A stretch of DNA of 64,000 nucleotides from Branchiostoma floridae (lineage: Eukaryota; Chordata; Leptocardii; Amphioxiformes; Branchiostomatidae): assembly GCF_000003815.2 (NCBI RefSeq), contig NC_049983.1, forward strand, positions 14,618,212-14,682,211, given 5' to 3'. The notes beneath the pieces were generated by a model. The model was given only the letters and a program-made list of their open reading frames with translations. It was not told the origin of the DNA and did no database searches. Positions 1-64,000 of the stretch are shown here, piece after piece (position 1 is the stretch's first letter; each line of letters opens with the position of its first letter). The position numbers and the translations under genes were made by a program.

Positions 1-545
1 TTCCTGGCAAACCTTACTTACCCCTCTGACAAGAGACTGGCAGAGGCACATTCCAAACGGCACAGCTCATTGTAACACTTGTATCAGAGTCTGGGATAAT
101 TGTTGCATTCGAGCAAGGACTCTAATTGGGGTTGGTACTTCAGTCCATAAACTTAAAAGCCTAACTGATCAGTTTGTCAGGACTCATCTTATGCATAGTA
201 GCAACTAGCATAATTTGAGTGCATCAAAGTCTTTCTGCAAAATCGTGTACTTCGGACTCTGATGCAAGATGCCACAATGTGCTGTGCCATCTGGAGGGGG
301 CCTCAGGGTTGACCAAGACAAGCAGGCTTTCATTGATGTTGGATGCTTCTTGGTGTCTACTGTCTGTAGCAAGTTAGCAACCAAACATAGCTATGAGTCT
401 TTTTTATGTAGTCATATGTAATTGTTTATAGGTGTTTTGACAAAAACTATCAGCAAGTTTATTATAACTGCTTCATATTTTGCCAGATGATTCTAGTTCT
501 ACCTGTGGTTGTGATGTTTGAAACAGATTTCTATCCTCCATACAG

Positions 546-8150
<7,605 letters not shown>

Positions 8151-11100
8151 TGATCGCTGAACGCCTGGAGGGGACTTGGGGAGGGGCAGATGGATAAATA
8201 GAGGAAATATTGCTATTTGTATTTAATACAGTGTAGTCGGATTTAGCTTTTCTTGATATGAAGATTTGTGAGCATCTCTTTTAAGTCACTTTTTTTCCTT
8301 ACTATCATTACACTTTGGGTTATGGAGATACTGGAGAAAGAAATGATGTGCGATGAAATGACTTTTTTTCGTAATCCCTCTGTTCCCTTGGCAGTAGTTT
8401 GATAGTCCAGTCTGACTTTGTGCAGTTTGGTATTGAAGACTAAACCACTTGTGTGAGGGGTAAGCACAGGGTAGACACTGGTAACTACTGATGGGCAAGT
8501 AGAATCTACCATAGATTGTATAAAATTAATAGATAGTAGGAATAGGAATAGTTAATTTCAGCTTTTGATTTATTTTGCTTTTATGTTGTTAAGTAATCAT
8601 TAGTTTAACAGACATTGTTTCTACTTGACATTGTGTACATTCATAAATGAATATGTATATACTGACCAAAAAGAGAAGGAGAAAGTACTCCCTTCATTAG
8701 ATTAGGACTGCAAAGAAATCATGAATAAAATCCCCGGAAATGTCAGTTGTAAATATTAGACAAGCATGCTTTTAGTTTCTTTCTTATTAACATGCTGTGA
8801 CAAGGCAACTTCAATTAATATTGCCAAAGTCTGATTTATAAAATCTAAGGGAAATGAAGGAGAACCATTTGAAAATAATGATCAACATGCCAAGAGACCA
8901 GAGCTGTCTTGAGCTTTAAATTTTCTTTCCGTCCCACTCATTGTTTGGGAGGCCATGTTGTTGATTTTCATTGTTAAGCCTGTCATTTTAATCTTATGAA
9001 ATACACTTTCATAAACAGACTTTTTTGACAAACAGGGTGAATTCTTTGTCCCAACAAATTTCTGTCCCTGTACAGAAGGACAGGTCCTGGAGACAGACTT
9101 GCAACAGAAATCAGCAGGCACTTAATCATGCCAACAGCATTCAATTGTTGCGGCCTTGTCTGCAATAACTGCTGTAATTAGTGGCTCACATTGATGCTTC
9201 TGTGCTGTAGAACATTTGCTCTGCAATGATTGTAAAGATGTATTTAGAAGACACTGTACTCTGATGTACATGTAACAATCTACTAACTGGATGATATATA
9301 TGTCATCTGATTAAAAATGAAATAGTAAAAAGTTGTGTGCAGTTTGATCTGATTAAGGATTGAATTTGAAAATGTAGATGAAAGATGGAGTATTCATCGG
9401 TATTAACCTGCAATTCCTTGTATGGAATTTCTTGTATGGATTCTAGTGGGTAGATTTTATGCTTATTTGTGTAGATGTTATCACACAACTAAAGTTAGGT
9501 CACTATTATATTTATATCGAAGTGAGCACACCTCATGAATGGAATTTCCCACTAGAAGGCAGAATGGGAATTTAGCATTTTGTCTGGGATTTATTTATTC
9601 CACTTTAAATCATATTTCCCATTCTGTACACAACTGTCATACATTTGTAGTCAGAGGATTATAACTAACAAAATCATATGGAACTGCAAGGGAACTTATT
9701 GCATGTACAAACTGTATATGGAGTCTATTTTCTCATAAACCCTGAACGATAATCCAGGCCTATGACATATGGAATACCTTGAAAGGATATACACAAAAAG
9801 TAAGTTGTGCAAAAGATGCGAAGTGTTTGGTATGATGTGTAGATTATGATTAAGAAAATCTTCATATCTTGTTGTATGTTATGAGACATAATTGGATTGA
9901 TTTTTTTGTTTGAAATTGATGTTTTGGTGACGTCATGGATTAATAAATGTTTAGTTGCTTATATGTTATTCTAGGCCATTGACTTAAGATCCATATTTTT
10001 GAAATACATGTGCAGTAGAGACTAATGTATATGTATATGACTGTACTTAGATGCTTTCTTTCTTCATTTCATATAGCAGAGAGAGTAGTGCCAAAGAACA
10101 GTACACCTCACACAATCCAACAATGTTACCTGTCTGGCATTATGATAATGCTGCCATTTTGTCTTATGACTGCTGATTCAAGTCAAACATGCCATTGAGC
10201 ACACTATATTTTCCTACATCTTTATCTATACTAAACCTAGCCAAACAAAACAGAGACCAAAATTGATACCACATTTTTTATTCAGTATCCAAACACTTAA
10301 ACAGGATCTATACATTTCTATCCCATTGAGTAACCTTATTGAGATAGAAACACTATATATTTGTGGTCCTCACATTATCTGCACTTATTGGTTCATGTGA
10401 AAAATAAGAAACTTTGTAGTTTTCACAAATTGTAGGTCATCATTAGTCCACAGCAACGGTTGAAATAAGTTAGAGACCAGTGAAGTTTTGTAACAAAGTA
10501 TCTCTTCCAGTCGTTCATAACATTGCCTTCCAACCAGTTAAACCATGGCTTTGGGCCACTTAAAAGTAAAAGCCTTTCAGCCTGATAAAGCATGACCTTT
10601 CTGCTAATAACCATGTGGTATTTGTGTCCAGCTATTTTTGTTGAAATTGAATAAAACTGCTGGGCAGGGTTGGTGATGTTAGCTATCAAGGTTTCCTATA
10701 CATATTCTGTCTGTATTACTTTCAAGATTGCAAGATTTTACTGCTATATGTACCATAGCATGGATATGATAAGAATATGGCTATGGCTTAGGAAAACATG
10801 CTTTAGAAAAGATGATATGGTCTATGATGAAAGAGAAAAAAAATTAGGTCAGTAGTTTTTCTTCACCAGAATGTATATTGTCGTACTTCACACAGAATTG
10901 AATGTGTTGCTTATAGTACATAAGAATGATTAAAAGATTTTATCTTGGTCAATAAAAATCCTATGTTACACATTAAGACTGATAGCAATTCATCTATTTC
11001 TTTCTTGTTGAAGAATAAGTCATAGAATAATTTGCCTTGACTCCTGGGTATTCAAGCATCATATGTAAATCTTACAACAATAAAATTCGTTGATAGAGGG

Positions 11101-11903
11101 AACAACAAAGAAATTTTTCATTGAAACACCAATATGGAAAAAAAATCATTTATTTCACATCTTTCCAAACATATAACTGAGACAGAGTCTGTACATGTAT
11201 TCATAGCTAGTACATGTAACTTTTTACTAGGTACGAGTATGTATAAAAATAGACCTAGAGCAGATAAGCGACAACAAGTAATTCTGACTGACGTTACCAA
11301 TGCTCCCACAAAAGTCTTCATGATTTCAGTGTTTAGAAACTAGAAAAACACAACCAATACCATTATGTACAGTTCTCCACCATGTAATCTTCCATACATT
11401 CTATTTACACTGACTGTACATTTATGTCAGTCATACATTTACTTAAGTCAGCAACAAACAGTTCTTCTTAGTCTATCAAATGTAATGATAATCCTGTCAT
11501 GGAATATGATACTATACATATATTGTCATCTTACCCAGAAAAAATACCATACCAATAGAGATAAGAATGTAACCAGCTACTTACTAAATAAAGACAAGAC
11601 ACTTATGCTTGTAGAGTGCGTGTACAAAGACACTTCAGAAGTGCTGACACTACGTGTGACAAGTTTGGGGTTACATACAACATATTTCATCTGTTGAGTA
11701 TATAACTTCCATGTTTAAATCATTTTCTATCAACCTTCTTGTACTGATTCAAAAGGTAAGAATTGTTTTGCGTATAGCACAAGTACCTAGCTATAACTAC
11801 TAGTTAGTAAGTGCATTTTCCACAAAAGTCTGGCTGTGTGTATAAAGCTGGGATGAATGGGTGTAATCTTGATGTTTGTACCCAAAGACGTGCCTTTGAT
11901 GTG
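8151..11903. other. tail-to-tail 3'UTR/intergenic region of MK2/3 and TMEM167B
   Basis: AT-rich and without coding similarity. Plus-strand AATAAA candidates for MK2 occur at 8724-8729 and near 9942. Minus-strand candidates for TMEM167B (TTTATT on the + strand) occur at 11149-11154 and 10277-10282. The last one is followed on the minus strand by T/G-rich sequence, as expected of a poly(A) site. The UTR limits cannot be fixed without transcripts. Confidence 0.5.
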
Positions 11904-11986
11904 CTATTTCAGGAACATGACATAGAAGGCCATGATGACACAGGTGGCAGCTACTGGTACATGTAGTCTGGTGCCGATAACTGCAG
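11904..11986 (-). CDS. TMEM167B: TMEM167B exon 3
   Basis: Enters in phase 1 after cctttaaag. It encodes [20 protein letters not shown] then FYVMFLK and TAG, and forms the second membrane segment. Confidence 0.95.
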
Positions 11987-13515
11987 CTTTAAAGGATGAA
12001 CACAGGAACTGTTAGTGTTAACATGTAGCACATACACACGACAAAAATATCATCTCCAGCTCTTAGCTCTGTAGGTGTCCTTTTACACACGATAGTGACA
12101 GATAAAATGACAGTGGTGACCAAATATAAAAGCTCTGAAAAAAGAACATTGCAAATCATAGAAAAAAGTTAAACAATCTTATGGTCTCAGTAATTCAATT
12201 GCTGAACTCACTGAAACATGTAACACATGCATTTACAGATCCAACTGTGGTACGCTAGAAAACCAGACTGATTCATGCCGACATGTGAAGGGTTCATTAC
12301 CGATCCCCCGCCAAGCGCCCCTGCAATTTACACCCGCCCGGCGATCCAGCTAGCCCGCATAGCCTTTTGTGAGGGGGGCTAACTGGATTATCAGGTGGGT
12401 GTAAATTGTGGGGGCCCGTGTGAGGGGGCCAACCGTTCTTGTGAATCGGTAGCGAATACTTCCTAATCTCCAAGCAGATCCTATGGTAGCATAAGATAGT
12501 ATCAAAAGCTGGCAGAGGAGTGAAGCCGGCTTAGAAGATAGTATCAAAAGCTGGCAGAGGAGTGAAGCCGGCTTAGGAGTGTGTTTTGCTACCGGGGATC
12601 TGCCTCCACTGAAACAGGGAGGAGCATTTCTATTCAACATTGGTGTTGCTGCCCCTCCCTGTTGTCATGTGCTAATGATTTTACGAGCAACAAAGTCAGT
12701 GACCAGCAAATGCTCCAGTTGGAATTTAGCACCAAACAGGAAGGAGGGCAATTAGCACCTACACTTCAAGCATAGTTTGAATGGGAAACAATTGGATGTT
12801 AATAGCCTTTGTTCTAGCTGACTGGAGGCAGATTCTACATGGCAAATGGGCACCTCTTGGCTAACTATACTCCTTGGCCAGTTTGGTACTATCTTATGCC
12901 ATTGTAGGATCTGCTTGGAGATTAAATACTTCCCACCCTGGCTTGAATCAGTCTGTTTTTTAAGGGTAACTGTGCTGCTTCCTGAGACATAAACAAAGCA
13001 AGTCTGGACATTGACTCGCAAATTGAATGACGGTGGCCATACATCTAAATATATCGGGACAGTACAGAAATGTTTACTAGTATAAGTATGGGGCCGTCAT
13101 CTCTGATCTGAGCATGTGCAGTTGCAGTTGGATTCGTGAAGAGGCTTTTACAGCAAGGGTGTGTGACTATGTGGTCATCTGCAGATATAAATTCTGGTCA
13201 TTGCAAAAATTTACCTTTGTAGAAAACTCCTAGAGCTCCTTTCTTCTCCGACAGGAACCACTGCTTGAGTTTTGGTACTCTCTTCATGTAGGCACAGGTA
13301 CAGATCACCAGCAGGGCGAACACAAGCAGTCCGTCAAAGGAGTAGACTGTAAAAGAAGACAATGGGATATAATTTATATTTGTCACTTGGCACAGGGGTT
13401 GCTAAAAAGCTTATCAGCTGAGCTCATGGTCTGGAAAAGGCGTCTTCTGCTGCATGCTGATACAGCCCCCCTCCCCACTTTCGAATATTTCTCTGCAAGT
13501 TCACTTACCATTCAT
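11904..13515 (-). CDS. TMEM167B: TMEM167B / Kish-B small membrane protein, complete, three exons
   Basis: Exons on the minus strand are 13509-13515 (ATG AAT G), 13215-13346 and 11904-11986, totalling 222 nt and 73 residues plus TAG; human TMEM167B has 74. Sequence anchors are [40 protein letters not shown] and [20 protein letters not shown]. Two hydrophobic segments (about residues 6-22 and 50-70) predict a two-pass protein of the early secretory pathway. Fly kish is a secretion/Golgi gene (family knowledge). The motif KKVPRLKTWLLSEKKG of human TMEM167B, rather than TMEM167A, is the closer match. Only 7 coding bases are in exon 1, so an ORF scan cannot find the true start. Confidence 0.95.
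12315..12417. mobile_element. fold-back element in TMEM167B intron 2
   Basis: The arms gcccctgcaatttacaccc and gggtgtaaattgtgggggc, with flanking matches around gatccagctagccc / gggctaactggat, fold into an imperfect hairpin. No ORF. Confidence 0.65.
12454..12934. mobile_element. MITE-like element with ~50-bp TIRs
   Basis: The left end (aatctccaagcagatccta ... gcataagatagtatca) at 12454-12505 is repeated in inverted orientation at 12882-12934 with a few mismatches. A perfect 42-bp tandem duplication (12493-12534 and 12535-12576) lies just inside the left end. The element fills much of the 1.2-kb intron. Confidence 0.75.
12493..12576 (+). repeat. 42-bp perfect tandem duplication
   Basis: Two adjacent identical 42-bp units, each starting aagatagtatcaaaagctgg and ending gaagccggcttag. 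Confidence 0.9.
13215..13346 (-). CDS. TMEM167B: TMEM167B exon 2
   Basis: Acceptor cttttacag and donor gtaaat. It encodes the first membrane segment and the basic loop up to GVFYK, leaving in phase 1. Confidence 0.95.
13509..13515 (-). CDS. TMEM167B: TMEM167B exon 1, coding part (7 nt)
   Basis: ATG AAT G followed by gtaagtga. Joined to exon 2 it gives [10 protein letters not shown], against human MTNVYSLDGIL. The 162-bp intron and the exact residue match support this start over in-frame ATGs read into the intron. Confidence 0.9.
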
Positions 13516-14061
13516 GGCTGCCAATTTCAACTCTGCCTTCTCCTAATATACAACTTGACCGCCTTTTCGTGAAGGTGGAATGACCTAATGCGATGACAAC
13601 ATCTAGATATTCAACAATTTAGCTCAAAATGCCAACTCAACTTTTGACAACACGGAACCGGAAGTGACCTGGAACATCGAGACGAACGAGCGGAAGTTTC
13701 TGGTCCCGTGTACTCTCGCGAGACTTGAGGCCCATTGCGGAAGTGAAGTGGGTTCAGAAATCAACACACAGCGGCGGCTATGAAAACGATCGATTCGCGT
13801 GCGGCGGTGGCGCTGGGATTTCCTGCTGATTTTTCTGGCTACAGAAGCTAATACAGAAGCCGATCGTGCTCTAAAGGCCTACTGTGTTAGATCAGATGGT
13901 TTAGTAAGCTGTGATTTTTGTAGCTAGGTGGTTTGGATTTAGAGGATAAGGAAAAGTGCCAGGGGAGGGGCCTGGGCTTAGGGTTGACTTTTTAGCTGCC
14001 GTCCCTTGTCCGGTCGATCAGCGGTAACGGTGCATGGTGCAGCGGGCAGGCGGCTCACGCC
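13516..14061. promoter_or_regulatory. bidirectional promoter TMEM167B <-> SH3-FAM107 gene
   Basis: Only 546 bp separate the two divergent start codons. The middle is CpG-rich with three ETS-type sites (ACCGGAAGTG 13657-13666, AGCGGAAGT 13689-13697, GCGGAAGTG 13737-13745) and a TCTCGCGAGA palindrome at 13714-13723. No TATA box is evident. On the + side, two small upstream ORFs precede the main start: 13780-13851 (23 codons) and 14034-14072. The latter overlaps the main ATG out of frame. Confidence 0.8.
13714..13723. promoter_or_regulatory. TCTCGCGAGA core promoter element
   Basis: Perfect 10-bp palindrome known from CpG-island promoters, often bidirectional ones, in vertebrates (bound by BANP and related factors, established knowledge). 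It lies between two ETS-type sites. Confidence 0.8.
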
Positions 14062-14247
14062 ATGGGTGGTGAACTGTACAGGGCGAAGTTCGACTACGTG
14101 AAGGAGATAGAGACGGACAGGCCTGACGTCCTGAGTTTCCGTCAGGGGGACAGGTTCATCGTCACCCAGAAAAATGACGACAAGTGGTGGACAGCCGTGG
14201 CTGCTAAGGACAAGTTGGTGGGGTACGTCCCCGCGGCTTACTTGGAG
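14062..14247 (+). CDS. SH3-FAM107 exon 1: SH3 domain
   Basis: Start context cacgccATGG. It encodes a whole SH3 fold in 62 residues: ALYDY-like AKFDY (8-12), RT loop rich in acidic residues, KWW (41-43), and the 3-10 helix motif GYVPAAYLE. The SH3 most resembles the N-terminal SH3 type of NCKIPSD (YRALYAF ... GYVPPAYL), from memory. The donor is gtcagt, phase 0. Confidence 0.92.
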
Positions 14248-17200
14248 GTCAGTGTACATCACAATTCAGACACCTGATTGATGATACCAAGTCCTTGATG
14301 ATACCTATGCCTTCAGGTATCAAAAATAGATAATTTTCTTACCCGGTGAAATACTTGCTTCCCCTTTATTTCATTGAAAAGATTACAACACCGTCCACCA
14401 TGTGCAACTGCTGATTGATTTATGATTTATCTGAGGAATGTTAAGCTAGGATCTCCCTATGAAAAATGTGTAAACTTTGATGTGACTCATCATGTGAGCT
14501 CTTTAGTATTTTAGATATGATGTAAATACTTGACAAGTTGTATGAAATCCCGCCGGCATATTGCAGAGTGGACTAGAATTGATTCTAGAATCTTCACTAA
14601 ATGGCTTGTCACAACCAACAACATCTCTTTACAGTAGTTTGATGACTTTCAAATATTTTCCTCAATTGCCCTTCCTGCATAGTCACGACACGCACATGTT
14701 AGTATTGTTACAGTCAGACGTGTCTTTCGTGATCCATACCCAGTAGCTGTAAGTCACAGTTATTTGCCCACTGACTGTTTGCACAGGGCAATGTGGTTAC
14801 AGAAGGTACATGCTGAACTCCCTATTCACACCTCGTACCTCCCACACAAACAGTCAATCAACTGACAACCTTTTTTCTGTGTGTCTTTCAGAGGGACATT
14901 GGAAAACTGATCCCAGAGAACAGCAATAAGGTGGGTGTAAACTCTGAACATGGGCCAAACAGTCCTTCATCCGCCTCCAGTTGAAAGAAAAACATTTCAG
15001 TGCAGGGGTCATCGCCCTTTCTCTGCAGGTTGTAAAGCTTCACATTCTTCTCTAATGCACGACAAGTTTGGATTGGCAGAGACAATCACTTTCTATTATG
15101 GATACGGTCATGGCACACACACAAACACAGCCAGCACCAGACACCAGTGAAAGGAGAACCACTGAATCTGATGGATGGAACAGGAGATCCTGTTTTCATT
15201 GCTTGTTCCAAAATGATTGCAGTTTCCCATGTCCTCTGCAGTTCTATGTGATACTTGGGCAAATATAGCTGTCTGAATAGAGTCTATGTTGTTTTAACAG
15301 GGTGGAAGAAGATTGGACAAATAGTACTTCAATCATATCTCAGTGTGAAAAACAGTATGCAAATATGAGTAGAGTTTTGCAGCAGACTTTGGCCTTTTTT
15401 TCACATGATGTGATTTGGAAGGTAGTCAAACAGTTACATCCAAATTAAACAACTGCACCCCCCTGACATGTTGTTTAATAGCCCATTGCATGAACTGACT
15501 CTCATGACCAATTATTTGCTGAATTCTAACATCCATACCCCTGTATGAAGGCCTGGTGGAGGCTAGCAGGCGCTGGCCTCGAAAGTCTATGGAGCAGGCA
15601 GTGAAGAAATGCAAACAATTTGGGTTCCTTTAGTCCAAATGTAAGTGTTAATGGACAGATCTTTCAGGGGATTAAGAGTAAACTGTTGTGAGCAACAACA
15701 CCTGGAGTAGGACCTAATGGACTTTGTGGCCTGCAGTCCATCGGGATGAAAAACAAAGACCTTTGGGCTTATCCAGGCAATACTTCAGTCATACCTGGGT
15801 GAGGCAGAATGCTTTGATGCTGCTTATCTGGGGCCAGCTGTAATGTTTTATAAATCAGAAATGATAAACACCCAAGGTGATAAAAAGTTCACATGACATT
15901 GATAACCTTCTTGGAGTTATTTACTCTGTTTGGAGTCAGTCTCCATGGTGACTAATACCACAGTGTACTCTGGACAATGACCAAGTCTCCTACAGCTGTG
16001 TGTCATAGTCTCAACACACAAATACCACAGCCAAGTAGCATCTGGAGTTAAGTGCGGCCTGGGTTTCTCAAAAGCAGTCTGGCCAGGACGTTTGTATTGG
16101 ACTGCTCTCAGGCGTGTCTTAAGCTGCTGAGTGTATTGATACCATACTGTAACAAACAGAGCAAGTGGACTGAGAACCGCCATGGTAGGGTTGGTTACTC
16201 AGGTACAACGAGGCTTGTCAGGGTGTATTAAACATAGCCACACCTGGGCCCAGCTCATTTCACAGCCTGGCTGCTATGTTGGGTATGTAGGGGTGAACCA
16301 AAAGTGCAGGGGGTATGACCTGTGGGGTTAAAAGTGTTACAGTCGAAATTTGGGCAAGTACTTTCCTCATCTTAGATATATGGACACTAAAAGGATGGTT
16401 AAACAGGGCAGTTTGAATACTGATTGTATTTGGCAATCCTGCTCAGCTGGTCTTTAACTTTGTTGACTGATAAAATGAATAAAACATGACAGTAATGTGG
16501 AGATAGCCAAATGTTTTATTGTTCTGTCTTCCTGAACATTTACATGATTTAACCCTCTGGTCCATTAGGTTCCAAAGTGTATGCATGGATGACAGGACAA
16601 AGAATAGTGTCATAGCAACCAATCCTCTTCAAAGACGATGAGAAATGATGTGTAAATTATGGATTAGACAGTCTATTCCATGAGAGCATCCCCTGGGAAA
16701 TGATACAAATGTGATGTGTCAACAATATTGCTTTCACATTGTCTAGCACCATCACATTTACTGTACTTTGGCTTCCATATGAAACCTGATATTGTGAGCC
16801 TTTGCATTTTTTAAAAATTCTTGACATTTTCTCATTTCATATGTTTCATAATGTTGTAAATTTACTGTGCTCACTTTCAATTGATTGAAGATTAAAACAA
16901 TAGTACCTAATATAATGCTACCAAAAGCAAATGTGTGAAAGGTAATATGCCCCTGGGTAAGACTGCATTTTATCCATTGACCAAATCATTTATATAAGTA
17001 AATTCTTCTCCAAGCAAATTTCACCTGCAGTTAAAATTGAAGTGTGATTTACTGACAGAGTAACGTTAATGTCTGTGCACTTGTTTTTGATGGATGGCTG
17101 CCGTTATACCACCATTTTGTATGAGTGGACATGTGCATTGTACAGGCAGACTTGTACAGTGGGTATCATGATCTCATATATCACCAAGCTCTGCCAGGTA

Positions 17201-20200
17201 CAGTGTGATCAATGCATGCCAACTACCCGTGAGGACTTTTTAAACCTCTTTAATGAAACATAAACCTATTAATGCCCCAAGGTCAATCCTTAATCTAACA
17301 CTAGGAAATAACATTATTTACTTGACTTTTGCTCAATGGGAAAGATCTGCATGTCACATTACTTTCCTGTTGAGTATTCATAGAATATGGATTATATCTG
17401 ATGTTCAAATTGGGGGCTACCTGTGAAATAAAGGTAACCTGGGTTGAACAAAGCCACAGACTTGATAATGGAATGTAAACATCCCTAAGTAGGTTATCGA
17501 TCATGGCTGCCATGAAAGCTGTTTTGTCTGTCCTGGGCACAAGTTCCACTTGACAATGCCACTGCTGACCAGTCTGAAATTTGCAGCGACACTTCTTAAA
17601 ATAGATACCCTACCTATAGGTGGTATAATGTGCTCAGTATCTCTTACTCATTATTATAAAACAAAATTTTAAGTTAATTTTATTTCATCATTTACTCTCC
17701 TACCCTCCATTTCTTACATGTACGTCCCTGATTTCAGAGTCCATTGGACTCCATATGGATCATTTATAGGGAACTGTTTAGAAATATTATACTGCTCATC
17801 ATGGGTAGCTGGCATAGTGGAAACTTTTAGATAAAAGCATCACCATGTCATACTGTATTTCATATAAAATGTATCTCAGTGAGTCAGTGGAAATAGATCA
17901 GATTGTAAGAAGAAAATCAAGAATACTTTAAAGACCAAGGTGGTACTATATATATACACTACACCCAATGCCTGTGAAAGCAGAATGTATAATCAATTGC
18001 AGATTATAGCTGTGTTATTTTATCAAACTAACTCATTGTGTTACTTGTCAATTATTTGAGATTTTGACAACAGTGCACATTACACATCCTGGACATTAGG
18101 AAGCCCGTATTACTGTAAATTTTCAATCTCATGCATTTACAATGTCCTTGCAAATGGAGCGTAACATCATGCCAAATTATCAAATTAGGACAAAGGTGCT
18201 AAAGACCCAAACACCCATTGAATGGGTAATTGATCCATTTTTTATAGGTCAACAATGAGTTTGAGTTATGGTAAAGTTTCACCCCTCTGACATTTGATCA
18301 ATGTTGATACTGAAGCTGAATGTAATACCAGCTGGAATAATAGATATCAGGCTTAAAGGCAAAACATTGTAGAAAATAGATATCATGATCTTATTGAAAA
18401 TGTTTACACAAGCATACTCAATAACAATTACTGTCAATTTACAGACACCATAACATTGTCCGTCATCTTGTTACGTCAGTTTGGAAAAGATGAAGTATTT
18501 GCCTAAGTTGGGATTAAAATGATAGAGGTGTCAAACTGAAGGTGTGAAAAGCACTGACAAGTTTCATTTGGAGCACAAAGGTAGGAAGAAGATACAAACA
18601 GGCTTTTTATATATGGACCTTTGTGCTACTATCTGAAATGTTACCCTACATGAATTGAATATCATATTGCTGAGTCATCCCTGTGTCTTGAGATGATGCA
18701 TTATACTGGATGGTGATGCCTCTTCCTGGAGCTTGTTACTCAGGAAACAGGCATTGATTACTGGTAAAGAATGAAGAAGACTGACTCCTCAAGACATAGT
18801 AATTTTGATGATTCACCCATATTGGATATCTATGATCATATGACAGGGTGTTTCTTCATAGAATGTCCCAAGATAGTTTAACTGTTTGCTGGTGTAGCCT
18901 GACTACTAGTATCTGAGTTGTACTTGAAAGACCAAACATCCCCACATTCCTGGGTCTTTAATAACCAGAAGTTGGATGTTTGCCCAGTTGCAGTACTTCT
19001 TTGAAGTGGGGTCAGGAAGGATGCTTTGACCTTCAAAAGTATGTCCCTCCAAATGGCTTCCCCAGTCCATAGGATATGGGTTAGTAGATATGGGTGTGGC
19101 AGTTATCTTTTGTAGGACTGGTAGGAATTAAGGGATTGGAGGATTTGAAAAACTTGCGACTTTGGGGCAGATTACATTCCCTACACACTTTGTGCTTTGT
19201 CAATTAATATGTTTTATGAAAAAAGGAAGAAAGGAAGGAGGAAACGAGGCTTGCATGCTTTTTAGAAGCTTATTGTAAAATGCATGCTTAACGCAAGCTG
19301 TTTCGATTGCATTTATTTCCATGTAATTGATGGGTGGTGCCACCACCCACCCATGACCACCGTGGTGGTATTTCGGCATATTTCGTATTGGACATTTGTT
19401 ATAAAGTTATATATGATAGACTTTGGCATGATTCATGAATAGCTTTAATTGCATATTTTTACCTTACTGGTGTGGTCCTACAGTATTGCAATGCAAGGCT
19501 CCAACAGGATAAAGATTACAGTTAACATAGTGGGCTGGCAGACTCATTGTAAGGGTATCAGTTCGGTAATGGTGCATGCAGGGCATGATATGTGCAGACT
19601 CCAGTAATGGAGACCTGAATCACAGTTACATGGTGAATTGGAATACAATGGCTGTTATTTTCTGGTAGTGAGAGATTGGTTGAGTGCTTTCTCCCATTGC
19701 AGGTACATGTGGTAGAATTTAGGAATGGCAGTGATGGCATAATGTTACCTATTTCATGATTGCTTTTCTGATAGCCCAAGAGTACCTAATGGTATGGCAG
19801 GATCCAATCTTTATTTCATTTCACCTATGGCCCATTTCATAGTGTAATGTCTTGGAATTACTGGAAGCTCAATCAGAATGGGAGAGAAACATGTACTATT
19901 CACATATACCAAGTGTTGTGAGGTATAATAAGAAAGTTATGGATAACAGTTTGCACCACATACAGAAAAAAACAACAGATACATATAATCATATATTAGC
20001 TATCACACATACAGGAATAACAAAAGTGTCTGCAGAAACAATCTTATTAAAAGCAATTTTCAAGACAGAATCCATCTTTTAACCCATCTTTTGACAGGTG
20101 TCTGTCAAAGAAGCTGTTGGTAATTGGCCGTGATGAAAAGATATTAATTAGGCTGTGAAATGTAATGCCCTAATCAGTGTAATGGACTGGGAAATAGCCT

Positions 20201-23200
20201 AGGGGTAACTCTACACCACAGTGTAGTCTTGCACTGTGATATGTACTTGTTCTTGTATTGCAAAATCTAATCATTCTGGCCACATCACTGGCACTGTAAT
20301 AGGAAGAACAAAAAAATGGCCTTTACTGAAAAGGTCAGACCTATCAAACAGATGTTGTTAATAGTTAACTTAGTGTCCAGTTTCCTCCCTCTTCTGTAAC
20401 TTGGAAACCATCCCAGATTGTGTCAAGGATACCATATGGTTTGGTACAGTCTTAAGGCATTCATGAATAACTGATTTTGTGTATTGCTGTATGGTAAAAT
20501 TGTTAATTGTGCTATTCCGTGATGATTCTTTATCACACGATCAAGCAGTTAAACAAAACAGCCATTTTGTAGCATGAATAATTCAAACTTGTATCCAACC
20601 ACAAAATCATATTATTCCCCAAATGCTGTCAGTAGTGATATAAATGTCATAGAAACACTAAACAGGCACATACACGTCTGATGCTCCTGGCCAATAAAAG
20701 TCCAGGCAATTAGACACCCACGTAATGGCAGCAATATTAAGAGGTTATCAAAAATTCATGAAGGTTTAAATGTGGGTGACGTTTATCCATTGTAAACGTT
20801 TATCCACCACATCCATTTTAATCTACCTGAAAGACAAATGTTGCAACTAAAAGATAAATAACATTATGAAGTGCAAATTGATGTACAGTGTTGGTACCTT
20901 TTATTATTTGATATTGCCACAGGTTGGATAATACCAACAAACAAAAAGGTTTTTAAGTCAATAAGTTATAACATGTAATGTTAAATTCTTGAATTTTGAA
21001 CTCACCAGTAATTCAAAATATAAGCAAATCCTAACAATATTGGTAACATTAACAATCCTTATTTAGCGACATGTGATACATAAATAAAGCACTTAAAAAA
21101 TTGTAGGGTTGTACCGTCTTAGTAGCATGTTAACAATGATGATAACCAATAGGATGAATTTGATCATCATATCATATGAAAAAATGTCAGGCACATTTTT
21201 AGCAGTCTGCTTGTGTCAGAGAATGACTTAGAACACTTAGAGCACTTAAAACACATGTACTGTTGCAGGATCAAGTTGCCAGGTGTCTTGTGTTGATTAC
21301 ACCTGTTGCTATAATTCAGTTCATACTTGGCGAGCAAAGGTGGATAAAGGATCCTCTGGCTCTTTCTATATTATCTGTATATGAAAATTATAGCCTGTTT
21401 TCGGCTTTTCTTACTTTCTTTCCATCTTTAATACTTTCTCCCATGTTATTTTCTTACCTTCCCCTTTTTAGTGTTATCATGGTACTTGACACGTGCCTTA
21501 TGAAACTCTGCATGGGGAAGTGCCAGTGCCTAGCAAATATTTAATGTCCACACAAACTCTTCCTGCAAACACAGTTTGGTTAGTGGGTAAAATTTATTGC
21601 CAGTGTTTTAGCTGTTAGGCCACCTTTCTTTTTATTATATGGATGCAAGCGTGCCCAAAAAAATTGACCAAAAAAAGTTGCCTTCGATATGAAATCTAAC
21701 TGATAATTCTACGACTGAACAATTATAGATCTTCATACTTGTTCTTACACATCTTCTTCTTTAACCTCATACATTCTCCCAATATTTTCCAATCTTGGGC
21801 ATGTATTTGCTCATTTTGCAGCTGATTTATACAGAATAGTTTTTATTGTTTTTAGAAAAAGACGAAAATTGATCCCAATGTCTAGAAAGATCCTACAAAG
21901 AAGAATTTGTCATTTGGACATTTTTACATCTTTAAAGTTTAATCACTGATTTTGTTTTTCAAATTCGATGGAATAGTTTTGTAATTCTTCTGGTATACAC
22001 AGCAAAGTTCCATCAACTCAGACAGCAAGATGCTGGTGCTGGCTGAAGCCCTGGTTCCCAATTGGGAAATCAGTCATTTAACAACTGATGAACCAATCCA
22101 ACTAAGCAATGCAGTTGAGCAATTGTTTTTGCCACCCTGATTGGCTTTCCATGCTATTGGTATTACCATAAACCTGGCCTAGTCATACAATTTATATGTT
22201 AGAATATTATGCAGGTTCAAAAGGAAGGAAGGAATTTCTGTAGAATTATTCAGTACATATATTGATGAATCAAAGTGGCCTTGGACAATGGGACATGCCT
22301 TGAATACATTTTCCTTATCTTGGTTGGTCCTGGACAAGTGAGCCTTTTAGAAATAAATGAAGGGGAAAAAAGAAAATTGATGTGACAAATTGAATAGATA
22401 TACAAATGTATACAAATATGAACGTGAATTCATTATCTGATGTTATTGCCTATATTGTGTTTTAATAATATGTTCCCGGAATAGTAGCTATAGACCTAAT
22501 GGCTATATCGGACCTTGTCAGATGAACAAAGATGACTATGGTAATTTGCAAACATAACTGTCCATAGGTTGTGACCATTTATGGGTGTACAGATGTTCTA
22601 AAATAACAATTTGGTTGTATTTTCAACCTTCCCCCACCCCATTTTCTATAGGACCGTCCCTTAAAAGGTAACTGTCGGTTACTCTACATTCATCCAACTA
22701 AGGCTTCTGGGAAGGCCGGGCAGCCATATTGGATTTGTTATTAGCCCATTCATTTTATTGATGCCTGTGTAACGTAAAGAATTGACTCCTAGCGTCCCTA
22801 TATTGTTCACTACCCATTAGCCTCAACAAAATGGTATGCTATTTTTTTAAAGACTAGGTCTGGAAACTGTACACTGGTAGTATCAAGGGAGGAAAAATTG
22901 AACATGCAGAATTTTTTTCCCATGAGTGGTTAGAATTTGAGGTCATTCCCTTGGTGATTCACTCGTCACATGTGGACGGCAGTGCATGATGGCTTCCTTT
23001 GTGTCTCTACAGGAAAGGGCCAGACACAGATCAATGGAGGAGTTATCCAGAATAGATTCTCACAGAATACCCAAAGTCGGTGGATCGCCTGCTCTCTCCA
23101 GGTCGCCGGGCTCACCAGGTAAATTTTTAAAATTATTTTTCCCTTACTTCATTACCATGACGTGGAGTTACCTGAGAGGAGGCAATTATGTTACGCAGCT

Positions 23201-26200
23201 GTTTTGTGTAAATAGGTGACTACTGGGGAGGGGCATTGAAAAATTTGGTATTCACTCCAGCAGTGTTTACTGGACAGTTATTACGAGATAAGGAAAATCC
23301 TTGGATAAATAATGATGCGGAATAGCTCGGTTGGGTTGGTTTAATGTGAAGACATATTTTGGTATCCAGTGTGATAAAAAATTAAAATAACTAGAAAGGC
23401 CGACATTTGCTTAAGAGCAAATACAGCATATTTCAGCCGTACCCCTTCCCACGCAACATTGGACTGTTCCAAATCACCCCTGCGCAAAAATGGAACATCC
23501 TCTTAACAGTACATTATCCCCCAGAGTGGACTGGTATTGTGAATTGATTCCAGGTAAAAACAGAGCTTGCTTCTATTTTTCAGAAAATGACAATAATCAC
23601 ACCTTCCATTCAGAAAATTTTCATCATGACTGAAAATTGTTGAATGACTTCATGTAATGTCATTAACAATTTTCAGTACGATAACTAGGTGTAAGTTTAA
23701 AAAAGTATAAGCTCCTTGTGATGTGGGTACATTTATTATTGCAGTGAACTTTTTTTATTCAAGTAGGGCATACAATTTAATAATTATCAAGCAGGTGCAG
23801 GTACTGTAGGAGCGTTTGTTTTCTTCAAGCTGTAAAACTGTTAAACTGTTTTACTTTGTATGCAATCAGCCATCGAGCCTATTCTTATTTTAGTTTAACA
23901 ACTTCCTGCCAGACCCGGAAGATACGATTGAACCTTGTTCGAGGATTTATTTTCGTCTGTCTGGTCAGTCTGTTCATACCCTGGCGCTGAGAGTGTTTTA
24001 TTGGGCTGAAACTCTGGCAGTTTAAAGTTACTTACAATTTAAATGTTCAAAATTTATGTCAAACAACAACAGCACTAGGAAATGTGGCCACTATAGACAG
24101 GTGGTCACTATAGAGAAAATGCTGATCTATTGACTAGGAGCCATACGTTACACATGATTTCAGTACACTGATCATTAATCATATAAACATTGCACAGGTA
24201 AGCCAATTGTTTAGATGTACAATTAAGTTCAAATAATCTTCGCCCACCTGGGTCCCCCCACAGTGGCCCTGCCCCTGGACCCCGCCAGGGACATTCGGCG
24301 GCCCCCGGACCCCTGTCCAACGCTTTGAAAAAATCCTGTCGAGAAGTCTGTACGGCTTGAGTCTTCAAGTTAACGTATTGTGTGGTCCCGCTTATGAATA
24401 TTAATTAGCCTTTGCTTTCCTCTTCGCTGATTGGCTGAACCATTAATTGAATTAACTCTTCCTGCCGGCTAGACGCAGGTGCAGATGTCGGCTCTGTGGG
24501 GTGAACGTCCGAAAGGTCATGGCATGGAGAACGAAAGAAAACCAATTTCCCCTAAAAAAAGGGCTGTAATTAAGCCTTTTACAGTACTTTATGCCAAAAA
24601 TTTTACTTTGAATCTTATGCCTATCTATACCTAATGTTACTCATACCAGGGTACAGGGGTGCAAAATATACCGTTATAAGACCGTCAACAACAGTCACAC
24701 GGAGCTAACAGCGCAGCGAAAATACCATCGCTAGCGTTTCAACTTCGGATAACAAGTTATTAGTACTGTTGAACTCAGTAACGTTAAAGTTTGTTTTCAG
24801 TTGCCTTTGACGGTTTGACCTGAAATAGTGTTACGCTAAACTCCTGAAGAGAAGTTAAGTGACTGCTGCGATTATCATAGATATGCCCCTAAGAACTGAT
24901 ACAATACAAAGCCTTCTGAATAGTCTAAAATGCGAGAGCCTTAGGAGGGCTTCGCTCCCCCTGGCGGGAACACTGCTATATACGGGATCATGAGGCCCCG
25001 CTTATGAATATTAATTAGCCTTTGGCCTCCTCTTCGCTGATTGGCTAGGTCTTTGATTCAATTAACTCTCCGGCTGACGCGCACAGGTGTGGCTCTGTGC
25101 GGGGTCACGGAAGGTCACGTCAGGAGGCCAAAAGAAAACAAACTTCCCCTCAGAAAAGTGCCAAAATTAATCAATTTAAAGTTGTTTATGTCAAAAATTT
25201 TACTTGAATCCTGTTACCAAGTATCTAATGCCTATCTATACCAAATTTCAGGTCATTTAATTGTAATACCAGGGTACAGGGGCCAAAAGTGTCCTTTTTT
25301 GGTCAAAAATTGGCCCAAAATCGCAAAAATAAGCATTTTGTTGCACTGTACACCAAAAGTGTTATTGAATTTATATGAAGGGATTATCAAGGCACATCTG
25401 TGTCAAATTTCAGCTCATTCGGTTGCAATACCAAGGTACAGGAGCCAAAAGTGTCCTTTTTTGGTCAAAAATTGGTAAAAAAATCGCAAAAATAAGCATT
25501 TTGTTGTACTGTACACCAAAAGTGTTATCGAATTTATATGGGGGCATTATCAAGGCACATCTCTGTCAAATTTCAGCTCATTTGGTTGTAATACCAGGGT
25601 ACAGGGGCCAAAAGTGTCCTTTTATGGTCAAAAATTGGTAAAAAAATCGCAAAAATAAGCATTTTGTTGTACTGTACACCAAAAGTGTTATCGAATTTAT
25701 ATGGGGGCATTATCAAGGCACATCTCTGTCAAATTTCAGCTCATTTGGTTGTAATACCAGGGTACAGGGGCCAAAATATACAGTTTTGGTCTAAAATTGA
25801 CCAAAAAATCTCAATAAAATCATTTTAGAGGCAGATATGAAAAAACTGAGAAAAAAGCATCAAGGTATTGGCCCATTCTACCCCTGTGCCAAATTTCAGG
25901 TCATTCGGTCCAGGAACGGCGGAGATGAATCACTTTGAAGATTTGACAGGAGAAAGAAAGAAAGAAAGAAAGAAAGAAACATTACGAATACAATATATTT
26001 CACCATACTATGTATGGCTGAAATATAATTGTTTAGAATTGCTTAGGCTTTGTCAGGACATGCCACATCATATACATGTACCATAAAGCCTAAGATTTAT
26101 GGACCCTGATGATAGCATATTCATGGAACTGTTTGATATATTTGGTATATCTAGTAAATGTACTTGATTATTCACAATAGAGGAGAAGAGAAAAGATATG

Positions 26201-29200
26201 CAGTAATTGTACAGTTTTGTTAAACTCTAGCAAGGTCAGCTTTTAGTATACTGGTTTAAATTCCCTATGCTACATGTTCTGCCATTGTCTTTCATTCTTA
26301 AGTTTAGAATACAGGAAAGGAAACTGCCTAGACAAAACTGTTATAGATATGGTTGTGTTGAACAGTAGATATGACTCTGTAAATATTATTAGTTGTACAT
26401 GATGTTTTCTGCCATTGTCGAATCCAGGGTCTTGTGTTCATCAGCATTTTCAGTTTGTATTTTTTCTGTCCTTTTTTTGAATTTATAAATAAGGAAATGA
26501 CTAATTTGCTCTGTGAGTTGTGCGTACGAATTCTATTGTCCTAATTTACATGCATGAGCATGAACACAAGAGGTCAAACCCTGACCACAAATAAGGACAT
26601 GTGCACCTATCAATGCCATGCCATAGGGGAAAATTCATGTATTCTAAAGCAGTTTTAGTGCCCCTTGTATGCTGTTGCTATGCAATCTAAATGTGCCATT
26701 ACATGTACATTTATGTGTAGATGATCAGCATGCATTTGCTATTAAACATTTCATCATTTGAAATGTTGCAAATGAATTGAGAATGCCATATTGAAAATAG
26801 AGTGACTGTCCTTCTAGCAAGACAATAATTTGTGTTCATGAGAAATGATGATAAAATTCATAAATTTTTAACCACAATTTTTTTGTTTATCTGAATGCTC
26901 TATCTTTTGTTCTTGAGAAAGACGGCTGTGAAATTCCCACGGGACATACATGTAGCATAGATCACACACCCACCTGGATTGACAGGTATTACTTCCACTA
27001 GGCTTATCACGCCTCTACCACACCCACGCACACATTATTGTCTATAGCATGCTTTAAGGGCATGTTCCAGAAGTCGTCCTTTTGAAAATCTCACAGCTAC
27101 ACCTGGATCTCTTGTTAAGGGTGGCATTTGTCTTCCACTATCCTCGTGAGTTCAAGTACAGTAAGAAACACTCCACATCATAGCAATCATACTGATATTT
27201 GAGTTGGATTAAAGTGTGAAGACTTTTCAGTATGGAGAGGTATGTGTGCATTTGTCTTGGTTTGGAAGGATTAGCTGCACATGCTGCATTGATATTGGTT
27301 GCTTTATAATGTTGTGCACAGAGCGGGTTTGTGTATAAATCTTCTATGTGCTACTATTCACCTGGAAGCTTGTAAACTCTAGCTTTATTATTGATTTTGG
27401 ATGAAATATTACCTGATAAATAATGATTCAAATAAATTCCTTGCAAATCCAATGATGACCACTTAATAAGTGATCATGAGATGACTGTACTGGGAGATGG
27501 TTCATGTAATTCTATTTCATTACTGCACTACATACATAGTATATGTACATTTTGTATTTCAATTGACAATTTTTAAATTTTGAGTATACATGTACACGAA
27601 CAATAGTGTATATAAGGCATGGTTCTATATATTGATTGCACTGATTCAAATGGCATCGTCCAAATGATAACTAGGACAGTGATACATTGATTTATTTGTT
27701 GATTTTGTATTTATTTACAACTTACAAGGGAACGAAAGTCTATCAATGTGTGGTCTTGTTATTGGTATTATTAGACATGACTCAGAGACATGGTCACGAA
27801 TGATTCATTCCTGATATCATAATTTGAATTTCCCACAAGATGTTGGAACAGCTGCAGTTCTGTCTGATACAGATAGAGGTGCTGCTGACAACAGACTAGT
27901 TTGCAACTAGTAATATCAGTTTGTTGGCCCTCTTTACATATTCATCTACATCAGAAAATTCAACACATTCCTTCATTGAAATATCATAAGGTCTTCTGTT
28001 ACATACAAAATATGGATAATAAGATACTTGTCATTGTCAGCCTCTAATGTATGCAGGTAACTTTTTTTTCCAAAAGATGAAGTGCTGTGAGCTTAGAAAA
28101 AAACAACAGACAAATAACATTTCTAAATCTGCAATTTGTGTTTGCAATAATAGTTAATACTTATTGGAAAGTCCTATTCACTTATCAAGATACATGTTTC
28201 TATGAATTGAAGTTGGACCCTTTTACCTAGATACTGCTGTCAAATATCTTACACCAATGTCCACATGAAGGTAGCAAACAGGTCACTTGTGGTCATTGCC
28301 CCTTTTACCTGTCCAGACTATTGGTGCTTGTCCATCACATTGAATGACATGTTTGCTACCCGTTGTTTTGACACAGCACTTTGTTGACTGTTGAATGATA
28401 CAAAACAGAACATGTTCTTTTGAAGGAAAATGATAAGTCACCCCCCTTAATTTGATTTAATCTTCTATCGTATGTTTTATATAGTCAATATATTCAAAAC
28501 AAGTATAAACAGGACTTCAACTGAGTCATTTCATGTACAAAATTTATAACTGTCATGACATTCTCCCAGCTAACATTATACATGAACAAAATTAAGTTTA
28601 TTGATGGAAGTGGACAAGCAGGGAGTATATCAGTGCTTTGGTGACTACAGGGTATAATAAAGTTAAAACTGTTTTCCCAACACGACAAGTGCCATTAGGT
28701 TGCTCTCATGTCCCTTGAGCAAACACCTGAACCTGTCAGAGACTTTACACATGTCTGCGTGGCACCGTTGACCTCTCACCTGGATGGTACACGTGGTGTG
28801 GTCACTGACCTCATTATTCTTCTGTTTCTCTCAAGTTGTCATAACATTATCATAACAGACAAGGACGTTATATAAAGATATATAACATCCTTGTTACAGA
28901 TGTTAACATAGAATTTCCTTCTCATTATCAGTACCTCAACTTCAAGTTCTTGTAGGTCTAAAATATTTATGTTATTTTTTCTTTAAATTTGTAACAGCAA
29001 AGAACAAGTAAGAAGCATGTTTTTCTAGTATTATCTGCTGCGCATAATGCACATATCTATTATATTGGAATTTATCAGAAAAAATAAGACTGTAATTACA
29101 GCATTCTCCTCCCCCTTGTGTCACAATGGAGCAGTCTGAGCTCTCCAATTTCCACTTCAAACAGTTTTGACCAATGAAAGCCTGAACAAGCACATCCCCA

Positions 29201-32200
29201 TTTGCCCTGCAGCATTTGGCTAGTACAAAAACAGGCACTACACTGTCATCAAATCAGAGCAGTTTGAACAACTGCTGCTTGATAGGTCCCACAGACCCTG
29301 GAATGTGAACCTTCTGTTGACCATTCTCTTCACATTACCTGGACAGTCAGCTGGACCTTACTCCTTATTATCTGATTGTGTGCTGAGAGCACTTCACAGT
29401 GTCTCCAGTATGAGCAAGGTTGCCCAGTTACAGCGTAGCTTGTCAGAGAAGCTTACGTTGTACAGCACGTCCCCTGATCATCAGGACAAAGGTAAACCTG
29501 CTTTTACAATTGTGACACAGAAAACACATGTAGTCCATTTTCAGTTTTGTGCAGCATTGTTGCCATGCTTTTTAATAATCCAGGAAGCACTTTTAACTTG
29601 TTTACTATGAACAAACTTGACATTCTTTCTATAACAATCTAGATACTTATAGATAGCATATAAGTATATGTTTCCATCAATTTGTGAATAATTCATATGA
29701 TCTTTCTGGCATTGTACCTTGCTTAGAGTGACAATAAAAAGAACAATGGCATAAACAAGTGTTGCCTTGTTATGTAAGGTTTGAAAGAAATTGTTCTTAA
29801 AGAAAGTTGCAGAGTTGCCATCCTTAGACAATATGCAGAAGAGGTTTTCATTCCTTTAACAATCCGGGGTGTATCCCAAGACAACAATGTTCTGACCCAT
29901 TACAAAAGAAAAACAATCCTTTCGCAAACCTGGGTATACCTATCCATAACCTTAAGATGAACTGACCCTAGCTACTTAATGTATCTGGTACTCAACAGCT
30001 CCTAGGAAACTCTATTTACATAGATCTGGGTTTACGTGTTACCCAAACACAAATGATTGGGGAACGCAGTTATTTGCAAAAGTTTTTTCCTCATCTTTTC
30101 TGGCAGTATCTTTGCTGTTTGCAGGCTAACTCTGAAAATTAGTCTGGATCATTACACACAAAGATTGTTCCTTCCCCAAACGTCATACATGCGTCAACAA
30201 CAGCAAACATGTTGATGAACCGGTTGTACAGAACAAAGTGTGTACCTTGACTATTGTCCCATGGACAATGTGCATCCAGAGCTGTCACTCAAAGATCAGA
30301 CATGTATGTCAGAGCAAGATAATTATGGCTGGCTGACTGACTTTTACCTGAGGACATGTAGCTGCCAACCATACATAACTTGCAGAAAATTAATTTGTTG
30401 ACACAATGGTCTACAATATGCATGTACTGGTACATGTATGAGCATTATGATATGTATAATGTATATTGATGAAGACTATTATTTCTTTTTACTCATAAAC
30501 AACCTAACAAAAACAATTTTTTATTACAATGTACTGTCAGTAATTTTTTTTTTTTAATTTTTCAGTTTTACCTGTATACCATGGTGGAGAAATCAACATA
30601 CTATAGTATCTATCTTCAAGTTGCTAGATCTTTTGCACATGAGCTTATATGTCATTATGGTATGTGTGCACAAAGAAGGAATCATTTAATTGACTTACAT
30701 ATAATATATTACTAATATAGAAAGTTGATGTTTTAATGTCTCAGTAGCATACCTAATATGCATTATTATAACTAATAAAGGAAGGCATTTCTATTCTATT
30801 TCCTTTCTAATGAGAGAATTCAGTCACATTGCAGAAAGCTGTGTGAAAACAATGGTATAGTTGTGTCACGAGCTGTGGTTCCTGTAGTGAAGTGGCCATG
30901 CAACACTTCCCAACTCATGAAGGGTGCTCCATGGGTCACTGTAGGACAGAACACCAGCTATGCTGTGTCTGCTGCTGCCCCTCCATGCATGCAGAGCCTG
31001 TCCAGTTGTGTGTGGGGGAATGCCATTTGATTGGTTCTGACAATGTGTCTGGTTATGCCATGGGGTCAGGAGAAAAATTGCAGCCATGCAGGGATATGTT
31101 GAAAACTTTTCTGCACATCGTCAGATCTGTAAAATTTTGGCAACAGGGTAGTGCTGGAGTGATTCTTTTTCCATACACATGCTAGCACTGTCAATATTTG
31201 GACGGCTGGGTATTTGGGTGGCAGCTGGTAGTAGATTTAAGAAGATGAGCTTAGGAAGTTTAGGAAAGGGGAATGAAAAACATAATGATTCCAAAGTATA
31301 ATCTCATACACCCAACCAAGGGCATACATGTAAATGCCCTTGACCTAACTCATCAGATAAAACTGTTTTTTATGCCAGGACAACTTTAGCTGTTTTTTAT
31401 AATCACATTTGAAATACAGTTTAGTTCAAATTACTCTTATTAACCACTATGTCTCTTTGTCCTCTAAAATGAGGGTGATAGATTTTGAAGCATACTGCTT
31501 TTGTGTGAAAAAGGTCTTGTCAATAAATAGGATTGGAATAGTGAGTAATGAGGTAGCAGCTTGTGTGTGCCATGTGCCACAGAAACGCAGTAAACATTGA
31601 CAGACTTGCTCAAGTGTGGCAGCAGTAGGTGTTTGGATTGGCCACCTCAGGTTTTCATGGAGTTCACACAGTCATTAGTGGAAATTGGAAAATCTGGAAT
31701 TAGTTCATGTTAGGGGATCTCCTGCTTTTGATTTTATATCGACTTGTATCTCAATAACTTGTCATTGTTCTTATCTTCATGGTGAACAAAGTGATAGTGC
31801 AATGATCTGCAGAAACACTATTTATTATTCAAGTATATGAGAGTTGGGTAACAAGTTTTCAAAGACACAAAAACAGAATACTATTATATTATTATAGAAT
31901 ATCATTATTTATCAATTTTCTGTGGGTAATGAGCCCAACTGCAAAGAATGTATCTGTTTATTTACTAATGTCTGTACATTTTTTGTGTATATGGAAAATG
32001 AATAAGAATAGCAAGAACAAAAAAAACAGAATACTTGCATGTTGTTGATTCCTTCCATTTTGTTGTTGCTACAGGTTACATGACCCCAGATGAAGACTAT
32101 GACCATGAGCCCAGGTGTGAACAGGAGGAGTATGAGGAGGAGGAACACAGACTAATTGCTCCCAAGAAGCTGCCCAACCCTGTCAAGGACTCCAAGAATC

Positions 32201-33357
32201 ACCAGCAGCTCCATCGAGAACTGACACAAAACAAAAGACTGTACGTTCATGACACAAATCTGCAAATATATGTTGCCCCACTTCATACTATTATCACACT
32301 CCTATATTTAATAAAGACATGTAATGCTAGTTCCCCTTTATCTGCAGGGAAACCTATAACAGTTGTATCTAAGAACAGGGTATTTAGGTATATAATGTCG
32401 ACGGACAATGTTTTCAAGTGGCAACATTTTCGCAATTTTGCAGTTCGAAAGTACCGTCCATTGACGGAACTAAATACCCTGTTCGGATATAGGATATTAT
32501 AAGGTTACCCCGCAGATAAAGGTGAACTAATGTTAGTATGCTGTTGTGTTAGACTAGAGGGTTTAAAATGGGAAACATGCTCTGTAATATTCCATATAAA
32601 AATCTTGTCTCTATTGTTCTGTTCCTAATTTTTCCACAGAAAAAAATAATCTTGCTTTCCAGAGAATTAAAGAAACTACGTGACTTTTTTGCATCGTCTC
32701 TGAGGGTAGATTATAATGTAGGACAGTATGAACAGCCTATGGACAAACACAAGAGCCAATGTTGTCAGTTATAAGTTTTTAAACATGTCCTTTGTTCTGT
32801 TGTCCAGGGGCATCAACCCTCTCCACAAGAAGCCTGAGCTGCAGAAGAAATGGGAGGAGAGGAACAGAACCAAGGACAGCGAGAAATTCAGGGAACAGCA
32901 GGAGACAAACATCACCTTACAACAGGAGTTTCTTATGGAAACCCAGAAACGGAGAGAGGTAAAGACTCGCAGAGATAACTTAGGGGAAACTTCTACTATC
33001 TGGTGTCTTTAAAACATATTGTGAGATAACATATTAAGAACATATTGTTACATACTCTATACATTTCTGTAGCATTGTTTTTGCAAACTATCAACTACCC
33101 CTACCTCCCGATTAGTAGCTTGAATCGATCACTGTGATGATAGGTTTCAAAATATTTATAAAAGTAAAGTTGGATAAGGGAAACTTGTACTTGTTGGTGT
33201 GTTATGTCAGAAATTATTATAACTTTTAATATGTTATATTTTTGTCTCACAGCGACAAGAAGCCCAATCGAAGGAGGAAAGTAAAGAAGACAAGCCAGAA
33301 TTTATGAGAGTGTCCCTTAAGTCAACAGGAAGGCCGGTTACACCTGAGCACTCCTAA
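14062..33357 (+). CDS. SH3-domain protein with C-terminal FAM107 (DUF1151) domain, seven exons
   Basis: Exons: 14062-14247, 14892-14930, 23013-23118, 29351-29491, 32075-32240, 32808-32958, 33253-33357. Junction phases (0,0,1,1,2,0) all agree and give 297 residues. Residues 4-62 form an SH3 domain (RAKFDY, Trp42-Trp43, GYVPAAYL). Residues 63-183 are a low-complexity Ser/Pro, basic then acidic linker. Residues 184-280 form the FAM107 domain (LPNPVKDSKNHQQLHREL, KKPELQKKWEERNR), with PEFMRVSLKSTGRPV near the end. FAM107 proteins associate with actin and chromatin-linked functions in vertebrates. SH3 would add proline-rich partner binding. Vertebrate FAM107A/B as I know them are about 130-145 residues without SH3. 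The start is the first ATG after a good context (gccATGg). The weakest link is the 8-kb jump between exons 2 and 3. Confidence 0.8.
14892..14930 (+). CDS. SH3-FAM107 exon 2 (39 nt)
   Basis: Encodes RDIGKLIPENSNK between ctttcag and gtgggt, phase 0 both sides. Small exons of this kind may be skipped without changing the frame. Confidence 0.75.
14931..23012 (+). other. 8-kb intron of the SH3-FAM107 gene
   Basis: No conserved exon, clear TIR element or tandem array recognised. There is a local cluster of GTGG/CCAC inverted bits at 19331-19371 and a short CA-rich tract near 15115. Confidence 0.55.
23013..23118 (+). CDS. SH3-FAM107 exon 3: Ser/Pro-rich linker
   Basis: Encodes ERARHRSMEELSRIDSHRIP then KVGGSPALSRSPGSP, between ctctacag and gtaaat, phase 0 in and 1 out. 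RHRSME and SRSPGSP look like phosphorylation-prone sites. No family is recognised. Confidence 0.72.
25261..25790 (+). repeat. 163-bp tandem repeat, about 3 copies
   Basis: The anchor tcgcaaaaataagcattttg recurs at 25321, 25484 and 25647, exactly 163 bp apart. Open frames across it shift because 163 is not a multiple of three, so it is not protein coding. Confidence 0.9.
25951..25980 (+). repeat. GAAA microsatellite
   Basis: About seven GAAA units directly before the 3' hairpin of the repeat element. Confidence 0.9.
28860..28893. repeat. hairpin
   Basis: caaggacgttatat and atataacatccttg pair with one mismatch around a short A-rich loop. Confidence 0.6.
29351..29491 (+). CDS. SH3-FAM107 exon 4: linker
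   Basis: The acceptor at cagtcag is chosen because the alternative four bases further left (ggacag) leads to an in-frame stop. It encodes GPYSLLSDCVLRALHSVSSM then SKVAQLQRSLSEKL. Phase 1 in and out, so it is skippable. Confidence 0.72.
29492..32074 (+). other. 2.6-kb intron of the SH3-FAM107 gene
   Basis: AT-rich; a short palindrome (CAAGGGCAT ... ATGCCCTTG) lies at 31318-31342. No exon or element recognised. Confidence 0.55.
32075..32240 (+). CDS. SH3-FAM107 exon 5: acidic stretch and start of FAM107 domain
   Basis: Starts GYMTPDEDYDHEPRCEQEEY, then EEEEHRLIAPKK and LPNPVKDSKNHQQLHRELTQ. The second part aligns with FAM107B ([20 protein letters not shown]). Met160 (32080-32082) could start a 138-residue short form. 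Confidence 0.93.
32330..32527. mobile_element. MITE with TA target duplication, copy A
   Basis: A 198-bp element flanked by TA, starting gttcccctttatc and ending gataaaggtgaac. Subterminal inverted segments (ggtatttaggtat; aactaaatacc) lie inside. A relative is at 58453-58640. It fills most of the intron between exons 5 and 6. Confidence 0.8.
32808..32958 (+). CDS. SH3-FAM107 exon 6: FAM107 coiled helix
   Basis: Encodes GINPLHKKPELQKKWEERNR and a charged, Glu/Gln/Lys-rich predicted coiled coil ending ETQKRRE. Phase 2 in (split Leu codon), 0 out at gtaaag. Confidence 0.93.
33253..33357 (+). CDS. SH3-FAM107 last exon
   Basis: Encodes RQEAQSKEESKEDKPEFMRV then SLKSTGRPVTPEHS and TAA. The PEF..V...RTG pattern is shared with the C-terminus of FAM107B (PEFVKVKGNLRRTG). 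Confidence 0.93.
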   Translation, partial: RQEAQSKEESKEDKPEFMRVSLKSTGRPVTPEHS

Positions 33358-35886
33358 TGTAGGGTCAGTAGAGGACCATGTACAGCACTTGAACCTTAAG
33401 GCAATATAATCTTATTTTTTCTGCATCATGCCTCTCCAAAACTGCAGGGTGGAGTGGATAGATGCACTCTGATTTACTGTAGCCACTGACAAACAGATGG
33501 GAGGTCACATCAATCTCATTTTGTTATCCACAATATTCTTTTCAAATATCAGATGAATTTTTGAGATAATGAGCCAAATTAAGCTGTTTCGAACTTTGGA
33601 GGAGTCACTATAAGTTATAACTGACCTAAGTAAAAGGCATTCCCTATCAGCTGTTATTGTCAAAAGCTTGATGATGCATTCCACACATCTTTGAATTGTA
33701 ATTTTAGTTTATGTAAATGGCTAATAAACATTCATGATGCATGCATGTCAAAGTGCCATGGAAGCATGACTGTAAGGAGGAAACCACAACTTTGATTTTC
33801 CCAGCTATTTGATGAGAAATTGATGTTGATGTGGCTGCTGAAATATTGAGCAAGAAGCTGAGGAGGACATCAACATTTAGAGTTTGATAAAAGTGATCAG
33901 AGAGGACAATGCTTGCAACAAAGTGGAGAGTGATGCACCATTTAGAGAAAATGGTTTACTTACCCAAGCTTTTTTAGCCGACACCCTTACCTGAAAAGTA
34001 GTGTGTATGACACAAAAATACGGACACCTTCTGCCATGAATTGAATAGTATTCTCCACTTATCATGGTGTCTTTATCAGGGACTTAGAGGTGGGCATATG
34101 TTGGCCATATCTAGGAACATCAGAAAGAGCAACAAGTAGACAGGGTTGCCATTATCTCTACTTGTTCCATGACTCTCTGAACAAACCAAATGATCTTTCA
34201 GGGGTACTTTAATCATATCCACAGTAAATAAACTGGCCTTCTGTTCCATTACAAAGCCTGAAAGGCCAATATAAACTGACAAGCTAGCCCAGTGGCTGTC
34301 TACTGATTGCTTTGTAATGTATCATAATTTTGTTTGTTAGCAGGAACCATTTTCTGCCAGTATGTTTGCAATGTTAGTGATAAGGCATGTAAGCAGTGAC
34401 AGGTGTTCTAGGTATGTTGTTAGTTATTCTTATTGAGCAGAGAAAACAGCATTTGTTTAATTTGTAGTAATTGTACTGTTTTATGAGTACAGTATACCCA
34501 ATTTCTCATAAGACTTATGTCTATTCTAAGCCAAGAATTTATGATCTATACTACTTCTTTGATTTCTTTGTTTGTAATCAGTTATACAATGTTTGCTATA
34601 ATTTTGGTTCATGATCATGTATCTTTATTGTAATTGTCGGTTCTTGTTTAGCACCGTGTGGAAGCATTGTAAGTACCGGTAGTGTGATATGAATTATTCC
34701 ATGGACTGTCCAGTATGTCACCAGCGGTGTGACCAAGTATGCTTCTCGTTGATGAATGTTTTATTTCTGTATTTTGAAATTTGCTTTAGATAAGTGTTGA
34801 TCATCATTTAACCACTTATGTTTGGGTGTCCTTCATTCAGATTAAATATGTTATGTCATTCAGAAAAAGTTAAAGATTTTATGGGGCATGGGATGATATA
34901 GATATAAGTTAATTTGTAAGCTTTCTACAGGTTGTAGTTTTGCAAAATCACTGATATTCTTTTGTGAATAGTAACTTCTGTTGCTGGAGAATATGGCCAT
35001 TTGCTAATTTAGCCATGTGCAATTATTTTGTAGACTACATATGTATGTTAGGCAATACACAAGACTTGTGGAAAATCATTTATATGTATCTCCTTGGTGA
35101 TTATTTCAGGTGTTGTTCTGTCTCTGTCTTACACACTTCAGTTTCTAGTTTTATGTCGATACTGTTTCTTCCTGGTTTGATATTACAATTCATTCCTCTT
35201 GTAGGTAATATAATGTTTTGTAATTTCTGTTGTAGTAACATTACACTGTATGGTGTGGAGTTGGGTGCTTTGTATAAAGCTAGAGTGGCAAACCAAGAAA
35301 AAGTCAGATAATTCATGTATTTGTATTTCCTATTAGCGCTGCTTGTTTGTAATCACATGCCATATGCCTCAAGACTAGGATATGAATCACATCAATTTTT
35401 ATGTCACTTCAGGGTGGAAACTGGCCACAGTAACAGATATATCAGCGTGTATAATATCGATAAATATCCTATGTTGGACAACATTTTTCTTCAGCATCTT
35501 AAGTTCATTGATAGAATACCTGAAGTGATGACGGTGATGGGAAAATGGTAGAATACCTGAGATTCAATCAGTTGTATCTTGGTACAAATATGCATGGAAT
35601 TAAAGAGAGGAAAACTAAGAATATCAAAAACTGATGTCCATGACTTGGTCTTGGGGTTGACAACAATGTCTGCAAAGTACAACAGATGCTCAAAAAATGT
35701 GCATGAAGTTGCAGTTTGTGTGTGTTGTGAACTGCTGGGGTGGTGGCTGCAGTACCGCAGTGAGTCAAAAGAGGGCAGCATTGCAGCGTGTCAAACAAAG
35801 TACATGTAACGTTACATGTATTTGCCATTTTATTTTACCTTATGAAGTTTTTTCTGCTCTTTGATACTTGAAACCTATGGAATAAA
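33358..35886 (+). other. probable 3'UTR of the SH3-FAM107 gene
   Basis: Non-coding, AT-rich sequence ending at AATAAA (35881-35886), followed by T/G-rich sequence near 35910. An earlier AATAAA is near 33722. The extent is inferred. Confidence 0.45.
35801..35820. repeat. 20-bp perfect palindrome
   Basis: tacatgtaacgttacatgta is its own reverse complement. Confidence 0.9.
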
Positions 35887-36299
35887 GGTTTCTCTTCATA
35901 TCTCAGGATGTTGTGTTGATTTTTTTTGTCTCTCACAGGATTTACTTTATTATACAGAAGTGACTGAACAAAGTAGATCTAACTTTTAAGAAAGTGTTGA
36001 GAAAAGTCATGAAAACTGTCTTGTGTATGTCAGCAGGAAGCGTTTGCTATGTGAGAATGCAATGGCCAAATCGGGTAACTAGTGAAAGAAGGATTCTAGA
36101 AAAGAATGCATAAATGTCTTTAACGTTAGGTCGTTATAAAAAGAGAAAAAAATCATTGGAATGGGCCAATTTCATTACCCATTCTCTAGTTGTAGGAACT
36201 GTAATAAAACAGGTAACCAGGATAAGAAATTACGTGATACGTTGAATATTTACGACTTAAATCAACATTCAGTTCATGGTACAGACACTAGTCATCTGC

Positions 36300-36535
36300 T
36301 TCATGTGTTTACAAAGAGTGGGCGTGTGCCGAAGTCCTGACGTACTTCGTGCGTTGTCGGGTCAACTCGTGAGTCATCGGCTTCTTCCGGAAGCCTTCCG
36401 ATCGGCCAACAGGTTAATTTGCATAAGGTCAAAATGGCGGTTTCGTCAGTTTCTCAAACAGTCGATATCGAAAATGACAGGCGATCGTGACCAAACTACG
36501 AAGAAGTGGTGATCAGAGGCAGACGGAATCCAAAG
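36300..36535 (+). promoter_or_regulatory. FRMD4: candidate FRMD4 promoter and non-coding first exon
   Basis: CpG-enriched block with TGAGTCA, a palindromic ETS-type ttccggaag and a YY1-like AAAATGGCGG (36431-36440). It ends in caaag|gtaagc at 36535/36536, a strong donor. An 18-codon ORF from the ATG inside the YY1 site stops at 36490, so any exon here is 5' untranslated with a uORF. Linkage to the coding exon at 49042 is inferred from position and strand only. Confidence 0.5.
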
Positions 36536-39500
36536 GTAAGCTAGACTTGCTTCTTTGTGCGAAGTTTGGTTGAGTAGGAGTGCTGCGTTGGCCGGAAATC
36601 GCCACCCAAGCTTGTCCAAAAGTTGAAAATCCAGTCTGTTGCCGGTGGCAGACGGCGGATTTAAAATTTGATTCACTCAAACTTGTTCGTACTTTTCTCA
36701 CGGCGGACTGAATAGAGCCTCACTAAAACAATCCGATGCCCTTCAAGTCCGTTGTTTTGTGTAATGATGAAGTCGATGAAGCCTTTGAGACTCTCGAAGT
36801 TTTGCATTTTCGTAGGATTTCATGTTTCCTGACCCTACATCCTGTTATGTAATATGTTGCTGAAATCTACAGACTTTCTTTTCTTTTTGGTGTCGATCAA
36901 ACCAAGCAAAACAGAGCACTGGGGCCTGTTTCCTGGTCTTGCTTCAGCCAGGTCTCACAATGTCCAAGTTTCCTTTCAATCTGAAATTTTAGATTTATTG
37001 CTGATTCTTTCCTACATTCTTTTGAGAAATTTGAAAATGTTTCCACTTGTTACAGACAACACAGTGCCTATTTATACTGTAGTAGCATTTACAACTTTTC
37101 CACATTAGTCAGTTGGAGTGTTGTTCACGCATAAAAATTGGAGATTTTCCAGATCCCTGCATCCCATATCTGTGTCTGGTCTGGATCAAGTCATCTGTTA
37201 AGATGTAGTATGGAGGCTTTGTTTTACTTTATAATAATAACTTTCATAACAAATAATGTTCAACTTCAAGAACAAATGATGTTCAACTTCAAGAAATTGT
37301 TTCATAAATTTCAATTTGTACATGTAGTGTTATACTGCTGGTACTTGCAGTTTCAGCATGTATACTTGATTGCACTTTTGGTAACATTTGAAACTCAACA
37401 TACAATAGTGCTCCACCATGAGCTCACATCAGTTGCTAATCTCTTCACGCCTGATTTGTCCATTGCCATTGTTATTTGTCTCATTCGTATCTCGACCATT
37501 CTTCCACAAGTGGGATTAGGTAAAGGGAACATCTTTTGGTGTCCAACAGAAACCATCATTTCTCATCTATATTCAGCATATAGATGGGAACTTGATAAGT
37601 ACAGGGCACAAATGGCCTAGTGGTTTCCAAAATGTTCCCAAATTACCCTGGCAGATGATATTACGTAGCCTGGAGGCCCATCTTCTTTGTCCAAACTGCG
37701 ATTACAGATAAGACACCAGTTTGGGCACAAATGTTGGACTGTTTGGCACTGCAGTTGGTATAACATCATGTTTTCTTTGTTGGACTAGAAACAGCTGGGC
37801 TTCTTTGTTGACAAATGGGGGTGAAATGTGGAACAGCTGGTTTTGGACAGCTGAAAAGTTCAAGTTCTTTAGCTGACCCCTATGCTAATGTCACTTGTAT
37901 TAGTTGTAACATAGGAGAAACTTACCTTCAACTAATTCAAACCCACTGTTTTTTTTGTAAAGGCAGCAAAAGGTGGGGAAAAATTGTGAAGTAAATAAAA
38001 TTGAAAGATTGTTCTACCTGTCTTCAGTGACACTAACAGATGGACTATGTTTGCAATTATTTTATTTCCCCAGCTTCCTGTAGAGACAGATCCAGCCTGT
38101 GTTTATTTGTGCTATGACCACACAAAGACTTTCTGTGGCTTTCAAACGTTTTCTAGTTTGGCTGCCAAGGCCAAGCAAGGTCATGACCAGTCTTGGGTCA
38201 TTGTCGGTCTAGCTGAAGGCTGCAAACAATTGATCCAATCACAAGGAATCATTGTAGACTTAGACAGTAAGTTGTATTTATGAGTCAGTTTGTTTGCAAT
38301 ACCTTGCTTGTCCCCTGATATGTATATCCTTGGCTTCAGTGGCTATGTTGAAACATTCTAACCTGGAGTGTTCATTGAAAGTTGTAAGCACATGTAGTTC
38401 AAGGTTGATGTCTACACATATACCATTGTTTGCATTTAAAGATTCCCCTCACGGGTCCCCACTGTCATCAACTGTCTTCCTGTACATTTCAGTGGAAGTG
38501 ATTCGGGTCACATGTCTTATTCTTAGAACCAAGGAACCTCTCAGGTTAGTAAGAGACTGAGTAGGAGGAAGAATTGAAAAGTCATTCACAGTCACAGATA
38601 AGCAGATAAGGCCAAGGAAAAAATGTTGTGTTCCCTGTTTCCCTACCTACCATAGAAAAACCTGCCGACCTGAGACTTTTTTTTGGATGGGCAGTGGAGT
38701 CACATAGCTTCAAGTTCAAGTTAGAATTTTTATGTAGCCTGCTTCCTATTGAAGTAAAAACACTGCTTCTAGTGCTTATCCTATGAAGGATAAATGTTTC
38801 TTATGCACAAAATTAAAGTTTTTGACATTGAAAGTGTCCTCAATCTCCTAATGCATTTCAGTTTAATTTGCTCAACTGTATTGTAATATGTATCACCAGA
38901 GTTTGGGCTAGCCTAAACCAAAAATACAAGAAAAAAAGAGATAATCCCTACCTACCAACCCTAATTTTTTTCAGGACTGAAACAGGAAACACGAATTTTT
39001 TTCCCTGGGCCCAAGGTAATGCATACCACCTTTGCCACTTCTCTCCAGTGTAGTATGAACTGTGTTAGCTACTGGTGTCTTATTACTTTTGCCTGAATTT
39101 GATTATTGTCTGTATCAACATTAATCTACAGTAGACATATCAACTTTCAGATAAGGGCAATCTCTTTCTGTTTCCATAGTGTTATCCAAGAACTAGGTCT
39201 TCTACTAATGCTTATTGTGCTAGATCATGAGTTTTACTTATGCTTTGAGACTTATGGCACATCTTATGTAAGTACTTTCAATGCTGGCCATGGGCAGGTG
39301 AATTAGAAGACATATTTCATAGTTGATAGCTTGACATCTGAGCAAAGTTAATGTGATGCAAGTATAATTAATCAAATGTAAGACAATTATAAATTTGCAA
39401 AGTAGCAAAACTTTAGATCTGATGTATCGAGAAATCAATACTAATACACTGTTGGCAAGAGCTGAGTCACTGTTCTGGAAATGGTCCAAAATTAGAAACC

Positions 39501-42500
39501 AAAGTTGCTGTTTGTAGACAGTTTCTGTGAAAATTACTTTCCTCTGGAGATGAATAATTCACAAGGTCAGCTGAAAAGGTGAATGTAGTTTTTAGTCTGT
39601 CTATGGTTACATCTTACAAGGATCGAGTGTGAACCATATCATATGTACAGGAAAGTGGAGCTGGGTATCCACTGTGGACTGGTAATATTGGGGAGTGATT
39701 AAGGTATGATGTCAGACTGTGTGAATGTTATCTAAAACTAGTTCAGGGACCATATATAAAGATAGCATGTCTCTCCTTTTGGCCATAACAACAGTGTGGG
39801 AAGTTTCTGTAACATGCCTTTCCCTCCGTCATCTTATTTCTCTGGCCTAATAACCTACTTAGGTATTCTTGAAACTTAATTTATCCTGATAAACTCGGAA
39901 TATGGCTATTGGAGTAAAAATTGATAGCTGTGTTAAACCTTAACATTGGAACAAGGGATTGTATACCATTGAGAAAGCTGTCTCTTTCAAAACATGGGTT
40001 GGGAAAGCCTCCAAGAATGGGTACTGTGTCTCTTCAAGTTCAAGGACTAAGTGGATATGAGACAGCCTGTGTTTAGCGAACCAAGACCCGCAACAGTAAG
40101 TCTGCCTCAATATGTCAATTTTGCTGCCAAACACTGGTAACTTGGACTTGGTTGTATGTTGCCCCCATTGCCCTTTTAAGCTCTTCATCCCAGGTTGTTT
40201 TGATTCTCCCCAGAACTCACAATGACCTTGCCACTAACTTGGCTAAGGCGATCACAAGATTACACATCCTGTCTTCCCAGAAAACATTGTGGGCTATAGG
40301 AATGTTGAAGATGATGTAAGTTATCAGGTTTGTAGACTGCAACATGTTTGTATATGTAGCTCAGAGTTTGGCCCATCTTCTATTTTGAATTCGAAGACAT
40401 GACAGTCTAGTGCATAATAAAAATTGGAGCAAACAAATCATCCCACTGCATGAAACTTTGACGGTGTAAAACTCTTCCTACTACTACTAGCTGCAAAAGA
40501 TAACCATGGTGGAGAGCTTCATCTGCCTGGAATAGAGCCTCGCCAAGCCACAATAGACTGGATACCAGGTTAAGGCAGTGGTTAACTCTCCAAAGTTTGA
40601 AATAGTATCTGTTGACAACTTTAATTTTGGCTTATCAAGTCAGTCAGAAGGTCACTACATAGTGCCACACCTTGCTTTCTGTATAACCTTCCAAGCTGAG
40701 AGGATTGTGGATCGTACAGCCACCACACATCCTTCCCACGGATGTCTGCACTCTGCGCTGTCGCTTCCAGTCTTTGTGAGGGCTTCCTCGCTGAAGTTTC
40801 TCTTCACATGCAACTCATTCATCTGTAACTATGCATATGGAATATAACAATATAACAGCACAATATGTCACATGGATGTTAGGTAACACTCATCAGTATT
40901 CTTTTACTTTGTGTATGGAGCAATCATAGAACAGGTAGGAAAATTTGATTTTGATTATCATCATTCTTTGTTGACACTGTCCTCTCAAGCCAAGGGCACA
41001 ACAAGCTTGACCTTGGCTGTCTGTTCATCTCTGTACAGTAGTATACCATCTCTACTTAAATATCCTTGTCCCTCATAATTACCCAAAACAGCTGGTAAAT
41101 AATACTATAATAGCCTTCCCTTTTATGTTTTGGCCAGCCTTCCAAAATTGACTGGAACAACTTCATTCCATCTACTGTATCCCTACTAGTAGTGACAAGA
41201 GGTAGATGATTGGGCACTCTTCAGTGTATATTTTCAGGGTTTATTATTTCATTATTGATGAATACAGCAAACTCACACCCAGTCTTAAGTTTCATAACTC
41301 ATATCACTCATATCACTTGTTTTGTGGAATGTTATAGTCTTATATTGCTCAGGCCCAGTAAAGGACTACCTGTTACATGGAACTCGTAACGAGTAGAGTA
41401 GTGTAGTGTACAGACTCGATATAGAGCTAGCTGTACTAATGATGATGATGATGCACTATGTATCTGCTACTAATTGTTCTCAAAGTCTAAATGGTGATTT
41501 AACTTCATGGTAGTGAGAAAATGGAGTGCTTGCATTGGTTTTTAGTTTACTGTTGGAACAAGGTGGTAGGTGGGCAGAAGATAACAAGCATTTTCGAAGT
41601 TGTTTTATTAACTTTTGTGTTGAAGAGGTTACTTCATAAATCATGAACATTGAACCACAGTGAACTTAAACACATTTGCAGTATCTATTGATAGCCTGAT
41701 CCACCTTATATCAATGGCCTAATCAAAATTTACTATTGTTCATAATGGCCACAAACTCTAGGATAGGATCTAGTAATTGGCTGATTCCCCAGGAATTTGT
41801 ATCACACTGATGACCTCAGGCCACTCATCAATCCAGAGCACACAGGCACGTGGTCGTCAGGCCAACATGTGATCCTAAACAAATGGGAGATATTCCTCAC
41901 TATTGGCATGGTTGGCATTCCTGTTTTTCCATAAGATTAGAGTACCATTCTTGGGAATGGTGGGAATTGTTCTTTTCCAGTTTGGTCCAGTGCTTGGTCA
42001 GCTGCTCATCACACATCTACTTGGTTCCATCGTGGTCAATTATGACTTTGACTGTGTGCATTCTCCTCTCATCTGTTGTGTACTTGCACTGGTCATAAGA
42101 GTCCAACTAATTCATTAGAATTGTGTATAGCACTTAACAGGTAGTGGTATCTCTGTACTTGTTCCTGTATCATGTTGTAACGTTGGCAGTTCATGACATT
42201 TTTGTCACTTCTAGATCTGTCCAAAGAAAGAATCATGAGGTATTCAGATACAGGTGCTTTATAGCATGCTTATCAATCTGGATTGTTGTTAGTCCTAACT
42301 CCAAGCAAACAGTTTTGTCTCAGGTTGCAGTAAGAAGTGTTTTTCCTTAATCTAAACCTTAGAGGAGCCTTTCTGATTTATCATCATGTGTTGTAGAGAA
42401 CACATGTTGGCCTGCCCTGGTCCCTGTAGCAAGGTGTTGACAATGTTTGTTATGGCACCATTCCAACCATGTGGAACTAGCTGGGACCTGGGTGTGCTGA

Positions 42501-42520
42501 ACAGCTGTTGCCTTCGGGAC

Positions 42521-42628
42521 TTGGTACCAGTTACTGAGCTGTACCTGGGGAAATGTGCAGCTTTTGTTAGAGACTGGGTACCAGTTGCTGAGTTCTACCT
42601 GGGGAGATGTCCCGTTTTTGTTTAGCAT
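42521..42628 (+). repeat. two-copy 54-bp tandem repeat
   Basis: ggtaccag at 42523 recurs at 42577, within diverged 54-bp units containing tacctgggga and cttttgtta-like ends. Both strands stay open because 54 is divisible by three; this is not taken as coding. Confidence 0.75.
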
Positions 42629-43077
42629 ACTCTTTGTTCAATTATGGTACTTGTGAACAATAGTGTAATTATCTTGGGTATCAGCATCACCTGCTGCATG
42701 GTCACACTCGCAGCTGGTTTGTGACTGAAAGTTATGTGGATCATTAATTTTGTACATTATCTGCTCAGGTGTGATGTATGGAGATTATACTATGATTCGA
42801 TGATCCCGCTTGTTGCCTTGTTGTGCAGAGATTCAAAGTCCTTTATAAGTTTATCCAGTTTTGAACTTTTGTATGTTCTCAGAATTTCCTCAGATAACTA
42901 CTAGTACATGTACAATGTATTGTCATAATATACGTGTCAAGGATGAAAACTGATATTTCTTGTAAGTTGTATTTGTATCTTAGCTTATTGATTGCATCAA
43001 TGCGATGTAATTAACTTATTAAGTACCAAGAGGAACAAAGGAATCAATCCGATGATCGAAAAATGTGTTGTCCATAA

Positions 43078-43445
43078 GGCCACACCAATTTAATTTCTTG
43101 GTTCACGGATTTTTTCATGAAAAATATGGAGCGAGAGGGCGAAATAAAAATGAAAATAAAAAATTGTAAAATGGTTGGGGTAAAGGTAACGGCTAATCCA
43201 AAACATGAAGAAAAAACGTTTTCAGCTTGAAAAAAGTACAAAAACACTATTATTGTACAGTAACAGCACCTGTACCCACACTTTAAGGAGCTTATAATAT
43301 AAAGGCCAATTTGCTACACCAGAAAGTTGGTGAATGGTTTCATTAATGGTGAAAATTTGCTGAGTGGTAATTTTTATTTTTAATTTTTTTCCAAAAAAAT
43401 AGGAGCGAGCGAATCCGTGAACCAAGGAATTAAATTGTTGTGGCC
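43078..43445. mobile_element. MITE with 34-bp TIRs and TAA duplication
   Basis: ggccacaccaatttaatttc at the left pairs with the right end (ttaaattgttgtggcc), continuing through ttggttcacggatt with two mismatches in 34 bp. Flanked by TAA at 43075-43077 and 43446-43448. A 3-bp TAA duplication suggests a PIF/Harbinger-type origin. No transposase ORF. Confidence 0.8.
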
Positions 43446-45895
43446 TAAGGGTAGAAGTGTTTTGGTAATGATTTCTGTGAGAAGCAATTACCAAAGATTA
43501 CAGACTTTAGAGAAGAGCCTGTATGAGACACTATTTCGTGCATTTATTACTAGATCTAGCTTTATTTGTTAGTGTATTGGAGACATTTTTGCTTCAGTTG
43601 GTATCACATTTCTGCCCAGTTCCATAGTACCATTACCATATATGCCATATTTGCCTCTGGCAGTGTTGCTAGTAACATCCTTTATTGGTCACTCCAGTGT
43701 AAATGATTAGCTATTGATACGCATTAAGGCTGGCCCTGCTGAAAATTTCCCTTGGGAAAATCACATTTATCCATAGCTATCACATCCTGAGTTTCAAGTT
43801 ATAGTGTTTTGCCGATATGTCAGTTTCAGTTTGGTTTTCATATATAAATCATTGTGCCCTGTCAACATCAGTCACAGCAATGCTTTTGTACTTGAAGCAA
43901 TTGTGGAAGAAAAAGATGCAAGTTGTAGATGAAAAGATGATTATACTATAGCTTTCCATTTTTGAAACATGAGACAAGGCTTAAGATAACAACATGAAAT
44001 TTGCAGGGAAATGTTGTTATTACTAGTGTAATGTTTTGAATTTTATCCATAACCCTGACATCCACTCAACCATGTTGGAAAACAACAATCAAGATAAGAT
44101 AAAAATGTCTTGACTTAGGACTCCCAGAATATATTATCTCAAATCCTTGCAGATGTGCAGTTTCCAAATGTTGTAGTCAATATATACTGGACCACCGTAG
44201 AGGAAGAAGGTGAAAGGTTGTGAAACAGAGGGACTTTGTTAGTGTCCTTGTTCTTGCTGCAGTAATTGAATTTTCTGCCAGGGGGCACTGTGATGTAGTT
44301 GCATCCCCAAACTTCAGGTGGAACCTACTTGTTTGTCACAGCATGTTTCTGATGAGTCTGGCATTTTTCAAGTTTTCTCAGCTAAGAAAGATAATAAAAA
44401 AAAATTGTGAAGCTTCTCCTTATATTGTATGGTTGTCATGTGGTAACATATTGGTGCTATTAGACTGTAACTGTGACAGAATTACTCTTTTAAATCACAG
44501 ATGTAAGATATTTTCTCTGGTTGAAGCAGTAATTGTGTTTATGCAAGTTGCAGTCTAGCAGTGTATCTATGGTGACCTTTCTATCAAAGTGTTTAAACAA
44601 CCTGTTCCATATGTAATGGAACAGCTAGGCTGTAAATTGGTCTGGGAACTATTTTTCACCTGTGTACAGCAATGTTGTGTGCGGGTTAATTTTATGCTCC
44701 TGGAATTTATCCTACCTGCAAGGTGTGTATATGAGCTTTGGTAAGGAATGTTAGCTAGTGTAAACGATTACATGTGTTCTGTTGTGTTTGTGTGGATGTG
44801 TGACCAGTTTCTTGTACTTGTTGGACTGAGCTATAGCAATAGATAGTGTCTTCAGCCAGACAAAATGCAAACAAAGGGAAGTTGACGAGACTTGTGATTT
44901 TACTGGAGAAATTCTCATTCTTAGAGTTGTACTGACTACTGAATGATTGCTCCTTTTGTAATAAATTCTATGTCTGCCTGAAGTTGATGTTTAGATTTGG
45001 GATTCTGAATTTAAGAAATCAGGCTTGAACAGTAATGAACGTGTTATCAGTCAGGTAGCACTTCACTTACCTTGAAATGTACGTCAGAATCAATTCCACT
45101 TTCGTTGCAAGAGCCTAATGATTTTGATAGATGCTTTCAGCAGTCATCAATTGAAAACACATTTATGGTCCTGTTTTTATTGCTGATGTTTGCCTTTCAG
45201 ATGACATACACATGTATCCCACTCATTGTTTATATGGATTTATGTAATTGACAATATTGACTGTTTTGTGGATGTAGGACAGTAGGATGGTCCATACATA
45301 TATGTATCTGGGACAACTGTCAGCCTGTCTGGGCCCTAAGACCTGTAATTAGTTCTGCCTTGGTGGCTGAGTCAGGTGTGTCATAGAAATCTATAGTGTA
45401 TTGACTGGTAGGTCATGGTAATAACCACATGTTAGTCTATTACTATTAGGCCAGTTAGCAATTTGGAAATCAAATGTTTATTTTTAACAAAAATCTAAAG
45501 TTTTGTGTCTAGTTCCATGAGTAACTTTTAAATTGCATATTTTCTTACCTGGGTGACCTTCATCACTATATATGAGTCTCTGCTCCATTTTTACATTCAG
45601 CAAGGAGAATCTCTTTTTTTTGTAGTAGGGACATATTTTAGTACATTAGACACATCAATTGCATCTATTCTAATTGGATTTATATCATTTTACACTTATC
45701 ATAAAAAAGGCATATCCGGTAATAATCTTATCTCAAAACAAAAATTGGGAAAGCCACAATACATGGGTGTGGCATCACCAATGTCATGGTCCAAGCTATT
45801 CCAGACACTCACACAATTAGGCACCTCTGTCAGTGATAAACAGCACAATCACACCGTCTACATTCTACCACAGTAATAAACAGGGTCTAGCCTTG

Positions 45896-46311
45896 NNNNN
45901 NNNNNNNNNNNNNNNNNNNNNNNNNNNNNNNNNNNNNNNNNNNNNNNNNNNNNNNNNNNNNNNNNNNNNNNNNNNNNNNNNNNNNNNNNNNNNNNNNNNN
46001 NNNNNNNNNNNNNNNNNNNNNNNNNNNNNNNNNNNNNNNNNNNNNNNNNNNNNNNNNNNNNNNNNNNNNNNNNNNNNNNNNNNNNNNNNNNNNNNNNNNN
46101 NNNNNNNNNNNNNNNNNNNNNNNNNNNNNNNNNNNNNNNNNNNNNNNNNNNNNNNNNNNNNNNNNNNNNNNNNNNNNNNNNNNNNNNNNNNNNNNNNNNN
46201 NNNNNNNNNNNNNNNNNNNNNNNNNNNNNNNNNNNNNNNNNNNNNNNNNNNNNNNNNNNNNNNNNNNNNNNNNNNNNNNNNNNNNNNNNNNNNNNNNNNN
46301 NNNNNNNNNNN
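45896..46311. other. assembly gap, 416 N
   Basis: Run of N with no sequence information. Confidence 1.
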
Positions 46312-47533
46312 TGATCTGATCAGAATGGATAATTGTGACAACAAAAAGAAGCCCAGAATATGAGACCCTATGAGCTAACCATGTGTGTGGGTGAGACTGA
46401 CCCCAGCCTACCAGAACAACACAAGGCAGGAAACCATGTCTCCTGTTTCTGTCATTTCCTCAAGTCGCACTACACATCACTTCCTGAATACAAAATTATA
46501 GGCTGTGGTGTATAAAGCACATGTAAGGAACCATCGGTCCAGTTCTGAGTTGTACATTTGAAAGAACGGGTGCATTTTAGTGTAAGTTTGTTGGGAAGCG
46601 ATGACTTTAGATGAGGCAGAATTCAATGAGAGTTCAAGTTCATGCTGTAGTGTAAGTACCCATTGTTTTTCTTTAGCCTTGATCATTTGATGTGTCTGTG
46701 TCTAATACGTTTTAGTCCTATCATGTTGATAAAACTCTGGGGAACTATTGACCTAGTCAATTTCGGAAGCTTCGAAGTGACATTGAACTTGGTATATATT
46801 TTAAACTGAGATAAAAACTTTATATTCATTGCCCCTTGTTTAAAAAGAGACACTGATATCTGATTAATATATGTTCCTCATGGTCTTTTCTGTTGTATAA
46901 ACATGACTTGTTTTGACTCTGTGTAAAGCCAACAAGTACAACAAAAACCTTGACTGTGCGAGAGAAAATACTGTATATTGACGTATACAAACAAAACTTC
47001 TCAGTTCTATGACCTCTCTTTCAGTCGGGGGGAATGTTCTCACAATCTAAATATGGTAGTTGGAATACCAAAAGATAAACTTACCTTTTGTAGTCTCTGA
47101 TCCCTGAAACCTGCTTTGAAAGATTCAAAGAGGAACAGAAAATTCTCTTTTTTTTGTTCATCCTAAATTTCAGATCATTGAGTTATTGCTTGTCTGTCAG
47201 GTCATCTGGTATATATATCTAAACCTCCCGGGAGGTGGTTATGAGCTAGACTTCAAAGCTGTCATATTTAAGACATGGCATCAGCCCATCTCCCCTGCCT
47301 GCAGGACACTTCCTAACCAACCAAGAACTCCAAGTGTCTGCTGACACAGCTGTTTAGAGAACCCACCCATAACAAAAGGTCTCCACAATTTTACCTTATC
47401 CAAGAAAAGCAACTCTTTCTGCTATCTGGAGCATGAAATAAGAGGCAAGAGCTTACTTTGTGGGGATTCTATTTTGGTGCGTACCAAAGATCAATGGCGG
47501 GGTTAGGTGTTGTGGTGCGTTTTCCCCCAGACT

Positions 47534-47633
47534 NNNNNNNNNNNNNNNNNNNNNNNNNNNNNNNNNNNNNNNNNNNNNNNNNNNNNNNNNNNNNNNNNNN
47601 NNNNNNNNNNNNNNNNNNNNNNNNNNNNNNNNN
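47534..47633. other. assembly gap, 100 N
   Basis: Exactly 100 N, the usual placeholder for a gap of unknown size. Confidence 1.
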
Positions 47634-48163
47634 CAACGGCAGTAATTCTAATAGAACTGTGACCATGGAAAGAACATTACTGCCTCCCACTGGCCTGTCT
47701 CAAGTGGTGAAGGGAGACAAGGTGTAGGGTGGCAGGAAGCCTTCTCTCTCAGTCCACTAACTCATGCAGGGCATAGGGTTACAACACAACCCAGCTTCTT
47801 GTGGTCTCACTTGATAGACAAGCCTGGGGTGCACAGTAGCCATCACAGGGGCCTCCAGTCTGTGCAGCTCTGGTCTACGTTCTCAGGAGGCCTGTTTTAT
47901 CTAGTGTGTGCACAAGGACTTATGTACACATACACCCAGTGTGTACACAGTACAGCCAGGGCTCAGCTTGGGAGAGAGGATGGTCTAGATTAGCTGTGAG
48001 GGTGCTGTGTGGAGTACACGACCTTGGTTCCCTCTGCACACCAAAAGGATGCAAGTATGTTGCGGAAAGCCAAAAGTTGGGCTTCTCTGCAGGTAGGTCA
48101 GACTTCTTGCTGAATGATAAGTTACCCTGAGAATAGTCTATTTCCCGTATGAGGGGGAAAGAG

Positions 48164-48263
48164 NNNNNNNNNNNNNNNNNNNNNNNNNNNNNNNNNNNNN
48201 NNNNNNNNNNNNNNNNNNNNNNNNNNNNNNNNNNNNNNNNNNNNNNNNNNNNNNNNNNNNNNN
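48164..48263. other. assembly gap, 100 N
   Basis: Exactly 100 N, probably a gap of unknown size. It lies 780 bp before the first recognised FRMD4 coding exon. Confidence 1.
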
Positions 48264-49041
48264 TGTGTGTGCCATTTGTCAACTGGTAGTGCAGGGTACA
48301 TAGGTCACTGTATGTAGCCAGGGTCATTTTGGCCCCTCTGTGTTATGATCCTTCCAGTGCCCCTTATGGACAATGTTACTGTTCTGTGGAATGGATATGA
48401 GAGAGTAAAGTCCCTCCTTGTTTTCTCATTCTGGGAGGTTTTGTTTGTTGTTGTTGGTTTGGTACATTTCCCTGTTGCTGTCAATTAACGCCTGTTGAGT
48501 GGCAGCCCACTGGTCCAAAATGGCCTGCCCTCCCACCTCCCGCCCTTTTACCAAGAGCGAGACACCCCGGTCTTTGTGCCTGGTATCTATAGGAATCCTA
48601 AGGGTTTCATTCTCTTCAATCTGCCTTTGTGCCCCCATCATTCCCCTGCGCTATTCCTCCATTCTATCACAGCTGCCAGCTACCCTATGCCAGGGTCACC
48701 AGACACATTATATATCAGCATGTATTACACACACTCCCTGGTAAAGACCCTGTAGGGTGACCTCTGACTGTCTACTACGGCAGCAGTCGCACCAACCATG
48801 TTGTGGTCTTCATCCTGTCTCCAACTCAAAGCAGCTTTTGTATCAGAGACTGGCGGGCCACATAAGGATCCGGGATGTTCTCACTCTTTCCCGTACGTCT
48901 GCTCACAACGATGAATACACACTCGTTGCCACTCCTAGTCACTGTTATGGTAATAACCATTTGCATGAAGATACAATGCAGTACTGATGATAGCCCGCTG
49001 TTTTTCTAACGGATTTTCTCCATCTTATTATGTTTTTTTAG

Positions 49042-49107
49042 ATGGCAGAGGGGCGGAGATGCCAGGTCCAACTTCTGGACGATCGAAAGCTGGAATTCCT
49101 AATCCAG
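49042..49107 (+). CDS. FRMD4: FRMD4 exon with probable start codon
   Basis: Acceptor ttttttag is followed immediately by ATG GCA GAG. It encodes MAEGRRCQVQLLDDRKLEFL then IQ, against human MTEGRRCQVHLLDDRKLELL. The ATG at the first exon base is either the initiator after a non-coding exon or an internal Met of a longer form, as in long human isoforms. Confidence 0.9.
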
Positions 49108-52100
49108 GTAGGCCACTTTCTCAGATGAGCTTTTCTACGATAGACTACGGTGAACAGTGCGACGGAATTCATTTTGTCACGTTCTGCCATTGCGTAGGTT
49201 CTAAAGAAGGGCAGACCAATTTAGACCCTTCACAAAAATAGTGCCCACACATACTTTAAGGGGAAACTGCATGAATGAAGCTGCAAAAATCAATTTTGTT
49301 GTATATGGACCGTTGCATTTAATATTCCACAGTTGGGCCAAGATGAAAATAGGTCTGTGCTGGAATGGGTGCCTGGCACCGGCGCTATGTACGCTGGTAT
49401 GCCACTATGTTGTTGTATGACAGAAGGACTTGCACAATGGTGATCAGCAATTTTAATACATAGTTTTGGGCACAGCAGATTACAGGACTCCAGTCTAGAT
49501 AATGTAAGTGAAACTGAAAGGGGACGGTTTCAGTGACCAAATTTGGTTTTCTAATGACCGCAGCTGTTATTGTATTATCTCTGCTGTGGTCAGTCAGTGT
49601 CAGAACATATAGGCAGAAATATTAATATTGGGACATGCCATGTTGTTGGTTTGAATCTGTAGTGTTGGGGTAGTTCCAGAAGTGAGCAGGGCAAAAACCA
49701 GACACGTACTAAAATTGAAAATCCATACAGAAAATTGACTCGTTCATACTTCACACCAAGTCTGTCAAAAACCAATAGAAATTAAGTCATCTCTATTTAT
49801 CACCATGACCACCAAAGCCTCTGAACCGACACAGTGGTAAGCATGGATATGTTAAAGACAGAAAAGTTGGGGGTGCCAAATATACAAAGAGTGACCAGAC
49901 AAAAATAGTTTACCCTGTCCACAACTGGGTACACAAATTCTGGAGCTGTGTTTATTTCAGGTGGCCGGCAGGCGTGATTGACTAAAAGGCTAAAAGCGGC
50001 TTAAACTTTGCACACAATTGTGAAAAAACGAATGGATGGAAGAATTGATTATGATATGAGGTCTTTAACTGTGAAATGCATGAAAGAAGAAGAAAATGAT
50101 TTTCTTAATCTTTTTGGCATTTCAACAAACATTTCATTAAACCTCGTTGATCCCAGTAAACAGCAAATTTGGTTGCCAAAGTCATCCCCTTTCAGTTTCA
50201 TCTTCATTTTCCCTCCGACAGATTTATGCAGCGTTCAAAGTAACGTTAAATGTTTGTTTTGTAATTGCTGATCACAATGTACTCTACAGGTCAAGATCAT
50301 ATAACAAAATTGTGGCTTACCAACAAATAAGTATGTATGTACTGTGTTGTCAAAAATGAAAATAGTTGTACTGTTACCATTTGGGGATAATCTGTTACAA
50401 TACATGTATTTATTTTAATTGTATGTATTGAAATTGATGATATAGAATCAGATTAATCAAGTATAACCTTTCTCTCAGGATGGTATGCTAACTTTCTTGG
50501 GAATTGAAATTGGATATTTTTATTCAAAGTAAATTTTTATGTCAAACTGATTGACTTAGGTATTGTAGAACCGCATGGAAAAACACATTGATGATGAAAA
50601 ATGATAACATAGAATCCGAGGTATGAAATGGGAGCCTAAGTCAATCCCGCACAAGGCATAATGCTTATTCCTCCCCATTCTATTGCAATAACGTTTCATG
50701 AATTATGCAAGGTAACGGTGCAGTGTGCCTTTTGAAATGTGGGTCATAATGCTTCAGGTTGAAACTGATAGTGCAATCTTTTAGTTACTGCCTGCCAACT
50801 CTAAAGCTGTGTCGGTAATTCATCTCTGCAGTGTGGTCCTCTGAACTAGGAGTTGATTCTGGCTGCTAGATTTCTGCTTGATGAAATACTGATACATGCT
50901 ACATTCTGTAAGGGAGAGGGCTTATCTAAATCTGCAGCAGTGATATCTAGTCCCAGTGTCATCAATAATGTATGAGGGAACCTTTGAGCGTGGTTCCCCA
51001 TGTTATTAAGGACTATTAATTCAATGCCTTGCTGTACCACACCATCAAATGATCTAGTCAATCCTAATTCCGACAGAGAAGAGGGATCTGGTGATAAATC
51101 TTTAATCACAGAATCTGATGTGATATGCGCATCTCGCTGATGTGTAATGTGATGGAATTTTACATGATATTTTTATGGCCTCTTTGTTCTTCGAGGATGT
51201 AATATGAGAATAATTCAGCCTTGTCATGAATAAATTTTATGCAAATTAATTTGAATAGTAGTATTGCAACTTGATACTGGCATTGTGACTGGAGCTTATT
51301 GTTTTATACGTTTTCTGTACACAATAAAGCTGTAACATCTGTAGAAAAAGATTATTTTTGAGAGAAAAAACATTCACAGTACTCAATATTTCAACCAGAG
51401 ACGGCTTACTCCACCCAGTTTAGAGATACCATGTACCAAGGCAACTGTTTGGATTGTAAATGCTTGACATATTGGAGTCTGCATAGTTTGTGGAGCAAAC
51501 CGAACTGGGAGGGACAACAAACACCCAGTACAGAGGGTCCTTATCTTCTGCAGTGTCTCTCTCATTAGCAACCACACAATATAGGTTCCTCTGGCATTTC
51601 CTTGGAGAATGATCAATTGCTGGGCAGACATTATCTGCGTATAACAAATAAGATGTTGCTTGCACCGATTCACAGCCAATATGCCAGTCAAGGACAGATT
51701 TTGTGCGAAATATACTTGTATTTCCTCGGAGATACATGTTATCCAGTAAGTTTCTATGGTGCACCTACAGTGATGTTTAATGTAGAGAAACTAGCACGGA
51801 ACGGAGATGATGCTTTGCAGTCCAGTTTTTCATTTCGAGATAAAGATTGTGTGAGCAATGAAATGGGGAGGGGGGTATCAGTTGGTCCTATGACTTTGAT
51901 TTACACCAGCAATAAAACAACAGTTGTATAACAGCATGTTTGCTGGTTGGGTTGGTTGCTTGATGCATATCTTTGCCATGACTTTGTGACCCAACATTCA
52001 CAAGTCAAATATCAGCTTCATTACCAGTTACTACCTACACATACTTTTATATTTACTTCTGTCTAGAGTGAACGTGGGCACTGTAAGGTCACTTCTGAAT

Positions 52101-55100
52101 TTTGTGATCCTTTTAGTTTTAGTTTGACTGAAGCTGACACTGAATTCTGGACCTCTGACTTTCACTTGGTCTACATAGGATCTCTCCTTCAAGTTCACAC
52201 ACAGTCACCCCAGAATCATGGGTTATACCAAGGAGGTTGAAGAGGGAAGGCCTTTATTAGTTCTGTTGCGTGACATTCTTCATCTGCATTATCAAGCCAA
52301 ACCATAACAACATTTCACAATTACTCACAGGAACGATATGTGCAAGTTGGGACTAATGTAAGGATCAAAAATGAAAGCGACATTTCAGCTTTGCCTAAAC
52401 CCTCCGTTGATTCTTCCAGGTTCGCCCAATCTTACCGACTTTCTAACTCAACATTTTCTTTTGAAACTTCAAAGGTAGCCAATTCACAGCTTGGGTATAG
52501 AGGCTACACCAAAGGCTTACAACATTGGCACCATTCACATGGGTACCTGGCTGGGGTTCAAGACAAATACTGTATCAGGAAGGTGGGGGCCAGCAAGGTC
52601 CCTCCACTGAGGTGCTAGATCCACGCACCAGACTTGTACTGATGGATGAAACAGATTCCTGGTGTTGATAACAATTTGTACATGATGATGTCACCTGGAG
52701 GTGGAGGTGACAGGGAGGCAGACCAGACTCTCTCTGGTGTGGTAGCTCCCTGGTGTGAGGAAAAGGACCAGAAGGAATCAGATTTATATACATGTGGTCA
52801 GGAAAAGTGAAAGGGTCAACAACCTCATGTGGTCCTGGAGTTTGAGGAGTGGGAAGAGAAAAGAGGACCTGGTGTCCATTGCCACCCAGATTCGTGTCAA
52901 ATTGTGGTCAGGAAATGGGAAAGGGTCAGCTTGATGCGGTTTAGTTATTTCATCTTACTGCGGGTTTTCCCTATATAGATCTGACTCAAGCTAGAGCCAG
53001 AGTAAATGTTTTGTAAAGATGAAGGCAGTAAAATGAGGAAAACTGAGCCAAGACCCCGCCAAATAAGGCAAGGTTACCGGAGCTATTTCTAGCTAAGTCA
53101 TATTTATCAGTGAGTCAAACTCAAAGTAAACTTACTAGAACTTAGTAGAAGGTTGCTTGCTATAAAGCCAAAGTCCTCTGTAACTTAAAACCTCCTGAAT
53201 TATGTATTGTCCCATTGTTGATTGTTTTTATATATGATACTTCTTGAGGGAATGTTACTACAGTTTGATGACAAAATGAAAGTAATAGTTAACCTCTTGG
53301 TTGTTCCAAGCAAAGTTGAACTCTCTTATGTTATGAGTATGAGATGTATGGTGAGATGAGAAATAGCTCACAACAAAGTCCCTTTAGCTCAGTTCTAATG
53401 TCCTATCTGTTTTTATCACACAGGATGTAACATCTATTATCATAATACCGGTACGTTTACGACGATTTCTCTAGCCATACTGATTTGACAAATTGTCAAC
53501 GCATCATTTTCTCCAGTTACATGTTGCTGTTATAGGTTACCCTTGCCACTTCTTCTGTGTAACTTTTCTGCCACTCTTGTCCTGCTAAAAGCTTAATATT
53601 GTAATTGTAACACGCCGCGGAATTACACGGCGAACGGGCGCGTGGTTGGGAGGGGGTACAAAATACCGGTAGGAAGAAACACGGCACAAGTAACTGCCGC
53701 TATGTACATTTATACATCCTCTGATGTTCCTTCCTTTTCTGTCAGTAAATGCATAAAACATAAACCTGCATGAGCATACAAAATGTCATGAGAAAACGGA
53801 CGTATACTGTCAAGAATTTTCATTTAACTTCTGTCCGTCACAACCGCTGTGACGTAACACTTCACTGCTCGCGTAGATATAAAAATGGCGGAAAAATGGC
53901 TGCGTACGTTCAATTTTGCCCATTCAGTCGTAGATCCGGGCTATTATGCAACGGTTCTTCACACTTTTACATGAGTTGTAGGTCACCAACAGAAATTCAA
54001 GATTGTTGTTGAATCATGTTCGTCTTGTGCTGTGAGCATGTGTAATTATGATCTGTATAAATTTGGCAATGAATGTGACAGTGTGTTCGTCCCACGACGA
54101 GCTGCCTACCCCGAAATTTAAAAAAAAGTATACTGAAAACTTTTGGCCTTGTTGTCTTCGAATGCATTGTTATCGATGCTTTGTAAATGGTGTATTGGAC
54201 ACCTAGATGTCTGAAGTGTGCACAGCTCAGAAATAACTATTGTTGCATGTGTAGATCTCTTTAAGTTCCAGTATTTTTAATCTACCGGTATAAGTCTTAC
54301 TACTGGTATTATGCCAATGCATGTTAGATAACCAGAGTGCCAGTTGTTTTGGCTTGTAACTGTTTTAATCTCAGTGTAGTGGTTTAATTGGTTTTCGCAT
54401 ATTTCTGTCATGGTTTATCAGATTATGTGAGTATGGTCTTCATCACTGTCCCTGGCAGGCACAGCCAATGATGGGACAGTATATCTCTCAACAACATGCA
54501 CCAGATGCTACTTCACTCTTTTGTGTACAGTAAAAACTAATTCTGTTTACATGTCAGATAGATGTCTAACACCTTTAGATATTATTGGGATCCACAAGGA
54601 GCAAACAGTAAGAAGATTTTCTCTATAATATTTTCAATCATTATGTTTTGCTGGTACTTTGGTTTGATGTACTTTTTGGATAGTTTTCTCCAGCAGAAGT
54701 TGGGAGTATGGTCTAATGTTTGGGTAGTGACAGAGGTGAAGCTGATATGCTGTCAAATATCCATTAGCCTGATGTCCATGACAGTCGTGAACTAGTTCAG
54801 TGCCTTCACTGTAGGGTTATCTGGGGAAACCTGTGGTGGGAATGTGGCATTGCTTCTCAATATCAGTGCAGAGTTCCACCTGCAACTGAAACAGGAGACA
54901 ACTAGATTTGACAAGTGTCAAAGATGAATAAAAGAAGCAAAGAAATGTTGTAATAAAATGATGAATGCTGTGCTCAATGATTCAATCAATCAAATACTAG
55001 ATGACAAGCTTTTTTTATCATTCCACTGTCCTCTGACAGGTCAATACAATGACTAGTCAAGGAAAGAAGACAAGATAGTCAGGTAATTACTGTTGGTCAG

Positions 55101-58100
55101 AAGACTTTCTTGTAACCCTGTTTACTAATTATTCTTCATCAACTCTGTCCCTGTGCAGCCAAAATTGCAGTCATCAGACCTCCTGGACCTGGTTGCCTCC
55201 CATTTCAACTTGAAGGAGAAGGAATACTTTGGACTGGCTTACCATGATGAAACGTAAGTACTTACTCTTATCTATAGGCACATTGAATACTATTGTTAAA
55301 CAATGCTGTTTTATCCTCTGCAGTTTAATTGAGTGTTTGTATCAGCCTTGTCCACCACCAGTGAGCATGTACCAGAAGTGGACAACCCCCCTTAAAAATC
55401 TTCCTTGGCAAAGCAAAGCCAAGTCCAGATATGCAAACTTGGACACTTGGCGCTTTGACTATAATCTATGTTTGGTAATATATAGATTTAGTGACTCTCA
55501 TGTGTTGTACTGGTTTGTAAGAATATACCATACTATAGTGTCGTAAACAATGGCTCGATCAGATGTCTTATTTCTATTACCTGAAAATTTCTATCCCCAA
55601 CAATACAACCTAGCATTCACCCCTAATACTAAGGTATGCGATGACTTCATTTCCCTAGTTTAGAATGTAATTCTTATAAGCTATTATTTCAAAGCAGTGA
55701 GTGGTAACAGACTTGTATTGAATAAAGGCTATGGACCTTAGCTGCCTGTAGGAGGACCAATATCAGTTGGTAGGACCAATATTCAAGCCATAAACCATGT
55801 TGCAAATCCATGCAAGATAGCCGGTCTAACATGGGTGTAATAAAATGCAATGGGACTTTACTGGCATAATAACACTGGCCTTGAAACCGCAGGCCAACAG
55901 TTTTACAGCCTTTTATATAACATGACTGCCAAGTATGTCCAGTTACTAATGAATTAGTCAATACAAATGCAGCCAGGTCCAAAAACCACCAGCCTTTATA
56001 TGGTTACAGTTTTACCCTGAACATGCCTGACTGTGATATTGCTTCATTACTATTGCATGGAACTTTTTACTAGCAGACACAGTCTCCATGAGGAATGCAA
56101 ATGTTGCATTCTCTCATGAGATCCAAAGAGTAAGACACAGATAAAAAATGCTCATTTGAGATATCAGTATCAATTTTTAAGATAAAGATTTGACAGTTTT
56201 TTTTGCTTATGTTTTTCCCCATCATTTTGCACTTTTGTTTTCTATCATTTGTCTCCTTCAAAATCTGTTTGAGCAAATTTTCTTCCCTTGTGTACTGACT
56301 CTCATGATTAATCCGCGTATTTCACTTCATTGTCATTCTGCACTAAATGCTATTTGCCAATGACATTAACACTTATTGCATTGATATAGGGCACAAACAC
56401 AATCATGCGGTCCGAATTAAGTTTTAGACATTCTTTGACCATTTGGTAGAGACAGTCCTGACCTGCACTCGACCTATCGGAGAAAAGATAGACTTCCACA
56501 GGAAACTGGTAAATAATGCAGGGGAAGAAACATAAGTCAAAGTGTGGGGTCATGATGTGAACTTATCTCAAGGGAACCATCAGAAGATATAAGGTTTAGG
56601 TAGGGAGGTGGCTCTTATGAGTTAGGTGCCCTAATTACTGGTATTGGGAATTTGGGACACTGTTAGCATCAGGCACTCTATGCTGGTATGGTTGTGCTGT
56701 ATTCCACCAAAATGGGAATATTGAATATTGTAAATTGTGTCTGCAACGATCTTATTAGATGGCTAGAACATCCTGTATGATAATTTCTTGAATTTTTGTT
56801 TCATGCATTTGCTAGCTCTTAGAAGAAAGGCCCCAAAGTTTACAGTAACAAGTCAGTTTACAGTGTCAAGCCAGTGTCCCATTTTGACCATGAATCAGGC
56901 AGATTTATAAGGGCAGTGAAGTATTAAATTCCCAGTTTCACATGCGTAGCTGCCAGCGCTGTCCTCAGTGCTTAATCAATGGCCGTTAACCTGCCAGGAG
57001 AAATTGATTGACTTCAAGGATTATTCCACCTGTAAGAAAATCTGTGTTCGCTGGAGGAGGCTGATATCGATCGGATACTCCAGCGTTACATCAACGTCAG
57101 GACCGTGGGATTTTGTGAAGATTTGTGTTCACATGAAGTCACTTGGTATTCAGGAATATGACCATGATTGGGTAGTGTACATGTATGCACAGGTCTGTTG
57201 ATGAATATGTTGTTCAACAAAGTTAAAAGAAAAATATGAAATGAATTATGAAGTCCAATTATGTGCACTCCTGAGGTCCTACTGACAACAAAGTTAAAGT
57301 TTACAAGTTGAGGTTTTTGTGTTACAATTTTGTAGATTATTACATCTTCTGAATCTAGGTCTTTGCAAGCAGAACATTGCAGTTGACTTGCAACTGATAT
57401 ATTATTCCAGTATTGGTAACTTGCTGCCTCATTGTTATTGGTAGAATTTGTTTCAATTCCACTTCTCATTTCCAGTGAGATTAGCTATTTGCCTGATCCA
57501 TTTCCAGCTTGGTAGCAAATCATTGGGCGAAATAAAATCAGTATGTTGTTTGATGCAAAGAAATTCTGGGTCCTGGGATTTACTTGTCCCCTCTTCTTCA
57601 ATAACCAATGTTTTGACTTATTTTTATTTATAAAGATCATTTTTATTAAAATTCATTTAAACCAAAATTGCTCAGCCTTATAAAGGTTAAGATATTTGTG
57701 AACAATTTCTATACCACCTGTAAACAATGCCTTTATTTTTTGAGCCTAATGGATTTTTTATTCCCCTTTTTGTTATGCTACATAAAACCCTGAAAACTAA
57801 TGGAGGGTATCAATTTATCTGTGCACCATGTTGAAATAAATGCCTGGGGAATGATTGACACTTAATACATGGCACAGATATATGTAGAGATCACGATCCA
57901 GTAGAATCGCCGATTCTCCTAGGAGAGATCGCGATCGGAGTTGGTCCTACATTGTAGAGATCCTGATCGCAATCTATACTAGGAGCAGGGTTCTAGCTAG
58001 TGCATTTTAGCGTAGTGGGCCACTACGCTAAAATTTGTGACCCCTACGCTAAAATAAGGGCCACTACGCTAATTTTTAACTAGTGTAGTGGTGCTTTGCT

Positions 58101-61100
58101 ATCATTTACTTGTTCAACAATGACTAATCTATGTCTGAACAATGAAAAATGATGATATGCCACTCAAATCTGACCCAAAAATCCTAATCTTCAAACCTCA
58201 CCGTGGAAGGACCAAGACCCCCCCTTCCACACCAATCTCCCGATTAATCGCTTCGCTACCATGCCATTCCCACTACGCTAAAATAAAATCCTGGCTAGAA
58301 CCCTGAGGAGAATCGGCGATTCTACTGGATCGTGATCTCTACTGTGACATATACATATACATGTACCTATACATGAGTAGCATGGCAAACACAATTGCTG
58401 TACTTGTATATTATTTTCACAAGATGATTTTTATTACGTACATGTAAAGCTAATTCACCTTTATCCGCGGGGTAACCTATATTCGTTCAAAAACATGGTA
58501 TTTATGGATATCAAGTCAACACATGGTGGTTTTAAACTGCAACATTTAATATGTTTTTGTGTATTGAAAATTCGGCAACTTGATATCCATAAATACACCA
58601 TTATCAACGGATATAGGTTACCCCTGGGATGAAGGTGAACTATTGTTAGTAGCCAGACACAGAAGTCCCCCTGAACTGATCCCACTTTAGGCCCCTGTGG
58701 GATTATTACAACCTCAGTATCCTTGTGACTGGTTTCTCATATTTCCCACACATCCATCAGTTGCAAGTCATAACCTTTAGTATTGTCTTCACTGCATTAA
58801 CTTTACAGTTCGTGGCATATTTATGAGAGTATAGCTGATACATGTAATGATAAAGAGGGGAGGTAACTCAATGCATATTGCATGAAATTAAAGTACAGGC
58901 ATTCATTTGATCAATCATGGAAAAAATTCAACAATCATGTTCTTGCAACAAATTGTTTTGATTTAAAAACGGGTAAAGTTACACTTGTTTGAATATATTA
59001 AGAATAGTTAATTGTTTTGATCCCACATATAGAATCTAAAAAGTTACATATTTATTGAAATGAAAATGGTAAATTCTTACTAGAATATCTTTTAATAAAA
59101 ATAAAATCACAAGGTAATGTTACTGAAAGGTCAAAAGGCCAACCAGACAGTCTCTATTAGATTCTCTTTGTATTTTCTGACTGCTTATCTTGGTTTTGCT
59201 TTATCAGTGTAGATAGTGTAAAGTACTCATTTATAATCAACACCCCATGAGGGAAAATGCAATTAAAAACAGCATGAGGTAAAAGAGAACAAGGTAATTA
59301 TGCGTATTGTTTCTTAATTCTATCTCAGTTGAAGTTTTGGGATCAGGAGTTGTTGAAAATTTGTAATGGGAGGGTATTTTATGTCTAGTTGATGAAATTT
59401 TCTGACAATTTGATTTTTACAAAAATATGTGAATAATAATGTAGATGAGGGGGAAAATTGTATCGAGGGAAAAAGTTAAAGCTGGTTGATACCTGTTGGT
59501 AGCCTGGATACCAGACCCCAGCCCAATCTCTATCTCATGATAGATATTTTTGAGATTGGGCTGGGGGCTGGTATCCAGGCTAAGTAACCTATTGGATGTT
59601 AGCTTTCATCTTATATCTCTGATATGTGATGAATACATTGTTGTTCTATCCACACACGCTCATTTCCATGGTTTTTAATCACTTAGCCACACCAGACCAT
59701 GAACACAATGTCCTGTATTGTGACAGTGAATTCCACTGGTAAAGGTCTTTTCCCTGGTCATGTAACAGTACCAAACCAAATCCAATCCATTTCTGCCACA
59801 CTTGGGTCTGTACACTTGATCTGCTAGTGGGATTTGGACCAAGCTGTGACAGTGAGTGTGACAGTGTCATATGTTCTCAGTTCTACAGCATGTGGGCCTC
59901 AGTTTTGTAAGATCATGTGAAGTCAATCCAATGATGGATCAAGTCCAAATTGATTTGTACAAGGTATGGAACTAGTGTTTTCCCCCATGGATATCTGCCA
60001 TGCTTTAGTTCACCCCAAGTTGTGAAGGAAGTAACTGGACATTAACATTGAAGTACTCTAGGACAACGGAACAGGGCCTGTCTTTTTTAACTGATTGAAT
60101 TTTGGTCTTTTTGGTTAAAAAATTACCTGTCATATATCCTCTGGTGAGCCAGTTATTGGAGTAGCACTTTCCTGCTGGGATGTAATGTTGAGGACCATCT
60201 AATTAAAGTATTATATTTCACAAGTTAACCGCAGAGACCCCACTGCCCATGGCGCCAGCTTGAAAACACCAAAGCTTCAATCCCAGCTAATTAGCCTGAG
60301 GTGACCCATGTCTGATTGGTTAGTAGCGCCCCCTGTCTCACCTGTCCCAGCTGTTACTATAGAAACCTTCAGGGTCAGACAGGAGGCCGCCCCAGACATG
60401 GCCCTCTGCCCCAGGCTATTGTGTTTCACAGTGCAGCATTTCCTGTGACCTCTGCAGCATAACAACATCAGTCATTCTCACTCCTGGCAGTGTCCGCAAG
60501 ACCCAGTATGAAAAATTTGGCAAGCAATGACATTGACAGGACTTTGGAGACCTCTGCTGTCACAAAGAAGATGCTTTCACCTGGTGGATTCTACTGGGTT
60601 TAGGAGGCTAACCTTGGCCATGAAGAAAAGTTTTTTAATAGATCATCTGTATCTAAAGGCATCTTTTGGATTTCATGGAAAGACATCTGGGGATGTACCA
60701 ATACAGGGCTCTGGACAACCCACACAAACCAGTAATGACAGTGAATTGAAGAGAGGTCCAAACTGGACAACCCGAATATTAAGTTCATATTAAAGGAACT
60801 TGAACTGATGTATGTATGTATGTATGATGTATGTTAGTTCTATAGATGGCACCTGAAAACTGAATGGACTTCAATGGACACACTATATTCGAGATTCAAA
60901 ATTGACAGACAGGACATTTTAGTAGTACATATAGTATACAGCCAGTTTGTATTCAAAGAGAATCAACCCTTTTGGTCATGAGTACATCCTGCTATGTAAC
61001 ATGTTTGACAAGGCACCTGTCATCGCTTATCTTGGCTGACATAACTTTGAAATTACCCATCTGGTTATATATGGGTATTTAGAAAGCATCTATGATCTAG

Positions 61101-62796
61101 TGCATGTAGTATTCAACCTACCTGCAAGAGGGTGCTTTAGTGCCTCTCTGGGGCCTCTTGTCAGGATTTCCAGTTGCCATTTCCACATTCTTTCAGTTTG
61201 TAACCAAAGCCAACGGAATAGAATGAAGGCTGACAACTACAGATCCGACAACTATCTTGTTTGCATACATACCTGTTTGTCATGTTTAATTGTGAATGAC
61301 TATTGTGTCTTATATGACCATTTCTTTTTCTCTCTTTTTGTGTGTTTTTTTCTTGCTATGCCCTCGGCATCGGGTAAAACAGAAGGTAAATTAAAGTGTA
61401 CAAGTGTTGTAGATATTAATTAAACAGAGTTTGTAGTTGTATGGACTTTCAATGTAGATAGCAGTTGCATGTAAGGTGATGCTACTCATCGATTGGTTAG
61501 TCACAAGAAGATGGGTTGTAGTGTACTACAACATGTTGTCTAGCCAGAGATTGCAATCTTTACTCCTAGACTGGCTAACTCCACTGGCATGTTATCTGTC
61601 TATTTGGCCGATTTCTACTATTTTTACAGCTAATAGAGTTTGGTACATACTGACAGTGTAGGAGAAATGCCAGTATGATAAATAAGTAGCTGTAGTGACA
61701 CATGATTAAGATAAGGAAATATTACTCTAAATAGTTTTGTATATTGCAAAAAGAAAATTGAGTGTGAGTAGATTAGGTTTATGTAAGTGTAGTTCCTGTG
61801 TAGTTGGTTACAAATATGATATTAACCTTTATATACTGTTCAAAAATGATATGCTGTATAATTTATATGATATGACCCTCTGGTGATGATTTTTATCAAA
61901 CCACCAAACTATTAGGTCTCGGTTTGATTGACATTATCAGATGCCTTACAAGAGGCAGAAGTGTGTCTGTCTCCCATGGAGCAGGAAAGTCAGTGCAGAA
62001 GGCTGACCCATATATTTCCTGTCCTTACAGACACCACTTGAACTGGCTGCAGGCAGACAGGCGGGTGTTGGAGCATGAGTTCCCGAGGAGGGCTGGCACG
62101 CTCACCCTACAGTTCGCTGTCAGGTACGGACCCTTCCTCTTCAACTAGAAGCTATGCTTGTAACACTTAGTACTTAGAACCAACACTCAACTTTGTACTT
62201 TGTATCGTTGAGTTCGTATAAGATTTCCTCCTTTTTTTTCCTCATGTAAAACGATTACTATTATAGGCTGACCTAGCATGGATACCAGACCCCAGCCCGA
62301 TCTCAGAAATACCACATGATATATGTTTTTGAGATCGGGCTGAGGTCCAAGCCAAGGCTGACCTTTTTCCCATTTATTGTTAGATATCCTGTTGTTGTTT
62401 CTTTGTGTGATCAAGGTGTGATTTAGCTTTCAAGTTACAAATGAAAAGATAACTTTTATCCCTTATCTCTCAAGTGTATACCTTGTTCAAATAAAGTATT
62501 ATTGGTATGTACAATGTACACAAAAGCATGAACTTGAAGGAACAACTACCAGATTGAGTATATTTAGCTTTCTTTTGTTAAACTGTTTTATTATTACAAA
62601 GACTGAATTTGCAGTGAGGGTATATAGTAGTTAAATTCACATTGAGTGACCTTTGTAATCAGTTGCTATTACCTTGTGTAAGTGAAGTGCATTCTTTTGT
62701 CTTCTCTCCAGGTTTTACATAGAGAGTATAGCGTATCTACGGGACCCAGTCACCATAGAACTATTCTTTTTACAAGCAAAGTCATCCATATTCAAG
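49042..62796 (+). CDS. FRMD4: FRMD4A/B orthologue (FERM-domain protein), 5' part, four exons
   Basis: Exons 49042-49107, 55159-55253, 62031-62123 and 62712-62796 join in consistent phases (0,2,2,0) to 113 residues and continue off the window. Matches to human FRMD4A/B (from memory): AEGRRCQVQLLDDRKLEFLI, DLVASHFNLKEKEYFGLAYH, HLNWLQADRRVLEHEFP and FYIESIAYLRDPVTIELFFL. These form the F1 (ubiquitin-like) lobe and the beginning of F2 of a FERM domain. FRMD4 proteins are junctional scaffolds that bind cytohesins and Par3 in epithelial polarity (family knowledge). One amphioxus gene probably corresponds to both vertebrate paralogues. Confidence 0.93.
49108..55158 (+). other. 6-kb FRMD4 intron
   Basis: Contains a CpG/YY1-like block at 53590-54000 and a loose direct repeat (gtggtcaggaaa... 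near 52795 and 52904). No coding exon recognised. Confidence 0.55.
53590..54000. promoter_or_regulatory. CpG-enriched block with YY1-like motifs (candidate internal promoter)
   Basis: cgccgcgg, gggcgcg, TGACGTAA and two overlapping YY1-like motifs (AAAATGGCGG, AAAATGGCTG, about 53881-53903) stand out from AT-rich intron sequence. No splice donor or family-like ORF confirms a first exon. Confidence 0.35.
55159..55253 (+). CDS. FRMD4: FRMD4 exon: FERM F1 lobe
   Basis: Encodes PKLQSSDLLDLVASHFNLKE then KEYFGLAYHDE, between gtgcag and gtaagt, phase 0 in, 2 out. Confidence 0.95.
57884..58342. mobile_element. outer MITE with 37-bp perfect TIRs
   Basis: The left end (gtagagatcacgatccagta..., 57884-57920) is the exact reverse complement of 58306-58342. 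It carries an inserted second element (57986-58305); without it and one AGGAG copy, 134 bp remain and the inverted arms extend inward further. Confidence 0.9.
57986..58305. mobile_element. inner inverted-repeat element inserted in the outer MITE
   Basis: 320 bp starting cagggttctagctag and ending ggctagaaccctg, flanked by direct AGGAG repeats (57981-57985, 58306-58310). Several copies of ctacgctaaaat lie inside. The CAGGG ends resemble hAT-type elements, but only 5 bp of flanking duplication is seen where hAT gives 8. Confidence 0.82.
58453..58640. mobile_element. MITE with TA target duplication, copy B
   Basis: 188 bp flanked by TA, with attcacctttatccgcgggg at the left and cccctgggatgaaggtgaac at the right. 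Inner arms ggtatttatggatatcaagt / acttgatatccataaatac. Same family as 32330-32527. Confidence 0.8.
59500..59582. mobile_element. fold-back element with 31-bp arms
   Basis: tagcctggataccag...cccaatctc (59500-59530) pairs with 59552-59582 with one mismatch, around a 21-bp loop. Confidence 0.85.
62031..62123 (+). CDS. FRMD4: FRMD4 exon: end of F1 lobe
   Basis: Encodes THHLNWLQADRRVLEHEFPR then RAGTLTLQFAV, split Thr and Arg codons at the two ends, donor gtacgg. Confidence 0.95.
62273..62357. mobile_element. diverged relative of the 59500 fold-back element
   Basis: Shares ggataccagaccccagccc with the 59500 element. The inner arms agcccgatctc / gagatcgggct are intact, but the outer right arm has decayed. 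It lies in the 588-bp intron between two FERM exons. Confidence 0.75.
62712..62796 (+). CDS. FRMD4: FRMD4 exon: F1-F2 junction
   Basis: Encodes FYIESIAYLRDPVTIELFFL then QAKSSIFK, phase 0 out at gtaagt. The next exon is beyond the window. Confidence 0.95.
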
Positions 62797-64000
62797 GTAA
62801 GTTGGTTAGAGGAATGCTGTCTGAAGTGGACAGGTGTGAGAATGTTTGTACAGGGAATCCCAACATGGGGGTAGTGTTACTCAGGAGTTGTGTCAGAAAT
62901 AACCTGCCAGGCAGTTTTAGTTCCATTTAGGGTTTCTGGTCACTGTATATTAGGTATACGGAAGAATTATACCTCTGAATTTACTAGAAGATGCTGTAAA
63001 TGCATTGAAGTTTCCTGGGATTTAATGTTGTGGCAGCGGGAAAATTGTTCGCTATGGTTTTGAGTTTTCGGTAGTGCCATATACTGTAGTCACACAGTGT
63101 GAATGTGTAATGGAAATATTTTCGGAGTAGTTTGGAGTTTGCAGTGAAAACCGTGAACTTAGATCAACTACACTTCTTAGTTCTATCAACATTTTGATAT
63201 GATTCTTGTAAACATAGATAAATTTGTATCATTCCAACTTGTTTGCTAATATGTGATGTGAACCCCTAACGTGAAACACGGTGGCCTAATCAGGACTTTA
63301 CAAAAGCCCCTGTTCAGCATGTAAAAATGTATATTAGCTGACAACTTTTGGACAGTCCCACCCTTTTTGATGATTATACTTCTGATATACTTGAATTCTC
63401 CCAGAAGTGGACAGGTAATTTTCTTAGGGTAGGCCCTGTAGGATAGATGTTTGTCAATTCGTAGGTTCAGGTGTTGTTTGTGTTTTATTTAGGAAGTACT
63501 TTTGTTGCTGGTGAGGGCACGTACAAGAATTCCATTGTTCAAATCAGGTTGTCCATAATTGTACTGGCCTGTTCTTTAGCACTGTTCGCACATTTTGTGA
63601 ATGGTCTATTTTCACTGGACATAGTTTATTTGTAATAGATGCAGAGGAAGTTGTTCAAACTTCAGAGAGTAAACAATGAATGGAATGCAATGATTATATT
63701 GGTGTGAGAGGCATGCTCACTTGTTAATACATTTTGTATGTACTGGTTGTAAGTTTTTCATATAGTCAGGTAACTCTGTGCAATTGCCCATAATGTGATT
63801 GTAAATAGTGTGTATTGTTCAAGCTGAAAGATTAGCACAGCTAGAAACCATGTAACACCAGCCAGACATCAAAAGATTCCTTCCTTAGATGTTGGTGTAA
63901 TATTTCACAAAGAACCTGATTTGTTTTAACAAGCTGACATCTCTCCTTTGAAACATTTCCTCTGGAAAGATACTGAAGAAATGGCAAACTAACTGGTCTC
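62797..64000 (+). other. start of next FRMD4 intron
   Basis: Non-coding sequence to the window end. The next FERM exon (F2 lobe) was not found in it. Confidence 0.6.

Follow-up and report, generated by a model that had tools for sequence, protein, structure and literature searches.

Seven exons on the forward strand, running from 14062 to 33357 of the window (the whole 64,000-nucleotide stretch of Branchiostoma floridae contig NC_049983.1 that was analysed, positions 14,618,212 to 14,682,211), total 894 nucleotides and, once spliced, translate into 297 amino acids and a stop codon. The reading frame and the exon borders can be read directly from the DNA: all six introns have GT-AG borders, the phases agree across the seven exons, and the frame is closed upstream of the start codon by a stop at 13993, no further ATG in that frame intervening. 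The original prediction of seven exons joining in agreeing phases into 297 residues, with splice sites at every junction, therefore holds. The exons and the features that flank them are as follows.

13601-14400, no strand assigned: CpG-rich stretch (CpG o/e 0.87), likely a two-way promoter serving a TMEM167-type gene on the minus strand and the SH3-FAM107 gene
14062-14247, plus strand: exon 1, ATG and whole SH3 domain, 62 amino acids, phase 0 at its end
14892-14930, plus strand: exon 2, linker of 13 codons, RDIGKLIPENSNK, phase 0 to 0
23013-23118, plus strand: exon 3, linker containing RHRSMEEL and SPALSRSPGSP, phase 0 to 1, first of 298 by exon score
29351-29491, plus strand: exon 4 (optional or doubtful), 141 nucleotides, phase 1 to 1, with an in-frame ATG inside at 29410
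32075-32240, plus strand: exon 5, FAM107 core NPVKDSKNHQQLHREL and an acidic stretch
32808-32958, plus strand: exon 6, helical region of FAM107
33253-33357, plus strand: exon 7, last part of the FAM107 domain, followed by the C-terminus and the stop codon
35881-35886, plus strand: AATAAA, likely 3' end, 3' of exon 7, the best of 16 such sites by its GT-rich downstream stretch (0.95)

The two domains that had been claimed for the ends of this protein are both present. Residues 7-58 match SH3_1 (PF00018) in Pfam over the entire profile (1-48 of 48) with 36.7 bits against a cut-off of 22.9, and residues 184-284 match DUF1151 (PF06625), the FAM107 domain, over nearly all of the profile (3-104 of 109) with 65.3 bits against a cut-off of 25. 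Other Pfam matches of the protein, SH3_2 excepted, fell under their cut-offs, and a search against NCBIfam gave a single weak match far under cut-off. When the genome (513,431,437 bases in 431 contigs) was searched exon by exon with PF06625, the present locus was the sole match at E 0.001 (two candidates scored). A sequence search of the PDB with the FAM107 domain returned no solved relative, and none of eight pattern matches to FAM107 in viral contigs was confirmed as a relative.

With FAM107A/DRR1/TU3A and FAM107B/HITS the lancelet protein shares a near-complete domain, above cut-off and with the NPVK..NHQ.LHREL core. For human FAM107B, databases record an isoform of some 306 amino acids. 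The portion of a 2014 review drawn on here gives the mammalian FAM107 proteins as 131 and 144 amino acids long, describes DUF1151 as lacking matches to other conserved domains, and names Drosophila CG9328 as a relative (PMC3990222); in contrast to these mammalian proteins, the lancelet protein adds an SH3 domain and a long linker at its N-terminal end, provided that the exon model holds.

Exon strength, gene ends and the number of transcription units

To place the exons among their competitors, we scored 298 candidate internal exons in 14260-33300, each with an open frame and a score above a low floor, using generic splice matrices. Exon 3 ranked 1st, exon 2 3rd and exon 6 6th, followed by exon 5 (31st) and exon 4 (121st); the candidate ranked 2nd, 23102-23215, overlaps exon 3. 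The donor of exon 2 ranks 2nd of 1196 and its acceptor 31st of 1143, and the donor of exon 3 is also strong (8th of 1196). Exon 4 has a usable donor and a poor acceptor (274th of 1143), with an extra AG 4 bases 5' of it that, by reading of the sequence, runs into a stop if used. Among the 22 strongest of the 1134 acceptors in 14062-33400, that of exon 5, joined in phase to exon 3, yields the longest open stretch (142 codons, unspliced). Unused by the model are the strongest single donor of 14062-33400, at 24197 next to a repeat, and the five acceptors that score highest there.

Coding content was scored with a human codon table and compared for each exon with 2000 open stretches of intron of equal length. 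The scores of exons 1, 5 and 6 were reached by none of these stretches and that of exon 7 by 2, while those of exons 2, 3 and 4 were reached or exceeded by 18, 10 and 53 of the 2000, respectively, so that content makes these last three plausible rather than proven. In exon 3 a second open frame scores above the claimed one (11.6 versus 7.0 bits); the claimed frame alone fits, by phase, exon 2 on one side and exons 4 and 5 on the other. Exons 3 and 4 together matched nothing in Pfam up to E 1, and so gain no confirmation from homologues.

Exon 4 is the weak member of the set. At 141 bases and with phase 1 at both ends, it can be skipped with exon 3 remaining in frame with exon 5, leaving a protein of 250 residues. 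It may thus be optional, or it may be an alternative first exon that starts at the ATG at 29410; the SH3-FAM107 fusion is independent of it. The earlier proposal of a single SH3-FAM107 gene is well supported by the frame, the Pfam matches, the CpG pattern, the exon ranks and the poly(A) signal, with exon 4 doubtful or optional within it.

A derivation of the exons from repeats is unsupported, as neither 220 kb of sampled genome nor the flanking parts of the window showed a match to any exon. The repeats that did match the sample or the flanks lie at 23389-23511, 24080-24196, 24710-24936, 25078-26029 and 32317-32528. A 163-bp tandem array lies together with repeats within 23-26 kb.

The promoter setting at the 5' end is directly visible in the window. 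A minus-strand neighbour, which starts at about 13515 and matches DUF1242 with 48.2 bits (cut-off 25), is presumably of the TMEM167/Kish type, and because the two genes stand head to head the promoter region is probably common to both. CpG o/e falls from 0.87 in 13600-14400 to 0.21 in 14400-23000, stands at 0.55 in 23000-24000 and 0.64 in 24000-26000, falls again to 0.19 in 26000-32000 and 0.27 in 32000-36000, and reaches 1.18 in 36200-36800. The median over 191 sampled 1-kb stretches of the chromosome (C5) is 0.61. As the entire window is CpG-poor (0.31), CpG depletion alone is no marker of gene borders.

At the 3' end, we scored the 16 AATAAA sites in 14000-36500 (ATTAAA being left out) by the GT content downstream of each. 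The second-best site after that at 35881, at 16478 (0.80), lies inside the intron between exons 2 and 3, and those at 29733 and 31522 (0.75 each) lie between exons 4 and 5; these internal sites count against a single gene.

We consider it likely that the locus is one gene, which would be transcribed from the promoter at about 13.6-14.06 kb through to about 35.9 kb. We infer that exon 3 is spliced to exon 4 or to exon 5, as we do all splicing across 14930-29351. The fusion would be an artefact of prediction if there were instead two transcription units, with exons 1-3 belonging to a short SH3 protein whose last exon lies unseen in an intron and FAM107 starting at about 23-25 kb, in exon 4 (ATG 29410) or in exon 5 (ATG 32080). 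Exon 4, poor as an internal exon yet with a usable donor and an ATG in frame, would suit such a start, as would the small size of the mammalian FAM107 proteins given above. Chimeric gene predictions are, moreover, common and known to create false domain pairings, according to the part of the source relied on here (PMC3927609). Against these points, the strong donor of exon 3 suits exon 5 directly in phase, the intron between exons 3 and 4 holds three AATAAA sites that are all weak (0.40, 0.55 and 0.60, versus 0.95 at 35881), and the context of the exon 5 ATG looks poor by eye. We regard two separate units as improbable.

The raised CpG between exons bears on this reading and on a further one. 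The bump spans 22.4-25.4 kb, and repeats explain only part of it: they cover most of 24000-26000 (734 unmasked bases, o/e 0.68) and little of 23000-24000 (878 unmasked bases, 0.54). Since the unmasked bases at 23-26 kb keep a raised CpG o/e, a second promoter close to exon 3 is conceivable, although we disfavour one there. Such a promoter could allow both products to be made, the fusion from the promoter upstream of exon 1 and a short FAM107 from an internal one, vertebrates having kept the short form alone. Frame and phases permit each product, and the 167-amino-acid protein that begins in frame at ATG 29410 keeps its DUF1151 match (66.2 bits) and would approach the usual short state of FAM107. 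CpG o/e is only 0.16 around exon 4 (29.2-29.6 kb) and 0.19 around exon 5 (32.0-32.4 kb), however, which leaves no CpG-rich start at either exon, and we hold a gene with both products to be possible but rather unlikely.

Affinities of the SH3 domain

At the positions that we take to form the peptide groove of Src (Y90, Y92, D99, W118, P133 and Y136), the lancelet SH3 domain has F, Y, D, W, P and Y, that is, five identical residues and a change of the first Y to F; the groove D adjoins a four-residue insertion. In a single-sequence AlphaFold2 model (mean pLDDT 75, pTM 0.57) the domain forms five strands and ends in a short helix, residues 1-9 being poor.

When the SH3 and exons 2-3 were searched against the PDB, Src came first (8bq3, 2e-8), with HCK and NCF1 also among the best, and NCKIPSD scored 6.3e-6; the pairwise SH3 score is likewise 119 for Src versus 114 for NCKIPSD. 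The same query against the genome gave 17 matches among 20 scored candidates, two of them the query itself. Among these scored hits the closest non-self SH3 lies at C5:14357971-14358138 (E 8.2e-6), on the same chromosome at a distance of 274 kb from exon 1; the remaining 14 score no better than E 0.0118. About 0.1% of the genome lies within 274 kb, by a rough hand estimate made after the fact. The SH3 of this locus can be aligned to NCKIPSD (9i2b) starting at residue 1 (1.3e-10), but SH3 domains of GRB2 and of Src type score better (up to 2.9e-12). The locus looks like the first exon of NCKIPSD, a name based on an exon about 7 kb downstream, assumed to belong to the same gene, whose one match up to E 0.01 is NCKIPSD (2.6e-10).

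Several features join the two lancelet domains. Identity to the lancelet NCKIPSD SH3 is 26 of 60 positions, the most among 16 compared, and each of the two SH3 domains is a single exon with a Met start that ends in phase 0 after GAG. Trees group the FAM107-linked SH3 with the human and lancelet NCKIPSD domains with support of 91.1/86 (17 sequences), 67.9/77 (26 sequences) and 0/68 (23 sequences), and the grouping was not recovered in a 25-sequence tree from which human NCKIPSD was absent. A DNA comparison with the NCKIPSD locus gave short matches at chance level only.

On these sequence comparisons we moderately favour a link between the SH3 of the FAM107 gene and that of NCKIPSD/SPIN90, for which the support from trees is modest and unstable. 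The domain may instead derive from another SH3 gene, Src-like or otherwise, the 274-kb proximity being chance; the lead of Src in the PDB search and in the pairwise score speaks for such a source, as does the instability of the NCKIPSD link between trees. It is, however, NCKIPSD that provides the best non-self match among those scored in the genome, well ahead of the next, and that has the same single-exon form, and the 17-sequence tree leaves Src outside the group of the FAM107-linked SH3 and both NCKIPSDs. We therefore treat a Src-like origin as a tentative alternative, somewhat less probable than the NCKIPSD link. ARHGAP12/27 is not favoured as a source, ARHGAP12 scoring 91 compared with 114 for lancelet NCKIPSD.

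The SH3 exon is probably, although with less weight than the reading as one gene, an old copy of a first exon of the NCKIPSD/SPIN90 type, which would mean an origin by local duplication. NCKIPSD/SPIN90/WISH also has its N-terminal SH3 in one Met-starting exon, and it acts on actin, as the FAM107 protein would by analogy with DRR1. NCKIPSD differs in having a large C-terminal region, of which the matched downstream exon is a part, and no FAM107 domain, whereas the SH3-FAM107 protein is without that region.

The age of the pairing is a separate matter. Three of four trees unite human and lancelet NCKIPSD to the exclusion of the FAM107-linked SH3 (51/72, 79/81 and 42/65 with 17, 26 and 23 sequences), which would fit an old split, as would the decay of DNA likeness with the NCKIPSD exon to chance level. 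The pairing could then be ancestral to chordates or older, with the SH3 exons lost in vertebrates. Fast change in one lineage would be expected to give the same tree, however, and the cited portion of the review, with its family of no other conserved domains and its Drosophila relative, speaks against it (PMC3990222); we find an ancestral pairing doubtful. Still less probable, to our minds, is the full sequence of events in which the first exon of NCKIPSD/SPIN90 was copied with its own promoter over a short distance of the chromosome to lie in front of FAM107, so that the bundler would now be recruited by proline-rich ligands, this occurring before the lancelet-vertebrate split and being lost in vertebrates to leave the short FAM107A and FAM107B.

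Predicted function and bearing on the FAM107 family

The product of the single gene that we favour would carry an N-terminal SH3 with an intact peptide groove, a linker that is probably disordered and a C-terminal FAM107 domain, in 297 or 250 residues, and it is likely to be an actin-bundling protein with an SH3 docking module. The passages used here describe mouse DRR1/FAM107A as binding actin at both ends, bundling it and slowing its elongation, and as very likely to form dimers through its middle part (PMC6321462). By analogy with mammalian DRR1/FAM107A, the FAM107 part is expected to dimerise and to bind actin and bundle it, a DRR1-like action being likely in that this part spans nearly the whole profile.

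Cortactin and drebrin-like protein dock proline-rich partners through their SH3 domains. In the same manner, the SH3 of the lancelet protein would be expected to dock such partners and thereby select the site of actin bundling. What the three have in common is the combination of an actin-binding part and an SH3 docking part; cortactin and drebrin-like protein differ in that their SH3 is C-terminal and their actin-binding parts are unrelated, and we claim no kinship. The linker carries PxxP motifs at residues 107 and 110 and RxxS at 79, 88 and 139, with another PxxP at 291, and these sites make self-binding or control by phosphorylation conceivable, which is speculative.

Among the literature matches listed, as judged by titles, abstract openings and passages, none dealt with a pairing of SH3 and FAM107; automatic annotation may already contain such a protein. 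FAM107A/DRR1 and FAM107B are described as stress-induced and linked to actin, with the mechanism of the conserved domain still wanted, in the part of the 2014 review cited here (PMC3990222). If RNA confirms the pairing, the lancelet protein would be a new kind of member in this stress and cytoskeleton family, and it raises the comparative question of when the SH3 joined FAM107 and whether vertebrates lost it. Natural fusions often name a likely partner function, and NCKIPSD/SPIN90 is a regulator of actin nucleation. The present fusion points to a role for FAM107 alongside actin machinery that is guided by SH3 domains, possibly machinery like that of SPIN90.

Genes flanking the SH3-FAM107 gene

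The SH3-FAM107 gene and its DUF1242 neighbour, which we take to be a TMEM167-type gene, lie head to head with a CpG-rich stretch between them, and one further feature was found on either side of the pair:

Window 8007-8138 (+): exon with a match (E 3e-12) to the C-terminal part of MAP kinase-activated protein kinase 2
Window 13215-13515 (-): DUF1242 match of 48.2 bits, in the TMEM167-type gene
Window 36318-36540: stretch rich in CpG that carries AAAATGGCGG as well as a GTAAGC donor

The last of these probably marks where the next gene on the plus strand begins; a motif like AAAATGGCGG is also present in L026, the genome stretch that takes in the start of the actin regulator gene NCKIPSD, ahead of that start.

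The NCKIPSD locus and linkage

One feature was recorded in L042, which holds sequence neighbouring NCKIPSD:

L042 7807-8331: long coding stretch neighbouring NCKIPSD

This putatively encodes a sugar-nucleotide transporter of the SLC35C type. In human, MAPKAPK3, NCKIPSD and FAM107A share chromosome arm 3p, a location that would fit an old linkage.

Repeats and an alternative acceptor within the gene

Window 23102: second strong acceptor, within exon 3
Window 25242-25826: tandem array, 163-bp unit, 3.6 copies

The array sits within a repeat block (window ~24.1-26.0 kb), parts of which were found again in the genome sample or elsewhere in the window. The acceptor at 23102 scores 7.7, against 6.6 for exon 3's own, and its use would alter the linker in the SH3-FAM107 protein.
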